Origin: Prauserella alba
GTDB taxonomy: Bacteria; Actinomycetota; Actinomycetes; Mycobacteriales; Pseudonocardiaceae
DNA: 64,000 bases
Assembly (NCBI RefSeq): GCF_024171735.1
Contig: NZ_JAMTCH010000006.1
Location: 186,001-250,000 of the forward strand
Reading direction: 5' to 3'
Positions 1 to 64,000 of the stretch are shown one piece after another (within the stretch, counting starts at the first letter, position 1; each line of letters begins with the position of its first letter). The notes under the pieces are model-generated. The model was not told where the DNA came from, searched no databases, and was given only the letters and a program-made list of their open reading frames with translations. The translations under genes and the position numbers were made by a program.

Positions 1-823
1 CCGCTCCGTAGAACAGCAGGTCCCCCGCCAGGAACCCGACGGTCGAGCGTTTCGCCACCTCCGGGCTCTGCGCGGCACTGAACCGCTGGTACATGTTCTG
101 GTCGCCCAGGATCAGCAACAACGTCGGCAGTACGTACCCCAGCATCTGGATGGGGGTCAGTCCGCCGCTCCAGGTCATGTGGTCCTCGGGGAGCCGCTCG
201 GCCAGTCCGCCGAAGCCGCCGAGCGTCACGAGCACGAAGACGAACGCACCGATCAGCCCGATGGTGATGAGCAGCGCGCTCAGCGCGTCGGTGTAGGCCA
301 CGGATATCAAGCCACCGCTGAACGCGAGGAACACGACCACGGCGAGTCCCACGATCTTCGCGACGCCCTCGGGAAAGCCCGTCGTGAGGTGCAGGATGTA
401 GCCGAGGCCGCGCACCTGTTCGGACACGATCGCGCTGTAGGCGATCACGATCGCCACGGCGGTCACGATGCGGACGGACGGTCCGTAGCGTTGCTGCATC
501 AACTCGGGGACCGTGTACTTGCCGTGCTCGCGGACGCGCTTGGCGAGGAACAGGTACATGATCAGAATGCCGAGCGGCGCACCGATGCTGTAGAAGATGC
601 TCGCGAGCGGCCCGTAGGTGTAGGAGAACGACGCCCGGCCCATGATCGTGCCCGCGCCGGTCCACGTGGCCAGCAGCGTGCCCATCAGCACGAGCCTGCC
701 GAGCCGCTGTCCGGCCAGCATGAAGTCGTGGTTGTTCCTGACCTTCCTCGCCGCCCAGACGCCGATGCCCACCATCGCGGCGACGTAGGCGCAGATCGAA
801 CCGAGGATCACCGCGTCCCTCAT
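1..823 (-). CDS. Sodium:solute symporter family permease, N-terminal part (cut by window edge)
   Basis: The reverse strand from an ATG at 823 stays open to base 1, so about 274 residues of the amino-terminal part are present and the stop lies outside the window. The protein is strongly hydrophobic with repeated membrane segments and the SSS-family pattern: a first helix rich in Gly/Ala, a loop with HDFMLAGQRLG, then GRASFSYTYGPLASIFY and the YTVPELMQQRYG stretch that follows the third helix. It should be an inner-membrane Na+ (or H+) coupled importer. Its ATG overlaps the stop of the amidohydrolase gene by ATGA, so the two are translationally coupled and the permease probably imports the hydrolase's substrate. 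The substrate cannot be told from sequence. Confidence 0.85.
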   Translation of the reverse strand, partial: MRDAVILGSICAYVAAMVGIGVWAARKVRNNHDFMLAGQRLGRLVLMGTLLATWTGAGTIMGRASFSYTYGPLASIFYSIGAPLGILIMYLFLAKRVREHGKYTVPELMQQRYGPSVRIVTAVAIVIAYSAIVSEQVRGLGYILHLTTGFPEGVAKIVGLAVVVFLAFSGGLISVAYTDALSALLITIGLIGAFVFVLVTLGGFGGLAERLPEDHMTWSGGLTPIQMLGYVLPTLLLILGDQNMYQRFSAAQSPEVAKRSTVGFLAGDLLFYGA

Positions 824-2043
824 GATTCGCTCCTGACCAGGTGTGCACCCTGCACGACGGTGCGGATGTTCGCGGGCTCGGCGAGCACCGTCACGTCGGC
901 GAGCGGGTCGTCGTCGAGCACGATCAGGTCGGCGTACGCACCCGGTGCGAGTGTTCCCAGCTCACCACGCATGCCGACGAGTGCCGCCGCGTTCGTCGTC
1001 GCCGCCCGGACGACGTCGATCGGGCGCTGCACCTGCGACCTGATGCGGAACTCCTCGTTCTGCCTCCGCTGCATCCCGCCGAGCAGGTCCGAGCCGTAGG
1101 CCAGTCGCACACCCGCGCGCGAGGCCGTCTCCAGTGCGCCGACGCCGTTGTCGAGCACCTCGCCGACCTTCTCCCAACTCGCCTGCGGCAGCCCGTGGTC
1201 CCGGCCCTCCTCGCGCAGCGCGAAGTAGGTGACGAGCGTGGGAACGAGGAACGCGTCGCGTTCGAGCAACAGTTCCACCGTGCGGTCGTCGAGGAGGTTG
1301 CCGTGTTCGACGCAGTGGACACCGGCTTCGAGCGCGCGGTTGATCGCCTGCGGCGGGTAGGCGTGCACCGTGACGTAGCGACCGGCGGCCTCGGTCTCCT
1401 CGACGGCGGCGCGCAGTTCGTCCATCGAGTACTGCGTCGAACCGATCCGGTCGCCCAGCGACGACACCCCACCCGAGGCGTGCAGCTTCAGATGGTGCGC
1501 ACCACGCCGCAGCTCCTCCCGGACGGCCTTGCGCACCTCGTCCGCACCGTCGACGACCCGGCCGGTTCCCGAACAGCACGGGTGCCCGTCGACATGGTTC
1601 TGTTCGATGGTCCGCTTGTCACCGTGCCCGCCCGTCTGGCTCAGGGCCTTGCCACCGTAGAACAGCCGTGGCCCGCGCACGAGTCCCTGTTCCCGCGCCC
1701 GTGCCAGGCCGAAGTCCGCGCCGCCGGTGTCGCGGACGCTCGTGAAGCCGCGGTCGAGCATCGCACCCATGTTGCGCACGGCCCCGGCCGCGACGTAGGT
1801 CGGCGGCGCGTCGGCGACCACGGTGAGATCGGCGCTGAACGCGAGGACGTGCACGTGACAGTCGATCAGCCCCGGCAGCACGTACCGGCCGTGGACGTCG
1901 AGCACCGGGATGTCGGACGCGGGCCGAATGCGGTCGTCGACCTCGACCACCCGGCCGTTCTCGCACCGTAGGTCGGCTCGCCGGTACTCGCCCTGCTCGG
2001 GGTCGAGGACCTGGGCATCGCGGACGAGGAGTGTTGCGGTCAT
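820..2043 (-). CDS. Metal-dependent amidohydrolase, prolidase/imidazolonepropionase-like
   Basis: A 407-residue member of the amidohydrolase superfamily (TIM barrel with small beta-sandwich ends). Visible metal-site elements in order: HVH after GLIDC near residue 62, a candidate carboxylated lysine in HLKLHASGG, His in TVHAYPP, His in VEHGN and Asp in YGSDLLGG. The C-terminus TLAPGAYADLIVLDDDPL is typical of the family. The closest recognisable group is the COG1228 set, which includes Xaa-Pro dipeptidase-like and aryl-amide hydrolases. It starts at an ATG with GGAGG 9 nt upstream and is followed by the overlapping symporter. It likely cleaves an imported amide or dipeptide-like compound; substrate unknown. 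Length is normal. Confidence 0.8.
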   Translation of the reverse strand: MTATLLVRDAQVLDPEQGEYRRADLRCENGRVVEVDDRIRPASDIPVLDVHGRYVLPGLIDCHVHVLAFSADLTVVADAPPTYVAAGAVRNMGAMLDRGFTSVRDTGGADFGLARAREQGLVRGPRLFYGGKALSQTGGHGDKRTIEQNHVDGHPCCSGTGRVVDGADEVRKAVREELRRGAHHLKLHASGGVSSLGDRIGSTQYSMDELRAAVEETEAAGRYVTVHAYPPQAINRALEAGVHCVEHGNLLDDRTVELLLERDAFLVPTLVTYFALREEGRDHGLPQASWEKVGEVLDNGVGALETASRAGVRLAYGSDLLGGMQRRQNEEFRIRSQVQRPIDVVRAATTNAAALVGMRGELGTLAPGAYADLIVLDDDPLADVTVLAEPANIRTVVQGAHLVRSES

Positions 2044-2168
2044 CGGACGAACCTCCGATCAACAGAACAATATGACCGCATACCTTCAACCGGTGGAGTG
2101 AATCTGTCAATACGAACATTTGCATGACTCTGATCGTTCACATCAGGCACTCGTGCTAGAAACAGGGC

Positions 2169-3134
2169 ATGTTGACGGAGACGCTCGAGCCCGACGATCT
2201 CGACCTCGTCGCGGCGCTGCAGCTGGCGCCGCGGGTGAGCCTGCAGGTGCTCGCGACGACGCTCGGGATCTCGACGGGCACCGTCAGCAGGCGGTTGACG
2301 AGACTCCGGGAGCGGCACGCACTCCGCGTCGTCGGCCAGATCCCCTGGTGGGTCGACGGAGCCACCCCGCATCACGTGTGGATCTCCACGGCACCCGGCC
2401 GCGCACGCGACGTCGCCACGGCGGTCGCGGACCTGCCCGAGGCGCAGTTCGTCGCATCGACCACCGGCCGCGCCGACGTCTACTGCATCCTGCACCCGCG
2501 CCGGCGTGAGGACGCGGCGGAACTGCTGGCCACGACGCTGCCGTCGATAGCCGGGATCGTCACGACGCACTCGGAACTCGGCCTGCACCGATACGTCTCG
2601 GGATCGACCTGGCGCCTGCACCGGCTGACGCCGGAACAGGAACGGACCCTCACCGCGCACCGCCACGGCGCACCGCCGGAGAGTCCCGTGCCGATGGACG
2701 ACGACGAACGCGCCGTCGCCGCGGTACTGCACCGCAACGGCAGAGCCAGCGCCGCCGAGATCGCCCGCGAGGCAGGCAAGAGCGCCTCCACCGCGTACCG
2801 CACGACCCAATCGGTGCTCGACCGCGGCCTCGTGCAACCACGCGTCGAGATCGAACCGGCACTCCTGGGCTATCCGCTCGAAGCCGTCGTCTCCCTGGCC
2901 ACGTCACCGGCGTCGATGCGCGGCATCGCCACGGCCCTGGCCGACCACGAGTCGGCGCGCTACGTGACCACCGTGGCGGGCACCTCGTCGGTCATCCACC
3001 ACGGGTTGTTCCACCACGAGGACGATCTCGCGACGTTCCTGTCCGACGACCTCGGCAGGCACCCCGGCATCACCGCGTTCGAGGTGTCGACCGTCCTGTC
3101 GGTGCTGACCCGCTACTGGTCCCCGCGGCAGTAA
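2169..3134 (+). CDS. Lrp/AsnC-family regulator with duplicated HTH-ligand modules
   Basis: A 321-residue regulator, twice the size of a normal AsnC protein. It contains two consecutive modules: a winged-helix HTH near residues 10-55 (DLDLVAALQLAPRVS, then GISTGTVSRRLTRLRE) with a ligand-sensing region, and a second HTH near residues 180-225 (RNGRASAAEIAREAGKS, ASTAYRTTQSVLDRG) followed by another alpha/beta region. It is divergent from the amidohydrolase-symporter pair across a 125-bp, relatively A+T-rich gap, so it probably controls that pair and itself. The ATG at 2169 has only a weak ribosome site (ACAGGG). The gene ends 42 bp before the convergent iacF. Confidence 0.82.
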   Translation: MLTETLEPDDLDLVAALQLAPRVSLQVLATTLGISTGTVSRRLTRLRERHALRVVGQIPWWVDGATPHHVWISTAPGRARDVATAVADLPEAQFVASTTGRADVYCILHPRRREDAAELLATTLPSIAGIVTTHSELGLHRYVSGSTWRLHRLTPEQERTLTAHRHGAPPESPVPMDDDERAVAAVLHRNGRASAAEIAREAGKSASTAYRTTQSVLDRGLVQPRVEIEPALLGYPLEAVVSLATSPASMRGIATALADHESARYVTTVAGTSSVIHHGLFHHEDDLATFLSDDLGRHPGITAFEVSTVLSVLTRYWSPRQ

Positions 3135-3176
3135 CGCAGGGCACGAGGCTCCCCTCGACCGTGAGCGCGGCGCCGG

Positions 3177-4139
3177 TCAGTAGAGCTCGATGACGAGCTT
3201 GTCGGTGAGCGCGCGGGAGACACACAGCGCCATCTGGTCGCCCGCCGATCTGTCGGCCGCCGACAGGCACCGGTCCCGGTGATCCGGTGTGCCCTCGAGC
3301 ACGCCGGACACGCACGACCCGCAGATCCCTTCCTCGCAGGACTTGAACACCTCGATGCCGTTCTCGCCGAGCACGCCGAGGATCGATCGTCCCTCCGGGA
3401 TCTCGAACGTCTCCCCCGTGTCCAGTTCCACCGTGAAGGCGTTCCCCTCGCCGGATCCGGCCTCCGCGGCGACGAAGTGTTCGATGTGGACCCGCTGGTC
3501 GCCCACGACCGGAGCGAAGGCCGTGACCACCTCGGCCATGAATCCCTCCGGCCCGCAGGTGTAGACGTGACTGTCCGGGGTCAGTTCCGGCGCCAGGTCC
3601 GCCAGCACCGCGGGAAACTTGTCGCGGGGCGTGCCGAATCGCAGGTGGACCCTGTCCCGGAACTCGGCGCGGCTCTCCAGCTGGCCGGCGAACGCGGCCT
3701 CCTCGCGGGACCGGGCGAAGTAGTGGAGTTCGAACTCCGCCTCCCGCTCGGCGAGTTCGTGCGCCATGCCGAGCAGCGGCGTCACGCCGATGCCGCCCGC
3801 GACGAGCAGGTGCCGGTCGGCGTCAGGGGCGAGCGTCAACAGGTTCCGCGGCTGCCCGACCTCCAGCGCATCGCCTGCCGACACGGTGTGCAGCGCCTGC
3901 GAGCCACCGCGCGAGTCCGGCTCCCGTTTGACGGCGATGTGCAGCGACGACCGGTCGCTCGGGCTGCCACACAGCGAGTACTGCCGGGTCAGTCCCGTCG
4001 GGCCGACGACGTCGACGTGCGCACCCGCCTCGTACGGCGGGAACTGCGCACCGTCGGTCCTGGTCAACCGCAGGCTGCGGATGTCGGCCGTTTCGTCGAC
4101 CACCTCGGCCACACGTACGGGGATCCTGTGCATCGCCAT
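3177..4139 (-). CDS. iacF: Rieske oxygenase reductase, phthalate dioxygenase reductase type (IacF-like)
   Basis: 320 residues from an ATG at 4139 (a second ATG at 4133 is possible; GGAAG precedes both). Domain order is that of phthalate dioxygenase reductase: flavin-binding barrel with RQYSLCGSP, NAD-binding domain with LLVAGGIGVTPLLGM and YTCGPEGFM, and a C-terminal plant-type 2Fe-2S domain with CEEGICGSCVSG and a fourth Cys in RCLS. It passes electrons from NAD(P)H through FMN and the cluster to the Rieske oxygenase IacCD. It is the last gene of the minus-strand iac operon, 28 bp after iacE. The assignment to indole-acetate breakdown rests on the neighbours; the enzyme class itself is clear. 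Confidence 0.88.
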   Translation of the reverse strand: MAMHRIPVRVAEVVDETADIRSLRLTRTDGAQFPPYEAGAHVDVVGPTGLTRQYSLCGSPSDRSSLHIAVKREPDSRGGSQALHTVSAGDALEVGQPRNLLTLAPDADRHLLVAGGIGVTPLLGMAHELAEREAEFELHYFARSREEAAFAGQLESRAEFRDRVHLRFGTPRDKFPAVLADLAPELTPDSHVYTCGPEGFMAEVVTAFAPVVGDQRVHIEHFVAAEAGSGEGNAFTVELDTGETFEIPEGRSILGVLGENGIEVFKSCEEGICGSCVSGVLEGTPDHRDRCLSAADRSAGDQMALCVSRALTDKLVIELY

Positions 4140-4167
4140 CCTCACTTCCGTTCCCACCCGCCGGGCA

Positions 4168-4914
4168 TCAGCGCAGGTACAGGCCACCGTTGACGTCCCA
4201 GCACGCCCCGGTGACCGAGGCCGCACCCGGCGACGCGAGCAGAGCCACCGTGTCGCCGACGAACGCCGGATCCCCGAGCCGACCCACCGGGATCGTCGAT
4301 GCGAACGATTCGAGGTTCTCCTCACCGACGATCTGCCGCACCATCGGGCTGTCCTGCGGGCCGGGTGACACCGCGTTGACGGTCACGCCGCGAGGGGCGA
4401 GCTCGCGGGCGAAGACCTTCGTCGCCGACAGGACGGCGCCCTTGGAGGACGCGTAGTGGCCGCCGGTGGCCGTTCCGCCGTTCTGCCCGGCCAGCGACGC
4501 CATGTTGACGATGCGGCCGTATCCCTGTTCGGCGAAGTGCGCCCCGAAGATCTGGCACGCCTGGAACGTTCCCGAGAGGTTGACCGCCAGGACGTCGTCG
4601 AGTTCCTCCGTGGTGATCTCCAGCAGCGGTGTCGCCCGCGTGCGCGCCGCGTTGTTGACGAGCACGTGCGCGCCGCCGAAGTCCGCGAGCACCCGCGACA
4701 GCAGGTCTTCCAGCGCTGCCCGGTCCCGGACGTCCACGCCGTAGCCCCTCGCCGTGTTCCCCGCACCGTCGAGCTGTCCCGCCACGGCGTCGGCTGCGTA
4801 GCCGTCGAGGTCGGCGATCGCCACGCCGTAGCCGTGCTCGTGCAGCCGGCGCGCGATCGCCTCGCCGAGTCCGCTCCCTCCGCCGGTCACCACCGCGGTC
4901 CGTGCCGCGCTCAC
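4168..4914 (-). CDS. iacE: Short-chain dehydrogenase/reductase (IacE-like)
   Basis: A 248-residue classical SDR. Visible motifs: TGGGSGLGEA cofactor loop near residue 10, VLVNNAART, an active-site Ser in NMASLAGQNGG and the YASSK catalytic Tyr-Lys, with the C-terminal VTGACWDVNGGLY segment. It is a cytosolic NAD(P)-dependent oxidoreductase. In described iac pathways IacE acts on the hydroxylated or oxidised indole-acetate intermediate. The start is a GTG at 4914 whose GTGA overlaps the stop of iacD, indicating translational coupling. A generic cis-diol dehydrogenase is the alternative reading, but the whole gene set favours iac. Confidence 0.85.
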   Translation of the reverse strand: MSAARTAVVTGGGSGLGEAIARRLHEHGYGVAIADLDGYAADAVAGQLDGAGNTARGYGVDVRDRAALEDLLSRVLADFGGAHVLVNNAARTRATPLLEITTEELDDVLAVNLSGTFQACQIFGAHFAEQGYGRIVNMASLAGQNGGTATGGHYASSKGAVLSATKVFARELAPRGVTVNAVSPGPQDSPMVRQIVGEENLESFASTIPVGRLGDPAFVGDTVALLASPGAASVTGACWDVNGGLYLR

Positions 4915-5441
4915 AGCAGGAATCCCGCCGCCGGCACGGCGTCCTCGCTGTCGACCAACCGGACGACCTTCCGTGCGATCCGGTCACCTGCGGGCCCGTC
5001 GGCGGACAGCCGAACCCGGTGCGTCAGGTCCGCGGCCCAGATGTCGTGCCGCCTGCGCTTGTAGGCGATCAGCACCTGCGCCGAGCGCAGCACCACCTCG
5101 GTGCCGGAGACCGAATCCGGCACGAATCGCGACACCGTACGCACCGTGCGGGCCGCATCGACGGCGGCGATGGCGTATCCCTCGGTCATCCTTCCCACGC
5201 GCAACTCCCGCATGCGGGCGTCGTCGTAGACCATGTTGAGCGTGTTCTCGAAATCGTCGGTGTCCGGATCGATCGGCACCACGTAGAGCCCGTCACCGGT
5301 GAACAGCTCGTTCCACCGGACGTAGTCGGCACGGTCGAGCAGCTCCGCCTCCCGCCACACGAGGTCGATCGCCCTGGCGACCATCGGGTCGGTCGTGCTC
5401 ACGGGTTCGGCCACGGCCGCCGCCGCGGTGGCTTCAGTCAT
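4911..5441 (-). CDS. iacD: Ring-hydroxylating dioxygenase small (beta) subunit (IacD-like)
   Basis: 176 residues, the usual length for Rieske oxygenase beta subunits, which have a cystatin-like (NTF2) fold. Typical features are the N-terminal helix VWREAELLDRADYVRWNELFTGDGLY, the segment NMVYDDARMRELRVGRM and a C-terminal beta-rich half ending VRLVDSEDAVPAAGFLL. It has no metal site; it is structural and helps shape the oxygenase active site. The gene overlaps iacC by 8 bp and iacE by 4 bp, so the three are translated together. A role in indole-acetate oxidation is inferred from the cluster. Confidence 0.87.
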   Translation of the reverse strand: MTEATAAAAVAEPVSTTDPMVARAIDLVWREAELLDRADYVRWNELFTGDGLYVVPIDPDTDDFENTLNMVYDDARMRELRVGRMTEGYAIAAVDAARTVRTVSRFVPDSVSGTEVVLRSAQVLIAYKRRRHDIWAADLTHRVRLSADGPAGDRIARKVVRLVDSEDAVPAAGFLL

Positions 5442-6711
5442 CGCGCATCATCCGCTTCCACTGGTTGTACGCCGCGCGCATGCCGGTCTCATCGGTCACG
5501 TGCGACGTCGGCCATCCCTCTGCACTCGTCTTCTCCCGCGCACTGCCGCGGTTGACCAGGATCGGCATCGCGGGCTCGGCCCGCGCACCACGCTGCACGC
5601 GGTCCCAGCCCTCGGCGTCGTCCGGCGTGCCGAACCCGAACGGCCCCTGGAAGTGCTCGTGGATCCGCAGCCGCTCCCGGTTCAACGGGTCCAGTTCGGA
5701 CGGACCGTCGGGCCCGATGGCGATGTGCTCGATCACCGTCTCGTCGACCGCGACCGGCCGCAGCACCCGGAAGAACGCCGACGACATCGCCACGTTCGGG
5801 AACAGGTTGAGGTTGAAACCGGTGCCGTGCATCGCCCGCAGCAACCGGCGCACTTCCGCATCGGAGAAGGACTTCGCCAGCTCCGCGGCCAGCTCGTCGA
5901 ACCTGCCCTGCAACGGCTCACTGCCGTCGTCGACGTCGAGATCGGCGTGTCCGGGCACCATCTGCATGACGCTGTGGCCGTGTCCCAGATCGTGCGTGAT
6001 CGCCTCGGGGTCGGTCATGAACGACATCATGTCCGCGGTCTCGGCGTCCACCGACGCCATCCACGACCGGTGCACGATCGGAAAGTGGTAACCGTCGGTC
6101 GTGTTCTCGAGCTGGATCTTCCAGTTCCCCTTGAACCGGAACTGGTGCTTGCCGAGCACCTTGATCGGATATCCGCCGCCCTGCTTCATGAACCGGTCGA
6201 TCCAGAGCTTCGCGTCACCGAGGAAGTCGGCGAGGGGCTCGACGTCCTCGTCGAGGGTCGCGAAGACCATGCCGCCGTAGCTCTCGGTGCGCAGCTTCCG
6301 CAGGGACAGCTCACGTTTCTCGACGACGCCTTCGTAACCGTCGGGGTACGGAATCCCGCGCAGCGTGCCGTCGAGGCCGTACGACCACGCGTGGTACGGG
6401 CAGGTGAACCCGTTCGCGCGGCCCTGTGGTTTCTCGCAGACGCTCGCCCCGCGGTGGCGGCACCGGTTGAGCATCGTGTGCAGATTGTTCTTGCGATCTC
6501 GGGTCACGATCACCGGCTGCCTGCCGACATGCGTCGACTTGAAGCTCCCCGGCGTCGCCAGCTCGCTCTCGTGGGCGACCCAGACCCACGTGCTTTCGAA
6601 GATGGCCGTCATCTCGCGTTCGAAGATGTCGGGATCGGTGTAGAGCCGACCGGCCACGTGGTCCCCCGCGACCAGGTCCGCGGGTGCGGTGTCATCGCTG
6701 TACTGGTTCAT
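5434..6711 (-). CDS. iacC: Rieske non-haem iron dioxygenase large (alpha) subunit (IacC-like)
   Basis: 425 residues, normal for the family. The Rieske 2Fe-2S motif is intact: Cys84-x-His86 in NRCRHRGA and Cys104-x2-His107 in FTCPYHAWS. The mononuclear iron site follows in the catalytic domain as NTTDGYHFPIVHRSW, with the usual two histidines five apart; the third, acidic ligand lies further on. In iac pathways IacC/D with reductase IacF oxygenates the oxindole-type intermediate on the way to catechol. It starts at an ATG at 6711 preceded by GGAGAAG and overlaps iacD. Substrate is inferred from context. Confidence 0.9.
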   Translation of the reverse strand: MNQYSDDTAPADLVAGDHVAGRLYTDPDIFEREMTAIFESTWVWVAHESELATPGSFKSTHVGRQPVIVTRDRKNNLHTMLNRCRHRGASVCEKPQGRANGFTCPYHAWSYGLDGTLRGIPYPDGYEGVVEKRELSLRKLRTESYGGMVFATLDEDVEPLADFLGDAKLWIDRFMKQGGGYPIKVLGKHQFRFKGNWKIQLENTTDGYHFPIVHRSWMASVDAETADMMSFMTDPEAITHDLGHGHSVMQMVPGHADLDVDDGSEPLQGRFDELAAELAKSFSDAEVRRLLRAMHGTGFNLNLFPNVAMSSAFFRVLRPVAVDETVIEHIAIGPDGPSELDPLNRERLRIHEHFQGPFGFGTPDDAEGWDRVQRGARAEPAMPILVNRGSAREKTSAEGWPTSHVTDETGMRAAYNQWKRMMRDD

Positions 6712-6729
6712 CCGGCTTCTCCGTGGGTG

Positions 6730-7110
6730 TCATTCGGGGAGCGTGACGTCGTCACGGACCGTGAGCCCGCGGCCCATCCGCGCCTCGACCTTGGCGAACC
6801 GCCATAGTTTCGCGTCGCCGTCGCCGACGGGAGTCGTGCGGAACAGGTTGCAGGCGGCCTTGACGGTGTCCTGGGAGTCGACGTCGGCCAGGATGTAACA
6901 GGTCCACGGCCAGCCGTCCGACGGACCGACGAGGTGCGAGTCGTCGTCCATGTCGCCGATGAAGTCGACGCCCGGCAGCTCCTTGATGCCGTCCATCATG
7001 GACACGAAGGCCTTCCAGACGTCGCCGGGCGTGAGCCCGTCTGCGGGAAGGTCGAAGAAGTTCTGGTTGATTCCGATGCAGAAGAGCACGCGAAGTGGTT
7101 GCGCGGTCAC
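6730..7110 (-). CDS. iacB: Conserved small protein of the iac operon (IacB-like)
   Basis: 126 residues from a GTG at 7110 with a strong AAGGAGG six bases upstream. It has no catalytic motif that I recognise. The hydrophobic strand LRVLFCIGINQNFFDL, the stretch WPWTCYILADVDS and the FAKVEAR segment suggest a small alpha/beta, possibly ferredoxin-like dimeric barrel fold. It lies between the Rieske genes and iacA exactly where iacB lies in described iac clusters, and I assign it on that basis plus size. A decreasing or accessory role in handling an unstable indole intermediate is possible but not shown. It follows a short tandem-repeat spacer. Confidence 0.65.
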   Translation of the reverse strand: MTAQPLRVLFCIGINQNFFDLPADGLTPGDVWKAFVSMMDGIKELPGVDFIGDMDDDSHLVGPSDGWPWTCYILADVDSQDTVKAACNLFRTTPVGDGDAKLWRFAKVEARMGRGLTVRDDVTLPE

Positions 7111-7137
7111 GCCGGGCCTCCTTGTGGTCGCGGGTCA

Positions 7138-7195
7138 CGGTGTCGCGGGGTTCTCGGTGTCGCAGGGTTCTCGGTGTCGCGGGGTTCTCGGTGTC
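7138..7195. repeat. Three tandem 17-bp repeats plus a partial fourth
   Basis: In the 109-bp gap between iacA and iacB the 17-base unit CGGTGTCGCGGGGTTCT begins at 7138, 7155 and 7172, with one mismatch in the middle copy, and a truncated copy begins at 7189. The array sits just upstream (in the transcribed direction) of the iacB ribosome site. It is not a CRISPR array because there are no spacers. It may be slippage DNA or an RNA element in the iac message. Confidence 0.9.
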
Positions 7196-7219
7196 ACCGA
7201 CGGGTATCGGCGGCACCCG

Positions 7220-8389
7220 TCACTGAAATCCGGGTGTCGTGGGGTCCAGCCCCATCAGGACCGCCCCGGCGGAGTCGTACATGGCGGGCCCGAGGAAGGC
7301 GTGCTGCTTGGGGACGAGCGCGTCCCCGAGCAGTCGCTGCAACGGGTGGCCCCGGTTGATCGGTGCCGTTCCGGAGATCTCCACGAGATCGCCGACGACG
7401 TCGGAGGCGGTCTTCGCCAGGTGCGCCGAGGCCAGCCGCAGGTGCGCGTTCTGCTCGTCGGTGGCGGGATCGCCCGCCACGACCGTTTCCCACACCTCGT
7501 GACTGAGGTCGTAGAACCACGCCCTGGCCGAGCGCAGCGCCGCCTCGGCCGAGGCGACCCGGGTCCGGTAGTGTGGCCGGTCGGCGAGTTTCGGGGCGCC
7601 GGTCACGCCGGCGTAGCCGCCGCCGACCTGTTCGGCGTGATCGAGCGCGGCACGTGCGACCCCGGAGCCCACGACCGCGAGCACCTGCGCCGCGTACGCG
7701 ATGACCGGATAACGGTACAACGGTTCGTCCACAGTGGCCTCGCCGCCGCGGATGAAGGTCCACTCGCGCGGGACCTCGGTGTCGCGGACGACCAGATCGA
7801 ACGAGCCGGTGCCCCGCATCCCGACGACGTCCCATTCCTGCACGATCTCGACCTGATCGGGGCTGAGCAGTGCCGTGCGCGGCTTGCCCCCGGTCGAGGC
7901 GTCGCCGGGGATACCCACCCCGAGGATGTCGGCGCCCATGCAGCCGCTGGCGAACTTCCACCGGCCGTCGACGCGGAATCCGCGGTCGGTGACCTCGGCG
8001 GGCTGCACCGGGAACAGACCGCCGGCGAACGTGACGTCGGGGCCGCCGCGGTAGAGCTCGGCCTGCGTTTCGAGCGGCAGTGCGGCGAGATAGATCAGGG
8101 CGGAACCGAAGCTGGCGACCCATCCGGTGGATCCGTCCACGACGGAGATCCGCTCGATCCGGTCAAGAAACTCGGCGGGCGGCAACGGCTCTCCGCCGAA
8201 CTTCGCGGGTGTGGACGCGCGATAGATTCCGATCCGTTTCAGGCGCTCGACGAAATCCTTCGGCACGTATCGTTGCTCGTCGAACTCGGTTCTCCGGTCC
8301 TCGAGCTCCGCCAGCACGTCGTCGAAGGTGACGGCGTCGTCGCCGCGCTTCCGCGTTTCCACGGATTCGCGTACCCGCGTCTGCACCAT
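7220..8389 (-). CDS. iacA: Acyl-CoA dehydrogenase-fold flavin monooxygenase (IacA-like)
   Basis: 389 residues from an ATG at 8389 preceded by GAGGAGGAG. The protein has the acyl-CoA dehydrogenase/group D monooxygenase layout: N-terminal helical part (KRIGIYRASTPAKFGG), a beta domain with WDVVGMRGTGSFDLVVRD, and a C-terminal helical bundle ending ATTPGFQ-like (LDPTTPGFQ). It lacks an acyl-CoA dehydrogenase catalytic context and fits the two-component flavin monooxygenases that include IacA, which attack indole-3-acetate first. Reduced flavin would come from IacG encoded nearby. It is the first gene of the minus-strand iac operon and is divergent from the histidine kinase. The family is clear; the indole-acetate role comes from the complete neighbouring gene set. 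Confidence 0.85.
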   Translation of the reverse strand: MVQTRVRESVETRKRGDDAVTFDDVLAELEDRRTEFDEQRYVPKDFVERLKRIGIYRASTPAKFGGEPLPPAEFLDRIERISVVDGSTGWVASFGSALIYLAALPLETQAELYRGGPDVTFAGGLFPVQPAEVTDRGFRVDGRWKFASGCMGADILGVGIPGDASTGGKPRTALLSPDQVEIVQEWDVVGMRGTGSFDLVVRDTEVPREWTFIRGGEATVDEPLYRYPVIAYAAQVLAVVGSGVARAALDHAEQVGGGYAGVTGAPKLADRPHYRTRVASAEAALRSARAWFYDLSHEVWETVVAGDPATDEQNAHLRLASAHLAKTASDVVGDLVEISGTAPINRGHPLQRLLGDALVPKQHAFLGPAMYDSAGAVLMGLDPTTPGFQ

Positions 8390-8468
8390 TGCTCCTCCTC
8401 GTTCGACCGACTTCGACGCTACGAAGCGGCGACAGGACGCGGTATTGGGTATTGCCGATGCCGGACTA

Positions 8469-8478
8469 GGGGATTTCT
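8469..8478 (+). promoter_or_regulatory. GGGGATTTCT motif in the iacA/kinase intergenic region
   Basis: The 128-bp gap between iacA and the divergent kinase gene holds GGGGATTTCT, flanked as TAGGGGATTTCTTCAGC. The same ten-base word, and a nine-base copy 21 bp away, occur upstream of the symporter-partner gene at 15.8 kb. A weaker relative (TAGGGGAAACCCTCAAC, from 10025) lies upstream of iacG. This makes it a candidate binding site for the cluster's response regulator, by inference only. Confidence 0.35.
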
Positions 8479-8517
8479 TCAGCCCGCCCCCGGCGGCCGG
8501 CGTTCTACCCTGACGGA

Positions 8518-10026
8518 ATGCACGTCGATCCCCAGGCACCCGAGATCGCCGCCGGCGACTTCGTCGCGATGATGCGAGCCACGAAGTTGTGCGTCCTGAT
8601 CCACGATGCGGACACCAAGAACATCCTGTGGGCGAATCCGGCCGCGTGCGAGATGCTCGGCTGGAGCGTCACCGAGTTGCGCCCGCTCAAGGCCAACCAC
8701 ATGAGCAGCTCGGCCCAGCAGTACGACCGGGTGATCGGCAGGGCGTGGCTGCAGGAGGCGGTCGACAAGGGCGCCAGCAGGATCGAATGGCACTACCGCT
8801 CCAGGAACGGCCGTGTGATCCCGACGGACGCGGTCGCGGTCCGGGTGGAACTGGAACGGGGCACCGCCGTCATGGTGCAGTTCCGCGACATCGAGCGGGA
8901 ACAGCAGATCGAGCGGGAACTGCGGCTGACGACGTCCTACATCGATGCGCTGGCCCGGCACACGTCGACGATCGCGCTGATGCTCGACTCGGCCGGCACG
9001 CTGCGATTCGCGACGGACACCGCGGTGGCGCGCATCGGGGCGGCACCGAACGAGCCGTTGGGCCCGCTGGCGGAGTACGGCAGGCTGTGGCTGGAGGGCA
9101 GCCCGGTCACGTGGGACGGTGCCCTCGCGCGGGCGAACCCCTCCACCGCGATCCAGCTGGAGATCCCACAGGACGACGGGACATCGGTATGGCTGGAGGG
9201 CAGCCTCGAATCCGTACAGGACGCCGGGGACCACGCGCTGTTGATGATCCTGCACGACGTCTCCGACCGGATCCAGGGCGAGGTGCGCCGCGAACGCGAG
9301 CTCCACAGGGAGAACTATCTGGCGCGGTACAACGCGATGGGCGACATGGCGATGGCGATCGCGCACGAACTGGGGCAGCCGCTGGCGGCCGCAGGGAACT
9401 TTCTCGCGGGTGTCCGTGCCCGTGGCCAGTCGCTGGCCGAGAAGGGCGAGATCCCGGCCGCGGCCGCCTCGCAGCTATCGTTCGGTGTCGAGCGTGCGGC
9501 AGGGCAGATCGAACGTGCCAGCACGATCGTCGACGCCGTGCGCGAGTTCGTCGGCCACCTGGAACAGGTGGACCAGGTCGTGGACCTGGGCGATGTGCTC
9601 GACCAGTGCCTCCACTTCGTTCGGCTCCGCGCGGTGCCCGCCGGGGTGACAGTCACGGTGCACCGCCATCCCGAACCGGTGATGGTGCGCTGCGAACGGG
9701 TCCTGACGGGGCAGGTGCTGCTCAACTTCTGTGTCAACGCGATCGACGAGATGGCCTCGTGCGAGCAGCAGCGGCGACAGCTCACGATCACCACCCGCCT
9801 CGACGACGGGTTCGGTGTTCTCACGGTGGACGACAGGGGCCGCGGGCTGGCACACGATCCGTTCGAGGAGTCCTTCACGTCGAAGGCACACGGCAGCGGC
9901 ATCGGCCTGGCGCTCAGCTACCGCGTCATCACCCGGCAGCACGGCCGGATCTGGGCCGAGCCGCGGGACGAGGGTGGGTCGCGGTTCGGTTTCGCGCTGC
10001 CGCTCGCGACCGACGACGCGGCGTAG
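8518..10026 (+). CDS. PAS-domain sensor histidine kinase, FixL-like
   Basis: 502 residues with no clear membrane segment, so probably a cytosolic sensor. N-terminal PAS domain (about 15-130: LIHDADTKNILWANPAACEMLGW, RNGRVIPTDAVAV), a second less typical PAS-like region (about 135-240), a dimerisation/phosphoacceptor helix with His283 in AIAHELGQPLAAAGN, and an ATPase domain with NFCVNAIDEM (N box), DDRGRGL (G1) and GSGIGLALSY (G2). It is divergent from iacA and upstream of iacG. The FixJ-like regulator at 12.5-13.1 kb is the obvious partner. It probably senses indole-acetate or a metabolite directly through PAS. The ATG at 8518 has only a weak ribosome site. Confidence 0.88.
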   Translation: MHVDPQAPEIAAGDFVAMMRATKLCVLIHDADTKNILWANPAACEMLGWSVTELRPLKANHMSSSAQQYDRVIGRAWLQEAVDKGASRIEWHYRSRNGRVIPTDAVAVRVELERGTAVMVQFRDIEREQQIERELRLTTSYIDALARHTSTIALMLDSAGTLRFATDTAVARIGAAPNEPLGPLAEYGRLWLEGSPVTWDGALARANPSTAIQLEIPQDDGTSVWLEGSLESVQDAGDHALLMILHDVSDRIQGEVRRERELHRENYLARYNAMGDMAMAIAHELGQPLAAAGNFLAGVRARGQSLAEKGEIPAAAASQLSFGVERAAGQIERASTIVDAVREFVGHLEQVDQVVDLGDVLDQCLHFVRLRAVPAGVTVTVHRHPEPVMVRCERVLTGQVLLNFCVNAIDEMASCEQQRRQLTITTRLDDGFGVLTVDDRGRGLAHDPFEESFTSKAHGSGIGLALSYRVITRQHGRIWAEPRDEGGSRFGFALPLATDDAA

Positions 10027-10144
10027 GGGAAACCCTCAACGGGGCCGGTGGAAGTCTCGATATCGGCGCCCCGGCCGTCGTCGTAACGTCGCAGCAGGAA
10101 CCAGACAACGACGCCCGGACCACGCGCTCGTCGCAGGAGGAATC

Positions 10145-10672
10145 GTGTCAGAGCTGTCCAATGCCCAGCGTGAGTTCCGCTCCGCGATGGCCAAGCTGCC
10201 CGCGGCCGTCAACGTGATCACCACGGACGGCGCGCTCGGCCCCGCCGGGATGACGGTCAGCGCGACCTGCTCGGTGACCGATGCGCCTCCCACGATGCTG
10301 GTGTGCGTGAACCGGTCGAGCCGCTCGCACGACATCTTCACGGCCAACGGCCGGGTCGCCGTGAACGTGCTCGGCGCGGATCAGGACGAACTCGCGCTCC
10401 ACTTCGCCGGCGCGACGAAGGTTCCGACCGCCGAACGGTTCGCCGAAGGGGCCTGGGACTTCGGCACGCACGGCGTCCCCGTGCTGCAGGACGCACTGGT
10501 CGCGGTCGTCGGCCGGATCGTGGCCGACCGCACGCTCGGGTCCCATTCGGTGCTGTTCGTCGAGATCGACGCCGTCCACACGAAGGAAGACACCGGAGCA
10601 CTGGTCTACTTCCAACGCCGGTTCCACAGTCTTGCCACACCGTCGCCCGAGCGCGTAGGCACTGGCGTGTGA
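10145..10672 (+). CDS. iacG: NAD(P)H:flavin reductase (IacG-like)
   Basis: 175 residues from a GTG at 10145 with AGGAGG four bases upstream. It has the short-chain flavin reductase fold of two-component monooxygenases: FRSAMAKLPAAVNVITTDG, GMTVSATCSVTDAPPTMLVCVNR, VAVNVLGADQDELALHFAG and GALVYFQRRFHSL. It would deliver reduced FMN or FAD to IacA. It lies 118 bp after the kinase gene and just before a 92-residue unknown gene and the amidase. In known iac clusters iacG and iacH are neighbours, which agrees with this layout. Confidence 0.87.
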   Translation: MSELSNAQREFRSAMAKLPAAVNVITTDGALGPAGMTVSATCSVTDAPPTMLVCVNRSSRSHDIFTANGRVAVNVLGADQDELALHFAGATKVPTAERFAEGAWDFGTHGVPVLQDALVAVVGRIVADRTLGSHSVLFVEIDAVHTKEDTGALVYFQRRFHSLATPSPERVGTGV

Positions 10673-10695
10673 GCACTCATGCGAAGGAGGGTCTC

Positions 10696-10974
10696 GTGAC
10701 CGAGCGGGACGACGAGGACATCCGGATGACGTTGACCTGTTACAACGACACGCACGGATACGGCTGGCGGCATGTCGATCTTTTCGAGCACGACCGTGCC
10801 GGCCGGGAACGGAGCTGGGTTCACTGGCAGGTTCCCGAGGACGGGCCCGAGGCGGCCGACGCCGTGACGGCCGCGGTCGAGCCGCTGCTGCGGCGGACCT
10901 CTGATTGGCGGCACGGGGTGAGCGCCAGCGGCATGGACTTCTGGGTCGCCGACGCGGCATGGGACCGGCAGTGA
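10696..10974 (+). CDS. Uncharacterised 92-residue protein between iacG and iacH
   Basis: It starts at a GTG at 10696 with AAGGAGG five bases upstream. Its stop overlaps the GTG start of the amidase gene (GTGA), which supports a real, coupled gene. The protein is acidic and aromatic-rich (CYNDTHGYGWRHVDLFEH, SWVHWQVPEDGP, MDFWVADAAW) with no signal peptide or membrane segment. I do not recognise the family. Placement suggests an accessory role in indole-acetate breakdown, for example binding or coupling, but nothing in the sequence proves this. Confidence 0.75.
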   Translation: MTERDDEDIRMTLTCYNDTHGYGWRHVDLFEHDRAGRERSWVHWQVPEDGPEAADAVTAAVEPLLRRTSDWRHGVSASGMDFWVADAAWDRQ

Positions 10975-12239
10975 CCGGCCCGGCGGCACCCCGCGGTCCG
11001 TGGTCGCTGCGCGAGCTGCACCGCGAGCTCCGCGACGGGCGGACGAGCCCTGCCGACGCACTCGCCCGCTCGCGCGCGGCCGTCTCCGGCACCGAGTCCG
11101 AGGTGCAGGCCTGGGTGACGCGCGAACCGGAACCCGAGCCGCACACCACCGGCCCGTTGGGCGGTGTTCCGCTCGGGGTGAAGGACATCATCGACGTGGC
11201 GGGCTTCCCGACGAAATGCGGCACGTCGCTCCGTCAGGACGCCGCACCCGCCGACACCGACGCCGCGGTCGTCACGGCATGGCGACGAGCGGGTGCGATT
11301 CCGGCCGGCAAGACCGTCACGACGGAGTTCGCCTACTTCTCGCCCGGTCCCACCCGCAACCCGCGGGCGCCTGGCCGCACCCCGGGCGGCTCGTCGAGCG
11401 GATCCGCCGCAGCCGTCGCCTCGGGTCACGTCCCCCTGGCGCTGGGCACCCAGACCGCGGGGTCGGTGACCCGGCCCGCGTCGTTCTGCGGCGTGGCTTC
11501 GCTGGTCATGACGCACGGCCGCGTTCCCATGGACGGCACCGCCGGGTTGAGCCCGAGCCTCGACAGCCACGGTGTGTACGCCGCGGGTGTCACCGATCTC
11601 GCGCTGGCCTGGTCCGCGTTCACCGGCGACGCCGACCCCTGCGAGACGGCGCCGCGTCCGCCACGGCTGCTGTTGTGGACGGCGAAGCCCCTCGGCGTCG
11701 TCGAGGACGGGATGCGCGAGGCGATCGACGATGCGGCGCGGCGGCTCGCGGACGAGGGTGCCGTGGTCGACGAGTTCCCGGAGGAGGAGCTCGTCGCCGA
11801 TGCGGTCGCGGCCCACAAGGTCGTGATGGCGTACGAGGCCGCCCGTGAACGCGCCGCGGAACTGGCGGTGGTTTCCCGCATCAGCGAGCAGCTCGCAACG
11901 CTGCTGCGGTCCGGGGAGGCGACCTCACGCACCGAGTACGACGCCGCACGCGAACGACTCGCAGAGATCGGCGCCGCGCTGGCCCGCCTGTCGGCGTCCT
12001 ACGACGCCGTCGTGGGTCCCGCCGCGCCCGGCCCGGCGCCGATGGGCCTGTCCGCCACGGGCGATCCCGTCCTCAGCAGGCCGTGGCAGGCGCTCGGCTT
12101 GCCCGTGGTCACCGTGCCGGGGGTCGCCGACGCCGCCGGCCTGCCGCTCGGCGTTCAGCTCGTCGGACGGGAACGGGACGAGCACGCGCTGCTCGCCGCG
12201 GGCTGCTGGGTCGAACGCGCCCTCCGCAACGGCGTGTGA
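10971..12239 (+). CDS. iacH: Amidase signature enzyme (IacH-like)
   Basis: 422 residues with a complete Ser-cisSer-Lys triad: Lys71 in PLGVKDIIDV, the cis-Ser within PGGSSSGSAAAVASG (about 139-152) and the nucleophile Ser165 in TQTAGSVTRPA. It hydrolyses an amide or lactam-like bond; in iac clusters IacH is the conserved amidase of uncertain exact step. It overlaps the preceding small gene by GTGA. It converges with the response-regulator gene; the gap contains a 40-bp perfect palindrome. Other amidase substrates (indole-acetamide, nitrile-derived amides) cannot be excluded. Confidence 0.82.
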   Translation: MTGPAAPRGPWSLRELHRELRDGRTSPADALARSRAAVSGTESEVQAWVTREPEPEPHTTGPLGGVPLGVKDIIDVAGFPTKCGTSLRQDAAPADTDAAVVTAWRRAGAIPAGKTVTTEFAYFSPGPTRNPRAPGRTPGGSSSGSAAAVASGHVPLALGTQTAGSVTRPASFCGVASLVMTHGRVPMDGTAGLSPSLDSHGVYAAGVTDLALAWSAFTGDADPCETAPRPPRLLLWTAKPLGVVEDGMREAIDDAARRLADEGAVVDEFPEEELVADAVAAHKVVMAYEAARERAAELAVVSRISEQLATLLRSGEATSRTEYDAARERLAEIGAALARLSASYDAVVGPAAPGPAPMGLSATGDPVLSRPWQALGLPVVTVPGVADAAGLPLGVQLVGRERDEHALLAAGCWVERALRNGV

Positions 12240-12287
12240 CAACGGTTGCGGCGGTTCCGCAGGAGCCGCCCGCGCGTATGAGGGAGA

Positions 12288-12327
12288 CACGGCGATGCGG
12301 CGGTGACGTCACCGCCGCATCGCCGTG
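12288..12327. terminator. 40-bp perfect palindrome between convergent genes, likely bidirectional terminator
   Basis: Twenty bases pair perfectly with the next twenty, centred between 12307 and 12308 (half-site CACGGCGATGCGGCGGTGAC). It lies 48 bp past the amidase stop and 170 bp past the end of the minus-strand response-regulator gene. A bidirectional terminator is the simplest explanation. There is no T-run, which is common in actinomycetes. Confidence 0.7.
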
Positions 12328-12355
12328 GTCACCTCGGTCACGGCCGCTCCGCCGC

Positions 12356-12430
12356 TGGGAAACACCGCTCCCCCGCAGGAAACACAGCTCCCCGCAGGAA
12401 ACACAGCTCCGCCGGGGAGACACAGCCCGA
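12356..12430. repeat. Four imperfect tandem repeats of about 19 bp
   Basis: Copies beginning GGAAACAC (last copy GGAGACAC) start at 12358, 12378, 12397 and 12416; the middle two share GGAAACACAGCTCCCCGCA-like sequence almost exactly. They lie in non-coding DNA between the palindrome and the end of the response-regulator gene. There are no spacers, so this is not CRISPR. Function unknown. Confidence 0.85.
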
Positions 12431-12497
12431 AGACCGCCGCCTGCGTCGGATCGCTGGAGTGCCGCTTTGGGACCGTCGCTGCCGGACCGGACGAGGT

Positions 12498-13127
12498 TCA
12501 GACCGAGACGCGGTGCAGCAGGATGTCCCGCACCAGCGTGCCGAGCGTCTCGCACTCGGTCTTGGACTTGATGCGGGCCCGGTGGACGTCGACCGTCTTC
12601 ACGCTCATGCCCAGCTGCTTGGCGATGAGCTGACTGGACAGGCCCTCGATGACCAGCCGGAGCACCTCGCGTTCGCGGTGGGTGAGCGTGTCGATCCGCC
12701 GGGTGATGTCCCGGCGGCCCACCTGCTCGGCGAACCGTTCCCTGGCCTCGATCAGATGTTTCTGGACGACCTCGAGCATCCGCTGCGTCTGGTAGGGCTT
12801 CTCGAGGAAGTCGACCGCTCCCTGTTTCAGCGCCCGCACCGACATGGGGATGTCGCCGTGCGCCGAACAGAAGATCACCGGTGCCGGGTAGTCGGCGTCG
12901 AGCAGCCGCTCCTGCAGTTGGAACCCGCTGATCTCCGGCATGCGGATGTCGACGATGACGACCGCGGGCTCGTCGGCGTCGAACTCGTCGAGGAACGAGG
13001 TCGCGTCCGGGTAGCTCAGCGCCTGGATCCCCACGCTCTCGAACAGGAAGACCAGCGACTGGCGCAGGTCCTCGTCGTCGTCCACGATGTGCACGACCGG
13101 ATCCGGGGACGGTTCGGTCGACGTCAT
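12498..13127 (-). CDS. Two-component response regulator, FixJ/LuxR type
   Basis: 209 residues. The receiver domain has VVHIVDDDEDLR near residue 11, phospho-acceptor Asp60 in VIVDIRMPEISG and the conserved Lys in VDFLEKPYQ. The C-terminal LuxR-type HTH runs LTHREREVLRLVIEGLSS and GMSVKTVDVHRARI. The ATG at 13127 has AAGGA about seven bases upstream. It should be phosphorylated by the PAS kinase at 8.5-10 kb and activate iac transcription. FixLJ/StyRS/TodST-like pairs commonly control aromatic breakdown, which supports this reading. Confidence 0.88.
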   Translation of the reverse strand: MTSTEPSPDPVVHIVDDDEDLRQSLVFLFESVGIQALSYPDATSFLDEFDADEPAVVIVDIRMPEISGFQLQERLLDADYPAPVIFCSAHGDIPMSVRALKQGAVDFLEKPYQTQRMLEVVQKHLIEARERFAEQVGRRDITRRIDTLTHREREVLRLVIEGLSSQLIAKQLGMSVKTVDVHRARIKSKTECETLGTLVRDILLHRVSV

Positions 13128-13172
13128 CGGGTTGTCCTTCCAGGGGTCGTGGCGGGCCGGCTCCGGAGTCTC

Positions 13173-13730
13173 CTACGGTTTCATGAGCACCGAGGCCGCA
13201 GGGTAGTCACTCGCCCAGTTCTCGCCCAGTGGAGCGACGAACACGTTCTCGGTGCGGGTCCTGCTGATCCTCCACGATCCACCTTCTTTCCGGAAGGAGT
13301 TGTTCAGGCGGCTCGAGCGCAGCAAGCCCGTTCCGTCGGAGAAGAGCCACGGCTGCATGTGGATCCACTGGCCGGTCGCGGTGTCACCGTCGACCCGGAT
13401 CTGTTCGGACGTCAGGTAGTGGGCGTTCAGCACGAGCGCCGGAGTGCGGTCGGCGGCCCAGAACCGTTCGAAGTGTGCGCGGATCGCGGCGGCGCCTTCG
13501 GCCCTGCCGAACTGGTTGTCGTAGTACTCGCCCACACCTTCCCACACCGCGTCGTCCGTGTAGAGCTCCATGACGAGGTCGATGCGGTGCTGATCGCCGC
13601 GGACCCCGAACTCGGGATTGGGGGTGTCGCAGAGGAACATGTAGCGCGCCTGCAGTCGGCGGATCTCGCCTTCCGCCTCCAGCGCCTCGATCCGTGAGAC
13701 GAGCGCGTCGATCGTCGTGTCATCGCTCAT
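13173..13730 (-). CDS. SnoaL/NTF2-fold protein associated with the iac cluster
   Basis: 185 residues from an ATG at 13730 with AAGGAGA ten bases upstream. An in-frame ATG at 13778, overlapping the symporter stop, would add 16 residues. The sequence is a typical SnoaL-like cone: an N-terminal helix (IDALVSRIEALEAEGEIRRLQARYMFLCD), the helix-strand LVMELYTDDAVWEGVGEY, a central Ala-rich helix and antiparallel strands (GQWIHMQPWLFS, SWRISRTRTENVFV). Such proteins act as isomerases, hydrolases or binding proteins. It could occupy the place of the poorly understood IacI in other clusters; that is an inference from position only. Confidence 0.7.
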   Translation of the reverse strand: MSDDTTIDALVSRIEALEAEGEIRRLQARYMFLCDTPNPEFGVRGDQHRIDLVMELYTDDAVWEGVGEYYDNQFGRAEGAAAIRAHFERFWAADRTPALVLNAHYLTSEQIRVDGDTATGQWIHMQPWLFSDGTGLLRSSRLNNSFRKEGGSWRISRTRTENVFVAPLGENWASDYPAASVLMKP

Positions 13731-13774
13731 CGGTCGTGTCTCTCCTTCATCGCTGGGCGGTACGGTCGGTCCGG

Positions 13775-15322
13775 TCATCGCGTGCCCACGGCCTGTCCCT
13801 CGTCCTCGACGCCGCGCCCGGTGACCGCTTTCGTCCGGAGCATGCGGAACACGGCCCGGTCACGTTCCGCGGCAGCGCCGCGGGCCGGGGCCGCCAACGC
13901 CACGGCGATCGACACGAGCAGGCTCAGCGGCACCGTCACGAGTGCGGGGTTGCTGAAGCCCACGACCGCGGACGAGCCGAGTACGGCAGGGCTCAGCAGG
14001 ATGATTCCCATCGAGCTCACGAGTCCCACTGCCATGCCCCACAGCACGGCCCGCGCGGTCATCCGCCGCCAGTAGATCGTCAGCAGCAGGGCGGGCAGGT
14101 TGGCGCTGGCGGCGACGGCGAACGCGAGCGAGGCGAGGAAGGCGACGTTCTGGTCCACGGCGGCCAGTGCCAGCAGCACACCGACCGTGCAGGTCGCCAG
14201 TGTGGCGATCCGTGCGGACACCAGTTGCGCCCGCGGCCCGACCGAGCCGCGTTTGATGACCTGGGCGTACAGGTCGTGGGCGATGGCACCGGATGCGGCG
14301 ATGACGAGTCCGGACAGCACCGCGAGGATCGTCACGAACGCGACCGCGGACACGAGCGCGAGCAGCGCCCCTCCCCCGACGGTCTCGGCCAGCTGCGCGA
14401 CCGCGAGGTTGCCCGCGGGGTTCTGGGCCGTGATCGCGTCCCGCCCCACGATCAGCGACGCGCCGTAGCCGATCACCGGGATCATCAGATAGAACGCGGT
14501 GAACACCCAGATCGCGGTGATGGCCGACGAGCGTGCTGCACGAGCGTCGGGGACGGTGAAGAAGCGGATCATGACGTGCGGCAGGCCCAGCACGCCGAGC
14601 ACCAGACCGAACACCTGGGACAGCTGGTCGAATCCGGCCAGCCCCGACTCCCTGCCGGGTGCGACGGCCTCCTCGCCGAACGTCTCGAACGCGGCCTGGA
14701 AAACGCCCAACGGGTTGCCGCCGTAGCGGACGAGCACCAGCACGAACAGGGTGACCGCGCAGGCCAGCATCAGCGTGGTCTTCACGATCTGGATCCAGCT
14801 CGTGGCCAGCATGCCGCCGAGCATGGTGTAAACGGTCGTCAGGCCGCCGATCACCAGTACGGCCACGGTGTAGTCGATCCCGAACAGGAGCCGTACGAGC
14901 AGCGCCGCGCCGACGAACTGCGCCACGAGGTAGAGAGTGCTGATGATCAGCGTGCTGCCCGCCATGACGGCCCGCACGCTGCGCCCGTCGAACCGGGTGG
15001 CCAGCACGTCCGCGAGGGTGAACCGGCCGAGGTTGCGCAGTGGTTCGGCCACCAGCAGCAGCGCGAGCACGTACGCGACGGGCACGAACACCGCGAGATA
15101 GAAGCCGCTGAAGCCGGACAGGGCGATCGCACCGGTCACGCCGAGGAACGACGCAGCGGACACGTAGTCACCGGCGATGGCCAGGCCGTTCTGTTTGCCG
15201 GTGAGCTGACCGTCGGCGACGAAGTGGTCCGCGGCCGACGTGCCCCGCCGCGCCGCGACGTAGGTGATGACCAGCGTGAGCCCCACCAGGACGCTGAAGA
15301 TGATCGCGGAGTAGATGTTCAT
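13775..15322 (-). CDS. Sodium:solute symporter, ActP/cation-acetate type
   Basis: 515 residues with about 13 hydrophobic segments in the SSS pattern: an N-terminal helix, then QNGLAIAGDYVSAASFLGVTGAIALSGFSGFYLAVF, the conserved FTLADVLATRFDGRSVR, GGMLATSWIQIVKTTLML, and GLPHVMIRFFTVPDARAARSS typical of ActP-like monocarboxylate symporters. The stop overlaps the next gene's possible start, and its own start overlaps the DUF485 gene (ATGA). Placement next to the iac genes suggests it imports indole-3-acetate or a related acid; acetate or another carboxylate is equally consistent with the family. Confidence 0.85.
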   Translation of the reverse strand: MNIYSAIIFSVLVGLTLVITYVAARRGTSAADHFVADGQLTGKQNGLAIAGDYVSAASFLGVTGAIALSGFSGFYLAVFVPVAYVLALLLVAEPLRNLGRFTLADVLATRFDGRSVRAVMAGSTLIISTLYLVAQFVGAALLVRLLFGIDYTVAVLVIGGLTTVYTMLGGMLATSWIQIVKTTLMLACAVTLFVLVLVRYGGNPLGVFQAAFETFGEEAVAPGRESGLAGFDQLSQVFGLVLGVLGLPHVMIRFFTVPDARAARSSAITAIWVFTAFYLMIPVIGYGASLIVGRDAITAQNPAGNLAVAQLAETVGGGALLALVSAVAFVTILAVLSGLVIAASGAIAHDLYAQVIKRGSVGPRAQLVSARIATLATCTVGVLLALAAVDQNVAFLASLAFAVAASANLPALLLTIYWRRMTARAVLWGMAVGLVSSMGIILLSPAVLGSSAVVGFSNPALVTVPLSLLVSIAVALAAPARGAAAERDRAVFRMLRTKAVTGRGVEDEGQAVGTR

Positions 15323-15633
15323 GACCGCTCCTTCCAGGCCTGCTCCGACGCCCGGTCGAGCTCACGGGCACGCACGGAGTACCGGGCCGCGGCGAAGAGT
15401 GCGACGGGGAACTGGACGAACGCGTAGATCCACGCCCACGTGAGGCCACTACCGACCACGCCGTCCAGCACATCCGTGAACTGCCCGAGAATGGGCAGCG
15501 GGAAGAAGAACAAACACGTCAGTGCGGAAAGCTTTCCCACGAGCCGGGTCCGTTTCCGAACCAGGTCGTCGAAAACGTTTCGTTCCGTTTCGGCCGGCTC
15601 GGCTCCTGGCACGCCGGGATCGTCGTGCGGCAT
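15319..15633 (-). CDS. DUF485 membrane protein, symporter partner
   Basis: 104 residues from an ATG at 15633 with AGAAGGGG upstream. A charged N-terminus (DDLVRKRTRLVGKL) is followed by two membrane helices (SALTCLFFFPLPILGQF and LTWAWIYAFVQFPVALFAA) and a charged tail. This is the YjcG/DUF485 layout, and these proteins are almost always encoded directly before an ActP-like symporter, as here (4-bp overlap). It probably supports assembly or activity of the permease. Confidence 0.82.
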   Translation of the reverse strand: MPHDDPGVPGAEPAETERNVFDDLVRKRTRLVGKLSALTCLFFFPLPILGQFTDVLDGVVGSGLTWAWIYAFVQFPVALFAAARYSVRARELDRASEQAWKERS

Positions 15634-15971
15634 ATCCGCGCCCCTTCTGTAAGCGGTCGAGGGCCACCGCCGTCGACCGGTACTGCGAAGCCTGGCAACA
15701 TGAACCACCAGCTCGTCATTGAGCCCTCACGGACGCAGCCGGTTCGGGTACTCGCAGAGGCTACGAACCCGCTTTCCACCTCGACAATGAGCGTTTCTCC
15801 CCTTCGGGATCGGAGAAATCCCGCCCACCGCTAAAGAAATCCCCGATACCGCCGCACGGAATCGTGTGCTGGCCGGGGTCCTATGCCGTCAGGCTCAAGC
15901 GGCCGTTCGCGATTCCGTGAGGCTGCGTGGTTCGGTGAGGGCCGTGCGGCTCCGGAGCGCTGCCGAACCGC
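15634..15971. other. 338-bp intergenic region upstream of the DUF485-symporter genes
   Basis: No convincing gene was found; the short open frames lack ribosome sites and family features. The stretch must contain the promoter of the minus-strand DUF485-symporter-SnoaL transcription unit and the downstream end of the IclR gene. It is less G+C-rich around 15790-15850, where direct repeats of AGAAATCCC occur. Confidence 0.7.
15814..15844 (-). promoter_or_regulatory. Two direct AGAAATCCC repeats 21 bp apart upstream of DUF485-symporter
   Basis: AGAAATCCC at 15814-15822 and AGAAATCCCC at 15835-15844 lie on the same face of the helix, two turns apart. Read in the direction of the symporter genes they are GGGATTTCT/GGGGATTTCT, the word also found between iacA and the kinase gene. 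They are candidate half-sites of an activator that joins the permease to the iac regulon. Confidence 0.4.
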
Positions 15972-16736
15972 TCACGGCAGGCTACGGCCGATGCCGCGGG
16001 CCGCGACCTGCAGCGCGGCCAGCAGCCGGGTGCGTTCTCGTTTGAGGGTGGGCACGACGATGCCCAGCGCGGCGACGACCTCCTGCTCGCCTCCCGACGT
16101 GGCCCGCGTGATCGGCACGGCGATGGAGCAGGCACCGAGGGTCATCTCGTCCTCGGTCGTCGCGTAGCCCTCGCGCCGGACCGCGGCCAGCTGCCTGCCC
16201 AGCCGTTCCGGATGCGTGATCGTGTGCACGGTCGGGCGGCGCAGCACCGCGGCCAGGTAGTCCTCGCGCAGCTGCGCGGGTGCGTGCGCGAGCAGCACCT
16301 TCCCGACTCCGGTGGCGTGCAGCGGAAGCCGGGAGCCCGCACGGCTGACGACCGGGACCGAGGCCCGTCCCGACAGCCGGTCGAGGTAGAGCACCTCGGT
16401 CCCGTCGCGGACGGCGAGGTGGACGGTCGCGCGGGTCGCCGCGTGAATGTCACTGAGGAACGGCGAGGCGACCTGTTGGAGTTCGGTCTGCTCGGGGGCG
16501 AGCATCCCCACGTCCCACAGTCGCCGCCCGATCGCGTAGCGGCCCTCCGCGTCCCTCGTGAGGGCCTCCCCGGCGACGAGTTCGCGCAGCAGCCGGTGCA
16601 CGGTCGGCACGGGCAGGTCCGCGCGCCGCGCCAGGTCGGTGACGCCGAGTCGGCGATGCCCGTTGTCGAACGCGTACAGCACGGCCAGCACCCGGGACAC
16701 GACGGTCGCCCCCGGGGACGAGACATTGCCGGACAT
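15972..16736 (-). CDS. IclR-family regulator of the pca-pob operon
   Basis: 254 residues from an ATG at 16736; AAAGG precedes it. N-terminal winged HTH (VVSRVLAVLYAFDNGHRRLGVTDLARRADLPVPTVHRLLRELV) and C-terminal IclR ligand domain (DGTEVLYLDRLSGRASVPVVSRAGSRLPLHATGVGKVLLAH, then RREGYATTEDEMTLGACSIAVPI). It is divergent from pcaH with only 59 bp between, and a perfect inverted repeat lies 8 bp upstream of its own start codon. It probably responds to protocatechuate, 4-hydroxybenzoate or 3-oxoadipate like other PcaR/PobR proteins, and represses itself. Confidence 0.88.
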   Translation of the reverse strand: MSGNVSSPGATVVSRVLAVLYAFDNGHRRLGVTDLARRADLPVPTVHRLLRELVAGEALTRDAEGRYAIGRRLWDVGMLAPEQTELQQVASPFLSDIHAATRATVHLAVRDGTEVLYLDRLSGRASVPVVSRAGSRLPLHATGVGKVLLAHAPAQLREDYLAAVLRRPTVHTITHPERLGRQLAAVRREGYATTEDEMTLGACSIAVPITRATSGGEQEVVAALGIVVPTLKRERTRLLAALQVAARGIGRSLP

Positions 16737-16744
16737 GTCGCCGC

Positions 16745-16761
16745 CTTTCACTGAGTGAAAG
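16745..16761. promoter_or_regulatory. Probable IclR operator (17-bp inverted repeat)
   Basis: CTTTCAC-TGA-GTGAAAG: seven-base perfect arms with a 3-base centre. It lies in the 59-bp divergent gap between the IclR gene and pcaH and overlaps the ribosome-site region of the IclR gene. One site could therefore control both directions. Symmetry and position are seen; binding is inferred. Confidence 0.7.
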
Positions 16762-16795
16762 CCCACTCTAGCCCCGGTCGTCCTCACGGCGCACG

Positions 16796-17554
16796 ATGTG
16801 GCCCATGACGCCCGCAACGCAGCGGTCCATCTCCGACGAGATCGCACAGCTCCACGCCGCGGCACAGCCCGGTGAGACCCGCACCCGCCTCGACTTCGCC
16901 CCGTACCGCAGCTCCGTGCTGCGCCACCCCACGAAAGCGCCCCTGACCGTCGACCCCGAAGAGGTCGAACTGGCGGCACCCGTCTTCGGGCAGTCCGATG
17001 TGGACCCGACCGAGGCGGATCTGACCCTGCACCCGCAGGGCGAACCGATCGGGGAACGGATGGTCGTGACCGGGCGAGTACTCGACGCCGACGGCCGCCC
17101 CGTGCGGGGCCAGCTGGTCGAGATCTGGCAGGCCAACGCCGCCGGCCGCTACGTGCACAAGGGCGACCAGCACCCCGCTCCCCTCGACCCGCACTTCCAC
17201 GGCGCGGGCCGGTGCCTGACCGACGGCGAGGGCCGCTACCGGTTCACGACGATCAAGCCGGGCCCCTACCCGTGGCGCAACCACGACAACGCCTGGCGCC
17301 CCGCCCACATCCATTTCTCGCTGTTCGGCCACGAGTTCACGCAACGCCTCGTCACGCAGATGTACTTCCCCGGCGACCCGTTGTTCCCGCTCGACCCGAT
17401 CTTCCAGTCGATCACCGACGAACAGGCACGGCAACGCCTGATCGCGACCTACGACCACGACGTCACCACCCACGAGTGGGCCACCGGGTACAGCTGGGAC
17501 ATCGTGCTGACCGGCTCGCACGCCACCCCGATGGAGGAGGACACCGATGCGTGA
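16796..17554 (+). CDS. pcaH: Protocatechuate 3,4-dioxygenase beta subunit
   Basis: 252 residues (an in-frame ATG at 16805 is an alternative start). The intradiol dioxygenase core is clear: VTGRVLDADGRPVRGQLVEIWQANAAGRYVH with the first Tyr ligand, PGPYPW with the second, and the AHIHFS pair of His ligands to Fe(III). The N-terminal YRSSVLRHPTKAP segment is typical of PcaH. With PcaG it opens protocatechuate to 3-carboxy-cis,cis-muconate. It is the first gene of pcaHGBC-pobA and overlaps pcaG by 8 bp. Confidence 0.94.
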   Translation: MWPMTPATQRSISDEIAQLHAAAQPGETRTRLDFAPYRSSVLRHPTKAPLTVDPEEVELAAPVFGQSDVDPTEADLTLHPQGEPIGERMVVTGRVLDADGRPVRGQLVEIWQANAAGRYVHKGDQHPAPLDPHFHGAGRCLTDGEGRYRFTTIKPGPYPWRNHDNAWRPAHIHFSLFGHEFTQRLVTQMYFPGDPLFPLDPIFQSITDEQARQRLIATYDHDVTTHEWATGYSWDIVLTGSHATPMEEDTDA

Positions 17555-18110
17555 GCACGGACGGAGCGCTCCGACCCCCGGCCAGACCGTCGGCCCGTTC
17601 TTCCACTACGCCCTGCCCTACGACGACGGCCCTCGGCTCGCACCCGCGGGTGCGCCGGACACGATCCGGCTGCACGGCACCGTCTACGACGGCGCGGGCG
17701 CCCCGGTGCCCGACGCCCTCCTGGAGGTCCGGCAGGCCGACACGTCCGGCCGGGTGCCCGCCACCGAGGGGTCGCTGCGCCGCGACGGCCGGTTCACCGG
17801 GTGGGGCCGGGCCGCCACCGACCGGGCGGGCCGGTACGCCTTCACCACCGTGGAACCGGCACCGGTCCGTGACGGCGCGGCCGCGTACTTCGCGGTGACC
17901 GTGTTCGCACGCGGCCTGCTGGATCGAGTGTTCACCCGCATCTACGTGCCCGGCCGGGGTCTCGAGGACGATCCGCTGCTCGGCGCGCTGCCCGCCGATC
18001 GGCGCGGCACACTGATCGCCATGCGTGATTCCGACGGCGCTCTGCACCATGACATCCGTCTCCAGGGCGAGGGCGAGACGGTGTTCCTGGCGTTCCCCGG
18101 CCACGAATGA
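17547..18110 (+). CDS. pcaG: Protocatechuate 3,4-dioxygenase alpha subunit
   Basis: 187 residues, usual for PcaG. It begins with PTPGQTVGPFFHYALPY, the standard N-terminus of the alpha subunit, followed by the intradiol beta-sandwich (LHGTVYDGAGAPVPDALLEVRQAD, FTTVEPAPV, FARGLLDRVFTRIYVPG). As expected for the alpha chain it lacks the full His/His iron site found in PcaH. It forms the (alpha-beta)n holoenzyme with PcaH. Its stop overlaps the ATG of pcaB. Confidence 0.94.
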   Translation: MREHGRSAPTPGQTVGPFFHYALPYDDGPRLAPAGAPDTIRLHGTVYDGAGAPVPDALLEVRQADTSGRVPATEGSLRRDGRFTGWGRAATDRAGRYAFTTVEPAPVRDGAAAYFAVTVFARGLLDRVFTRIYVPGRGLEDDPLLGALPADRRGTLIAMRDSDGALHHDIRLQGEGETVFLAFPGHE

Positions 18111-19294
18111 TGAGTGGCATGCTCGAACCCGGCGCGCACCGGGCCGTCGACCTGATCGACGACACCGCGGTGGCCGAAGCCCTGCGCACGGTCGAGATCG
18201 CCTGGCTGCGCGCGCTCGCCGCGACGGGCGCGATGCCGGCCGCCGATGCCGGCCGCGCGGCCGAGGCACTCTCACGGGCACGCCTCGACGTCGGCGATCT
18301 CGGGCGGCAGGCCGAGGACGCGGGCAATCCGGTGGTCCCGCTCGTCGCCGCGTTGCGGGAAGCCGTTGCCGACGAGCGCCTCGCGGTACGCGTGCACCGC
18401 GGGCTGACCAGCCAGGACACGCTGGACACCGCGCTCGTGCTGCTGACCAGGGACGTCTTCGACCGGGTCGGTGCGGATCTCGGCACCACCGCGGACCACC
18501 TCGCGGCGCTCGCCGAACGGCACCGGGACGCCGTCATGGCGGGCCGCACGCTCACGCAGCACGCCGTCCCGGTGACCTTCGGGCTGACGGCGGCCCAGTG
18601 GCTCGCCGGCGTCCTCGACGCCAGGGATGCCGTCCTCGACCGCAGAGACCGCCTCCCGGTGCAGTGCGGCGGCGCCGCGGGCACGCTCTCCCTCGTGGCC
18701 GATCTCGCACCCGACCCCGTGGCGACGGCACGTGCCTTCGCTGCCGAACTCACGCTCCGCTGGCCGGGACTGCCGTGGCACACCCGCCGCCGCCCGGTGA
18801 CCGATGCCGGCGACGCGCTCGTCGGCGTGTGCGACGCGCTCGGCGTTCTCGCCACCGACGTCACCGTGCTCGGCAGGCCCGAGATCGCCGAGGTCCGCGA
18901 AGGCCCTGCCGGCGGACGAGGCGGCTCGTCGACAATGCCGCACAAGCGGAATCCGGTGCTGTCGGTCCTGGTCCGCGGTGCGGCACTGCAGGCGCCGCAG
19001 CTCGGCGCGCAGCTGCACCTCGCCGCCGCCCAGGCCGTCGACCAACGTCCCGACGGGGCCTGGCACGCCGAGTGGCCCGCGCTCCGCCGCCTCCTCGAAC
19101 TCACGATCACCGCCGCGTCGCAGGCGGCCGAGCTGACCGCGGGACTCGAGGTCGACACCACCGCGATGCGCGCCCGCGCCGACCACGCCGCCGACGGGCT
19201 GCTCGCCGAGCGGGGCACCACCGGTGACCCGGCCGATTATCTCGGCGCGGCGGGACGGTTCGTCGACACCGTCCTCGACCGCCATCACAGCTGA
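18107..19294 (+). CDS. pcaB: 3-carboxy-cis,cis-muconate cycloisomerase
   Basis: 395 residues of the fumarase/argininosuccinate lyase superfamily. The superfamily signature GGSSTMPHKRNPV is intact near residues 271-283, and GLTSQDTLDTALVLL and RTLTQHAVPVTFGL are further conserved blocks. It converts the PcaHG product into 4-carboxymuconolactone. The length is somewhat shorter than many PcaB proteins (about 450), mainly at the C-terminus. It overlaps pcaG by 4 bp (ATGA) and lies 30 bp before pcaC. Confidence 0.92.
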   Translation: MMSGMLEPGAHRAVDLIDDTAVAEALRTVEIAWLRALAATGAMPAADAGRAAEALSRARLDVGDLGRQAEDAGNPVVPLVAALREAVADERLAVRVHRGLTSQDTLDTALVLLTRDVFDRVGADLGTTADHLAALAERHRDAVMAGRTLTQHAVPVTFGLTAAQWLAGVLDARDAVLDRRDRLPVQCGGAAGTLSLVADLAPDPVATARAFAAELTLRWPGLPWHTRRRPVTDAGDALVGVCDALGVLATDVTVLGRPEIAEVREGPAGGRGGSSTMPHKRNPVLSVLVRGAALQAPQLGAQLHLAAAQAVDQRPDGAWHAEWPALRRLLELTITAASQAAELTAGLEVDTTAMRARADHAADGLLAERGTTGDPADYLGAAGRFVDTVLDRHHS

Positions 19295-19324
19295 CGCCCC
19301 ACCGACCCACGACGGGAGAGATCG

Positions 19325-19756
19325 ATGCCCGACCCGTACGACGACGGCATGCGCGTGCGCCGCGAAGTGCTCGGCGAGGCGCACGTCGACCGTGCCGAGG
19401 CACGCAAGACCACCTTCACCGAGGACTTCCAGGAGTTCATCACCCGCTACGCGTGGGGCAGCGTGTGGACCCGGCCCGGCCTCGACCGGCGCATGCGCAG
19501 CGTCGCGGTGCTCACCGCGACGCTGGCCCACGGCCACTGGGACGAGTTCGCCATGCACGTGCGCGCTGCCCTCACGAACGGCCTGACCGTCGACGAGATC
19601 CGCGAGGTGATCCTGCAGAGCGCCGTCTACTGTGGAGTTCCGGTCGCCAACCACGGATTCGCCGTGGCACAGCGGGTTCTGGAGGACCAGCACGTTCCCG
19701 AGGAAGGACCGGTTCCCGGCGAGGACGGCGACGACGAACGGACCGGCGGCGCATGA
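19325..19756 (+). CDS. pcaC: 4-carboxymuconolactone decarboxylase
   Basis: 143 residues, an AhpD-like all-helical protein. Typical PcaC features are MRVRREVLGEAHVDRA, FQEFITRYAWGSVWTRPGLDRR, the acid/base region LTATLAHGHWDEFAMHVRAAL and EIREVILQSAVYCGVPVAN. It makes 3-oxoadipate enol-lactone. It is a separate polypeptide; the PcaD hydrolase fusion (PcaL) common in actinomycetes is not present. ATGA overlap with pobA. No pcaD, pcaI, pcaJ or pcaF is seen in this window. Confidence 0.92.
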   Translation: MPDPYDDGMRVRREVLGEAHVDRAEARKTTFTEDFQEFITRYAWGSVWTRPGLDRRMRSVAVLTATLAHGHWDEFAMHVRAALTNGLTVDEIREVILQSAVYCGVPVANHGFAVAQRVLEDQHVPEEGPVPGEDGDDERTGGA

Positions 19757-20943
19757 GCGCGCGCGAGGTCACCACGACGAGCGTGGGGATCGTCGGCGGC
19801 GGTCCGGCGGGGCTGATGCTCTCCCACCTCCTCGCACGACGCGGGATCGACTCGGTCGTCGTGGACCACCGCAGCCGCGACGAGATCGAACAGACCGTGC
19901 GCGCGGGGATTCTGGAGGCCGACAGTGTACGGCTGCTCAGCGAGACCGGGGTGTCCGAACGGGTCCTGTCGGAGGGCGATCGGCACGGGGGCACGTATCT
20001 CGCCTTCGGCGGGGAATTGCACCACATCGACTTCCAGGAACTAGCCGGCGCGTCGGTGTGGCTGTATCCGCAGACCGAGGTGTTCGTCGACCTCGCCGAT
20101 GCCCGCGCGGCCGCCGGTGCGGACGTGCGATTCGGCGTCGGCGACACGTCGGTGCACGACGTCACCGGCGAACGGCCGTCGATCCGATTCACCGACGCCG
20201 ACGGCAGCGCTCACGAGATCCGGTGCCGGTACCTGGTCGGCGCGGACGGCTCACACAGCCTGTGCCGCCACGCGATTCCGCCCTCCGAGATCCGGCAGTA
20301 CCGCAAGGAGTACCCCTTCGCGTGGTTCGGCATCCTGTGCGAGGCGCCGAAGAGCGCGCCGGAACTGATCTACAACCACTCCGACCGCGGGTTCGCGCTG
20401 ATCAGCCAACGGACCGAGACCACGCAGCGGATGTACTTCCAGTGCGATCCCGACGAGGACGTCGACGCCTGGTCGGACGATCGGATCTGGTCCGAGCTGC
20501 AGGCCCGCGTGGGAGCCAACGGGCACGAACTCACGGAGGGCCCGATCACCGGAAAATCGGTGCTGCGGTTCCGGAGCAACGTCGTGGAGCCCATGCGCTA
20601 CGGGAACATGGTACTGGCGGGCGATGCCGCGCACACCGTTCCGCCGACGGGTGCGAAGGGTCTCAACCTGGCACTCGCCGATGTCCGAGTCCTCGCCGAG
20701 ACCCTCGAACGGGCACTGACCGACCGCGACGACGACGCGCTGGACGAGTATTCTCGGCGCGCACTGGACAGGGTCTGGCGCTCGCAGCACTTCTCGTACT
20801 GGATGACCTCGATGCTGCACCGGCCACTCGCGGCCGACGAGTTCGATCTCCGCCGCCAGGTCGCGGAGCTGCACTCCGTGGTGCGGTCCACGGCAGGGAA
20901 GACCTACCTCGCGGAGGCCTACACGGGCTGGCCCTCCGGATGA
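19753..20943 (+). CDS. pobA: 4-hydroxybenzoate 3-monooxygenase
   Basis: 396 residues, matching PobA. FAD-binding GIVGGGPAGLMLSHLL at the N-terminus, the EQTVRAGILEADSV and YPQTEVFVDL segments, the YLVGADGSHS motif and the second FAD motif GDAAHTVPPTGAKGLNLALAD are all present. It hydroxylates 4-hydroxybenzoate to protocatechuate using NAD(P)H and oxygen, feeding PcaHG encoded in the same operon. The start ATG at 19753 overlaps the pcaC stop. Confidence 0.93.
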   Translation: MSAREVTTTSVGIVGGGPAGLMLSHLLARRGIDSVVVDHRSRDEIEQTVRAGILEADSVRLLSETGVSERVLSEGDRHGGTYLAFGGELHHIDFQELAGASVWLYPQTEVFVDLADARAAAGADVRFGVGDTSVHDVTGERPSIRFTDADGSAHEIRCRYLVGADGSHSLCRHAIPPSEIRQYRKEYPFAWFGILCEAPKSAPELIYNHSDRGFALISQRTETTQRMYFQCDPDEDVDAWSDDRIWSELQARVGANGHELTEGPITGKSVLRFRSNVVEPMRYGNMVLAGDAAHTVPPTGAKGLNLALADVRVLAETLERALTDRDDDALDEYSRRALDRVWRSQHFSYWMTSMLHRPLAADEFDLRRQVAELHSVVRSTAGKTYLAEAYTGWPSG

Positions 20944-21056
20944 CCCCGCCGCCCGGTTCGCGCATTCGGACTTGAGCTCGGCGCCCCGTGCTGACAGGCT
21001 TCCGTCATCATGGCACCCGCCCGCGGCGGGTGTTCTCGTCGATGCAGGAGGTACCC

Positions 21057-21935
21057 GTGGCGAACCCGGCTCGTGTGCTCGCCGGAGCACTCGAACCCCT
21101 CGTCGGCCAGACCTACTTCGCTCAGGAGTGCCACGACGCCTACGAGAAGCTCGGTTTCAACGGCAGTCCCGGCTCCAGGGACGGCGTGCCCAATCCGGAC
21201 GGCCCGGCGTACTTCACGAGCCGCGGTTCCGTGCTGGGCCAGGTCTCCGGTGACGTCATCGCGGCGACGTTCGCCGTGTTCAACCCCGAGGTCGTCGTCC
21301 CGGCCGTGGCCTACGGCTGGTCGCTCACCGACGCAGGGACGATCTGCCGGGCCCGGACCGAAGGTGCGACCCGGCAACTCGTGCGCGTCCTCGGCGAGCA
21401 CCCCGATCGGATCGACGAGGCACGGCCACTGCTGCAGCGGGCCGTCGAGCCGCTCCGCCCGGAAGGCAAGCCGTTGTTCGCCGGGCTTCGTTCACTCGGC
21501 CTGCCCGGCGATCCCGTCGGCGACGTGTGGCGGCTCGCCGACATGCTCCGCGAGTACCGCGGCGACGTGCACATCGCCGCCTGGACCGGTGCCGGGTTCG
21601 ACGCCGTCGAGATCGGCCTGCTCACCGAGCTGTACTGGGGTCTGCCCATGCGCACCTACATCCGCTCGCGCGCATGGTCGCCCGAACAGCTCGACGCCGC
21701 CGAGCAGCGGCTCGTCAGCCGCGGCCTCGTCACCGACGGTGCGCTCACCGAACAGGGCAGGGCCGAACGAGAGGCCGTGGAGACCGCCACCGACCGCCAG
21801 TGCAGGCCGATCGTCGACGCCCTCGGCGACGCCCTCGAGACGCTCGTCGAGATTCTGCGCCCCTGGAGCCGACAGGTGTGCGAAGCGGGCGGTTACCCGT
21901 CCTCCGGCCCCATGGCACGCACCGACGGTCGCTAG
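21057..21935 (+). CDS. SCO6745-like helical protein
   Basis: 292 residues from a GTG at 21057 with a perfect AGGAGG five bases upstream; an in-frame upstream start at 20988 lacks a site. The sequence (YFAQECHDAYEKLGF, PAYFTSRGSVLGQVSGDVIAATFAVFNPEVV, then a C-terminal segment WSPEQLDAAEQRLVSRGLVTDGALTEQGR resembling a winged HTH) matches an actinobacterial family named after Streptomyces SCO6745. Biochemical function is unknown. It lies 113 bp after pobA but has its own gap and ends at a hairpin. Confidence 0.7.
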   Translation: MANPARVLAGALEPLVGQTYFAQECHDAYEKLGFNGSPGSRDGVPNPDGPAYFTSRGSVLGQVSGDVIAATFAVFNPEVVVPAVAYGWSLTDAGTICRARTEGATRQLVRVLGEHPDRIDEARPLLQRAVEPLRPEGKPLFAGLRSLGLPGDPVGDVWRLADMLREYRGDVHIAAWTGAGFDAVEIGLLTELYWGLPMRTYIRSRAWSPEQLDAAEQRLVSRGLVTDGALTEQGRAEREAVETATDRQCRPIVDALGDALETLVEILRPWSRQVCEAGGYPSSGPMARTDGR

Positions 21936-21943
21936 TACAGGTC

Positions 21944-21980
21944 GTGACGGCGCCGGCGTGCCCGCACGGTGCCGTCACGT
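21944..21980. terminator. Hairpin terminator between convergent genes
   Basis: Nine-base arms CGTGACGGC (21944-21952) and GCCGTCACG (21972-21980), with an inner CGTG/CACG stem in the loop. It begins 9 bp after the SCO6745-like stop and 35 bp from the end of the convergent enoyl-CoA hydratase gene. Confidence 0.65.
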
Positions 21981-22014
21981 CGAGGCGCCAGGGCGGCCAC
22001 TCCGGCTAGTCCGA

Positions 22015-22923
22015 CTACTCCGGGGATCGGGTACCGGATCCCGTCGCGTCGTCGGGCGGGAGCGGCCACCGGGGCAGGCCGTCGGGAACGTCCGTGCTGG
22101 GCCGCCCCGGGAACTGCGCGGGCCGCTTCTCGAGGAACGCCGCGACGCCCTCGGCAGCGTCCGCACCGGCGCCGAGGGCGTACATCGCACGGGAGTCGGC
22201 CCGGTGCGCGTCCCACGGCGTGGCCGAACCGAGCATGCCCCACAGCAGCTGACGGGCGACCGCCACGGAGACGGCCGACGTGTTGTCGGCGATCTCCGAC
22301 GCGAGTTCGGTCGCGGTGTCGAGCAGCCGCTCGCCGGGAACGACTCGGGACACGAGTCCGCCGTCACGGGCTTCTTCCGCGTCGAACACGCGCCCGGTGG
22401 CGACCCACTCCATGGCCTGCGAGATGCCGACGATGCGGGGCAGGAACCAGGTGGAGGCCGCCTCCGGGACGATGCCGCGGCGCGCGAACACGAACCCGAA
22501 CCGCGCATCCTCCGAGGCGATGCGGACGTCCATCGGCAGCGTCATCGTCACGCCGACGCCGACCGCGGGCCCGTTGACGGCGCCGATCACGGGTTTGCGG
22601 CAGGCGGCGATGCGCAACGAGACCGTGCCGCCGCCGTCGCGCGGTACCCCGTCGATCTCGCCGTGGGCGGAGCGCCGCTCCCCGCCGTCGCCGGCGTCGA
22701 AGGTGTCGGCGCCGCCGCCGAGATCGGCGCCGGCGCAGAAGCCGCGTCCCTCGCCGGTCACGATCACCACGCGCACGTCGTCGTCGGCGTCGACCCTGTC
22801 GAACACGTCGACGAGCTCGCGGGCCATCGTGGTGGTGAAGGCGTTCAACCGCTCCGGACGGTGCAGGGTCACCGTGGCGATCGGTCCGGACACCTCGTAG
22901 CGGATCTCGGCGTACTCGCCCAT
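22015..22923 (-). CDS. Enoyl-CoA hydratase/isomerase family protein
   Basis: 302 residues of the crotonase superfamily. Oxyanion-hole elements are visible: LNAFTTTMARELVDVFDR after the first strand, GRGFCAGADLGGG, and IGAVNGPAVGVGVTMTLPMDVRIAS. The acidic region RRGIVPEAASTWFLPRIVG contains the Glu usual for hydratases. An insertion of about 25 residues follows GADLGG (GADTFDAGDGGERRSAHGE). It is a single gene between a terminator and a divergent hydrolase, so its pathway is unclear; fatty acid or aromatic side-chain breakdown are options. Confidence 0.85.
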   Translation of the reverse strand: MGEYAEIRYEVSGPIATVTLHRPERLNAFTTTMARELVDVFDRVDADDDVRVVIVTGEGRGFCAGADLGGGADTFDAGDGGERRSAHGEIDGVPRDGGGTVSLRIAACRKPVIGAVNGPAVGVGVTMTLPMDVRIASEDARFGFVFARRGIVPEAASTWFLPRIVGISQAMEWVATGRVFDAEEARDGGLVSRVVPGERLLDTATELASEIADNTSAVSVAVARQLLWGMLGSATPWDAHRADSRAMYALGAGADAAEGVAAFLEKRPAQFPGRPSTDVPDGLPRWPLPPDDATGSGTRSPE

Positions 22924-23103
22924 TCCGTGCCACCGTCCCCTTCGACAGGCCGCAGCGATCGTTGATCGTCCGCCAAGCTAGCAGCGCGGCGCGGCAGGCC
23001 CAACCCTCGCGCGGCCACCGCCGGGTCCGGACCGCGGGTCACGTCACCGGTCTGCACCGCCCGACGAACCCGGTTGCGGCCGCCGCCGGGTAGATTCGAT
23101 GCG

Positions 23104-23982
23104 ATGGATGTCGACCGCACTCCCGACGCGCCGCCCTCGTTTCACGCCGCGCCGCCCTGGTTCCACGCCGCGCTGGCCGACCGGCCCGAGCACCGGGACA
23201 CGATGGTCAACGGCGCCAACGTCCACCTGCGCTGCTGGGGTGAGACGCACCAGCCGGGGCTGGTGCTCGTGCACGGCGGGTCGGCCCATTCCGGATGGTG
23301 GGATCACATCGCGCCGCTGCTCGCTCAGCATCGCCGGGTCGTGGCCGTCGATCTGTCCGGTCACGGTGACAGCGCCGCCAGGGATGCCTATGACATCACG
23401 CTCTGGGCGCGCGAGGTCGTCGCCGCTGCGGAAGCGGGTGGAATCGGCCGTCCGTTCCACGTCGCCGGGCACAGCATGGGCGGCTGGGTCACCGCGCAGA
23501 CCGGGGCCGAGTTCGGAGACCGGCTCACCGGCCTCACCATCATCGATTCACCGTTGAACGACCATCCGCCCGAGGAGCGCAAGGCACGGCCCGTCCGCGT
23601 GCACCCGGACCGGGAGACGATTCTCGGCAGGTTCCGCACGCTGCCGCCGCAGGACGTCCTGCTGCCCTACGTGCGCAGGCACGTCGCCGAGGAATCGGTA
23701 CGGGCGGTCGACGGTGGCTGGACCTGGAAGTTCGACCCGACGATCACGGTGCCGCACACGCCGCTGCGCGGCATCCTCCCCCGGATCGACCGGCCGACAT
23801 CGTTCCTGCGCGCCGAGCACGGCCTCGTCCCGCCGACCATGGCTGACGAGATCCGCTCCCTCCTGCGGCCGCACAGCATGCTGGTCGACCTGCCCGACGC
23901 CGGGCATCACCCGATGCTGGACCGGCCGCTGACCCTCGTCACCGCGCTGCGCACGATCCTCGCGACGACCGGGCGGCCCTGA
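23104..23982 (+). CDS. Alpha/beta hydrolase
   Basis: 292 residues from an ATG at 23104 (a TTG 10 codons upstream is in frame but unlikely). Oxyanion-hole LVLVHGGSAHSGWWDH, nucleophile elbow AGHSMGGW and a C-terminal His in DAGHHPMLD define the fold. It has no signal peptide, so it acts in the cytosol. Esterase, lactonase or C-C hydrolase are all possible; because pcaD is missing from the neighbouring pca operon a lactone hydrolase role could be tested, but nothing specific supports it. Confidence 0.82.
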   Translation: MDVDRTPDAPPSFHAAPPWFHAALADRPEHRDTMVNGANVHLRCWGETHQPGLVLVHGGSAHSGWWDHIAPLLAQHRRVVAVDLSGHGDSAARDAYDITLWAREVVAAAEAGGIGRPFHVAGHSMGGWVTAQTGAEFGDRLTGLTIIDSPLNDHPPEERKARPVRVHPDRETILGRFRTLPPQDVLLPYVRRHVAEESVRAVDGGWTWKFDPTITVPHTPLRGILPRIDRPTSFLRAEHGLVPPTMADEIRSLLRPHSMLVDLPDAGHHPMLDRPLTLVTALRTILATTGRP

Positions 23983-24053
23983 CGGCTTCGGCCGCGTTCA
24001 CCGGCACGGCGACCCGCGGAACACCGACTGCTCGCGCCGAACCGGCGACGTCC

Positions 24054-24773
24054 CTACCCGGCCACGTCGGTGAGCGCCGTCGTCACTGCCGGCCAGGCAG
24101 CGCTCAGCGGGTCGATCACCTCGAAATGCGCGGCACCGGGAACCACGACCAGTTTCGCCGCCGGATGACTGTCCACATACGACTCGCTGACCGAGACGGG
24201 GAGCCGGTCCTCGGCCCCGTGCACGATCGTGACCGGGCCCTCCGGCGCCGGCATCCACACCGGGTCGAGGTCGGGACGTTCGTCCGGAGGGCCGCCGAGG
24301 AATGCCTCGACCGCACCGTCACCGAGGTCGAGCCGGTGGGCGAGCCGCAGGTCCGCCACCGGCGCGAGCGGCACGGTGCCGAGCAGGCCCGCGGGCGGAC
24401 ACGAAGACGCCGCCCACAACGCGAGATGCCCGCCCGCCGAATGGCCTGCCAGTACCACCTCGCGGGCACCGACCTGCGCCGGCAACTCGGCCAGCGCGGC
24501 GCCGACGTCGCCGGCCGGCTCGTCCGGCTCGCCCGGAACCCTGCGGTACTCGACGGACACCACCGGCCAGCCCTCGTCCCGCAGTGCCACCGCGAGCGGG
24601 CGTGTGTGGATCCGGTCGTAGGCGGGCCTCCAGTATCCACCGTGGACGAACACCAGCAACGGGTACCTCGCCGTAGCGGAGAACCAGGCGTCTGCGACGT
24701 GGTCGGGATCGTCGCCGTAGCGCAGCGTCCGATCGGGCTCGGGCGCCGGCCGCGTCAACACCGCACGGTCCAT
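24054..24773 (-). CDS. kynB: Kynurenine formamidase (arylformamidase), alpha/beta-hydrolase type
   Basis: 239 residues from an ATG at 24773 with AGGAGGAGG upstream. The HGGYW oxyanion motif (FVHGGYWRPAYDR), nucleophile in LAGHSAGGHLALW, Asp in VHGAEDRLPV and His in GAAHFEV are those of the eukaryotic/bacterial arylformamidase group of hydrolases, unrelated in fold to cyclase-type KynB. It hydrolyses N-formylkynurenine to kynurenine. Divergent from kynU across 155 bp. Context with kynU and kynA makes the assignment firm; the symbol is by function. Confidence 0.82.
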   Translation of the reverse strand: MDRAVLTRPAPEPDRTLRYGDDPDHVADAWFSATARYPLLVFVHGGYWRPAYDRIHTRPLAVALRDEGWPVVSVEYRRVPGEPDEPAGDVGAALAELPAQVGAREVVLAGHSAGGHLALWAASSCPPAGLLGTVPLAPVADLRLAHRLDLGDGAVEAFLGGPPDERPDLDPVWMPAPEGPVTIVHGAEDRLPVSVSESYVDSHPAAKLVVVPGAAHFEVIDPLSAAWPAVTTALTDVAG

Positions 24774-24928
24774 CACGGCCTCCTCCTGAGTACGGTCCCG
24801 TCGACGGTATCGACGGCGAGCTCGTCCGGATGCACAGCGGCAGCGCACGACGCCCCCGCGTTCGCACAGCGTGAGACATTACCGTCTAGGTGACGAAACC
24901 GGGGACACAGCAAGGGAGCCGACCCACC

Positions 24929-26188
24929 ATGATCGACCGCGCCGCCTGTGAGATCCGCGACCAGAACGACCCGCTGCGCGCTTTCCGCGAGGACTTCGTC
25001 CTCCCTCCCGGCACCATCTATCTGGACGGCAACTCACTCGGCGCGCAACCCGCCGCTGCCGCGGCTCGCGCACACGAGGTTGTCACGAACGAGTGGGGAA
25101 CCGGGCTCATCCGCTCCTGGAACACGGCCGGATGGTTCGAACTTCCGGTCGAGCTGGGCGAGAAGATCTCCGGCCTCGTCGGCGGTGGTGCAGGAGCCAC
25201 GGTCGTGACGGACTCCACGTCGATCAATCTGTTCAAGGCGGCCTCCGCGGCACTGGACATCCAGGCCGAGGACGCCCCGGGCCGCACGGTCATCCTCACC
25301 CAGCGCGAGAACTTCCCCACGGACATCTACATACTCCAGGGGTTGGCGCGGCAGCTCGGCGGCGACTACGAAGTGCGTCTCGTCGACGACGCCGAGGTGG
25401 CAGCAGGCTTGCCCACGGCCCTGACCGACGACGTGGCACTGGTCGTGCTGAGCCACGTGAACTACCGCACCGGACGGCTGTTCGACATGGCGTCGACGAC
25501 CGAGGCGATCCACGCCCGCGGCGCCACCGTGATCTGGGACCTGTGCCATTCGGCAGGCGCACTGGAGGTCGACCTCGCCGGATCCGGTGCGGACATGGCG
25601 ATCGGGTGCACGTACAAGTTCCTCAACGGCGGTCCCGGGTCGCCGGCCTTCATCTGGGTGTCCGGGGCACTGCAGAACCGGTTCGCCCAGCCCCTGTCGG
25701 GCTGGTGGGGCCACGCGAACCCGTTCGACATGGTGGCCGACTACGCTCCCGCCGACGGCATTCGCCGCTTCCTCACCGGCACGCAGGCCATCCTGTCCAT
25801 GTCCGTCGCCGAGGTCGGTCTCGACATCTTCGCCAGGGCGGACATGGCTGCGGTGCGGTCCAAATCGCTCGAGCTGTCCGACCTGTTCATGACGCTGGTC
25901 GAGCAGCAACTACCGCACCATCCGATCGAGATCGTGACCCCACGCGAGCGCGAACACCGGGGTTCCCAGGTCTCGATCACACACCCGGAGGGCTTCGCCG
26001 TCATGAGCGCCCTGATCGAGCGCGGAATCATCGGCGACTACCGCGAACCGTCGGTGCTGCGGTTCGGCCTCACGCCGCTCTACGTCGGTTTCACCGATGT
26101 CTGGGACACGGTCGAGGCCCTGCGCGACATCCTCGACAACCGCCGCTGGGACCTTCCCCGTCACCAGGTGCGCGGCTCCGTCACCTGA
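24929..26188 (+). CDS. kynU: Kynureninase
   Basis: 419 residues from an ATG at 24929 with AAGGGAG ten bases upstream (a GTG at 24890 is in frame). A PLP fold-type I enzyme: N-terminal YLDGNSLGAQP, DSTSINLFK phosphate-binding region, IWDLCHSAGALEVDL with the PLP-contacting Asp near 204, Lys230 in GCTYKFLNGGPG forming the Schiff base, and GWWGHANPFDM. It cleaves kynurenine to anthranilate and alanine. Divergent from kynB; followed by the convergent AsnC regulator. Confidence 0.93.
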   Translation: MIDRAACEIRDQNDPLRAFREDFVLPPGTIYLDGNSLGAQPAAAAARAHEVVTNEWGTGLIRSWNTAGWFELPVELGEKISGLVGGGAGATVVTDSTSINLFKAASAALDIQAEDAPGRTVILTQRENFPTDIYILQGLARQLGGDYEVRLVDDAEVAAGLPTALTDDVALVVLSHVNYRTGRLFDMASTTEAIHARGATVIWDLCHSAGALEVDLAGSGADMAIGCTYKFLNGGPGSPAFIWVSGALQNRFAQPLSGWWGHANPFDMVADYAPADGIRRFLTGTQAILSMSVAEVGLDIFARADMAAVRSKSLELSDLFMTLVEQQLPHHPIEIVTPREREHRGSQVSITHPEGFAVMSALIERGIIGDYREPSVLRFGLTPLYVGFTDVWDTVEALRDILDNRRWDLPRHQVRGSVT

Positions 26189-26271
26189 CCACACGGTCGG
26201 CAGGCCGGGGCCGTGATCACCCGGCTCCGGTTGCGGGAGTCCGACCCGCGGTGAGACGTCCTCGGACGGGG

Positions 26272-26715
26272 CTATCCCGGCTCGGGGCCCACGACACGGG
26301 TGTGGTTGACGGGTGTCGAGAGCACCATCGTGCTCGAAGGGCGTCCGTAGCGGGCCAGCCGGTCGATCAGATCCTCGAAGGCGGCCATCGATTCGGCGGC
26401 CACTTTCAGGACGCTGCACATGTCGCCGGTGACACGGTGGATCTCCCGAATCTCCGGCCACTCGGCGACCTCCGGGTCACGGAGCACACAACGTGGTCCG
26501 TGACAACTCATGTGTATGAAGGCGGCCACCGTCCAGCCGACGCTGCCGAGATCGACATGGGCGTGATAGCCGGTGATGACCCCGGCCTCCTCGAGTCTGC
26601 GCACGCGTTCGGTGACGGCGGGCGGCGACAGGTGCACTCGCCGCGACAGCTCGCTGAACGACAGCCGTGCATTGTCCTGCAGCTCCCGCAGGATCTCCCA
26701 GTCCATGCTGTCCAC
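26272..26715 (-). CDS. Lrp/AsnC-family regulator of the kyn genes
   Basis: 147 residues from a GTG at 26715 with AAAGGG seven bases upstream (ATG at 26706 is the alternative). Single AsnC HTH (MDWEILRELQDNARLSFSELSRRVHLSPPAVTERVRRLEEAGVI) followed by the ligand-binding alpha/beta domain. It lies between kynU and kynA and is divergent from kynA, the arrangement expected for a KynR-type regulator responding to kynurenine or tryptophan. The 123-bp gap to kynA contains a short inverted repeat. Confidence 0.88.
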   Translation of the reverse strand: MDSMDWEILRELQDNARLSFSELSRRVHLSPPAVTERVRRLEEAGVITGYHAHVDLGSVGWTVAAFIHMSCHGPRCVLRDPEVAEWPEIREIHRVTGDMCSVLKVAAESMAAFEDLIDRLARYGRPSSTMVLSTPVNHTRVVGPEPG

Positions 26716-26745
26716 CTGGCAACCCTTTCGTTCGTTAAGTGCCGG

Positions 26746-26769
26746 CGAGGATATGCCGGGAGATCCTCG
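26746..26769. promoter_or_regulatory. Inverted repeat in the asnC-kynA gap
   Basis: CGAGGAT (26746-26752) and ATCCTCG (26763-26769) form seven-base perfect arms 10 bp apart in the divergent gap. It is a candidate AsnC-family operator for both genes. The arms are short, so the call is tentative. Confidence 0.35.
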
Positions 26770-26838
26770 GCAGGAAGCCCGGAAGACCGTCGAGCCGGCA
26801 TTCCACCCGGCGCCGGTCACCAGCCAGGATCGGTCCCC

Positions 26839-27693
26839 ATGGAGTCCACGACCCGAGTGGCCGGCAACAGGGCGCCCGATGACGGAGCCGACGACAGGGC
26901 ACCCGACGACCGAGTGCCCTACGACCGGTACGTCCACGCCGGAACGCTGCACCGTCTACAACAGACGAACACGGGCGATCCGGGCGAGATGTCGTTCCTG
27001 GTGATCTCCCAGATCATGGAGCTCTACTTCAAGCTCGTCGACTTCGAGCTCCGTACGGCACAACGTGCGCTGCGGGACGACGAGGTCTGGACCTCGTTGG
27101 CCCCACTCCGCAGGGCGGCACTCCACCTGGAGGGGCTCAACGCGAGCTGGCAGGGGCTGCGCTGGATGTCACCCGCGGATTTCAACCGCTTCCGCGCCGA
27201 CCTCGGCGATGCCTCCGGCATGCAGTCGGCGATGTACCGCCAGCTGGAGTTCCGCCTGGGGCTCAAGACGGCTTCGTTGATCCGTCCACACCGCGTCGAC
27301 CCTGAACAGCACCAGGCACTCCGGCGGACCCTGGCCGAGCCGAGCGTGTGGGACGACGCGATCGCCGTACTCGCCCGCCGCGGCTACGACATCCCGGCCG
27401 CGCTACTCGAACGCGACCATGCGGTCGAGCACGAACCGGACACCGCCGTGGAGACGGCCTGGGCGGACGTGCTCGCCGACGACGGTCCCGGCAACCACCT
27501 GCGGCTGCTCGCCGATGCTCTGACGGAGGTCGCCGAGCAGTTCGCCGAGTGGCGGTACCGCCATCTCAGTGCTGTCCGCCGCGCGATGGGCGCCAAATCC
27601 GGCACCGGTGGGACCAACGGTGTCGGCTGGTTGGAGCGGAGCATGAACCGGGTGGTGTTCCCCGAGCTCTGGTCCGCCCGCACCCACGTGTGA
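26839..27693 (+). CDS. kynA: Tryptophan 2,3-dioxygenase
   Basis: 284 residues from an ATG at 26839. The family core is present: EMSFLVISQIMELYFKLVDFEL, SPADFNRFRADLGDASGMQSAMYRQLE with the Arg that binds the substrate carboxylate, axial haem His in EWRYRHLSAVRRAMG, and KSGTGGTNGVGWL. It opens the indole ring of tryptophan to N-formylkynurenine. One notable change: the distal His that precedes Gln in classic enzymes (HQ) is Ser57 here (SQ), as in mammalian IDO. The first 30 residues are Asp-rich and probably disordered. Divergent from the AsnC gene. Confidence 0.9.
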   Translation: MESTTRVAGNRAPDDGADDRAPDDRVPYDRYVHAGTLHRLQQTNTGDPGEMSFLVISQIMELYFKLVDFELRTAQRALRDDEVWTSLAPLRRAALHLEGLNASWQGLRWMSPADFNRFRADLGDASGMQSAMYRQLEFRLGLKTASLIRPHRVDPEQHQALRRTLAEPSVWDDAIAVLARRGYDIPAALLERDHAVEHEPDTAVETAWADVLADDGPGNHLRLLADALTEVAEQFAEWRYRHLSAVRRAMGAKSGTGGTNGVGWLERSMNRVVFPELWSARTHV

Positions 27694-27718
27694 GCAGCGA
27701 TGCCGTGATCGACGCGGG

Positions 27719-28921
27719 TCAGCCGCTCACCTGCTCGGGCAGTAGCCTGACCGCCTGCAACGCGAGATACAGCCGTGTCACGTCGACCGGGCTGCGCGGA
27801 TCGCGGCCGGTGAGCTGGGCGAGCTTGTTGAGCCGGTAGCGGACGGTGTTCTGGTGGCAGTGGATCACGTTGCCCGCGTCGGCCGCCGAGCCCTGGGCTC
27901 CGAACCACGCCTCCAAGGTGTCGAACAGGACGTCCCGCTCCTCGGCTGGCAGGTCGAACACCTTCTCGAACGTGCGCCGGGCGAGACCCACGCTCAGTTC
28001 GGGTGCGGCCGTGACGAGCGCGGCCACGCGGGCCTCGTCGAACCGGGTCACGACGTTACTCCCGGGAGTCGCGGCGTCGCGGGCCATCAGTGCCTGGGGC
28101 ACCGCCTGAGGCGTCGCGACGATCGACTCGAACACGTCGCTGACGCCCACTCGTCCGGTCGTGATGGAGGCCAGGTACTTGTTGAGACGATCGGTGCGGT
28201 AGGTCTTGGTCAGGGCGACCAGCCCGAGTTCGCTGTCGGCCTCGGACCGCCACACGGACCGGACGCCGAGTGAGCTCAGCGCCCGTTCGGCCGACACCGG
28301 TGGCCGGCTGCGCTCCATCGACTGGGGATCGGAGGCCACGACGACGAACCGGCCGACCTTGGGCAACCGCAGTGCGGCCGCGACGTCCGCGAGCCCCCGC
28401 CCCGTGGTCGTGATGCCGCTGAACAGCGCGGCGAGGGCCGCCTCGCGGAACCGGGAGTCGCGGAACAGCTGTTCGGTCTCCACGTCGCGGTATGCGGTGG
28501 TGAGCGCCTGGGACGACAGGTCGAGCGAGTTCCAGAGGATCGAGGCCGACCCGAGCAGCGCCTGACTCGCCTCGGGGTCGGCCCGGCACTGCCGGACGAG
28601 CTCGTGCCACAGATGCCGGGTACCGATCCGGTAGGCGTGCAGAACCGTGTCGAGCGGGACCCCGTCCTCGGCCCGTTCCCTGCCGGTACGGCGCGCGACG
28701 GTCGGCCTGTTGGCCTCGTTGCGGATCACGTTCTCCAACGCCGAGATGATGTTGGGGCGGACGGCGTCGGCCAGTTGCTGCTGGCTCATGTAGTCGACGT
28801 AGTAGGGCTCGTCCTCGCGGATCAGCCTCGCGATCTCCAGCGTCACCGCATCCAGGTCGTCGAGCAGCCGTTCGCTGGCGGTCACGACACGCGCGTCCGC
28901 CGTGGTGGCCGTGCCGGTCAT
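27719..28921 (-). CDS. PucR/CdaR-family transcriptional regulator
   Basis: 400 residues from an ATG at 28921 preceded by CGGAGG. The C-terminal PucR-type HTH is clear (CHQNTVRYRLNKLAQLTGRD, followed by LYLALQAVRLL), with a GGDEF-like/CdaR middle domain (VGRFVVVASDPQ, LGLVALTKTYRTDRL) and a helical N-terminal part. These proteins usually activate adjacent catabolic genes on binding a small molecule. It is divergent from the CoA ligase and ABC transporter genes, and is convergent with kynA 25 bp away. The target operon is therefore most likely 29.0-35.3 kb. Confidence 0.85.
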   Translation of the reverse strand: MTGTATTADARVVTASERLLDDLDAVTLEIARLIREDEPYYVDYMSQQQLADAVRPNIISALENVIRNEANRPTVARRTGRERAEDGVPLDTVLHAYRIGTRHLWHELVRQCRADPEASQALLGSASILWNSLDLSSQALTTAYRDVETEQLFRDSRFREAALAALFSGITTTGRGLADVAAALRLPKVGRFVVVASDPQSMERSRPPVSAERALSSLGVRSVWRSEADSELGLVALTKTYRTDRLNKYLASITTGRVGVSDVFESIVATPQAVPQALMARDAATPGSNVVTRFDEARVAALVTAAPELSVGLARRTFEKVFDLPAEERDVLFDTLEAWFGAQGSAADAGNVIHCHQNTVRYRLNKLAQLTGRDPRSPVDVTRLYLALQAVRLLPEQVSG

Positions 28922-29048
28922 GGAACCTCCGTTGTCGCCGAACACAAACATCGGGGCCGTACGTGAGTCCGGTCACTATGGCTGAACCGGGCGAGCTGGA
29001 CAAACCTTGGTGCCCGCGACATCCCCGACGGCGAGGACCGGAGTTGGC

Positions 29049-30533
29049 ATGAACCTGGCCGAGAACCTGGAGCGATCCTCCAGATTCCATGCGCGCGCCG
29101 CGGCCCTGTCCCTCGGCGACCAGGTGGTCAGCTACCGGGAACTCGAACACCAGAGCAGGCGGGTGGCCGGTTTCCTCGCGACGAAGGGGCTGCGGTCCGG
29201 GGAGCGCGTGGCGCTCATGCTTCCCAACGTCCTGGAGTTCGCGCCGCTGTACTACGGGATCCTGCGGGTCGGCGCGATCGTGGTGCCGCTGAGCATCCAC
29301 CTCACCGACCGTGAGGTGGCCTCGCGGCTCCGTGACTCCGGTGCGCGGTTGCTCTTCGCCTGGGAGTCGGTCGCCGCGGTGTGCCGGCCGATCGCCGGCG
29401 ACGTCGACCTCGTCGTCATGACTCCGGGTGGGCTCGCGTCACTGCCCGGCGACCCGTCCACGGTCGGCCGGGTCGCACCGCGCGATCCGGGCGACACGGC
29501 CGCGATTCTCTACACGGCCGGAACGACGGGCAGCCCCAAGGGTGCCGAGCTCACCCATGGCAATCTCGTGCAGAACGTCGAGATCGTCGCCCAGGAACTG
29601 GCGGAGCTGGCTCCCACCGACGTCGTCTTCGGTGCGCTGCCGCTGTTCCATTCGTTCGGCCAGACCGCAGTGCTGAACGCGGCGGTCCGCGCGGGCGCAT
29701 GCCTGGCACTGTTGCCCCGCTTCGACGTCGCGGACGCGTTCGCGACCCTGCAACGGAGCGGAGTCACGGTCATGCCCGCGTTCCCGACCATGTATGTGGG
29801 CCTGCTCAACCATCCGGCACGCGCCGACTTCGACCCGAGCAGGCTCCGGCTGTGCACCTCGGGCGGTTCGGCCCTCCCGGTCGAGGTCCTGCTCGCGTTC
29901 GAGCGGGTTTTCGACTGCGTGGTCCTCGAGGGATACGGCCTGTCAGAGACGTCGCCGGTGGCCGCGTGCAACAGCCCCGAACGCAGGCGCGTCGGCTCCA
30001 TCGGGTTCCCGGTGCGGGACGTCGAACTGCGCATCGTCGACGACGACGGCAACCCCGTCGTCGACGGCGAGATCGGCGAGATCGCCGTCCGCGGTCACAA
30101 CGTCATGAAGGGCTACTGGCGGCAACCGGAGGCGACGGTGGCGGCCGTGCCGGACGGGTGGCTGCGCACCGGCGACCTCGGACGACGGGACGAGGACGGG
30201 TTCTTCTACGTCGTCGACCGCAAGAACGAGTTGATCACGCGCGGTGGCCGCACCGTGTATCCGCGCGACATCGAAGAAGCGCTGTACGAACACCCGGCCG
30301 TTCTCGAGGCGGCCGTCATCGGTACCCCGGACACGAAGATGGGAGAGGAAATCGTCGCGCTCGTGACGCTGCGTCCCGGCGAGTCCGTCGGCAGTGACGA
30401 GCTCCGCACGTACGTCAAGGGAAAGCTCACGGCCGGCAACCACCCGCGGCACGTCGAGATCGTGCCCGAACTGCCCAAGACGTCGACCGGAAAGATCCTC
30501 AAACGCGAAATCAGGTTCGCCCGCGCGACCTGA
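29049..30533 (+). CDS. AMP-forming acyl-CoA ligase
   Basis: 494 residues of the ANL superfamily. Motifs in order: the P-loop YTAGTTGSPKGAELTH (about 158-173), LPLFHSFG, the A5 motif GYGLSETSP, A7 GWLRTGDLGRRDEDG and A8 RKNELITRGGRTVYPRDIEEAL, and the catalytic Lys near the end in KTSTGKILKREIR. It activates a carboxylic acid as its CoA thioester. ATG at 29049 has GGAG upstream. The substrate is probably what the downstream ABC system imports; aromatic or fatty acids are both plausible. Confidence 0.87.
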   Translation: MNLAENLERSSRFHARAAALSLGDQVVSYRELEHQSRRVAGFLATKGLRSGERVALMLPNVLEFAPLYYGILRVGAIVVPLSIHLTDREVASRLRDSGARLLFAWESVAAVCRPIAGDVDLVVMTPGGLASLPGDPSTVGRVAPRDPGDTAAILYTAGTTGSPKGAELTHGNLVQNVEIVAQELAELAPTDVVFGALPLFHSFGQTAVLNAAVRAGACLALLPRFDVADAFATLQRSGVTVMPAFPTMYVGLLNHPARADFDPSRLRLCTSGGSALPVEVLLAFERVFDCVVLEGYGLSETSPVAACNSPERRRVGSIGFPVRDVELRIVDDDGNPVVDGEIGEIAVRGHNVMKGYWRQPEATVAAVPDGWLRTGDLGRRDEDGFFYVVDRKNELITRGGRTVYPRDIEEALYEHPAVLEAAVIGTPDTKMGEEIVALVTLRPGESVGSDELRTYVKGKLTAGNHPRHVEIVPELPKTSTGKILKREIRFARAT

Positions 30534-30675
30534 CTCCGCTCCGCTCGGGTGCTGTCGCCGGCTGCGCGTCCGTCCCCCGTGCCAGCGACCGGTCCCCCGG
30601 CACCGTGACGGCCGGCCACACCGATCCCCACAACCCCACAAGATCGAGCCCGCCTCATTTCAAAGGAGAAATGCC

Positions 30676-31878
30676 ATGGCACCGATGCGAATTCGACCCG
30701 GCGCAACCGTCACCGCAGCGGTGTGTGCGGGTGTCCTGCTGGCCACCAGCGCCTGCGGCGGTGGCGGCGGATCCGGCTCCGACACGATCGTCATCGGCTA
30801 TTCGGGGCCGCTGAGCGGAGGGGCGGCCGCCTACGGCAAGAACATCCAGGACGGCCTGCAGCTCGCGATCGACGAGCTGAACAACCAGGGCGTCACCGTC
30901 GACGGCGAGCAGTACCGGGTGGAGCTGCGATCGCTGGACGACCAGTACGCCCCCGACGCGGCAGCGACCAACGCTCAGCGCCTCGCCGAGCAGGACGACG
31001 CCGCGGTCGTGTTCATCCCGCACGCCGGTGGCATCCAGGCCGCACAGGAGCTCAACTCCAGCCGCACCGAGTTCCTGCTCGGTGCCTACAGTTCCGACCC
31101 GAAGATCGTCGAGCAGGGCAACGAACTGACGATGATGATCCCGCCGAGCTTCGAGAGTTACGCGGAACCGTTCGTCGACAAACTCACGCGCAACGGCGAG
31201 AGCCGACTCGGCCTGCTGGGCACGGCCAGCGAGTACGGCCAGGAGTGGACCAAACTCGTGACCCAGGAATGGAAGAGCCGCGGCGGGCAGGTGCTCAGCG
31301 ACAACAGCATCGACTACGGCACTGTGTCCGACTTCGCCGGCCCCGTGTCGCGAACCCTTGCCGAGAACCCCGACGTGATCTTCCTCGGCGGGCCGTCCCA
31401 GCCGACCGCGGTGATCATCGAGGAGGCGCGCCGACAGGGTTACGAAGGTTCGTTCCTCCTCATGGACCAGGCGAAGTTCGAGGAGATGGAGGAGTTCACC
31501 GATCCGAAGAACCTCAACGACGCCATCGGCGTCAAGCCCGTGCGGAACTACGACGACCCGGGGACCGAGGACCTGCTCGACGCCTATGCCGAGAAGGTCA
31601 CCAAGAAGCGGCCGGTGACGAGCGAGGTCGCGCTCAACTACCAGAGCGCCGCCATCGTCGTCGCCGCCATGGAGCAGGCGGGCAGCATCGACGACCCGAC
31701 GGCGATTCGCGAGGCCATCCCGGACGCGATCGGCGAGGTCGGCGAGCAGTTCCACGTCTCGGGCTTCCCCACCGAGATCACCGACGCCGGGCACCTGCGT
31801 AACCAGGACCTGGAAGCCGCATACCGCACGCCGGACGGCGAGTACGAGTACCTGCCCATCGAACAGCCCGACGAGTGA
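30676..31878 (+). CDS. Liv-type ABC transporter substrate-binding lipoprotein
   Basis: 400 residues from an ATG at 30676 with AAAGGAG upstream. The N-terminus has a lipoprotein signal ending in LLATSAC, so the mature protein is lipid-anchored at the outer membrane face. The rest is a periplasmic-binding protein of the LivJ/LivK class: IVIGYSGPLSGGAAAYGKNIQDGLQLAIDELN, AATNAQRLAEQDDAAVVFIPHAGG and LNYQSAAIVVAAMEQAG. It delivers ligand to the LivHMGF genes that follow. Ligand may be a branched amino acid or, from the neighbours, a carboxylate. Confidence 0.9.
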   Translation: MAPMRIRPGATVTAAVCAGVLLATSACGGGGGSGSDTIVIGYSGPLSGGAAAYGKNIQDGLQLAIDELNNQGVTVDGEQYRVELRSLDDQYAPDAAATNAQRLAEQDDAAVVFIPHAGGIQAAQELNSSRTEFLLGAYSSDPKIVEQGNELTMMIPPSFESYAEPFVDKLTRNGESRLGLLGTASEYGQEWTKLVTQEWKSRGGQVLSDNSIDYGTVSDFAGPVSRTLAENPDVIFLGGPSQPTAVIIEEARRQGYEGSFLLMDQAKFEEMEEFTDPKNLNDAIGVKPVRNYDDPGTEDLLDAYAEKVTKKRPVTSEVALNYQSAAIVVAAMEQAGSIDDPTAIREAIPDAIGEVGEQFHVSGFPTEITDAGHLRNQDLEAAYRTPDGEYEYLPIEQPDE

Positions 31879-31927
31879 TCGGCCCGACCGTGCCCACGGA
31901 TAGCCGACGACTCTCCAAGGACGGCCC

Positions 31928-32794
31928 ATGACCCTGTTCATCCAACAGCTGTTCGACGGTCTGGCGCTCGGTGGCGTGTACTGTCTGGCCGCGATCGGGC
32001 TGACCCTCATCTTCGGTGTGCTGCGGATTCCGAACCTGGCCCATGGCACCCTGTACATGCTGGGCGCCTACGTCACGTACTTCTTCCTCGTGACGGTCGG
32101 AGTCCCCTACGTCGCCGCGATCGGCCTCGCCGCCGTCGTCCTGGCCGTGATCGGAGTCCTGCTGGAACGCGTCGTGTTCCATCCACTCCGTAACGCCCCG
32201 CACACCCACCACATGATCGCTGCGGTCGGCGCGATGTTCTTCTTCCAGGCGGTCGCGCAGGCCATCTGGGGCGCCGACTTCCGGCGCATGGACTCGCCCA
32301 TCAGCGGGAGTGTGACGATCCTGGGCGCCCAGATCTCCTGGCAGCGGATCGTCATCGTCGTCACGGCGGTGATCGTGCTGGGACTGTTGACCTGGTTCAT
32401 CAAACGGTCGATCCACGGCCAGACCATCGAGGCCATCGAGCAGGACCGCACCGGTTCCTCGCTCGTCGGGATCAGCCCCAGCCGGGTCTCGATGCTCACG
32501 TTCGGGCTCGCGGCGGCGCTCGCCACCGTCGCCGCCGGGCTCGTGGCCCCGATCAATCTGCTGGCACCCACGATGGGCGACGCGCTCAGCCTCAAGGTGT
32601 TCGCGATCATCATCCTCGGTGGCCTCGGTTCGCTGCCGGGGGCCATCGTGGGCGGCTTCACCCTGGCGCTCGCCGAGGTGATGACCTCGACCTACGTCTC
32701 GGCCGCCGCCGGTGAGGGCATCGCGTTCGCGGTCATCGTGCTCGTGCTGGCCATCCGGCCCACCGGGCTGTTCGCAAGGGCGGTGCAGCGATGA
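31928..32794 (+). CDS. livH: Liv-type ABC transporter permease (LivH-like)
   Basis: 288 residues, eight or so hydrophobic segments, with the LivH marks QQLFDGLALGGVYCLAAIGLTLIFGVLRIPNLAHGTLYMLGAY near the start and KVFAIIILGGLGSLPGAIVGGFTLALAE near the end (the cytoplasmic loop contacting the ATPase). It forms the membrane channel with LivM. It ends in an ATGA overlap with the next gene. Confidence 0.92.
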   Translation: MTLFIQQLFDGLALGGVYCLAAIGLTLIFGVLRIPNLAHGTLYMLGAYVTYFFLVTVGVPYVAAIGLAAVVLAVIGVLLERVVFHPLRNAPHTHHMIAAVGAMFFFQAVAQAIWGADFRRMDSPISGSVTILGAQISWQRIVIVVTAVIVLGLLTWFIKRSIHGQTIEAIEQDRTGSSLVGISPSRVSMLTFGLAAALATVAAGLVAPINLLAPTMGDALSLKVFAIIILGGLGSLPGAIVGGFTLALAEVMTSTYVSAAAGEGIAFAVIVLVLAIRPTGLFARAVQR

Positions 32795-33831
32795 CGACCT
32801 CCACATTCTCACCCCAACGACTCGGCACTCTGCTCGTGGCGCTGGCGCTGTTGCTGGCGCCGCTGACCCTCGGCGGCCAGGAGTACGTGCTGCGCGTGCT
32901 GACCGTCGGTGCGACCTACGCGATCGCCGTCTACGGCATGAATCTGATTCTCGGCCTGACCGGGCAGTTGTCCCTGGCACACGGCGGTTTCTTCGGCATC
33001 GGCGTGTACATCGTCGGCCTGCTGACCACCGACTACGACTGGGCGTTCTGGCCGTCGTTGCTGGTGGCGGTCGTCGTCACCGCCCTCGGCGGTTTCGTGT
33101 CGGGCGTGGTGGCGCTCCGTACCCGCGAGGAGTACTTCGCCATCTTCACCATGGCGATGGGCTTCATCATCTTTCTCGTGATCAGCCGCTGGGAGTCGGT
33201 CACGCACGCGCATTCCGGTGTCAGCGGTGTGAAGTTCCCCGAGGGTTTCGGACTGCTCGACTTCTCCGAACCGATCGTCATGTACTACCTGGTGCTGCTG
33301 TTCCTCCTCGGCGCGGCTTACGTCACCCATGCGGTCCGCCGTTCGGGCATCGGCCGCACGCTCGTGGCGATCCGCACGTCGGAGGATCTGGCGCGCTCGA
33401 TCGGCATCAACGTCGGTTTGAACAAGCAGCTCGCCTTCGCGGCGTCGACGACGTTCGCCGGCCTGGCAGGTGGCCTGTTCGCCGCGGTCCAGGGTTTCGT
33501 CGGGCCGAGCGCCGCCAGCATCGATCTCACTTTCGAGATGCTCATGTTCATCCTCGTCGGTGGGCTGGGCACGGTGCTGGGGCCGGTGGTCGGCACCTTC
33601 ATCGTGCTGTTCCTGTTCGAGTTCTTCCAGGATTTCGAGGCCTACCGATTCCTGGTGCTCGGACCGATCATCGTGGCGCTGGTGATCTTCGCCCCACGCG
33701 GCATCGTGGGCTATCTGAACGCGTTCGTCGGCAAGCTCCGATCCCGCGGCACAGGCGCCGGAACCGGTTCCGGCGGCCCGCCGGAGCACCGGTCGTCCGA
33801 TACCGCCACCGACGTGAAGGAGACGCTGTGA
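32791..33831 (+). CDS. livM: Liv-type ABC transporter permease (LivM-like)
   Basis: 346 residues. LivM pattern: ATYAIAVYGMNLILGLTGQLSLAHGGFFGIGVYIVG, RSGIGRTLVAIRTSEDLARSIGINV, and TFEMLMFILVGGLGTVLGPVVGTFIV. About ten membrane segments and a long hydrophilic C-terminal tail of some 30 residues (RSRGTGAGTGSGGPPEHRSS) unusual for the family. It overlaps livH (ATGA) and livG (GTGA). Confidence 0.92.
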   Translation: MTTSTFSPQRLGTLLVALALLLAPLTLGGQEYVLRVLTVGATYAIAVYGMNLILGLTGQLSLAHGGFFGIGVYIVGLLTTDYDWAFWPSLLVAVVVTALGGFVSGVVALRTREEYFAIFTMAMGFIIFLVISRWESVTHAHSGVSGVKFPEGFGLLDFSEPIVMYYLVLLFLLGAAYVTHAVRRSGIGRTLVAIRTSEDLARSIGINVGLNKQLAFAASTTFAGLAGGLFAAVQGFVGPSAASIDLTFEMLMFILVGGLGTVLGPVVGTFIVLFLFEFFQDFEAYRFLVLGPIIVALVIFAPRGIVGYLNAFVGKLRSRGTGAGTGSGGPPEHRSSDTATDVKETL

Positions 33832-34610
33832 CGCTGCTCGAAGTGCGTGGCCTCGGCAAGCATTTCTCCGGGCTGCACGCGGTCGACGACGTCGATCTCG
33901 ACATCTCCGCCGGCCGGATCACGGCCATCATCGGGCCGAACGGTGCCGGCAAGTCCACATTGTTCAACCTGCTCGCCGGGTTCTACCGGCCGACGTCGGG
34001 CACGGTGCGCTTCAAGGATCGCGACATCACCGGGATGAGTCCTCACCGCACGGTGGCACACGGCATCGCCCGCACTTTCCAGACCACGAACCTCTTCGAG
34101 GATGCGACGGTGCTGGACAACGTGCTGTCGGGCCGGGTCGTGCGGTCGCACTCCACGGTGTTCGACGCCGTACTGCGCACTCCGCGGCACCGGAGGGAAG
34201 AGCGGCTGAATCTCGACAAGGCAATGGCGGCGCTCGAGTTCACCGGGATTTCCGAGTACCGCGGCGAGATCGCCTCGAGCGTGCCTCAGGAGGTACAGAA
34301 ACGGGTGTCCATCGCGCTGGCGTTGGCGACGGAACCGGAGCTGCTGTTGCTGGACGAACCGGCGGCCGGCCTCACCGAGGAGGAGACCGGCGGGTTCGCC
34401 CAGCTCATCCGCGACATCGTCGCCGACGGGGTCACCGTGGGCCTGGTCGAGCACCGGATGTCGATGGTGATGAGCCTGGCCGACCACATCCTGGTGCTCG
34501 ACCACGGCAAGGAGATCGCCGCCGGCACGCCGGAGACGGTCCGGACCGATCCGCAGGTGATCGAGGCCTATCTGGGCGCCGACCATCAGGAACAGGAAGG
34601 TGCTGGCTGA
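33828..34610 (+). CDS. livG: Liv-type ABC transporter ATPase (LivG-like)
   Basis: 260 residues from a GTG at 33828 overlapping the livM stop. Walker A GPNGAGKST, the LivG-specific GIARTFQTTNLFEDATVLDNVL, Walker B LLLLDEPAAGL and the H-loop VEHRMSMV are in place. The signature region reads SSVPQEVQKRVSIALAL: where most members have a Gly before Val/Gln-Gln this protein has Glu, so the ABC signature is degenerate. It pairs with LivF, whose signature is canonical. Confidence 0.92.
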   Translation: MTLLEVRGLGKHFSGLHAVDDVDLDISAGRITAIIGPNGAGKSTLFNLLAGFYRPTSGTVRFKDRDITGMSPHRTVAHGIARTFQTTNLFEDATVLDNVLSGRVVRSHSTVFDAVLRTPRHRREERLNLDKAMAALEFTGISEYRGEIASSVPQEVQKRVSIALALATEPELLLLDEPAAGLTEEETGGFAQLIRDIVADGVTVGLVEHRMSMVMSLADHILVLDHGKEIAAGTPETVRTDPQVIEAYLGADHQEQEGAG

Positions 34611-35317
34611 TGTTGACCGTGCGCGGATTGTCCGCAGGGTACGACGCCGTAGACGTGCTGCACGCGGTCGACGTCACGGCGCGGGCGGGCGAGCTCACCG
34701 TCGTGCTCGGCGCCAACGGGTCGGGCAAGACGACGATGTTCCGCACCATCAGCGGGATCCTGCGGCCCAGTGCCGGAAGTGTCGAGTTCGACGGCACCCG
34801 GCTTTCCGGACTGCCCGCCGACGGCATCGTGAAGGCGGGACTGGCGCACTGCCCCGAAGGGCGGCACCTGTTCGCCAAGATGCCGGTGGAGAAGAACCTC
34901 TTGCTCGGCGGTTACGTCCGCAGGCGTAACCGCCGTCGGGTGCACGAACTGCTCGCGCACGTCTACGAGCTGTTCCCCGTCCTGCACGACAAGCGCCACC
35001 ACCCGGCGGGCACGCTGTCCGGCGGCCAGCAGCAGATGGTCGCCATCGCCAGGGCACTGATGTCGGATCCGAGCCTGTTGATCCTCGACGAGCCGTCGAT
35101 GGGGCTGGCACCCCTGGTCACTGCACAGGTGCTGGACGCGGTCGCGCAGATCAACCGTGACGGCATCGGCGTGCTGCTCGCCGAGCAGAACGCCCAGGCC
35201 GCACTGCGGATCGCTCACCACGGGTACGTCCTGGCCGAGGGGCGCGTGGTGCTGTCGGGCACGGCCACCGACCTGCTCGACGATCCCGAGGTGCGCGAGG
35301 CGTATCTCGGGGTGTGA
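34610..35317 (+). CDS. livF: Liv-type ABC transporter ATPase (LivF-like)
   Basis: 235 residues. Walker A GANGSGKTT, signature TLSGGQQQMVAIARAL, Walker B LLILDEPSMGLAP and the LivF-like C-terminus ending EVREAYLGV. The start ATG at 34610 shares a base with the livG stop. It completes the five-gene importer; a G+C-rich hairpin follows 13 bp after the stop. Confidence 0.93.
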   Translation: MLTVRGLSAGYDAVDVLHAVDVTARAGELTVVLGANGSGKTTMFRTISGILRPSAGSVEFDGTRLSGLPADGIVKAGLAHCPEGRHLFAKMPVEKNLLLGGYVRRRNRRRVHELLAHVYELFPVLHDKRHHPAGTLSGGQQQMVAIARALMSDPSLLILDEPSMGLAPLVTAQVLDAVAQINRDGIGVLLAEQNAQAALRIAHHGYVLAEGRVVLSGTATDLLDDPEVREAYLGV

Positions 35318-35330
35318 GCAGCGGTGAGCT

Positions 35331-35363
35331 CCGGGGCCGAGGGCGTCGGTGAGTCGGCCCCGG
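35331..35363. terminator. Hairpin terminator after livF
   Basis: Ten-base perfect arms CCGGGGCCGA and TCGGCCCCGG with a 13-base loop. It lies between the convergent livF and yigZ genes and may end both transcripts. Confidence 0.7.
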
Positions 35364-35393
35364 TCTCGTCCTCGGTCCCGGTCCCGGAGCCGC

Positions 35394-36008
35394 TCAGGGA
35401 AGGTAGAGGTCGCACGGTCCCGCATCGACGGCTTCGATGGCGCCGGCGGAGTGCTGTGCGAGCCAGTCCTCGAACGTCGCCACGTCGGTGACGGCGACCG
35501 TGAACGTGACGTCGGCACCGTAGTCGATGCCGCGCAACAGGTACTGCGAGTGGCGCAGGTCGTTCTCGACACGACCGGCTCGGTCGTGGGGCACCGACAG
35601 CAGCAGCTCGCGATGCCGCACCCGCCGCAGCCTGCCCACCAGGTCCAGCGTTTCGGCGAGCACGCCCGAGTACGCGCGGATCAACCCGCCTGCACCGAGT
35701 TTCGTGCCACCGAACCAACGGGACACGACGGCCACGACGTCGGTCAGTTCGCGGCGCGTCAGCACCTCCAGCATGGGCGCACCGGCCGTGCCGCCGGGCT
35801 CACCGTCGTCGTTGCTGCGTGCGACCAGCGCGCCGGATTCCGGGTCGCCGATCCGCACCGCCGTGCAGTGGTGGTTCGCGTCGGGCCCCTCCTTGCGGAT
35901 GCGGCCGATCAGTGCCGCCGCGGCGTCGACGTCGTCGATCCGCGCCACGACACACCGGAACCGGGACCGCTGGATCTCGACCTCGTGCTCACCGTCCCGC
36001 GCAATCAC
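35394..36008 (-). CDS. yigZ: YigZ/IMPACT-family protein
   Basis: 204 residues from a GTG at 36008 (a GTG two codons earlier is also possible). Conserved IMPACT-domain features: EVEIQRSRFRCVVARIDD, ANHHCTAVRIGD, SNDDGEPGGTAGAPMLEVL and VVSRWFGGTKLGAGGLIRAYSG. The C-terminal DUF1949 region follows. Its exact cellular role is not settled in bacteria. It stands alone between a transporter operon and hyuB and seems unrelated to its neighbours. Confidence 0.9.
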   Translation of the reverse strand: MIARDGEHEVEIQRSRFRCVVARIDDVDAAAALIGRIRKEGPDANHHCTAVRIGDPESGALVARSNDDGEPGGTAGAPMLEVLTRRELTDVVAVVSRWFGGTKLGAGGLIRAYSGVLAETLDLVGRLRRVRHRELLLSVPHDRAGRVENDLRHSQYLLRGIDYGADVTFTVAVTDVATFEDWLAQHSAGAIEAVDAGPCDLYLP

Positions 36009-36060
36009 ACCCACCCCGGCGAGTCTAGGTGACCCACGGCGCGCCGGACCGGCGACGAGG

Positions 36061-36100
36061 GCGACGGCCGCCGGAGCCCCGATCGCACGGCGGCCGTCGC
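36061..36100. terminator. Hairpin terminator downstream of hyuB
   Basis: Twelve-base perfect arms GCGACGGCCGCC (36061-36072) and GGCGGCCGTCGC (36089-36100), 16-base loop, about 48 bp after the minus-strand hyuB stop. It separates the hyu operon from yigZ. Confidence 0.7.
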
Positions 36101-36147
36101 TCGTGTGTCCACTGTGGCCGGGCTGGCTGCGGAGTGCCAGCCGTTGA

Positions 36148-37731
36148 TCAGTTCGGCGACACTCCGTATCCACCGCCGCCACCGGATTCGCAGCGCAGGG
36201 TGTCACCCCGCCGCACCCGCAGACTGTTCGCCTTGAGCAGCTGCCGTTCACCAGGACCACCGGGGTTCAGCACGACCCGCGGCGGCGCTCCCGCTTCGCC
36301 ACCGAACGCGCCCCACGCCGGCGTCACGGAACGTTCCCACCACAGTGACAGGTCCTGATCGGCCTCCATCACGTACTCGCGCACCACCCCGTCGCCACCC
36401 CGCCAGCGGCCGGCGCCACCGGAGCCATGCCGGATGCCGTAGTGCGTCACGCGCACCGGGTACAGCGTCTCGACGACCTCGATGGGCAAATCACGCAGCG
36501 AGCCGTTCACGTTGTTGATCAAGGCGGTCTCCCCGTCGCTACCGTGCCAGGCACCCCAGCCGCCGACCGTGGCCTCCAACGTCACGAACGGCTGGCCGGT
36601 GCGCGGGTTCAGCTCCCCGGCGAACTGTACGATCATCGAGTCCCCGTAGCTGGCCGCGGCGACCTGTTCCGGCATTGCGGGTGCGAGCGCCTTGATGACG
36701 AGGTCGATCAGCATGCCGAGACTGGAATAGTAGTACTGGCAGGATGCGGGCTCACGGGCGCCGAGCATCGAGCCGTCCCGCACCTGCACGTCCAGCGGAA
36801 GGAATGACCCGCCGTTGAGGCTGACGGCCGGCGAGATCAGCAGCTTGTAGCCGACACGCGCCGCGGAGATCGCCTGCGAACGGCCGCAGTTCACCGGCCC
36901 GGTTGCCTGGTCTGCACAGTCGGTCAGGTCGACGGTCATGTGCTCGCCGGCGACGGTGACCCGCACCGTGACGTGCAACGGAGTGTCGAGATCGATGCCG
37001 TCGTTGTCCAGCCAGCCCGTGGCCTCGTACTCACCGTCCGGGATCGCGGCGATACGTTCCCGCTCGAGCCGCTCGGTCTGGGCGAAGATCTTCGCGCGTG
37101 CCGCGTCAACGATCACCGCTCCGTATCGGGCGAACAGCTCCCCGAGCCGGCGAACCCCCATGCGGGCACAGGCGACCTGCGCGCGCATGTCACCGAGGGT
37201 CACGTAAGGGAAGCGCACATTCGTCTCGATCATCCGAAGTACGTCCGAGTTCTCCTCGCCCGCGACGACGATCCTCGTGGGACCCATGCGCAGGCCCTCC
37301 TGGTAGATCGTGGTCGAATCCATCGATCCACCGGGATCCTTCGATCCCATGTCGATCCAGTGCGCGCGGGATGCCGCGAATCCGACGAGCTCGCCCGACA
37401 CGAAGATCGGCGCGTACACGGTGCAGTCGTTGAGGTGGGTGCCGCCGACGTACGAGTCGTTGAGGACCCACACGTCCCCCGGCTCCCAGACGTCCGACCC
37501 GAACCGCTCCTCGGTGTGGCGCGTGCATTCCTCCAGGTTGCCCAGAAAGATCGGCAGGCCCGAGGACTGGCCGAGAACGCGATGGTGCCGGTCGAGCAGT
37601 GCGACGGCGCAGTCTTTGCCCTCGTAGATCGTCGGGGTGTAAGCCGACCGGATCAGCGTCATGTTCATGTCCTCGGCAGCCTGGATGAGGGCCGAACGGA
37701 TGATCTCGGTAGTCACCGGGCTGAGCGTCAT
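36148..37731 (-). CDS. hyuB: Hydantoinase B/oxoprolinase-family subunit
   Basis: 527 residues from an ATG at 37731, overlapping the hyuA stop (ATGA). Typical HyuB blocks: VTTEIIRSALIQAAEDMNMTLIRSAYTPTIYEGKDCAVALLD, GDVWVLNDSYVGGTHLNDCTV, FVSGELVGFAASRAHWIDMG and the C-terminal IRHGSGGAGRWRGGDGVVREY. HyuA/HyuB form an ATP-dependent complex that opens a five-membered cyclic amide (N-methylhydantoin, 5-oxoproline) or carboxylates a related substrate such as acetone or acetophenone. The substrate is not predictable here. Regulated with hyuA and an MFS gene by the LacI protein. Confidence 0.88.
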   Translation of the reverse strand: MTLSPVTTEIIRSALIQAAEDMNMTLIRSAYTPTIYEGKDCAVALLDRHHRVLGQSSGLPIFLGNLEECTRHTEERFGSDVWEPGDVWVLNDSYVGGTHLNDCTVYAPIFVSGELVGFAASRAHWIDMGSKDPGGSMDSTTIYQEGLRMGPTRIVVAGEENSDVLRMIETNVRFPYVTLGDMRAQVACARMGVRRLGELFARYGAVIVDAARAKIFAQTERLERERIAAIPDGEYEATGWLDNDGIDLDTPLHVTVRVTVAGEHMTVDLTDCADQATGPVNCGRSQAISAARVGYKLLISPAVSLNGGSFLPLDVQVRDGSMLGAREPASCQYYYSSLGMLIDLVIKALAPAMPEQVAAASYGDSMIVQFAGELNPRTGQPFVTLEATVGGWGAWHGSDGETALINNVNGSLRDLPIEVVETLYPVRVTHYGIRHGSGGAGRWRGGDGVVREYVMEADQDLSLWWERSVTPAWGAFGGEAGAPPRVVLNPGGPGERQLLKANSLRVRRGDTLRCESGGGGGYGVSPN

Positions 37732-39782
37732 GCGTGCGCCTCCAGTTCCGGCCGGGCGGCCAGCGTCATGATCAGAAACTCGTTGTCGTCGACCCGCAAC
37801 CGTGCTCCCGGGGGCACGACCGTCGTCGAGGTCTCCTCGTGCACGATCGCCGGACCGGCCAGCTCGCTGCCGGCCGGAAGTGCGGTGCGGGGCACGATCG
37901 TCGTCGGCCACGGGGCTCCGTCGAAGACGACGTCGCGGACGACGGATTCGGATTCCTCGGCCGCCGCTGCGCCGTACTGCGCATCGACCCGTTCGACGAG
38001 ACCGTGGCCGGTGGTGCGCAGAGCGACGAACTGGACGGGCGCACCGGGCGTGGCATGCCCGTAGCGCTTCTCGTGCTCCTCGGCGAACCGCTGCTGGATG
38101 TCGGCCAGAAAACCAGGCGCGGTCACGTCGTCGGCGTCGGTGAGCGGCACGGTGAGGGTGTAGTCCTGACTCTCGTAGCGCATGTCGATGCCGTGACCGA
38201 TGCGTCGGCGGTCCACGGCGATGCCCTGCTCGGCGAGCGCTTCGGTGGCCTGGCCATGCAGCGTACGAAACGCCGTGGCCAGCGCAGTCGTGTCCAGATC
38301 GGCGTTCGTAGCGAAGAACTGCATCGAAAAGTCACGCCGCACGTCGGCCTCGAGCATCCCCCATGCCGAGAAAGCTCCCGGAAACCGTGGCACGACCACT
38401 TCGGTCACGCCGATCTCCTGTGCGATGAACGCGGCATGCATCGGTCCGGCCCCGCCGAAGGCGAGGAGCGCGAACTGCCCGGGCTCACGGCCGTGTTCGA
38501 CGGTCAGAGTGCGGATCGCCTGGGCCATCTTCGCGTTGCCCACGTCGCAAATCCCTGATGCCAGTTCGACGGTGTCCATGCCGAGGTCTCCCGCGAGGCC
38601 CGCGACGGCCGCTCGCGCTGCCGTCACATCCAGGTTCATGCCACCGGCGAACGATTCCGGATCCACCCTGCCGAGCACGCAGTTCGCATCCGTCACGGTC
38701 GGCCGCGTGCCACCGCGTCCGTAACACGCAGGGCCAGGCGCCGCGCCGGCGGATTCCGGGCCGACCCGCAGCGCGCCACCTTCGGCATAGGCGAGCGACC
38801 CTCCTCCCGCACCGACCGTATGCAGGTTGACCAGCGGCATGAGTAGCGGAAAGCCCTCCACCTCGCCATCCGGGGATACGTCAGGGCGGTGGTCGAGTAC
38901 CAGCGATACGTCGAACGACGTTCCGCCCATGTCGATGCAGATGACGTTGGGCCGGTCAAGAAGCCTGCTCACCGCGACGCCGCCCATCGTGCCGCCGACC
39001 GGTCCCGACAACAGTGTCTGCAGCGGATGCCGCCGTGCGAAGTCTGCGTTCACCAGACCACCGGAGGACTGCATCACGTGCACCGGCACATCGAGGCCCT
39101 TGCCCGAGAAGCGGTCCTCGATCTTGTCAAGATAGCGATGCACGGACGGCCCCGTGTACGCCTCCAGCACGGTGGTCGATGTGCGCTCGTACTCCCGCCA
39201 TTCCGGGGCTACCTCGTGCGAGAGCACCACGAGGGCCTCGTCACCGAGTTCCTCCCGGAGGATCCGTCCTGCGCGCTGCTCGTGGGAACCGTCCAGGTAC
39301 GCGAACAGCAAGCACACCGCGACCGCGTCGAAGCCCTCCTCCCTGACTCGTTTCGCGACCAGCCGGACAGCGTCCTCGTCCAGCGGTTCCAGCTCGGCGC
39401 CGCTCGCGTCGAACCGACCGCCGACCTCGACGATGTCGTCACGCGGCACCAGCGGAGCCTGCTTTCGATAATGCAGATCGAACAGTCGGCTGCGGTTCCC
39501 GCGGGCAATCCGGTACACGTCGCCGATGCCTTCGCTGGTCATGATCAGCACGTTGGCGCCACGACGTTCCAGCAGAGCGTTCAGCCCCTGGGTCGTACCG
39601 TGCACGAAGAATCCGACGTCGCTGAGCGGCAGCCGGACCCCTGCGAGCGCGTCGAACACCCCTCGTGCCAGATCGTCCGGTGTGGTCAGGACTTTGCCCG
39701 CGCTCATCCGCCCGGACGTCTCGTCGCAGCTGACCACGTCGGTGAAGGTGCCACCGATATCCATGGCTACCCGGTATGTCAT
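37728..39782 (-). CDS. hyuA: Hydantoinase A/oxoprolinase-family subunit (ATP-binding)
   Basis: 684 residues from an ATG at 39782 with AAGGAGA upstream. Actin/hsp70-type ATPase elements: VAMDIGGTFTDVVSCDE at the N-terminus, VHGTTQGLNALLERRGANVLIMTSEG, ICIDMGGTSFDVSLV and LLAFGGAGPMHAAFIAQEIGV. It phosphorylates or activates the substrate with HyuB. It lies between the MFS gene and hyuB; the three are one operon read from the LacI operator. Confidence 0.9.
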   Translation of the reverse strand: MTYRVAMDIGGTFTDVVSCDETSGRMSAGKVLTTPDDLARGVFDALAGVRLPLSDVGFFVHGTTQGLNALLERRGANVLIMTSEGIGDVYRIARGNRSRLFDLHYRKQAPLVPRDDIVEVGGRFDASGAELEPLDEDAVRLVAKRVREEGFDAVAVCLLFAYLDGSHEQRAGRILREELGDEALVVLSHEVAPEWREYERTSTTVLEAYTGPSVHRYLDKIEDRFSGKGLDVPVHVMQSSGGLVNADFARRHPLQTLLSGPVGGTMGGVAVSRLLDRPNVICIDMGGTSFDVSLVLDHRPDVSPDGEVEGFPLLMPLVNLHTVGAGGGSLAYAEGGALRVGPESAGAAPGPACYGRGGTRPTVTDANCVLGRVDPESFAGGMNLDVTAARAAVAGLAGDLGMDTVELASGICDVGNAKMAQAIRTLTVEHGREPGQFALLAFGGAGPMHAAFIAQEIGVTEVVVPRFPGAFSAWGMLEADVRRDFSMQFFATNADLDTTALATAFRTLHGQATEALAEQGIAVDRRRIGHGIDMRYESQDYTLTVPLTDADDVTAPGFLADIQQRFAEEHEKRYGHATPGAPVQFVALRTTGHGLVERVDAQYGAAAAEESESVVRDVVFDGAPWPTTIVPRTALPAGSELAGPAIVHEETSTTVVPPGARLRVDDNEFLIMTLAARPELEAHA

Positions 39783-39842
39783 TGCTATCTCCTTGGAATG
39801 GCTCGGCAGCGTTCGCTCGGTGTGGGGCGTGGCCACCATGCG

Positions 39843-41201
39843 TTAGTCGAGCGCTCGTCCCTCGGTTTCCGGGAGCGGGAACACGGCCAGCAGCGCGACG
39901 ACCAGGAAAGCCATGATCGAGCCGATCGTCACCGTGGCGGTGACACCGTTGTCCATCATCGCGCCGATGACCGGGACCGAGACGGAATGCGCGAGCAGGA
40001 TGGCCGAGGTGGTGAACGAGTAACCGCGACCTCGCAGGCTTGTCGGGAGGATCTCGCCGGACCAGGTGTTCCAGATTCCCCACGCACCCAACGAGAAGAA
40101 CGCCAGGATCAGGTTTCCGGTGTACATCTGCCCCGCGTCGGTCGCCAGGCCGAACAGGACGCCGCCTAGGACGGCGCCGCACACGAACCCGACGAATACC
40201 TTCTTCCGGCCGTACCTTCCGGTCAGCCACGCCGCGAGCAGGTACCCGGGAACGGAGACGAGCTGGCTCACCGCCACGAACCACAGCGCACCCGAAACGC
40301 TCATGCCACGCTCTTCGAGCAACACCGGAAGCCACGTCTGCAGTCCCCAGTAGCCCCAGCTGAACGTGAACGCCACGAGCACCAGCAGCGCGAATCGCCG
40401 GCGGATCGCCGGAGCGAACAACCCACGGATCACACCGCGGTCGCTCTGGTCGTCCACGCGGAAGACCGTCCGCTCCGGAACGGTGGCGCCGAACCGGCGT
40501 AGCACCCGAGCGGCCTCGTCGTGCCGGTTCTGCTTGGCCAGCCAGTACGGCGACTCCGGTACCCAGCGGATCACCGCGAAGGCCCACAGCCCGGCCAGCG
40601 CGGCCACGATCGCGACAACACGCCAGCTGATCGGTCCGAGCGCCTGGCTGACGAGGATGCACAGCAGGGTGCCGACCGGGAACCCGATGGACAGCGCCAC
40701 CGCACCGCGGCCACGCCAAGCCGTCGGCAGCAGTTCCATGAAGTACGGGAACGTGGTCGCGTACACACCACCGAAGGCGACGCCGGAGAGCAGCCGCAGG
40801 ATCAGGAACATCCAGAACTCCGGGGAAACACCGGCCAACAGAGCCAATGCCGCGTACAGCAGCAAGCTGTAGACGGTGACTCGACGTCTGCCGAGCTTGT
40901 CGATGAACACGCCCCACAGCAGCGCTCCCGGCACCATGCCGAAGGCGACCGCGGACAACGCCCATCCGAGCTCGGTGTTGTTGATCCCGAAATCGGCGGC
41001 GATGCCGCCGGAGACATAGACCAGTCCGACCTGTTCCCACGCTTCGATGACGAACGTGATGAACAGGACCGCTGCTGCGACGACGTGTCTGCGGCTCACG
41101 GTCATCGTGTCGCAGAACTCACCGACGGACTGGCCGCCAGGAGGGCTGCTCGCGGTACGGGAACCGTCCCCCGATGCGGCCGGGCTGTCCTGAGGGTTCA
41201 T
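39843..41201 (-). CDS. MFS transporter
   Basis: 452 residues from an ATG at 41201, with a 35-residue hydrophilic N-terminus and 12 hydrophobic segments. MFS motif A occurs as GVFIDKLGRRRVTVYSLL, repeated in the second half as WLTGRYGRKKVFVGF; PESPYWLAK is typical of the sugar/organic-acid porter branch. It probably imports the HyuAB substrate by H+ symport. The start codon lies 25 bp from the LacI operator, so the gene should be tightly repressed. Confidence 0.88.
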   Translation of the reverse strand: MNPQDSPAASGDGSRTASSPPGGQSVGEFCDTMTVSRRHVVAAAVLFITFVIEAWEQVGLVYVSGGIAADFGINNTELGWALSAVAFGMVPGALLWGVFIDKLGRRRVTVYSLLLYAALALLAGVSPEFWMFLILRLLSGVAFGGVYATTFPYFMELLPTAWRGRGAVALSIGFPVGTLLCILVSQALGPISWRVVAIVAALAGLWAFAVIRWVPESPYWLAKQNRHDEAARVLRRFGATVPERTVFRVDDQSDRGVIRGLFAPAIRRRFALLVLVAFTFSWGYWGLQTWLPVLLEERGMSVSGALWFVAVSQLVSVPGYLLAAWLTGRYGRKKVFVGFVCGAVLGGVLFGLATDAGQMYTGNLILAFFSLGAWGIWNTWSGEILPTSLRGRGYSFTTSAILLAHSVSVPVIGAMMDNGVTATVTIGSIMAFLVVALLAVFPLPETEGRALD

Positions 41202-41225
41202 CGTCACGCTCCAGACACAACAGTG

Positions 41226-41243
41226 AGTCAAAACGTTTTGACT
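41226..41243. promoter_or_regulatory. LacI-type operator, perfect 18-bp palindrome
   Basis: AGTCAAAACGTTTTGACT is its own reverse complement, with the central CG expected of LacI/GalR operators. It is 25 bp upstream of the MFS start and about 170 bp upstream of the divergent LacI gene. Occupancy would repress the MFS-hyuA-hyuB operon. Confidence 0.85.
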
Positions 41244-41414
41244 GCCGTATCGAACGCCCCTGGTCCTGTCGTTGTCAAGACCACACTCATCGTCGAGCGG
41301 CCGCCGCGACTCCCAAATCCGGCAACGCGCCATGGACCTCCCTGCGCGGCCTCCGCCGGGCCGGTGCGGGATACTTCCGGCGGAACATCGCAGGCCGGCG
41401 GCGAGGAGGTCGGG

Positions 41415-42431
41415 ATGTCAAGGCGACGGATCACCATCCGCGACGTGGCCGAGCGCGCCGACGTGTCGATCAGCACCGTCTCCCATGCATTCTCCGGGGG
41501 TAGGCCGATCTCCTCGGCGACCAAGGATCGCATCACCCGCGCAGCCGCCGAGCTCGGCTACGAGCCGAACCCCAGTGCCCGTTCCCTGCGCACCGGACGT
41601 TCCGGCATCGTCGGGCTGATCCTGCGGCCACGGTTCGCACTGGCCGGAACGTCCGACCGGGCGGAGACGTTCAACCGACTGGTCGGGTCCGTCGCCACCG
41701 AGGCACTGCGCCGCAAGACGGGTCTCATCCATGTGCCCGACATCGACGACCCGCGAGCCGCCAAGGTGCCGATGGACGGCTGCATCGTGGCGCACCCCTA
41801 CTCCGGCGACCGTGTCCTCACCGAGGTGCTGCACCGCCGCATCCCGGTCGTGACCGTGGAGGAGGACCCGCAGCGACCGGAACTGCCCTGGGCCGTACGG
41901 CTCGACTACCCACCCGTCGTGACCCGACTTCTCGACCATCTGCGAGAGCAACACGCATCGGACGTCATGCTCCTCACCGGTACGGAGAGCAACGCGTGGA
42001 ATGTCCGTACCAGGGAAAGCTACCGGGCGTGGTGCGAGCACAACGGCGTTCCGGTTCGGATCGACGAGCTCAGCGAAGGGCTGACCCACGGGGAAGCCGC
42101 GCAGCTGATCGGGCCACTGCTCGCGGCGCCCGATCGCCCCGATGCGATCGTCGTGGCGACGAGCGATTTCGCCGCGCTCATCGCAAAGCTCGCGGCGACA
42201 CAAGGCGTCCGGGTTCCCGAGGAGCTGATGATTGCGTCATTGACCGACAGCGAGCACTCCCGCACGGCCGAGCCCGCGATCACGGCGATGGACCTCAACC
42301 ATGAGAGCCTCGCCAAGGAGGCCGTCGAATTGATGCTGGCCCGGATCGACGACGCGGCGGAGCCCGAGCAACCGGTGGTGATCTCACCGGTACTACATCT
42401 CCGTGCATCCACACAGCGCCCACGACACTGA
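41415..42431 (+). CDS. LacI-family repressor of the hyu operon
   Basis: 338 residues from an ATG at 41415 with AGGAGG five bases upstream. N-terminal LacI HTH and hinge: ITIRDVAERADVSISTVSHAFSGG, ITRAAAELGYEPNPSARSLRTGRSG; then a periplasmic-binding-protein-like effector domain (VPMDGCIVAHPYSGD, VVTRLLDHLREQHASDVMLLTG, ITAMDLNHESLAKEAVELML). It is divergent from the MFS-hyuA-hyuB operon and almost certainly binds the palindrome in the gap. The inducer is probably the transported compound. Confidence 0.92.
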   Translation: MSRRRITIRDVAERADVSISTVSHAFSGGRPISSATKDRITRAAAELGYEPNPSARSLRTGRSGIVGLILRPRFALAGTSDRAETFNRLVGSVATEALRRKTGLIHVPDIDDPRAAKVPMDGCIVAHPYSGDRVLTEVLHRRIPVVTVEEDPQRPELPWAVRLDYPPVVTRLLDHLREQHASDVMLLTGTESNAWNVRTRESYRAWCEHNGVPVRIDELSEGLTHGEAAQLIGPLLAAPDRPDAIVVATSDFAALIAKLAATQGVRVPEELMIASLTDSEHSRTAEPAITAMDLNHESLAKEAVELMLARIDDAAEPEQPVVISPVLHLRASTQRPRH

Positions 42432-42434
42432 CGC

Positions 42435-42464
42435 ACGGTGCGGGCGGTGAACCGCCTGCACCGT
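42435..42464. terminator. Strong hairpin terminator after the LacI gene
   Basis: Near-perfect 14-base arms (ACGGTGC-G-GGCGGT against ACCGCC-T-GCACCGT, one G-T pair) with a 2-base loop, directly after the LacI stop and before the end of the convergent Lrp gene. Confidence 0.75.
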
Positions 42465-42514
42465 CGACGTCGTGAACGGTGGTCACCACGGCCGACGCCC
42501 GGCACCGGCCGGAC

Positions 42515-43519
42515 TCACTCCAGGAATTCCATCCGGCTCGCCTGCGCCGAGTACCGGCCGTCGACGACCATGTTCCACACCCGTTTGTAGGTCCGAGTCT
42601 GGATCATGATCTCGACTCGCCGAACACCCTCGATCTGCCCCAGAACGCCGGTCACATAGCCGTACATATCCGGATGTTCGGGTAGGACGATCTGCCCTAC
42701 GAGGTTGTTCCTTCCTGCCGTCGCCGCTAGGTACTTCGTTCCCCGGTTCCGCGCGAGTTCCTCGCCGACCTCGGCAAGCTGAGACGGCTCGACCTCGAGC
42801 CACACCCAGAACTCGGCGTTGAATCCCAGCACCGCGGGCTCGATGAGCACCCGGAAGTCAAGCAACTCGCGTTCGCGGAGGGAATCCATCGTGCGCCGCG
42901 CCGTGTTCTCCGACTTGCCGATCGCCGCGGCCAGCTCCGGCAGGGACGTCCGCCCGTTGCGGATGAGCATTTCGAGAACGACCCGTTCCGCCGGTGTCGG
43001 ATGCGCGAGCGGCAACTCACGGGACCGTGCGTCGACCCTCCGCTCCACCGCTTCGGGCAGCCAATCCTGACCCGACGTGTAAGTGTGCATGACGACGAAC
43101 ACCTCGGCTGCGACGTCGAACTCGGCCGACAGCCGCCCGATACGCTCCTGCAGCGCGGCCGCATCCGGCACGACGAACTCCGCGACACTGCCCACGGAGC
43201 CGACGACCGCCGCCAGGAAGCGCACGTCGGCGCGGGTGCGCATCGCCTCGAGGAACTCCGGTTCACCGGCGCGCGCTCCGGTGAACTGCACCATCGCCGG
43301 CACCCCGAGCCCGAGTCGAGCCACGTCGGTACGGCCGATCAGCCGCAGCATGCCCGCGCTGTGCATGGCCTCGAATCGCCTGCGCGCGGTACTCGGCGAA
43401 CAGCCGAGCTCACTGGCGACCTTCGGCCACGGAGCACGTCCGTCGGAGTGCAGGACACGGATCAGCGCCGCGTCCGTCTCATCGATCAGCGGTCCCGACT
43501 GCCGTTCCGCACTTCCCAT
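42515..43519 (-). CDS. Lrp/AsnC-family regulator with duplicated HTH-ligand modules
   Basis: 334 residues from an ATG at 43519 with GGAGG about 12 bases upstream. Two complete modules: HTH (LIRVLHSDGRAPWPKVASELGCSPSTARRRFEAMHSAG) plus ligand domain, then HTH (EMLIRNGRTSLPELAAAIGKSENTARRTMDSLRERELL) plus ligand domain. It is built like the regulator at 2.2-3.1 kb. It is divergent from the amino-acid ABC importer and flavoenzyme genes and probably controls that operon. Confidence 0.87.
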   Translation of the reverse strand: MGSAERQSGPLIDETDAALIRVLHSDGRAPWPKVASELGCSPSTARRRFEAMHSAGMLRLIGRTDVARLGLGVPAMVQFTGARAGEPEFLEAMRTRADVRFLAAVVGSVGSVAEFVVPDAAALQERIGRLSAEFDVAAEVFVVMHTYTSGQDWLPEAVERRVDARSRELPLAHPTPAERVVLEMLIRNGRTSLPELAAAIGKSENTARRTMDSLRERELLDFRVLIEPAVLGFNAEFWVWLEVEPSQLAEVGEELARNRGTKYLAATAGRNNLVGQIVLPEHPDMYGYVTGVLGQIEGVRRVEIMIQTRTYKRVWNMVVDGRYSAQASRMEFLE

Positions 43520-43659
43520 TTCGTGATCGTAACCTCCGTTAACATCAACTTGCACGATTGAATCACCCGATCTATTGCCTTCCTGTGCCCCGATCCTCCA
43601 AACTGTCAGCCACGCCACACTCCCCCGCCGTTGCACCGATCGACACAAGCGAGGTCGAG

Positions 43660-44538
43660 ATGTTCCGTCGTCTCCACGGCACGAAGACCACCAACACACT
43701 CCGTTCCGCGCCCGCCGTCCTCGTCGGCATAGGTTCCCTCCTCGCATCGAGCGCCTGCGGACTGCCGGGCTCGAGTTCGACGGTGCCCGAGGACTGCCGG
43801 CCGACCGAGAACGTCCAGACCCTCACCGACGGTGAACTCACCGTGCTCGTGGCCGAGCATCCACCCTTCGTTTCCATGAGCGGCAACGAGTTGACCGGCA
43901 TCGAAGGCGAACTGATCAAGGACATCGCCGCCGACCTGTGCCTCGAGCTCAATGCGACCTCGACATCGTTCTCCGCCGTGATCGAAGGCCTCCAGTCAGG
44001 ACGCGCCGACCTGTCGGCCGGCAACTGGACGGTCAACGACGAACGCCGCAAGCTCTTCGAGGTCAGCCACGGTATCTACACCAGCGGCATGGGCATCGTG
44101 ACCCGCGACAAGAATTGGTCCAGCGTCGAACAGCTCGAAGGAAAACCCCTCGGCACTCCCCAGGGATATCTCTGGGTCGAACAACTCAACGACGTCTACG
44201 GAGCGGACAACGTCCGCCAGTATCAGACGGACACCGCCGTGCTGGACGACGTCAACGCGGGCCGGATCGAAGCGGGCATCGTCAGCCTGGCGGCCAACAC
44301 CTGGCGCCTGCAGCAGGACCAGTACTCGGCACTGACGATGGCGGAAATGAAACCCACCGAGCAGATCCCCTACACACAGGAGCCGCCGACGTCGGTGGCG
44401 CTCATCGCCAAGGGCAACACCGCACTCGAGAAGGCCACCAACGCCTCGATCAAGGACTACTACGAGTCCGGCGAACTCGGTAAGGCCCTCAAGAAGGCAG
44501 GCCTCGACCCGGACACCGCCTACCCCGACGAGGACTGA
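43660..44538 (+). CDS. Polar-amino-acid ABC transporter substrate-binding lipoprotein
   Basis: 292 residues from an ATG at 43660 with GAGG five bases upstream. It has a lipoprotein signal (LVGIGSLLASSAC) and a type-II binding fold of the glutamine/basic amino acid group: LTVLVAEHPPFVSMSGNELTGIEGELIKDIAADLCLELN, GLQSGRADLSAGNWTVNDERR, and LEGKPLGTPQGYLWVEQL. Exported and lipid-anchored. First gene of the 43.7-50.7 kb operon; ligand probably an N-methylated or betaine-type amino acid, judging from the enzymes downstream. Confidence 0.9.
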   Translation: MFRRLHGTKTTNTLRSAPAVLVGIGSLLASSACGLPGSSSTVPEDCRPTENVQTLTDGELTVLVAEHPPFVSMSGNELTGIEGELIKDIAADLCLELNATSTSFSAVIEGLQSGRADLSAGNWTVNDERRKLFEVSHGIYTSGMGIVTRDKNWSSVEQLEGKPLGTPQGYLWVEQLNDVYGADNVRQYQTDTAVLDDVNAGRIEAGIVSLAANTWRLQQDQYSALTMAEMKPTEQIPYTQEPPTSVALIAKGNTALEKATNASIKDYYESGELGKALKKAGLDPDTAYPDED

Positions 44539-44577
44539 TCCGGACGGCCAGTACTTCCGCCCACGCGATTGGCAGCC

Positions 44578-45345
44578 ATGACTTTCGACAATGCACGGAT
44601 CCTGCTCAAAGCGGACGCGATCGAGAAGACGTTCCGGGGAAACCGGGTCCTCGACGGCATCTCCATGGACGTCCACGCCGGTGAGGTCATCGCACTGATC
44701 GGACCGAGCGGTGCGGGAAAGAGCACCTTCCTCCGCTGTCTCAACTACCTCGAACAACCGACCGGCGGCAGTCTTCACCTAGACGGCGAACCGGTGTTCG
44801 CCGACCCGTTGAAGCCGGCGAAGTCCGAACTGCTGAGCCTGCGCAGGCGCGTGGGCATGGTGTTCCAGACGTTCAACCTCTTCCCGCACCTGTCGGTCGT
44901 CGAGAACGTCACCATGGCGCAGCGACTCAACGGGCTCAGATCCACGAGCGAAGCCGAGGAATACGCACTGAAGCTGCTGGCCCAGGTCGGCGTGGAGGAG
45001 AAAGCCGAAGCACGGCCCTCCGAATGCTCGGGCGGCCAGCAGCAGCGCATCGCCATCGCACGCGCACTGTCCCAGGACCCCGAACTCATGCTCTTCGACG
45101 AACCCACGTCGGCGCTGGACCCCGAGGTCGGCAACGACGTCCTCCGGGTCATGCGCGATCTCGCCGATGCCGGCACGACGATGATCGTGGTGACCCACGA
45201 GATGCGGTTCGCCGAGCGGGTCGCCGATCGCGTACTGCTGCTCGACGAGGGAAGGATTCTCGAGGAGGGGCCGCCGGAACGAGTGTTCCGACACCCCGAA
45301 CACGCACGGACCAGTCGCTTCCTCCACGCGGTGCTCGACCGATGA
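44578..45345 (+). CDS. Polar-amino-acid ABC transporter ATPase
   Basis: 255 residues from an ATG at 44578. Walker [10 protein letters not shown], the GlnQ-like [18 protein letters not shown], signature [16 protein letters not shown], Walker [15 protein letters not shown] and H-loop [10 protein letters not shown] are all canonical. It powers the two permeases that follow and overlaps the first by ATGA. Confidence 0.94.
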
Positions 45346-46001
45346 ACGTCGAAGCCGACACCGGCGCCCTGTTCCAGGTCATCGGAACGGGCCTGGTCGT
45401 GACCATCCTGATGACCGTCGTGTCGTTCTGCGCCGGGTCGGTCCTCGCCGTGCCGGTCGCACTCATGCGCACCTCGCGGGTCTGGCTGGTGCGCGCACCC
45501 GCGACGGCGTTCATCGACATCGTTCGCGGCATCCCCACCCTGGTCTGGCTGCTCATCATCTTCTACGGACTCGGCAGCGTGGTGTCGCTGGATCCGTTGC
45601 CGGCGGCACTCATCGGCCTGACGCTCATCTCGAGCGCCTATCTCGCCGAGAACTTCCGCGCCGGCATCGAGAACGTCCACGTGGGCCAGAAAGAGGCCGC
45701 TGCCGCACTCGGCCTGAGCACCGCACACCAGTTCTGGCGCGTGGTCGCGCCGCAGGCCGTGAACATCGCCATGCCGCCGTCCGCATCGTATGCCGTCGCC
45801 CTGCTCAAGGACACCGCAATCGCCGCCATCATCGGCGTCACCGACATCATCTTCTTCGCCCAGCAGGAGGTCGCACGCGGTGCACCGGCGGTCACCGCGT
45901 TCCTCGTCGCCGGCGCGTTCTACCTGATCGTGAGCGTTCCACTCTCGTACTTCTCCCGGTTCGTCGACCACAAGATCCGGCAGAAGGTGGTGGTAGTATG
46001 A
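45342..46001 (+). CDS. Amino-acid ABC transporter permease 1
   Basis: 219 residues, about five membrane segments. HisMQ-type permease features: [62 protein letters not shown] (EAA loop) and [21 protein letters not shown]. It forms a heterodimer with the next gene product and overlaps it by ATGA. Confidence 0.92.
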
Positions 46002-46645
46002 CCTTTCTCGCCGATTGGGCCGAATGGCTGCCGAGCCTGCTCCAGGGCCTCGGAACGTCGCTGCTGCTCACGCTGTGCGTGGCCGGGATAGGGTTCCCCC
46101 TCGGCCTCGGGCTCGCACTGCTCAGCATCGCTCCCGCCCGAATCGTTCGGATTCTCTCGATCGCCTTCATCGAAATATTCCGCGGTATCCCACTGTTGGT
46201 CGTGATATTCTTCGCGTACTTCGGCTTTCCGGACATCGAACTAGTCATCAGTGCGTTCGCGACCATCGTGGTCGCGCACTCGCTCAATCTCGGGGCATAC
46301 TCGAGCGAGGTCTTCCGCGCCGGAATCCTGCACGTGGGCCCCGGGCAGCGCGAAGCCGCCAGAAGCCTCGGGCTGACGCCGTGGCACGCGTTCTCCCGAG
46401 TGGTCCTTCCGCAGGCATTGCGGGCGGTACCCGGACCGCTGATGTCCTTTCTTATCATGGTATTCCAGTCCACCTCGTTGGCGTTCGCCATCGGGGTCGG
46501 AGAAATGACCAGTCAAGCGTTCTCCATCGGATCAATGACCTTCGACTACCTGTCGGTACTCGTCCTGGCCGGAATCATCTACGCCATCATCTGCGTCGTT
46601 TCCGCCCGCATCGTCGCGCGGTTCGAGGCGAAGATGCGGACCTGA
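45998..46645 (+). CDS. Amino-acid ABC transporter permease 2
   Basis: 215 residues with the same HisMQ layout: EIFRGIPLLVVIFFAYFGFP, SSEVFRAGILHVGPGQREAARSLGLTPWHAFSRVVLPQAL and MVFQSTSLAFAIGVGEMT. It completes the importer. A 49-bp gap with AAGGCAG precedes the flavoenzyme gene, so the genes are likely cotranscribed. Confidence 0.92.
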   Translation: MTFLADWAEWLPSLLQGLGTSLLLTLCVAGIGFPLGLGLALLSIAPARIVRILSIAFIEIFRGIPLLVVIFFAYFGFPDIELVISAFATIVVAHSLNLGAYSSEVFRAGILHVGPGQREAARSLGLTPWHAFSRVVLPQALRAVPGPLMSFLIMVFQSTSLAFAIGVGEMTSQAFSIGSMTFDYLSVLVLAGIIYAIICVVSARIVARFEAKMRT

Positions 46646-46694
46646 CCCGCTCCCCTGAATACGATCCGCCGCCCACTCGCACGAAGGCAGATTC

Positions 46695-48734
46695 ATGAAC
46701 AATGATCCGTTACTCACGCCTTACCGACTCGCGCGCCTGAACCTGAAGAATCGCATCGTCAGCACCGCCCATTCCTCCCGTTACACCACCGAAGGGCTAC
46801 CCACCGAGCGCTACCGGCTCTACCAGGAGCACAAGGCCCGTGGCGGCGTCGGACTCGTAACACTCGGTGGCTCCGCCGTCGTCGCGCGGGACTCCCCACC
46901 GGCCTTCGGCAACATCACGATGTACAAGGACGACGTCGTCCCACCACTGTCGCGGGTCGTCGATTCGTGCCGCGCCCACGGCAGCGGGGTGTTCCTCCAG
47001 TTGACGCACATGGGTAGACGGACAGACGACCACACCGCCGACTGGCTGCCGACGGTGTCATCGGCGCCGATGCGCGAACCCGCACACCGCGTGTACCCGA
47101 AAGCGGCAGAACCCTGGGACCAAGACCGCATCGTGGCGGATTTCGCCTCGGCCGCGGAACGCGCCAAAGCCGCCGGTGTCGACGGCATCGAACTCGAACA
47201 CTACGGGCACCTGTTGGACGCGTTCGCCTCGCCTTGGCATCTCTCGAAACTTCCGCCGGAGGAACGTGCTCTCGCAGCCCAGCTACCCGAGCGTGTGATC
47301 CGCGCCGTCAAGCACGTCGTGGGCGACGACATGGTGTTGGGAGTGCGGATGGCCGTCGACGAGCGCCGGCCCGACGGTCTGGACCTCGATGCCGCTCACT
47401 CGTTGCTGCACAGGTACGTCCAGCTGGGTGTCCAGTTCGTCAACGTCATCGTGGGCACGATCGAATCGGCCACGCGCCTGTCCGAGGTCATACCGGGCGC
47501 CGGGCGCAAGTCGGCCCCCTTCCTCGACACCGCGGCCGAGGTCAAACGCGCACATCCGGACGTCACAGTGCTACACGCGGCCAAGATCGACGACGTCGCC
47601 ACCGCACGTCACGCGATCGAGAACGGACTCGTCGACCTGGTCGGGATGACCCGCGCGAACATCGCCGACCCCTACTTGGTCAGGAAGATCGCCACAGGCA
47701 GAGAGCGGGACATCCGGCCGTGCATCGGTGCCCGGTACTGCTTGGAGGGCGGTGCGACCGGCGGTGTCGTGTGCGTGCACAACCCCGCAGTGGGCAGGGA
47801 GAACCATCTCGAGCACGAGATCGAGGCCACAGCCGACCGGGCCCGGAAGGTGGTGGTCGTCGGCGCGGGTCCTGCCGGACTCGAAACCGCGCACGTCGCC
47901 GCGAAGCGGGGCCATCACGTCGTCGTGCTGGAGGCTGCTGCGGATCCCGGTGGCCAGGTGAATCTCCTGACAGCCAATGACAGGCGGCGCGACCTCGTCG
48001 GTGCCGTCGACTGGCGAATGGAGCAGGCCCGAAGCCACGGAGTCGACTTCCGATTCGGCGTGTTCGCCGGAACCGAAGCCGTCCTGGATCTGGCGCCCGA
48101 TGTGGTCGTGGTGGCCACGGGCGGCCTCGCAAGAAGCGCCTCCGACGCCGGCATCCCCTTCGCGGACGGGATGGACGACATCTGGGCCGTGTTCGAGCAA
48201 CCTCGCAAGCACTACGGAGCGGTCCTCGTTTTCGACGACGACGGTCGCTATCCTTCGCTCGACGCCGTCGAAGTGTTGGCAAGGGCGGGCAACACCGTCA
48301 CCTATGTCACGCCGGAACGCTCCGTGGCCGTTGAGGTCGGGGCACTCAATTTCTCGGACTATCAAGCCACCTTCGACCGGCACGACGTCACCTTCGTCCC
48401 GACGCGCGGTGTCCACGCGGTCGATCCCGGGCCCGGCGGCCGGCTCACGGTCACCCTCGGGACCGAGGCCGGCTCGGCGGCCGACCGCGTCACGTGCGAC
48501 AAAGTGTTCTACGCAGGCGGCACCAACCCGAACGACGATCTGTACCTGGCGTTGCGGGAGCGGTCGACGAACCAGGGGCGCGTCGACTACGAGGCGTTCG
48601 TCCGTGCGGAGGCGCAGCCGTCGGCGGGCGAACACCCGGGCACCTTCGAGCTCTATCGGATCGGAGACGCGGTCACGAGCCGCAACATGCACGCCGCGAT
48701 CCTCGACGCACACCGGCTGGCACTGGGGGTGTGA
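46695..48734 (+). CDS. Old-yellow-enzyme-type FMN/FAD/Fe-S oxidoreductase (trimethylamine dehydrogenase/N-methylproline demethylase group)
   Basis: 679 residues. The N-terminal half is an OYE TIM barrel for FMN (LKNRIVSTAHSSRYTTEGLP, VFLQLTHMGRR, GIELEHYGHLLDAFASP). A Cys-rich linker follows, then a C-terminal FAD/NAD half (KVVVVGAGPAGLETAHVAAKRGHHVVVLEA). The linker normally supplies four Cys to a 4Fe-4S cluster; here it reads CIGARYC then VVC, about residues 342, 348 and 359, with Ala where the second Cys usually lies. Members oxidatively demethylate N-methyl compounds or reduce enoyl-CoAs. With an amino-acid importer and a sarcosine-oxidase-like partner, demethylation of an N-methyl amino acid is the favoured role. 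GTGA overlap with the next gene. Confidence 0.82.
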   Translation: MNNDPLLTPYRLARLNLKNRIVSTAHSSRYTTEGLPTERYRLYQEHKARGGVGLVTLGGSAVVARDSPPAFGNITMYKDDVVPPLSRVVDSCRAHGSGVFLQLTHMGRRTDDHTADWLPTVSSAPMREPAHRVYPKAAEPWDQDRIVADFASAAERAKAAGVDGIELEHYGHLLDAFASPWHLSKLPPEERALAAQLPERVIRAVKHVVGDDMVLGVRMAVDERRPDGLDLDAAHSLLHRYVQLGVQFVNVIVGTIESATRLSEVIPGAGRKSAPFLDTAAEVKRAHPDVTVLHAAKIDDVATARHAIENGLVDLVGMTRANIADPYLVRKIATGRERDIRPCIGARYCLEGGATGGVVCVHNPAVGRENHLEHEIEATADRARKVVVVGAGPAGLETAHVAAKRGHHVVVLEAAADPGGQVNLLTANDRRRDLVGAVDWRMEQARSHGVDFRFGVFAGTEAVLDLAPDVVVVATGGLARSASDAGIPFADGMDDIWAVFEQPRKHYGAVLVFDDDGRYPSLDAVEVLARAGNTVTYVTPERSVAVEVGALNFSDYQATFDRHDVTFVPTRGVHAVDPGPGGRLTVTLGTEAGSAADRVTCDKVFYAGGTNPNDDLYLALRERSTNQGRVDYEAFVRAEAQPSAGEHPGTFELYRIGDAVTSRNMHAAILDAHRLALGV

Positions 48735-49951
48735 ACCGCGTGCACCTCCTCGGTACCGGTCTCCTTCGCATCGCCGTCGTCGGGCTCGGCGCGATCGGCT
48801 CGCAGGTGCTGTGGCAGCTCAGCCGCCGGCCGGACGTGGATGTACATGGTTTCGAATCCTCGTATCCGGGCCATCCCGAGGCCGGAGCGGGCGGCGAATC
48901 CCGGCTGTACCGCAACTTCGAGACCGACGATCCCGCCTACGAACCGGTTATCCACCGCGCGGACGCGTTATGGCGCGAACTCGAGGTCGCCACGGCGCGA
49001 CGACTGCGATGTCCCACCGGGGTCCTGCTCACCGGTGATCATGCGAGTCCGCAGCTGCAGCGCGCGCTGGAGTCCGCCGACCGCTCGGGCAAGCCGTCTC
49101 GCACCTTGGCACCCGATGAACTGCGGGTGAACCATCCACAGCTCGCGGTCTCCGACACCGACATCGGACTATGGGACCCCCAGGGCGGGGTCATCCGCCC
49201 GGAACTCACCGTGTCGGCGACGGTCGGCCTCGCCACCGGCAACGGCGCGGTAGTGCATGACTTCACCAGGGTCACGTCGGTCGACGGGGCCGGCGACGGC
49301 GTCCGGGTCAGGACCTCCGACGGCGCCCGGACCTTCGATCGCGTCGTCATCGCGTGTGGAGGGTGGACCACGACGCTGCGGCCGGACCTGCGCGACACGG
49401 TTGTCGTGCGCCGCCTGACGTCCGCGTGGTTCCACGGCGAGGACGACGACTACCTGCGGGGAATGGTGCCGTTCATGCGGACCGCTCCCAGCTACTGCTA
49501 CGGGATTCCCGCCGGCGGCGGTAGCACCATCAAGCTGGGTCTGGGATTCAACGACCACCACCCCGTCCCCGACCCGGACGCGGTCGCACGCACGCCTGCA
49601 CCGGAGGAAGCGGAACGGTTCTCCTGGATCGTCGATGACGTACTGCCGGGACTTCAGCGGCGGCCGGTCAGGATGAGCACGTACCTCGAGAGCTACACCA
49701 CGTCGATGCACGACTACATCGGATTCGACCGACAGCTGCCCGGCGTCGTCCTGCTCACCGGTTTTTCCGGGCACGGATTCAAAGTGAGTCCCGCAATCGG
49801 TGAGATCGGCGCCCAGCTCGCCACTCAGGGAGAGAGCGATATCGACGTCGGCTTTCTGCGTGATGCGCCGCCGGTGTTCGACATCGTCGACCCCGAGACG
49901 GGGCGGACGACGCATAACCACATCGTGTCCAGCAGACCACCCGAAACGTAA
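48731..49951 (+). CDS. Sarcosine-oxidase-like FAD-dependent amine oxidoreductase
   Basis: 406 residues from a GTG at 48731. DAO/MSOX fold: RIAVVGLGAIGSQVLWQLSRR, GGESRLYRNFE, and the C-terminal LLTGFSGHGFKVSPAIGEI. The Lys that activates oxygen in monomeric sarcosine oxidase is kept (STIKLGLGF), but the following His is Gly, and the Cys that anchors FAD covalently is absent from the aligned stretch (YLESYTTSMHDYIGFD). It therefore probably binds FAD non-covalently and may act on a bulkier secondary amine. It is coupled to the preceding demethylase gene. Confidence 0.82.
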   Translation: MNRVHLLGTGLLRIAVVGLGAIGSQVLWQLSRRPDVDVHGFESSYPGHPEAGAGGESRLYRNFETDDPAYEPVIHRADALWRELEVATARRLRCPTGVLLTGDHASPQLQRALESADRSGKPSRTLAPDELRVNHPQLAVSDTDIGLWDPQGGVIRPELTVSATVGLATGNGAVVHDFTRVTSVDGAGDGVRVRTSDGARTFDRVVIACGGWTTTLRPDLRDTVVVRRLTSAWFHGEDDDYLRGMVPFMRTAPSYCYGIPAGGGSTIKLGLGFNDHHPVPDPDAVARTPAPEEAERFSWIVDDVLPGLQRRPVRMSTYLESYTTSMHDYIGFDRQLPGVVLLTGFSGHGFKVSPAIGEIGAQLATQGESDIDVGFLRDAPPVFDIVDPETGRTTHNHIVSSRPPET

Positions 49952-50001
49952 CTCCGACGACGTCCCTCGCCCTTCCTGGGCATCAGTAAGGAGCCACGCC
50001 G

Positions 50002-50700
50002 ATGTCGAACAACAGCCCCATCGCCACATTCGACTGCTATCGCACGCTGATCGATTTCGACCTCAATCGCGCGACCCTGCCCATCGTCCGTGATCAATTG
50101 GACGACGTCGGGATCGATCACGCCATCTTCCTCGACAACCTTCGTGTCATGCGATTTCACGCAGTCGCACAGGGACCCTACTCGCGGTATCAGGATCTCG
50201 TCGCCGACACACTCGAATGTTGCATGGTGATGCACGGAGCCGAGTATCGGCCGGAGTTCGCCGAGCAACTACTCGACGAAGCTCGACGCTTCCCGGTTTT
50301 CCCCGAGGTTCCGGAGGCGCTCGAGACGCTGAAGGCGTCCGGGGTTCAGTTGGCGATCATCAGCAACTCCGACAACGACTTCATCCGCCACCATGTCCGC
50401 ACCATCGGCGTCGACTTCGACTACGTCGTGACCGCCGAGGACGCCGGCTGGTACAAGCCCAGACGTGGGGCCTTCGAGTACCTGTTCTCGGTGATCGACC
50501 GGGACCCGTCTCTCGTCACCCATGTCGCGCAGGGATGGGACTACGACATCATGCCGACCAAGCAGTACGGCGTCCGCAGAGTCTGGGTCAACCGCTACGG
50601 CTTTCCCGGAAGTTCCTACTATCAGCCGTACTTCGAGATCCCGGATCTGCTCACCCTCCCTGACCTGTTCAATCGGCACGTCCTCGACCGCGCAGCCTAG
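50002..50700 (+). CDS. HAD-superfamily hydrolase, 2-haloacid dehalogenase-like
   Basis: 232 residues. HAD motifs in order: nucleophile Asp11 in TFDCYRTLIDF, motif II Ser in LAIISNSDND, motif III Lys in WYKPRRGAFEYL and motif IV Asp in VAQGWDYDIMPTKQYG. The layout resembles L-2-haloacid dehalogenases, but many such proteins are phosphatases. It is the last gene of the 43.7-50.7 kb group, 50 bp after the flavoenzyme, with GTAAGGAG upstream of its ATG. Substrate unknown. Confidence 0.82.
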   Translation: MSNNSPIATFDCYRTLIDFDLNRATLPIVRDQLDDVGIDHAIFLDNLRVMRFHAVAQGPYSRYQDLVADTLECCMVMHGAEYRPEFAEQLLDEARRFPVFPEVPEALETLKASGVQLAIISNSDNDFIRHHVRTIGVDFDYVVTAEDAGWYKPRRGAFEYLFSVIDRDPSLVTHVAQGWDYDIMPTKQYGVRRVWVNRYGFPGSSYYQPYFEIPDLLTLPDLFNRHVLDRAA

Positions 50701-50745
50701 GTCGCAATGCTGCACACCCACCGGCCGGTGCGTGTGCCACGCCGG

Positions 50746-50779
50746 CGGGTGGCCAGCAGACGACACGTCCTGCCACCCG
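50746..50779. terminator. Possible hairpin terminator in the 50701-50932 gap
   Basis: Eight-base arms CGGGTGGC and GCCACCCG separated by 18 bases, 45 bp past the HAD gene and between convergent genes. Nothing else was recognised in this 232-bp gap. Confidence 0.4.
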
Positions 50780-50932
50780 TTGGCGTGATCCGGCCACGCG
50801 TCGCCGACGTCCCGCTGCCGTTCCGGACTTCACGTCCCGACAGGCTGGAACGCGACGCCGATACACCGGCGAACGCGCGCCGTGCTCGAGTGCTGCGGCG
50901 GAACCGGTGGCCGTGGCCGCGGCGACCCGACA

Positions 50933-51571
50933 TCAGTTGCTCCCGTCCCTGCTGCCCGGCGGAACCGGCGCTTGTAGTCCGAAGTGGACACCCAGCATCC
51001 GGATGACGAAGCAGACACCGACCGCCGCAGCCGCCGCCCACACCCCGTAGATGTCCGCACGGATCGTCGCGACCGTGACGGCGGCCCCGACCAACGCCGG
51101 GATGGCGTACAGATCACTCTGCAGCACCGACGGCACCCTCCTGACCAGCGTGTCACGGATGGTTCCGCCACCCACCGCCGTGACTGCACCCAGCAGGATC
51201 GCCGGCGCGACGTCGAGACCGGCCTCGAGGGCCGTGCTCGCACCGATCACCGCGAACGTGCTCAGCCCGACGGCGTCGAGCACGTTGATCGGGGTTTCCA
51301 GCCGGTCGAGCCACTGGCTCAGCGCGAACGCCAACAGGCCGCCGCCACCCGCCAGCGCGAGATACGGCCACTGCTGGAACGCCGTGGGCGGCACCGAGCC
51401 GATGAGCACGTCCCGTACGATTCCGCCACCCAGTGCGGTGATGATACCCAGCGTGACCACGCCGACGATGTCGAGTCGCGCCGCACGCACCGCGGTCAAC
51501 GCCCCGTTCAGCGCGAACGCGAACGTTCCCGTGTAGTCCAGTGCCAACAACAACGGTGGTGCGGTCGCCAT
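50933..51571 (-). CDS. TRIC/UPF0126-family membrane channel protein
   Basis: 212 residues from an ATG at 51571. Seven hydrophobic segments with the internal duplication typical of UPF0126: LDYTGTFAFALNGALTA...GGGIVRDVLIG in the first half and LDAVGLSTFAVIGASTAL...GGGTIRDTLVRR in the second. Prokaryotic TRIC proteins form trimeric cation channels; some relatives are glycine transporters. It has its own promoter space downstream of the pyrK operon and no evident link to it. Confidence 0.88.
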   Translation of the reverse strand: MATAPPLLLALDYTGTFAFALNGALTAVRAARLDIVGVVTLGIITALGGGIVRDVLIGSVPPTAFQQWPYLALAGGGGLLAFALSQWLDRLETPINVLDAVGLSTFAVIGASTALEAGLDVAPAILLGAVTAVGGGTIRDTLVRRVPSVLQSDLYAIPALVGAAVTVATIRADIYGVWAAAAAVGVCFVIRMLGVHFGLQAPVPPGSRDGSN

Positions 51572-51696
51572 GCGCGGGTCCTTCGTCCGAGCGATCACCG
51601 ACCAGCGATGACGGCCGGCTCCCGACGACCGTAGGCCATGCGCCGGCGCCCGACAGCCGCGCCGCCCCGTGTCCCTGCCGTCACTCGACGAGTGCG

Positions 51697-52515
51697 TCAG
51701 CCTCGCAGCCCGAACACTGGCCCGTCGCGGCATACCAGCGGTGATTCGGACGTCCCGTCGCCGTCTCCCACGGCACACCCATGGCAGTACCCGAGTCCGC
51801 ACGCCATGTGCGCTTCGACCGAGACCTGCGTGTCAGCCGCCCACCGCACGCCGAGTTCGGCCACCAGCCGCGTCAGCCGTTCGGACCCGCTCGTCAGGAT
51901 CTGCTGCGGGGGATCCTCGTCGAACGCCCGCAGCAGCCGCCCACGTAGCGCGTCGACGGCGCTGCTGCCGTCCGCGTCGGTCACCGTGAGCACATCGGCC
52001 CCACAGGCGCCGAGCACCTCCCCGCCGAGCACCGCGTCCCGGTTCCGGCCACTGAGCACCGCGGTGACCTGCGCCGGAGTCTCGGCCAGGTCCTGCGCCA
52101 CCGTCGTCATCGCGCAGATGCCCACCCCGCGTCCGACGAGCAGGATCCGCTCCACCCTGTCCCGGATCACGAACCCACGGCCCAACGGGCCGGTGACCTG
52201 CAGCTCCTCCCCGGCGGCGACCTCCGCCAACGCCTTCGTCCCGTCGCCGACCACGCCGTACACGATGTCGACCAGCCCGGCCTCCGCATTCCTGGTGTAG
52301 ATCGCCATCGGCCGCGGCAGCACGGGCGCCGATGCCGTGACCGGTGCGACCATCACGAACTGGCCCGCCCTCGCTCGCACGGCGATCGCCGCCGAGCGGA
52401 AGCGCAGCAACCGGTAGCGATCAGACAGCGGGGCGTTCACCACTACCGGAGCGCGCTCACACATCGGCCGGCCCCGATCGCCGGTAAGGACCCGCAACGC
52501 TGCCGCGGAGCTCAT
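51697..52515 (-). CDS. pyrK: Dihydroorotate dehydrogenase electron-transfer subunit (PyrK-like)
   Basis: 272 residues from an ATG at 52515. FAD-binding RPMAIYTRN, NAD-binding LLVGRGVGICAMTTVAQDL, and a C-terminal 2Fe-2S motif MACGLGYCHGCAVG followed by PLVCRDGPVF, which is the PyrK pattern. An N-terminal extension of about 15 residues is present. It would pass electrons between NAD(H) and the PyrD-like protein encoded in the same operon (55.6-56.6 kb). Unusually, three other genes and a transporter lie between the two subunits. The ATG overlaps the preceding stop (ATGA). Confidence 0.85.
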   Translation of the reverse strand: MSSAAALRVLTGDRGRPMCERAPVVVNAPLSDRYRLLRFRSAAIAVRARAGQFVMVAPVTASAPVLPRPMAIYTRNAEAGLVDIVYGVVGDGTKALAEVAAGEELQVTGPLGRGFVIRDRVERILLVGRGVGICAMTTVAQDLAETPAQVTAVLSGRNRDAVLGGEVLGACGADVLTVTDADGSSAVDALRGRLLRAFDEDPPQQILTSGSERLTRLVAELGVRWAADTQVSVEAHMACGLGYCHGCAVGDGDGTSESPLVCRDGPVFGLRG

Positions 52516-53768
52516 GGCAGGCTCGCATCCAGCCGGAGGAGGCCTCCCGCCAACGCGGTCGTCCCGAGCGTGATGTCGTCCATGTCGGTCCACTCCGCCG
52601 CGTCGTGACTGATCCCGGCCTTGCTCGGGACGAACATCATGCCGCTCGGAGTGACGGTGTTGACCTGTTGCGCGTCGTGGCTCGCGCCGCTGGTCAACAC
52701 CCGCGGCTCGACCCCGATGTCCCGGCACGATGCCGCAAGCTGCTCGCGAAGGGTGTCCCGCAGTCTCACCGGAGGCGTGTCCGCGAGCTGTTCGTACTCG
52801 AACCCGACTCCCCGACGAGCGCAGGTGGCCGCCCCCTGCCTGATGATCTCCCGCGCCGTGTTGCGCTGCCGGTCGACATCGGTACCGCGCACGTCAACCC
52901 ATAATGAAGCGCGACCAGCGATCGTCGTGATGGAGCCCGGCCCGACATCGATCTTGCCGACCGTGGTGCGTGTGCCCTCGTTGTCGTCCCCGCCCGCCAG
53001 CGATTCGACGAGCGAGACGACTTCGGCCGCCGCGGCCATCGCGTCCGCCCGGAGGTGCATCGGTGTCCCACCGCTGTGCGTGGCCCGGCCGGTGATCCGG
53101 ATCAGCAATCGCGTGCTGCCAGAGATCGAATCCACGACACCGAGCTTCACCCCCTCGGTCTCGAGCACGCTCCCCTGCTCGATGTGCAGTTCGACGAACG
53201 CCGCCCACTCCTCCGGGGCCCACCGCGCATCGCCGACGGCCGTGGGGTCGATTCCCACCTCGGCCATGGCGTCCGCGAGGCTCACCCCGTCGGCATCCTG
53301 TTTGACCGGAAGATCCGCGGGACCGGTCAGGCCTGCGGCGATCCGGCTACCGGTGCACGCCTGTCCGAAACGCGCGCCCTCCTCCCCCGCGAAGACCACG
53401 AATCGCATCGGGTGTCGGTGCGACACGTCGTGCTCCACGAACAGACGCGCCACCTCCATCGCGGCACACACCCCGACGATGCCGTCGAAGGCGCCACCGT
53501 TCGGCACGCTGTCCAGATGCGAACCAGTGCCGATGGCCGGCTTCGCCCCACCAGCGCCGAACCGCTCGGCGAGCGTGTTTCCGGCAGCGTCGACCCACAC
53601 CGCCAGCCCGAGAGCTGCCATCGACTCGGCGAAAACGTCGTGGGCCGCACGTTCCAGCGGCGTGTACGCGAGCCGTGTGATACCCGGACCGGCGTCCTGT
53701 TCGGACATGGCACCGAAGGTGTCGATCGACTCGACCAGCCGGGCACGGTCCGCAGCCAGATAAGTCAC
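52512..53768 (-). CDS. Zn-dependent N-carbamoyl amino acid hydrolase / ureidopropionase family
   Basis: 418 residues from a GTG at 53768. M20-type amidohydrolase of the hydantoinase/carbamoylase group: metal-site GTGSHLDSVPNGGAFDGIVGV with His84 and Asp95, VVFAGEEGARFGQACTGS with the catalytic Glu pair, a dimerisation domain with RATHSGGTPMHLRADAM, and SGASHDAQQVNTVTPSGMMFVPS near the end. It removes the carbamoyl group from N-carbamoyl acids. In this locus the natural candidate substrate is N-carbamoyl-aspartate. GTGA overlap upstream and ATGA downstream. Confidence 0.87.
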   Translation of the reverse strand: MTYLAADRARLVESIDTFGAMSEQDAGPGITRLAYTPLERAAHDVFAESMAALGLAVWVDAAGNTLAERFGAGGAKPAIGTGSHLDSVPNGGAFDGIVGVCAAMEVARLFVEHDVSHRHPMRFVVFAGEEGARFGQACTGSRIAAGLTGPADLPVKQDADGVSLADAMAEVGIDPTAVGDARWAPEEWAAFVELHIEQGSVLETEGVKLGVVDSISGSTRLLIRITGRATHSGGTPMHLRADAMAAAAEVVSLVESLAGGDDNEGTRTTVGKIDVGPGSITTIAGRASLWVDVRGTDVDRQRNTAREIIRQGAATCARRGVGFEYEQLADTPPVRLRDTLREQLAASCRDIGVEPRVLTSGASHDAQQVNTVTPSGMMFVPSKAGISHDAAEWTDMDDITLGTTALAGGLLRLDASLP

Positions 53769-54241
53769 TGCACGACCTCCCCGGCCGTCTGCTCCGCGAC
53801 CAACGCCGTCCTCGGCACGTCTGCCGCATCCCGCAGTGCTTCCGATGCCATCACCGCACCGAGTGCGACGACTTCCCCGCCCCGGCCGTGCACGAACCTG
53901 CGCAGTGTCGACAGCCGTCGGCCGGACCAGTGGGTGGCCACCAGCGCCACCCGGGTGCCCGGTGCGAACGGTTCGTCGAAACTGAGGATGCCCTCCACTT
54001 CGGACGCCCGCGTCACGGGAATGTCGAGGTTTAGGGCCGTGACATGCGCGAGCACGGCGTCGTCGCACGTACTCCACATCACCAGATTCTGCGGTCTCGA
54101 CGGACGCAACGACTCCGCGAGCGCGCGGCCAAGCGCCTCCACGTCTCGTGGCGACCGAGCGGCGTTGATCGTCGGGCCGTAGGTGTCCGGTGCGACTCCG
54201 AGCGCACGCAGTGCCGACACCGGGCTGATCGTGTTCGCCAT
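53765..54241 (-). CDS. Small phosphoribosyltransferase-like protein, PRPP loop degenerate
   Basis: 158 residues from an ATG at 54241 with GAGG close upstream. The layout suggests a type I PRTase: LVMWSTCDDAVLAHVTALNLDIPVTRAS as the first strand-helix unit, then RVALVATHWSGRRLSTLRRFVHGRGGEVVALGAVMAS in the place of the PRPP-binding loop and the strand after it. The two acidic residues of a true PRPP loop (VDDV-T-TGG) are missing (VATHWSGRR), so it is probably not an active transferase. It may be a regulator or ligand-binding protein, as PyrR-like PRTases can be. Overlaps the next gene by GTGA. Family assignment is by eye and tentative. Confidence 0.45.
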   Translation of the reverse strand: MANTISPVSALRALGVAPDTYGPTINAARSPRDVEALGRALAESLRPSRPQNLVMWSTCDDAVLAHVTALNLDIPVTRASEVEGILSFDEPFAPGTRVALVATHWSGRRLSTLRRFVHGRGGEVVALGAVMASEALRDAADVPRTALVAEQTAGEVVQ

Positions 54242-54290
54242 GATCCTCGCTCTCGCTTTCCCAGTTGGACAGGCTTGTCCTGGCCGGCCT

Positions 54291-55586
54291 TCACGCCACG
54301 GCTTCGTCGAGCTTCTCACCACGCCGGTCGGGAATGAGCAGCATGGCGACCATGTCGACGATGTAGATGAGCGCAAGGAAGCCCAGTGCTGCCGCGAACC
54401 CCTGCCAGCCCGCGACGAGCGCGACGACGAGCGGCGCGAACCCGCCGACACCGCGTCCGATACCGAAGAGCACGTTCTGCGCCGTGGCACGGGCCGCTGT
54501 CGGGTAGTTCTCGGCGATGATCGCTCCGTATCCGCCGAGCATGCCGTTCGCGAACACCCCCATGACGGCACCGCCGATGAGAACGGCCGCAGGCGAGGTG
54601 AGTTGGCTGTAGACGAAGAGCGAGACGAACGCGCCCGCCTGGAAGATCCAGAACGCGTACCGCCTGCCGATACGGTCGGCCAAGTGGCCGAAGACCATGA
54701 TGCCCGCGATCATGCCGATCACCGTCACCGCGGTCCAGATCCCGGAATTGGTCATGCTCAGGCCCAATTGACCCGACAGGTACGTCGGTAGCCACGTCAG
54801 GATGCCGTAGTAACCGAAGTTCTGCACCGAGCAGATGATCACGATACCGATACTGGTGCGAATAGTTTTCGCGTCCGCGACCAGGAGATGATACGGGTTC
54901 TTCTGCTTCTCACCGGCCGCAATCTTGGCTCGATGTTTGACGAAGGCGTCCGGCTCGGCCAACCGCATCCGCAGCACGATGGCGATGACCGCGGGGAGGA
55001 TTCCGATGACGAACAACCCTTGCCAGCCCCACCAGGAGATCACCGGGGCCGAGAGGAACGCGGCCAACAGCACACCGAGCTGGAATCCGACGCCCACCAA
55101 GGATGTGGCACGCGCCCGCTTGATCGCGGGGAACGCCTCCGCGGCCAGCGCCATCCCGATGCCGAATTCACCACCGATGCCCATACCGGCGACGAAGCGG
55201 AAGATCGCCATCTCGGTGAATCCCTGCGAAAGAGCAGTCAGCCCGGTGAAGATCGCGAACAGGAGGATCGAGTAGGTCAGGATCCGGACACGCCCGAATC
55301 GGTCGGCCAGTGCGCCGAAGAACATCGCACCGGTGACCGTGCCGATCAAGGTGATGGTCGCCAGGAGCCCGCCCTCGGTGTCGGACAAGCCGAGACTCAT
55401 GGTGATCGCAGGCAGCGCGAACCCGAGAATCTGAAGGTCGTAGCCGTCCATTGCATACCCGATGGTGGCCCCGAGTACCGCTTTTCGGCCGTAGGGAGTG
55501 ACCTCGGTCGGTTCACCGTCGGCGGTCACAGCTGGGGTCTCCCCCACTGCAGGACCACCTGGAGTTCCGGAGTCATCGTTGCTCAT
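54291..55586 (-). CDS. MFS transporter, aromatic-acid:H+ symporter-like
   Basis: 431 residues from an ATG at 55586 with GGAGG eight bases upstream. Twelve hydrophobic segments; IGYAMDGYDLQILGFALPAI in helix 1 carries the D-G-x-D element of the AAHS family, and FGALADRFGRVRILT and FGHLADRIGRRYAF are the paired motif-A loops. The gene overlaps the pyrD-like gene by 14 bp. It would import the substrate of the pathway; orotate is an aromatic monocarboxylate and fits the family. Confidence 0.87.
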   Translation of the reverse strand: MSNDDSGTPGGPAVGETPAVTADGEPTEVTPYGRKAVLGATIGYAMDGYDLQILGFALPAITMSLGLSDTEGGLLATITLIGTVTGAMFFGALADRFGRVRILTYSILLFAIFTGLTALSQGFTEMAIFRFVAGMGIGGEFGIGMALAAEAFPAIKRARATSLVGVGFQLGVLLAAFLSAPVISWWGWQGLFVIGILPAVIAIVLRMRLAEPDAFVKHRAKIAAGEKQKNPYHLLVADAKTIRTSIGIVIICSVQNFGYYGILTWLPTYLSGQLGLSMTNSGIWTAVTVIGMIAGIMVFGHLADRIGRRYAFWIFQAGAFVSLFVYSQLTSPAAVLIGGAVMGVFANGMLGGYGAIIAENYPTAARATAQNVLFGIGRGVGGFAPLVVALVAGWQGFAAALGFLALIYIVDMVAMLLIPDRRGEKLDEAVA

Positions 55587-56559
55587 TTCCAATCCTCCGA
55601 TCGGATGGTGTGAGTGTGCCGACTAGGTCCGCGATCCGGTCCACACCGAGCCGTTCCGTGAGCGCGGGCAGTTCTTCGACGATCCGGGCCATGACCCCCG
55701 GCTGAGCGAAAGTGGCGGTTCCGACCTGTACGGCCGACGCACCGGCGACGAGAAACTCCGCGACGTCGGTGGCCGATCCGATACCGCCGCAGCCGACGAC
55801 GGGAATGTCGACAGCCTGTGCGGCGGACCGGACGAGCCGCAACGCCAGTGGCTTGACGGCAGGACCCGACAGCCCACCGGTATCGTTGCCCAACGCGGAC
55901 TCGCGCCGCTCCACATTCACAGCCATGCCGGGAAAGCTGTTGCAGACGGTCACGGCGGCGGCTCCGGCATCCTCCGCGGCACGCGCCGCCGCGGCGATCG
56001 AGTGGAGCTGCGGGCTCAGTTTGACCAGCACCGGCGCCGCGCTGCGCACCACCACACCCGAAACCACCTCGCACATCGCACGCAGGTCCGTGTCGAGCGT
56101 GGCTCCACCGTGTTCGAGATTCGGGCAGGACACGTTCACCTCGATGGCCGAATGCCCGCACTCGCCGAGTTCGTCGGCGACACGCCAGTACTCCCGCGCG
56201 GACAGACCGCCGATGCTGACCACGACGGGCGTGCCGAGACCGGCATAGCCGCCCAATCCGGTACGTCGGAACTCGGCGATTCCACCGCTGGGAATGCCGA
56301 CACTGTTGAGCATGCCGCCGGGAACCTCGGTGAGTCGGTGGGTCCGGTTACCGGGTCGAGTCTCGGCGAACACGGTCTTGGTGACCACGGCGCCCAGCGT
56401 GTCGACCGGTGTCAGTGCGGCGAGATCCGGACCGAAACATCCGGATGCTGGCATCACCGGATTCGCCAGTTCGAGGTCGCCCAGTTCCACCGCGAGCACG
56501 CCCCGGCGGGAAGCCGGCTTCGTCGGCGCACGGCCACTTCCCGCCTCGGTGATCTGCAT
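55573..56559 (-). CDS. pyrD: Class 1B dihydroorotate dehydrogenase-like FMN enzyme (PyrD-like)
   Basis: 328 residues from an ATG at 56559. The class 1 DHOD barrel is well conserved: MLNSVGIPSGG (Asn85), EVNVSCPNLEHGG with catalytic Cys145 and Asn147, VTVCNSFPGM (Asn207-Ser208), NDTGGLSGPAVKPLALRLV, and VVGCGGIGSATDVAEFL plus AVQVGTATF for FMN phosphate. The Asn and Ser residues that contact orotate in studied enzymes appear to be kept. Cys instead of Ser as catalytic base marks the class 1B form that works with PyrK. Here the genetic setting is catabolic, so it may reduce orotate to dihydroorotate. Operator-like repeat 10 bp upstream. Confidence 0.86.
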   Translation of the reverse strand: MQITEAGSGRAPTKPASRRGVLAVELGDLELANPVMPASGCFGPDLAALTPVDTLGAVVTKTVFAETRPGNRTHRLTEVPGGMLNSVGIPSGGIAEFRRTGLGGYAGLGTPVVVSIGGLSAREYWRVADELGECGHSAIEVNVSCPNLEHGGATLDTDLRAMCEVVSGVVVRSAAPVLVKLSPQLHSIAAAARAAEDAGAAAVTVCNSFPGMAVNVERRESALGNDTGGLSGPAVKPLALRLVRSAAQAVDIPVVGCGGIGSATDVAEFLVAGASAVQVGTATFAQPGVMARIVEELPALTERLGVDRIADLVGTLTPSDRRIGNEQR

Positions 56560-56568
56560 CGACAGCAA

Positions 56569-56588
56569 AGTGGAAACCTCTTTTCACT
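56569..56588. promoter_or_regulatory. Probable IclR operator upstream of the pyrD-like operon
   Basis: AGTGGAAA (56569-56576), 4-base spacer, TTTTCACT (56581-56588): an inverted repeat with one mismatch. It is the same word pair as the perfect copy at 60489-60508 beside the IclR gene. Position is just upstream of the pyrD-like start codon. Confidence 0.7.
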
Positions 56589-56657
56589 CCGAAGAAGGAG
56601 AGCTTCTCCCGCGTCGTCGGCGGTGTCAATACCCGCTACAAGGCCGTAACACGGCGG

Positions 56658-57995
56658 CTACGCGGGCGACTCCGTCCGCAATGGACCGAGAACGTCGGCG
56701 CAGTCGGTCACCTCGGAAACGGCCATCAGCCGCTGCCACAGCACCTCGCCGCTCGGCCCGACGAGACCCTCGAACTTCTGTCGCAGCTCGTCGCCCGACA
56801 ACGGGTCGTGGTGGTGGCCGCGCGGATCGTCGACCGTGGCGGACAAGGCCATGTCTCGCGTGCGCACGACGACCTCGGTCGGCGCGTGATCGGGCCAGCT
56901 CCGTTCGAACTCCGGGCCGATACCGACGTCGACCTTCTCGGCGAGCCGCGCGACCTCCGGGTCGTAGTCGAAGGTCTCGACCGTCGAGACGCGATGCGTC
57001 AACGCAGCCGCCACCGCGTACGGCAGGGAGAACCGCGCCGACAGGTCGTTCGCCAAGGGCAGGCGATCGAGCTTCAGGTTGTTCGCCACGGTGCGCACCT
57101 CGATCGCCGTAATGTCGTCGGTCCGCACCGACGGCAACGACAGCACCGCATCCACCGCACCGTGTGTCAGTGCGCAGGCGCTGTGGCGCTTGAAGTAATT
57201 GCGCATGATCCGCGGCCGCGCATGATCGGGCGGCGCCGTCAGCGCATCGACGTCCACCGCTTCACCGGTCAGTTCACCGAAGAGTGCAGGTACCGATTCG
57301 GCGGTTCCGCGGAATCCCGCCCGGAGGAGACTGACCGACCGCACCGCGGCCTGGGCGGCCGCCCCCATCGCCGTGTTGCGCGCCGTCGCTCCGACGTAGC
57401 AGGCGTTCCACACCGGAACCACCGGCGTCGCCGCCGCGATCGCGGCGGCTCCCATCGGATCCTCGTCGAGCAACAGTGCCGCGCTGACCGCCGCGCCGAC
57501 ACCGGCGAGGTGGCCGTGCGGATGTGTCGGCGGCCGTAGGCGGAACGCGGTGAGCAGGCGTGCGCCGACCTCGTACCCGGCGACGACCGCAGCCACCAAC
57601 TCGGCACCGGAGCGATGCGCGGTCTCGGCCACGGCGAGGGCCACAGGCACGATGTGCATCCCGGGATGACCGGTCGGCCGTGTTCCCTCGTCCAGTTCGA
57701 GAAAGCTTCCCGCGGTCGCGTTCAGGAAAGCTGCCTGCTCGGCCGGCGCGTATCCGGCCCCCGCGGCGAGGACCGTCGCCCCGCCCGTGGGCGCCGGCGC
57801 CGCGAACTCCCGCCCTACGTCGCGCAGCCGCACCATCTCGGCGGTACGCCCACCCGCGATACCGACACCGATCGTGTCGGCAATGACGTGCGCGGCGTGG
57901 CGCCGCACCGCGTCCGTCAGCGGTTCGGCCGCGAGGGTGCACGACCGGCGGACCGCCTCGCACACTCCCGACGCCAGCTCCTGCGGGGAGCTCAC
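56658..57995 (-). CDS. MmgE/PrpD-family protein
   Basis: 445 residues from a GTG at 57995 overlapping the stop of the dihydroorotase-like gene. Family blocks: HAAHVIADTIGVGIAGGRTAEM, FLNATAGSFLELDEGTRPTGHPGMHIVPVALAVAE, AAVVAGYEVGARLLTAF, and YFKRHSACALTHGAVDAVLSL. The family includes 2-methylcitrate dehydratase, aconitate decarboxylase and iminodisuccinate epimerase, so a di- or tricarboxylate is likely. Its step here is unknown; an aspartate-derived acid would fit the neighbouring enzymes. Last gene of the OCD-dihydroorotase-PrpD operon. Confidence 0.87.
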   Translation of the reverse strand: MSSPQELASGVCEAVRRSCTLAAEPLTDAVRRHAAHVIADTIGVGIAGGRTAEMVRLRDVGREFAAPAPTGGATVLAAGAGYAPAEQAAFLNATAGSFLELDEGTRPTGHPGMHIVPVALAVAETAHRSGAELVAAVVAGYEVGARLLTAFRLRPPTHPHGHLAGVGAAVSAALLLDEDPMGAAAIAAATPVVPVWNACYVGATARNTAMGAAAQAAVRSVSLLRAGFRGTAESVPALFGELTGEAVDVDALTAPPDHARPRIMRNYFKRHSACALTHGAVDAVLSLPSVRTDDITAIEVRTVANNLKLDRLPLANDLSARFSLPYAVAAALTHRVSTVETFDYDPEVARLAEKVDVGIGPEFERSWPDHAPTEVVVRTRDMALSATVDDPRGHHHDPLSGDELRQKFEGLVGPSGEVLWQRLMAVSEVTDCADVLGPLRTESPA

Positions 57996-59410
57996 GCACT
58001 CACCCGGTCGCCGGCGGCAGCGGTATGGTCGGCGCGCACGAACCGTCCACGGCGCTCGCCGACGATCTCACCGTCGCGGACGACGATCTCCCCGCGCAGT
58101 ACCGTGGCGACAGGACCACCGTGGAGCGCGAAGCCGTTCCACGGGCTGACCGGCTGTTTGGCCACCAACTCCTCGTTGCGGACGGTCCGGCGCAGCTCGG
58201 GATCTACGACGACCAGATCGGCGTCACTGCCCGGCCGGATGACACCCTTCCGCGGGTACAGCCCGTAGAATTTGGCGGTGTCCGTCGCGACCACTTCGGC
58301 GAGTCGTTCCGGCGTCGTCCTGCCACGGAACATCGCATCCAGCAGGACCGGACCGAACGTCTCGCAGCCGACGGCGCCCGCAGGCTGGGTCTCGAACCCG
58401 CGTGCCTTCTCCTCCACGGTGTGCGGTGCGTGGTCGGAGCCGAGCGACGAGATCAGGCCTTCGTTCACGCCCTCCCACAACGCGTCCTGGTCTTTCTGCT
58501 CACGCACCGGCGGATACACCTTCATCACCGGACCGACGCGTGGGTACTCGGCATCGGTCAGGGTGAGGTACTGCGGACAGGTTTCGGCACTGACGGAGAT
58601 GCCGTTGCGCTTGGCCGAACGCACGGCGTCGAGGCCCTGCTCCGACGCCAGGTGCACGACGTGGAAGCGGCAGCCGGTCTCCTTCGCGAACTGGGCGGCG
58701 ATCGAGATCGTCGTCGCCTCGGCCACCGCGGGACGGGCCGCGAGCAAATCCGCGTAGGTCTCGATCGGATGGCCGAGCGCCTCCTGGCTCGAGGCCAGCA
58801 CATCCTTGTCCTCACAATGTGCCGCGAGCACTCCGCCACGCGCGGCGACCTCCGCGAACAGCTGCAGCACCTGGCCGTTCGGCGGCGGCATCAACAGGTT
58901 CTCGGGCTTCTCGTCGCCGATGTTGTACACCAGGGAACGGGTTTCACGGTGCAGTGCGTAGCCCCAGAACAGCTTCACGGCGACGGCGCCCGCGTCGAAC
59001 ATGGGACCGATCTGGTCGATGTTGGCGTCGCCGAGGGCCAGGCCCCACAGGCCGAAGTCGGTCCAGGCCGACTGTTCGTGTTGGCGACGGCGCTCCTCGA
59101 ACACCTCCACCGAATCGACCGGCGGAATTGCGTTGGGCATTTCCAGGACCGTCGTCACACCGCCGACGAGTGCGCCATGTGTGGAGTGGTCGAAGTCCTC
59201 CTTGTGGCTCATCCCGGGGTCACGCGAGTGGACGTGCGGGTCGATGAATCCGGGGAACACCAACTTGCCCGCGGCGTCGTACCGCTCGTCGGCCTCGACC
59301 TCCGCACCGCGGTCGAGGATCGCCGAGATGATCCCGTCCGTGCACAGCAGATCACTGTCCAGAATGCCCGCCGGCGTGACCAACCGGCCGTTGGCGATGT
59401 GCAACCTCAT
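57992..59410 (-). CDS. Cyclic amidohydrolase, dihydroorotase/allantoinase-like
   Basis: 472 residues from an ATG at 59410. Binuclear metal site: His59 and His61 in GFIDPHVHSRDPG, candidate carboxylated Lys146 in VAVKLFWG, His198 in LAAHCED, His253 in FHVVHLAS and Asp326 in SLGSDHAPHTVEEK. The HVHxR form (Arg63) and the MPN motif (Asn93) are those with which dihydroorotases bind the substrate carboxylate; hydantoinases differ there. It opens or closes a cyclic ureide, here most likely dihydroorotate/carbamoyl-aspartate. Allantoinase or hydantoinase activity is the alternative. ATGA and GTGA overlaps on both sides. Confidence 0.84.
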   Translation of the reverse strand: MRLHIANGRLVTPAGILDSDLLCTDGIISAILDRGAEVEADERYDAAGKLVFPGFIDPHVHSRDPGMSHKEDFDHSTHGALVGGVTTVLEMPNAIPPVDSVEVFEERRRQHEQSAWTDFGLWGLALGDANIDQIGPMFDAGAVAVKLFWGYALHRETRSLVYNIGDEKPENLLMPPPNGQVLQLFAEVAARGGVLAAHCEDKDVLASSQEALGHPIETYADLLAARPAVAEATTISIAAQFAKETGCRFHVVHLASEQGLDAVRSAKRNGISVSAETCPQYLTLTDAEYPRVGPVMKVYPPVREQKDQDALWEGVNEGLISSLGSDHAPHTVEEKARGFETQPAGAVGCETFGPVLLDAMFRGRTTPERLAEVVATDTAKFYGLYPRKGVIRPGSDADLVVVDPELRRTVRNEELVAKQPVSPWNGFALHGGPVATVLRGEIVVRDGEIVGERRGRFVRADHTAAAGDRVSA

Positions 59411-60441
59411 GCGTCTCTCCTCTGACTTCGTTCGGGATCGTGCCGCGGCACGGTCGTCCACTCCCCCACGTCTGCTGCCGCTCCCAGATCGGCCACCGAA
59501 CCGAGACCCGCCTCGTCTGCCGCTTCGAGCACCCGCACTGCGCACACCAAGTCCTGGAGGGCCAGGCCGTGCGACTCGAACACGGTGATGTCGTCCTCGC
59601 TGGTCCGGCCCGTCACATCACCGGCCATCACGTCGGCGAACTCCACGGCGATGTCCGGATCCAGACCGTTCGCCAGCAGGTCACCGCACTCCAGTCGCGC
59701 GACCGCGGCCGAGTCCACGGCCACCTGCGCAGTCCTCCGGAACGTCGTACGATCCAGCTCCCTGCGCTCGGCGTGGTTACTGCCGACGGCGTTGACATGC
59801 GTTCCGGGTCGCAACAACCCGCCGTCGAAGAGGGGCTCGGCCGCACCCGTCGCGGTGACCACGACGTCGGCGCGGGGCACGGCCTCCGTGGGGCTCTCGC
59901 CGGATTCGACGTGCAGCCGAGGGTGCGCCTGGCGGAGCACGGAGGCCGTGGCCGCCGCTCGATCCGCGCTGCGTCCGACGACGAGCACCGTGTGCAACCG
60001 CGGCAGGACCTCCACGAGCGCGTCGATCTGCGCCGGCGCCTGGAAACCCGTACCGAGCAGGCACACCGTGGAACTGTCGGGTCGGGCCATGACCTCGGTC
60101 GCGAGCGCCGAGGCCGCCGACGTCCGGCGGCGACCGAGCAGATCGGCTTTGAGCACCCCGCGCAGGAGGCCCGTTTCCACGGAGTAGAGCAGCAGGGTGA
60201 TGACACTTCCCCGGTTGGTTTCCGAACGGATCACCGGATAGGACTTCACCGCGATCGCGTCGAGCGTCGGCGCGATCGCGGACATCACGTTGAGAGTCGC
60301 CGTGCCCGCATGAGTGCGCCGCCGTGGTTCGTCCTGCACCTGTCCCGCAGCCAGCAACGTGAAGGCCGTGCGCACGCCCGCCAGCGCAGCGGACGGCGGC
60401 AGCAACCGGTCGACGTCGCCATCGTCCAGAATCCGCGGCAT
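59407..60441 (-). CDS. Ornithine cyclodeaminase/mu-crystallin-family dehydrogenase
   Basis: 344 residues from an ATG at 60441 with AAAGGGA upstream. OCD-family marks: AIAVKSYPVIRSETNRGSVITLLLYSVETGLLRGVLKADLLGRRRTSA and Rossmann VCLLGTGFQAPAQIDALVEV. The loop that holds the catalytic Asp in true ornithine cyclodeaminase reads NAVGSNHAERREL here, lacking that Asp, so an imine reductase/amino acid dehydrogenase role is more likely. The family includes iminosuccinate reductase of the beta-hydroxyaspartate cycle, which would link aspartate to oxaloacetate. First gene of its operon, divergent from the IclR gene. Confidence 0.83.
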   Translation of the reverse strand: MPRILDDGDVDRLLPPSAALAGVRTAFTLLAAGQVQDEPRRRTHAGTATLNVMSAIAPTLDAIAVKSYPVIRSETNRGSVITLLLYSVETGLLRGVLKADLLGRRRTSAASALATEVMARPDSSTVCLLGTGFQAPAQIDALVEVLPRLHTVLVVGRSADRAAATASVLRQAHPRLHVESGESPTEAVPRADVVVTATGAAEPLFDGGLLRPGTHVNAVGSNHAERRELDRTTFRRTAQVAVDSAAVARLECGDLLANGLDPDIAVEFADVMAGDVTGRTSEDDITVFESHGLALQDLVCAVRVLEAADEAGLGSVADLGAAADVGEWTTVPRHDPERSQRRDA

Positions 60442-60488
60442 AGATCCCTTTCCGACGGCGTTGAGTCGCCGACCAGCAGTAGCGCAAC

Positions 60489-60508
60489 AGTGGAAAGCTA
60501 TTTCCACT
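60489..60508. promoter_or_regulatory. Probable IclR operator in the OCD/IclR divergent gap
   Basis: AGTGGAAA-GCTA-TTTCCACT: eight-base perfect arms, 4-base spacer, 48 bp upstream of the OCD start and 150 bp upstream of the IclR start. A one-mismatch copy precedes the pyrD-like gene. Confidence 0.78.
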
Positions 60509-60657
60509 TCGGGTAGGCTGAGATTGGACGATCGTTCACGGCGTTGTCAACCCTTGTCCGGAAGGTCACCTAGGATCACCTCAGGCGCCGACGACCGGCG
60601 GCGACAGCGGAAAGACCGCGCACCGACAACGATCACCACGGGAGGAGAGCCAGCCGA

Positions 60658-61437
60658 ATGAGCGCCGCACGACCCCTCGAGGTCATCGTTCGCAGCGTGG
60701 AAGTGCTCAATGCGGTCGGCGCCGCACGATCCGGCCTGACCCTGCAGGAACTCCACGACGATCTCGACATTCCACTCGGAAGCCTGCACCGCATCCTCAC
60801 CACGCTCAGCCAGGCCGACTACCTGCGCCGTTCCCCTGTCACCAAGCGCTACTTCATCGGCCGGGCCGCCAGAGCACTGTCCGGCGACTCCGGTTCGCAC
60901 AGCGCTCGCCTCGTGAAACCGCCGGCAGCGCTCCTCGACGCCGCGAGCGAAACCGGCGAGACGGTCTTCCTGACCGAGTTCATCGGCGATGCTCCGGTAT
61001 GCGTGTCCATCGTGGAGGCGGACCACGCACTGCGCCTTTTCGTCCGAATAGGACAACAGATGCCGCTGCACGCGGCCGCTTCGAGCCGCGCCATCCTGGC
61101 CTACCAGGACGAGGACGTCGTGCGGACTCTGCTCGAAGGAACACCGCTGACCGAGTACACGTCCGGTACGCCGCACAGCGTCGACGACGTCATGCACGTT
61201 CTCAAAGAGGTTCGCGACAACGGGTACGCCGTCTGCCACAACGAACTCGACCCGGACGCCTGGGCCGTGTCGGTTCCGATCCGCGACGGTGACGACCGGG
61301 TACTCTCCAGCGTCACCATCACCGCGCCGGGATCGCGTGTGGCCGACACCGCCACGCGTGCTCGACTGACCGGCGCCGCTCAACGCGCGGCCGAGCGACT
61401 GTCTGCCGAACTCGGAAACCCGGGGCCGGAGGCCTGA
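60658..61437 (+). CDS. IclR-family regulator of the pyrimidine/aspartate locus
   Basis: 259 residues from an ATG at 60658 with GGGAGGAG upstream. HTH (VIVRSVEVLNAVGAARSGLTLQELHDDLDIPLGSLHRILTTLSQ) and IclR effector domain (ETVFLTEFIGDAPVCVSIVEADHALRLFVRIGQQMPLHAAASSRAILAY, then VRDNGYAVCHNELDPDAWAVSVPI). It is divergent from the OCD operon and cotranscribed with the asparaginase gene (TGATG junction). It is the likely binder of the two AGTGGAAA-N4-TTTYCACT repeats. Confidence 0.9.
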   Translation: MSAARPLEVIVRSVEVLNAVGAARSGLTLQELHDDLDIPLGSLHRILTTLSQADYLRRSPVTKRYFIGRAARALSGDSGSHSARLVKPPAALLDAASETGETVFLTEFIGDAPVCVSIVEADHALRLFVRIGQQMPLHAAASSRAILAYQDEDVVRTLLEGTPLTEYTSGTPHSVDDVMHVLKEVRDNGYAVCHNELDPDAWAVSVPIRDGDDRVLSSVTITAPGSRVADTATRARLTGAAQRAAERLSAELGNPGPEA

Positions 61438-62429
61438 TGGCAGCAGGACGTTCCGTCGCCCTGATCGCCGCGGGCGGCACGATCGCTGTCACCCCGCCGT
61501 CGGGCGATGTCCAGGAGCATCGCGGCGTCGCCGACCTCACACCGCCGCCCGGTGATCGACCCGCCGGTGTGGAGGTCGTGCCGCGGGACGCCCTGGGGCT
61601 GTCCTCCCGGCGTATGACGGCAGACGACCTGTGGACCCTCGCGAGCGCAGTCGACGACGAGATCGCCGCAGGTCGTGACGGGGTCGTGGTCACCCACGGC
61701 ACCGACACGCTCGAGGAAACGGCCTACACGCTCAGTCTGCTCGTCGACACGACGGTTCCGGTGGCGATCACCGGAGCCATGCGGTCTCCCCATCATTCCG
61801 GCCCCGACGGGCCGGCGAACATCCGGGCAGCCCTCGCCGCGGCGGCCGACCCGGCACTTGCGCCGTACGGCCCGGTGGTCGTATTCCAGGACGAGGTCCA
61901 CGTGGCCGGACTCGTGACCAAGACGCACAGCGCAAGAGTCGCGGCATTCGGCTCCCCCGCCGCGGGACCTGTCGGGTTCGTCGCCGAGGACCGGCTCGAG
62001 TTGCTTCTCGGTCCGCCTCCCGTGACCGCTCTCCTTCCCCGCCGCGCTGCGCCGTCGGTGCAGGTCGGCCTCGTGTACGCCGCCACGGGAATCGACGGCT
62101 CGGCCGTGGAAACACTCTCCTCCGATTCGGACGCCGTGGTCGTCGGGGCCCTCGGCGCGGGTCACGTGTCGCCGTCGCTAGGTGCGGCACTCGTCGAATG
62201 TGCCGAGGCGGGCAAACCCGTCGTGATCACCAGTCGATGCCCGGACGGGGCACTGCTCACGAACACCTACGGCGGCGCCGGTTCCGAACAGGAGCTGCGC
62301 CGGGCGGGCTTGCACTTCGCCGGCACGCTCTCGGCTCCTAAGGCACGGCTACGACTGCTGTTCGGATTGTCGGCAGGTGTTCCCGTCGGCGAACTGTTCC
62401 CCACCCGGCGCCCGGCACCGGCGCACTGA
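61437..62429 (+). CDS. L-asparaginase-family amidohydrolase
   Basis: 330 residues. Both catalytic threonine motifs are visible: ALIAAGGTIAV at the N-terminus and VVVTHGTDTLEETAYTL near residue 80, with the catalytic Lys in LVTKTHSARV and GAMRSPHHSGPDGPANIRAA. No signal peptide, so cytosolic. It hydrolyses asparagine or a related beta-amide to aspartate and ammonia. Its coupling to the IclR gene places it in the aspartate-producing locus. The exact amide is not certain. Confidence 0.88.
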   Translation: MAAGRSVALIAAGGTIAVTPPSGDVQEHRGVADLTPPPGDRPAGVEVVPRDALGLSSRRMTADDLWTLASAVDDEIAAGRDGVVVTHGTDTLEETAYTLSLLVDTTVPVAITGAMRSPHHSGPDGPANIRAALAAAADPALAPYGPVVVFQDEVHVAGLVTKTHSARVAAFGSPAAGPVGFVAEDRLELLLGPPPVTALLPRRAAPSVQVGLVYAATGIDGSAVETLSSDSDAVVVGALGAGHVSPSLGAALVECAEAGKPVVITSRCPDGALLTNTYGGAGSEQELRRAGLHFAGTLSAPKARLRLLFGLSAGVPVGELFPTRRPAPAH

Positions 62430-62433
62430 CACG

Positions 62434-62448
62434 CGGGGAGAGTCCCCG
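62434..62448. terminator. Short hairpin after the asparaginase gene
   Basis: CGGGGA-GAG-TCCCCG, six-base perfect arms 5 bp after the stop. Small but well placed between convergent genes. Nothing else was recognised in 62430-62555. Confidence 0.45.
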
Positions 62449-62555
62449 AGCGAAGGAGAGCACCACGTCCGCTGCCCGCACCGAGGCCATCGCCGCCGGG
62501 GCGGCAACTCCTTCTTCACCGCGTGTGCCACCCGGTACGTCCCAGCAGCAGGCGC

Positions 62556-63485
62556 TCAGCGACGCAATGTCGCCGACGGGCTGACGCCGAACTCCCGGCG
62601 ATAGGCCGCCGCGAACCGGCCCAGATGCATGAATCCCCACCGGGTGGCCCCGTCCGCGACGGTGTCGACCCGGCTGTGCAGCAGGTCGTCGTGCACCCGC
62701 CGAAGCCGGATCCGGCGGAGCGCTTCCGTCGGAGTCTCGCCCCGGTAGCGCTGGAAGCTCTGCTGTACCCGCCGGATGCCGACCCCGGCGCAACGCGCGA
62801 TGTCGGCCGACCCCCAGGCCCGCGCCGGATCCGCCTCCATCGCCTCGACCACCCGCGCGACGACCCGCGGGCAGACGTCACCGGTCTCCGGCTCGTCCGG
62901 GAAGCAGGCGGTGACGAACGCCGCCGTGAGCGTGGCACCCAACCGCTCCCGCACCGCGCGACGCGCCAGCAGCTCCGGCGAGCGCAGACCCTGCGCTCCG
63001 ATCGAGGTGAGCAGCGCCAACCACGCCTGCGCGGCCTCGGTGCGCAGGTTCAGCTGGGCGGGCATCGCCTGGGCGGTGAGCCCGACGAGCGCGGTGACCT
63101 CGTCGGCGAGGTAGTCGGCGTCGATCCGCATGCCGAGGATGGAACAGTCGGCCGACCAGCGGCTCATCACGGTCTGCGTGTCGGGCGGGCACACGGTCGC
63201 CTGCCCCTCGAGCGACAACACGGAACGGCCGCGGACCTGAGCGTCGAGCAGCCCGCTGCGCGGCACGTTCACGGCCCAGCCGCCGGGATGCTCCGAACGC
63301 ACCCGCACCTCGGCGCCCCAGCCGATGCGGGTCAGCCGCACCGGCCCCAGGTCGACCATGCGCAGTTCCGCGGAGCCGACGCCGTCCCGGAGCACGGTGA
63401 GTTCGTGGGGGAAGTAGGCATCGGCCACGGCCGCGGAGAAGTCCGGCAGCTCCTCCACGGACGTCGCGACGCGACCGTTGGGCAT
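62556..63485 (-). CDS. AraC-family transcriptional regulator
   Basis: 309 residues from an ATG at 63485 with GGAGG upstream. N-terminal AraC_binding_2-type sensor (SVLSLEGQATVCPPDTQTVMSRWSADCSILGMRID) and C-terminal double HTH: SADIARCAGVGIRRVQQSFQRYRGETPTEALRRIRLRRVHDDLL and GFMHLGRFAAAYRREFGVSPSATLRR. It is divergent from the flavin reductase gene at the window end and likely activates that operon, typically in response to an aromatic acid. Confidence 0.9.
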   Translation of the reverse strand: MPNGRVATSVEELPDFSAAVADAYFPHELTVLRDGVGSAELRMVDLGPVRLTRIGWGAEVRVRSEHPGGWAVNVPRSGLLDAQVRGRSVLSLEGQATVCPPDTQTVMSRWSADCSILGMRIDADYLADEVTALVGLTAQAMPAQLNLRTEAAQAWLALLTSIGAQGLRSPELLARRAVRERLGATLTAAFVTACFPDEPETGDVCPRVVARVVEAMEADPARAWGSADIARCAGVGIRRVQQSFQRYRGETPTEALRRIRLRRVHDDLLHSRVDTVADGATRWGFMHLGRFAAAYRREFGVSPSATLRR

Positions 63486-63649
63486 GGACACCTCCGAAAT
63501 GCACGTGATCCACGCCACGATACATCGCACTTCGGTAAGCGGACACCGGCTGCGCTGAGCGGATCGCCGCAGCGCACGGGGCCGCCCTACGGTCACCGGC
63601 ATCCGTTCCGCACGGGCGCGACACGTCCGCACTCACCGCTGGAGGCGCC

Positions 63650-64000
63650 ATGGACCCGAAGACGTTGCGCACGGCGTTCGGCCGGTTCACCACCGGCGTC
63701 ACCGTGATCACCTGCCGATCGAGCGACGGCGAGCCACACGGGGCGACGGTGACGGCGTTCATGCCGGTCTCGCTCGACCCGCCGCTCATCACCGTCGCCC
63801 TGACCCGCACCTCCCGTGCCTGCACCTACCTCGACAGAGCCCCGTTCGCCGTCAACGTGCTCGCCGCCGACCAGGTCGACGTGGCGATGAACTTCGCGGG
63901 CAGACCCTCGGCGGACCCGATCCGGTGGGCGCCCGGCCCCACGGCACCGGTGCTGGCCGGCACCGCGGCGACCCTCTCCTGCAGGCCACACCGCACCGAC
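63650..64000 (+). CDS. Flavin reductase domain protein, N-terminal part (cut by window end)
   Basis: An ATG at 63650 with GGAGG four bases upstream opens a frame that runs off the window (117 codons seen). The sequence is a flavin reductase of two-component monooxygenases: LRTAFGRFTTGVTVITC, GATVTAFMPVSLDPPLITVALTR, CTYLDRAPFAVNVLAADQVDVAMNFAGR. A partner oxygenase gene is expected just beyond the window. It is paralogous in family, not closely similar, to iacG. Divergent from the AraC gene. Confidence 0.87.
   Translation, partial: MDPKTLRTAFGRFTTGVTVITCRSSDGEPHGATVTAFMPVSLDPPLITVALTRTSRACTYLDRAPFAVNVLAADQVDVAMNFAGRPSADPIRWAPGPTAPVLAGTAATLSCRPHRTD

Follow-up and report, generated by a model that had tools for sequence, protein, structure and literature searches.

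The window, the whole 64,000-nucleotide stretch of DNA analysed, with Prauserella salsuginis and P. halophila as its nearest named relatives, very probably carries a complete actinomycete-type iac cluster that serves growth on indole-3-acetate and is run by its own two-component system. All nine Iac proteins, IacA to IacI, are encoded, as determined with family profiles and by identity comparison with the iac cluster of Acinetobacter baumannii DS002 (locus L010). The first-pass annotation had recognized equivalents of iacA, B, C, D, E, F, G and H and had read them as a full iac gene set in an actinomycete; each of these genes is an open frame with the right family match, and both statements hold. 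The SnoaL-fold gene, which had been counted as an extra, is iacI, being 40% identical to the gene that lies between iacB and iacC in A. baumannii. Beyond the genes first named, the cluster takes in a FixJ-like response regulator and a DUF485/SSF transporter pair, so that its end lies at about position 15850 and three transcription units, not two halves, are presumed. An Rfam search of the window gave no match. The features are listed in Table 1.

Table 1. Features of the iac cluster in the window, with identities to A. baumannii DS002, Streptomyces NBC_00564 and Rhodococcus YL-1.
Feature	Position	Strand	Family match or score	Identity and remarks
iacF-like PDR/VanB oxidoreductase, plant-type 2Fe-2S domain	3177..4133	-	Fer2 + NAD_binding_1	35% A. 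baumannii, 51% Streptomyces; start approximate
iacE-like short-chain dehydrogenase	4168..4914	-	adh_short_C2	48% A. baumannii, 56% Streptomyces
iacD-like Rieske dioxygenase beta subunit	4911..5441	-	Ring_hydroxyl_B	37% A. baumannii
iacC-like Rieske dioxygenase alpha subunit	5434..6711	-	Rieske + Ring_hydroxyl_A	55% A. baumannii, 76% Rhodococcus
iacB, iac marker gene	6730..7110	-		57% A. baumannii
iacA-like flavin-dependent indole-3-acetate monooxygenase	7220..8389	-	Acyl-CoA_dh_2	46% A. baumannii over 97%
Box site 1, ACTAGGGGATTTCTTCAGC, between iacA and kinase	8465..8483	+	28.0 bits	
PAS histidine kinase	8518..10026	+	PAS_9, HATPase_c	
Box site 2, CGTAGGGGAAACCCTCAAC, before iacG	10022..10040	+	19.8 bits	outside training set
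iacG-like flavin reductase	10145..10672	+	Flavin_Reduct	27-30% A. baumannii (30% over 45% of length), 62% Streptomyces
ORF92, small conserved 92-aa protein	10696..10974	+	no Pfam family for window protein	missed in first reading
iacH-like amidase	10971..12239	+	Amidase	29-31% A. baumannii, 49% Streptomyces; GTG start
FixJ/NarL-type response regulator	12498..13127	-	Response_reg + GerE	
iacI, SnoaL/NTF2 fold	13173..13778	-	SnoaL_4	38-40% A. baumannii, 72% Rhodococcus
Sodium:solute symporter, ActP/MctC kind	13775..15322	-	SSF	
DUF485 membrane protein adjoining symporter	15319..15633	-	DUF485	start approximate
Box site 3, TATCGGGGATTTCTTTAGC, before DUF485-SSF-iacI-regulator unit	15830..15848	-	20.7 bits	outside training set

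Clusters of the iad type, which convert indole-3-acetate to anthranilate, have iadA and iadB as exclusive markers. The genes iacA, iacB and iacI serve as iac markers in the available part of PMC9613470, and the presence of all three in the window argues for the iac rather than the iad type. iacC and iacD are adjacent, and iacE, F, G and H are also present, G and H being distant from A. baumannii. The motifs expected in IacC, IacE, IacF and IacH were looked for in the sequence and are intact in all four: the Rieske motif and D..H....H in IacC, TGGGSGLG, NNA and YxxxK in IacE, a four-Cys motif in IacF, and GGSSS and GVPLGVKD in IacH. IacF is proposed as the electron donor of IacCD. IacA scored 150 bits with the HsaA model, far under its cut-off of 450. 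IacB has no Pfam or NCBIfam match at E 0.001; its predicted fold is beta-alpha-beta-beta-alpha-beta (model pLDDT 86), for which SnoaB was the best Foldseek match (E 1.2e-3, TM 0.46-0.55), and VIA gave Z up to 8.5 with ribosomal S6 on top, a Z range that is that of common folds. Any likeness of IacB to dimeric alpha/beta barrels, such as SnoaB-like cofactor-free oxygenases and muconolactone isomerases, would be one of predicted fold only. The single match of its sequence in the PDB (E 0.31) was taken as chance.

A search for relatives of IacB yielded 389, and the loci of the best 80 (79 actinomycete, one Acidovorax) were surveyed. Among these 80, iacA was present in 78, iacC in 77, iacE in 79, the kinase in 76, the regulator and ORF92 in 73 each, and iacI in 69. 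The kinase adjoins iacA among the recognized genes in 75 of the 76 loci with both and is divergent from it in 73 of the 76. The arrangement in divergent halves around the kinase had been set against the compact clusters of proteobacteria; it is not unusual, since a kinase neighboring iacA is the rule among the 80 loci, and 25 of them match the window exactly in how the iac, kinase, regulator and ORF92 genes are ordered and oriented.

A 19-bp box occurs in 72 of 73 kinase/iacA gaps at 8 bits (the gap of the window included) and in 69 of 73 at 12 bits, compared with 0 of 219 shuffled controls above 12 bits. It is also found in 41 of 48 iacG/kinase tandem gaps, which were unused in training, and is absent at 14 bits from within any recognized gene (60-bp margins). 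In iac loci the box recurs ahead of iacG, of iacI and of transporter and catBA units; catB-catA (in L032 and L056) and MFS transporters are among the genes that follow it, which fits a catechol-producing pathway. The box is missing from the kinase/iacA gap of three Burkholderia loci of the same kinase lineage. Two MarR-side controls, the Acinetobacter locus L013 and L120, have a 17.9-bit and a 15.2-bit site, respectively, both at least 7 kb from iacA. For an M20 peptidase gene near one distal box no link to auxin is claimed, its best PDB match being an Xaa-Arg dipeptidase and a plant IAA-amino acid hydrolase scoring far lower (E 2e-7).

In the whole genome, sites 1 and 3 alone come within one mismatch of the core TAGGGGAWTTCYTYAG, site 3 having one mismatch. 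Site 2 has three mismatches to this stricter core, under which it would not stand out, because at up to three mismatches the genome holds 28 matches versus 13 for the backwards control; with a relaxed core it has one mismatch, and the only three such sites of the genome are all in the cluster. A class-wide search of 394 genomes found ORF92 in one (the window's own) and IacB in two, an occurrence too rare for comparison, and a family sample of 249 genomes (43 iacB-positive, 206 iacB-negative) was therefore used. Exact cores numbered 45 sites in 26 of the 249 genomes, all 26 iacB-positive, with 42 sites at most 20 kb from iacB and none in the 206 iacB-negative genomes. When one mismatch was allowed, 7 of the 43 iacB-positive genomes lacked a site and 28 of the 206 iacB-negative genomes had at least one.

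The kinase, which has the HELGQPL and G boxes, is apparently cytoplasmic, its hydropathy maximum being 1.49 (19-residue window). It is proposed as the indole-3-acetate sensor, with the regulator as its partner. The kinase would sense indole-3-acetate or an early product through its PAS region, most likely in the cytoplasm since it lacks an evident membrane span, and would then phosphorylate the FixJ-like regulator. Rhizobial FixL/FixJ, an oxygen-sensing pair, likewise combines a PAS kinase with a NarL-type regulator, and FixL (149 bits) and FixJ (198 bits) are the best NCBIfam models for the two proteins; both scores are nevertheless under the cut-offs of 850 and 255, and there is no sign of an oxygen regulon. 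It is quite improbable that the two genes merely lie beside iac and govern another process, for instance the response to oxygen or redox state. The confinement of exact box cores to iacB-positive genomes argues against this, as does a search of 72,556 plasmid records, in which the regulator's seven highest-ranking rows (48-59% identity, against 43% for the row that follows) and the kinase's six (37-41%, against 25%) were all replicons with an iacA match as well.

A MarR-type IacR was not detected in the window, the best of three iac-linked MarR queries giving E 0.017 over 45 aa within an IclR gene. Known iac clusters differ in regulator (LysR, MarR and two-component types in the accessible text of PMC11676955 and PMC11630574), and a MarR regulator is therefore not taken as defining iac. 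Across 98 stretches, 79 had the pair, seven had MarR and none had both. For a tree, 50 of 99 rows were picked, and 48 were left after L119 and L122, each without one of three proteins, were dropped. This quick tree, without a mixture model, separated 42 rows (39 with the pair, three without) from six proteobacterial rows (five with MarR) with SH-aLRT 100. Phylum likewise needs only one change, so the tree does not settle the direction of transfer.

Co-occurrence suggests that the regulator binds the box. It would act at TAGGGGATTTCTTCAG before each of the three presumed units, which are iacABCDEF and the kinase; iacG-ORF92-iacH; and DUF485-symporter-iacI-regulator. Such action would place uptake and the regulator itself under positive feedback.

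The symporter, proposed as the indole-3-acetate importer together with its DUF485 partner, scored 461 bits with the MctC model (cut-off 670) and was detected in just 17 of the 80 stretches (best 80 of 389 IacB relatives). By analogy with proteobacterial Iac work, from which the order of steps is taken, IacA with IacG would hydroxylate indole-3-acetate, IacE would yield dioxindole-3-acetate, and IacC/D/F with IacI, IacB and IacH would lead from there to catechol. Catechol would then enter a cat route whose genes lie outside the cluster, with catA at C1:516 kb (463 bits, NCBIfam cut-off 404) adjoined by a muconate cycloisomerase-like gene (196 bits, under its cut-off of 335). Because the full iac set, this catA and a pca operon next to the cluster are present, growth of the organism on indole-3-acetate, the presumptive substrate, is likely; destruction of auxin, which the first-pass annotation had considered possible, is supported to that degree. 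It is unlikely that the cluster serves to degrade another, related indole acid (indole-3-propionate, indole-3-butyrate or a product of tryptophan breakdown) and that indole-3-acetate is a side substrate. According to the available part of PMC7225977, IacA of Caballeronia glathei oxidized a range of indoles, among them indole-3-propionate, -butyrate and -lactate, and IacE accepted the products formed from the propionate and the butyrate, not the one from the lactate; no degradation of indole-3-propionate or -butyrate had been reported. A kynureninase gene lies 9 kb from the cluster, though without a box over 9 bits in its neighborhood, and the full A-I set matches proteobacterial clusters shown to act on indole-3-acetate.

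ORF92 and iacH share four bases, at the stop of the former and the GTG start of the latter. As a small part of this type of locus, ORF92 would most likely be a partner of either the amidase or the signaling pair. A spurious or hitch-hiking frame is very improbable: against P. salsuginis there are 16 silent and two altering codon changes, 26 columns are invariant among 42 sequences, all 33 of the 249 family genomes with ORF92 are iacB-positive, and ORF92 stays with the locus through rearrangement. On the other side, four of the 80 loci have the kinase without ORF92 (L047, L069, L073 and L075, L073 being cut by a contig end), ORF92 is missing from 10 of the 43 iacB-positive family genomes, four of which have a strong IacB match, and the Burkholderia and Cupriavidus loci whose kinase belongs to this lineage (37-39%) gave no match to it. 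The structural model has a pLDDT of 92.8. Its best matches (Foldseek E 0.31; VIA Z 5.5, a viral glycoprotein domain) were taken as chance and not as a sign of a new fold. The antibody chains that alone matched the profile among PDB sequences (best E 0.0085) were likewise taken as chance.

A wider reading, put forward tentatively, is that iac loci have a second branch, defined by its regulator and common to actinomycetes and some Burkholderiaceae, with a soluble two-component auxin sensor in the place of MarR. One conserved box would govern degradation, uptake and catechol cleavage in the actinomycetes, and ORF92 would be a new essential part, either the unassigned enzyme or chaperone that helps the amidase on the way from dioxindole-3-acetate to catechol, or a ligand-handling partner of the kinase. 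ORF92 is a concrete candidate for these poorly resolved steps. The dedicated two-component system, a candidate auxin sensor that comes with a predicted operator, might be usable as an auxin biosensor, and the box is a DNA signature marking iac regulons in actinomycete genomes.

In the literature, as far as the sources were available, it is for MarR repressors that the sensing of auxin by degradation clusters has been worked out, and no description was found of a FixL/FixJ-like pair in place of MarR IacR, of the 19-bp box or of ORF92. As to the effect on plants, which the first-pass annotation had raised as a possibility, the iac strains tried on plants lifted the inhibition of roots by added IAA when in mono-association, whereas in a complex community only iad strains did so (PMC9613470, available part). 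A full iac set in an actinomycete, the headline of the first-pass annotation, is as such not new, because Nocardiaceae iac clusters were predicted with rhizoSMASH in 2025 (PMC12462448) and auxin-degrading loci were reported in Actinobacteria by Conway in 2022 (PMC9613470). The former are the same kind of cluster in the same phylum, with no layout, regulator, box or ORF92 described in the available text; the latter show the same capacity in the phylum, with type, layout, regulator, box and ORF92 not given in the part available. The accessible portions of PMC11630574 and PMC7225977 list iacS with a LuxR-type gene in Paraburkholderia phytofirmans PsJN and four root Pseudomonas, and iacS and iacY in C. 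glathei, each a putative two-component system like that of the window; these clusters belong to another phylum, and IacS was compared by description only. The MarR-type iac clusters of Pseudomonas putida 1290 and Acinetobacter share enzymes A to I and the proposed route to catechol; they have the MarR repressor IacR, whereas the window has the kinase and regulator, ORF92, the box and three presumed units.

The complete indole-3-acetate (IAA) degradation (iac) gene set proposed in the first-pass annotation is real, with IacA to IacI all present in the window (G000:C4:186001-250000; genome of 5.61 Mb in 11 contigs). Such a set in an actinomycete is already known in kind; what is added here is its anatomy, namely the identification of IacI, the finding of ORF92 (92 residues), and a predicted regulon under a dedicated two-component system, marked by a conserved box, which is well supported by comparison. 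Among named species, Prauserella salsuginis and P. halophila (Pseudonocardiaceae) are closest at the iac locus. In all four Iac enzymes checked, the motifs were intact. A motif search of the kinase recovered the H-box and G boxes; the N-box pattern used gave no match, yet NFCVNAIDEM stands at the usual N-box place.

Coordinates of features in the window, unless another contig or locus is named
Feature	Position	Strand	Basis or remark
IacF, E, D, C, B, A	3177-8389	minus	frames, families, identities
PAS histidine kinase, IacG, ORF92, IacH	8518-12239	plus	frames, families, identities
DUF485, ActP/MctC-like symporter, SnoaL protein, FixJ-like regulator	15633 down to 12498	minus	frames, families, identities
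Box sites	8465-8483, 10022-10040, 15830-15848		> 9 bits
Amidohydrolase and Lrp/AsnC-type regulator	820-3134		divergent
pca-like operon	15972-19756		directly adjoins iac cluster
tRNA-Tyr call	17646-17720		ARAGORN
Kynureninase	24890-26188		above NCBIfam cut-off
catA, muconate cycloisomerase-like gene, benA	C1:515-521 kb		above, below and above cut-off, respectively
IacA-like gene of Streptomyces camelliae plasmid	L008 11016-12125		61%

Sequence identity of the SnoaL protein is 40% to the product of the Acinetobacter baumannii DS002 gene between iacB and iacC and 72% to that of a gene beside the Rhodococcus YL-1 dioxygenase genes; in Marinomonas, the available part of PMC11373566 names the gene in this position iacI, annotated as a polyketide cyclase. 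Because it matches genes in the iacI position, the SnoaL gene, earlier regarded as an extra, is IacI, and the set runs from A to I. The predicted structure of IacB (pLDDT 86; beta-alpha-beta-beta-alpha-beta) had the cofactor-free oxygenase SnoaB, MhuD, methylmuconolactone isomerase and YgiN among its top Foldseek matches (E 1e-3 to 3e-3), and ribosomal S6 on top by VIA. An auxiliary part for IacB in oxygenation or isomerisation is at most hinted at by this model.

An IacB scan of the species genome collection gave 389 relatives, of which the best 80 were retained, a choice biased toward loci like the window's that places the other 309 outside the counts. These comprise 79 actinomycetes (Amycolatopsis, Saccharopolyspora, Pseudonocardia, Nocardia, Rhodococcus, Arthrobacter, Nocardioides, Streptomyces and others) and one Acidovorax. 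Within their 10-kb flanks, some cut by contig ends, the 80 loci hold iacA 78 times, B 80, C 77, D 77, E 79, F 68, G 61, H 71 and I 69, together with the kinase (76), regulator (73), ORF92 (73), symporter (17) and DUF485 (15). The window's gene order and orientation, transporters ignored, recur in 25 of the 80. IacB was found in 3 of 7 genomes of the genus and in 43 of the 249 of the family sample. Same-order loci of Williamsia muralis (L087) and Kitasatospora arboriphila NRRL B-24581 (L091) have near-equal identity values to the window, which suggests recent transfer or a mislabelled genome. The IacA-like gene of the S. camelliae plasmid has no other iac cluster genes within 11 kb. Rhodococcus PBTS2 grows on IAA, yet its chromosome is without detected iac genes in the available part of PMC7002392; an actinomycete-type query might detect them.

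Two regulator types were distinguished among 98 stretches (these 80 loci and 18 from plasmids; the Streptomyces NBC_00564 and Rhodococcus USK13 replicons each contribute two separate stretches, and L121 is iacA alone). Kinase and regulator were both present in 79, while seven, three of them sources of queries, had a MarR resembling the one in the Klebsiella, Acinetobacter or Novosphingobium clusters; the pair and MarR never occurred together, nine stretches had neither kinase nor MarR, and three had the kinase alone. A search of the window with iac-linked MarR queries gave no convincing match. On Burkholderia and Cupriavidus replicons iac is accompanied by the same kinase and regulator lineage, and in a 48-row tree of IacA, C and E a branch supported at SH-aLRT 100 leaves every pair-bearing row on the same side.

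By k-mer counts, TAGGGGA occurs in 47 of 74 kinase/iacA gaps. The refined 19-bp matrix matched 72 of 73 such gaps (the window's included, one over-long gap excluded) at 8 bits and 69 at 12 bits; no shuffled gap exceeded 12 bits (0/219). The 64-kb window contains exactly three box sites above 9 bits, one upstream of each unit, and only that at 8465-8483 was included in training. At 14 bits the 80 loci yielded 176 sites, none within a recognised gene, against one in 780 kb of shuffled DNA: 69 in kinase/iacA gaps, 42 upstream of iacG, 9 of iacG and the regulator, 10 of DUF485, 9 of iacI, 13 of ORF92 by itself or together with a neighbour, 4 adjacent but not upstream, and 20 elsewhere. Fifteen of the last 24 were examined for a downstream gene: six precede MFS transporters (Pfam-confirmed), four hydrophobic or unscanned frames, two catB-catA, one an aldehyde dehydrogenase and one a DctP-type binding protein; the site in locus L063 has no clear gene downstream. 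The kinase/iacA gap carries a 19.4-bit site in Cupriavidus P-10 and none in three Burkholderia loci. Nine of 11 loci without the pair lack any site above 12 bits; the other two, both Acinetobacter, have one each, at least 7 kb from iacA.

Across the window's genome, two sites lie within one mismatch of the core TAGGGGAWTTCYTYAG and three within one mismatch of the relaxed core TAGGGGAWWYCYTYAG, all at the iac locus. In the family sample, which includes some species used in box training, 45 exact relaxed-core matches fall in 26 of 249 genomes, all iacB-positive (0 of 206 iacB-negative genomes), and 42 are within 20 kb of iacB. The three distal matches come from three genomes of a single genus, where each precedes a similar frame; the one frame compared with the PDB is an MFS transporter. 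At one mismatch, sites occur in 28 of the 206 iacB-negative genomes and are absent from 7 of the 43 iacB-positive ones.

ORF92 shows 26 invariant columns over 42 aligned sequences; the window's protein has no Pfam family, and two of the 42 gave chance-level matches. It was found in three of 72,556 plasmid records, all iac carriers, and in 33 of 249 family genomes, all with iacB (0 of 206 without; absent from 10 of 43 with iacB), at a median 3.4 kb from iacB in the 32 genomes where a single contig carries both. Its predicted structure (pLDDT 92.8) has no good match among known folds by Foldseek or VIA. Close same-strand neighbours in 73 loci are iacH (55), iacG (46), the regulator (9) and the kinase (8); in Streptomyces NBC_00564 it is flanked by an NTF2-family gene on one side and regulator-kinase on the other, and iacA is 11 kb away. 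ORF92 may thus have its role in the amidase step or with the sensor, the former being slightly favoured by its neighbours.

Since catA, a muconate cycloisomerase-like gene, benA and, about 1 kb from the iac cluster, pcaHGBC-like genes are present, a path that takes IAA into central metabolism is plausible on paper. In the pca-like operon, both subunits of protocatechuate 3,4-dioxygenase (beta and alpha) score above cut-off, as does PcaC, and PcaB scores slightly under; its IclR regulator is closest to PcaR/PcaU, below cut-off. The tRNA-Tyr call, inside the PcaG-like frame, is probably false, since Rfam found no tRNA in the window. Kynureninase, a tryptophan-degradation enzyme, is encoded 9 kb from the cluster. 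The amidohydrolase (260 bits against the Xaa-Pro dipeptidase model, cut-off 500) and its divergent regulator, which has two matched stretches, also adjoin iac in P. salsuginis.

In the available parts of open-licence PMC papers, no description was found of the pair's near-universal use in the examined actinomycete loci, or of its predicted operator and ORF92. The two-component type itself is not new, because such regulators are known, in the available parts of PMC11630574 and PMC7225977, from the iac loci of Paraburkholderia phytofirmans, Caballeronia glathei and root Pseudomonas.
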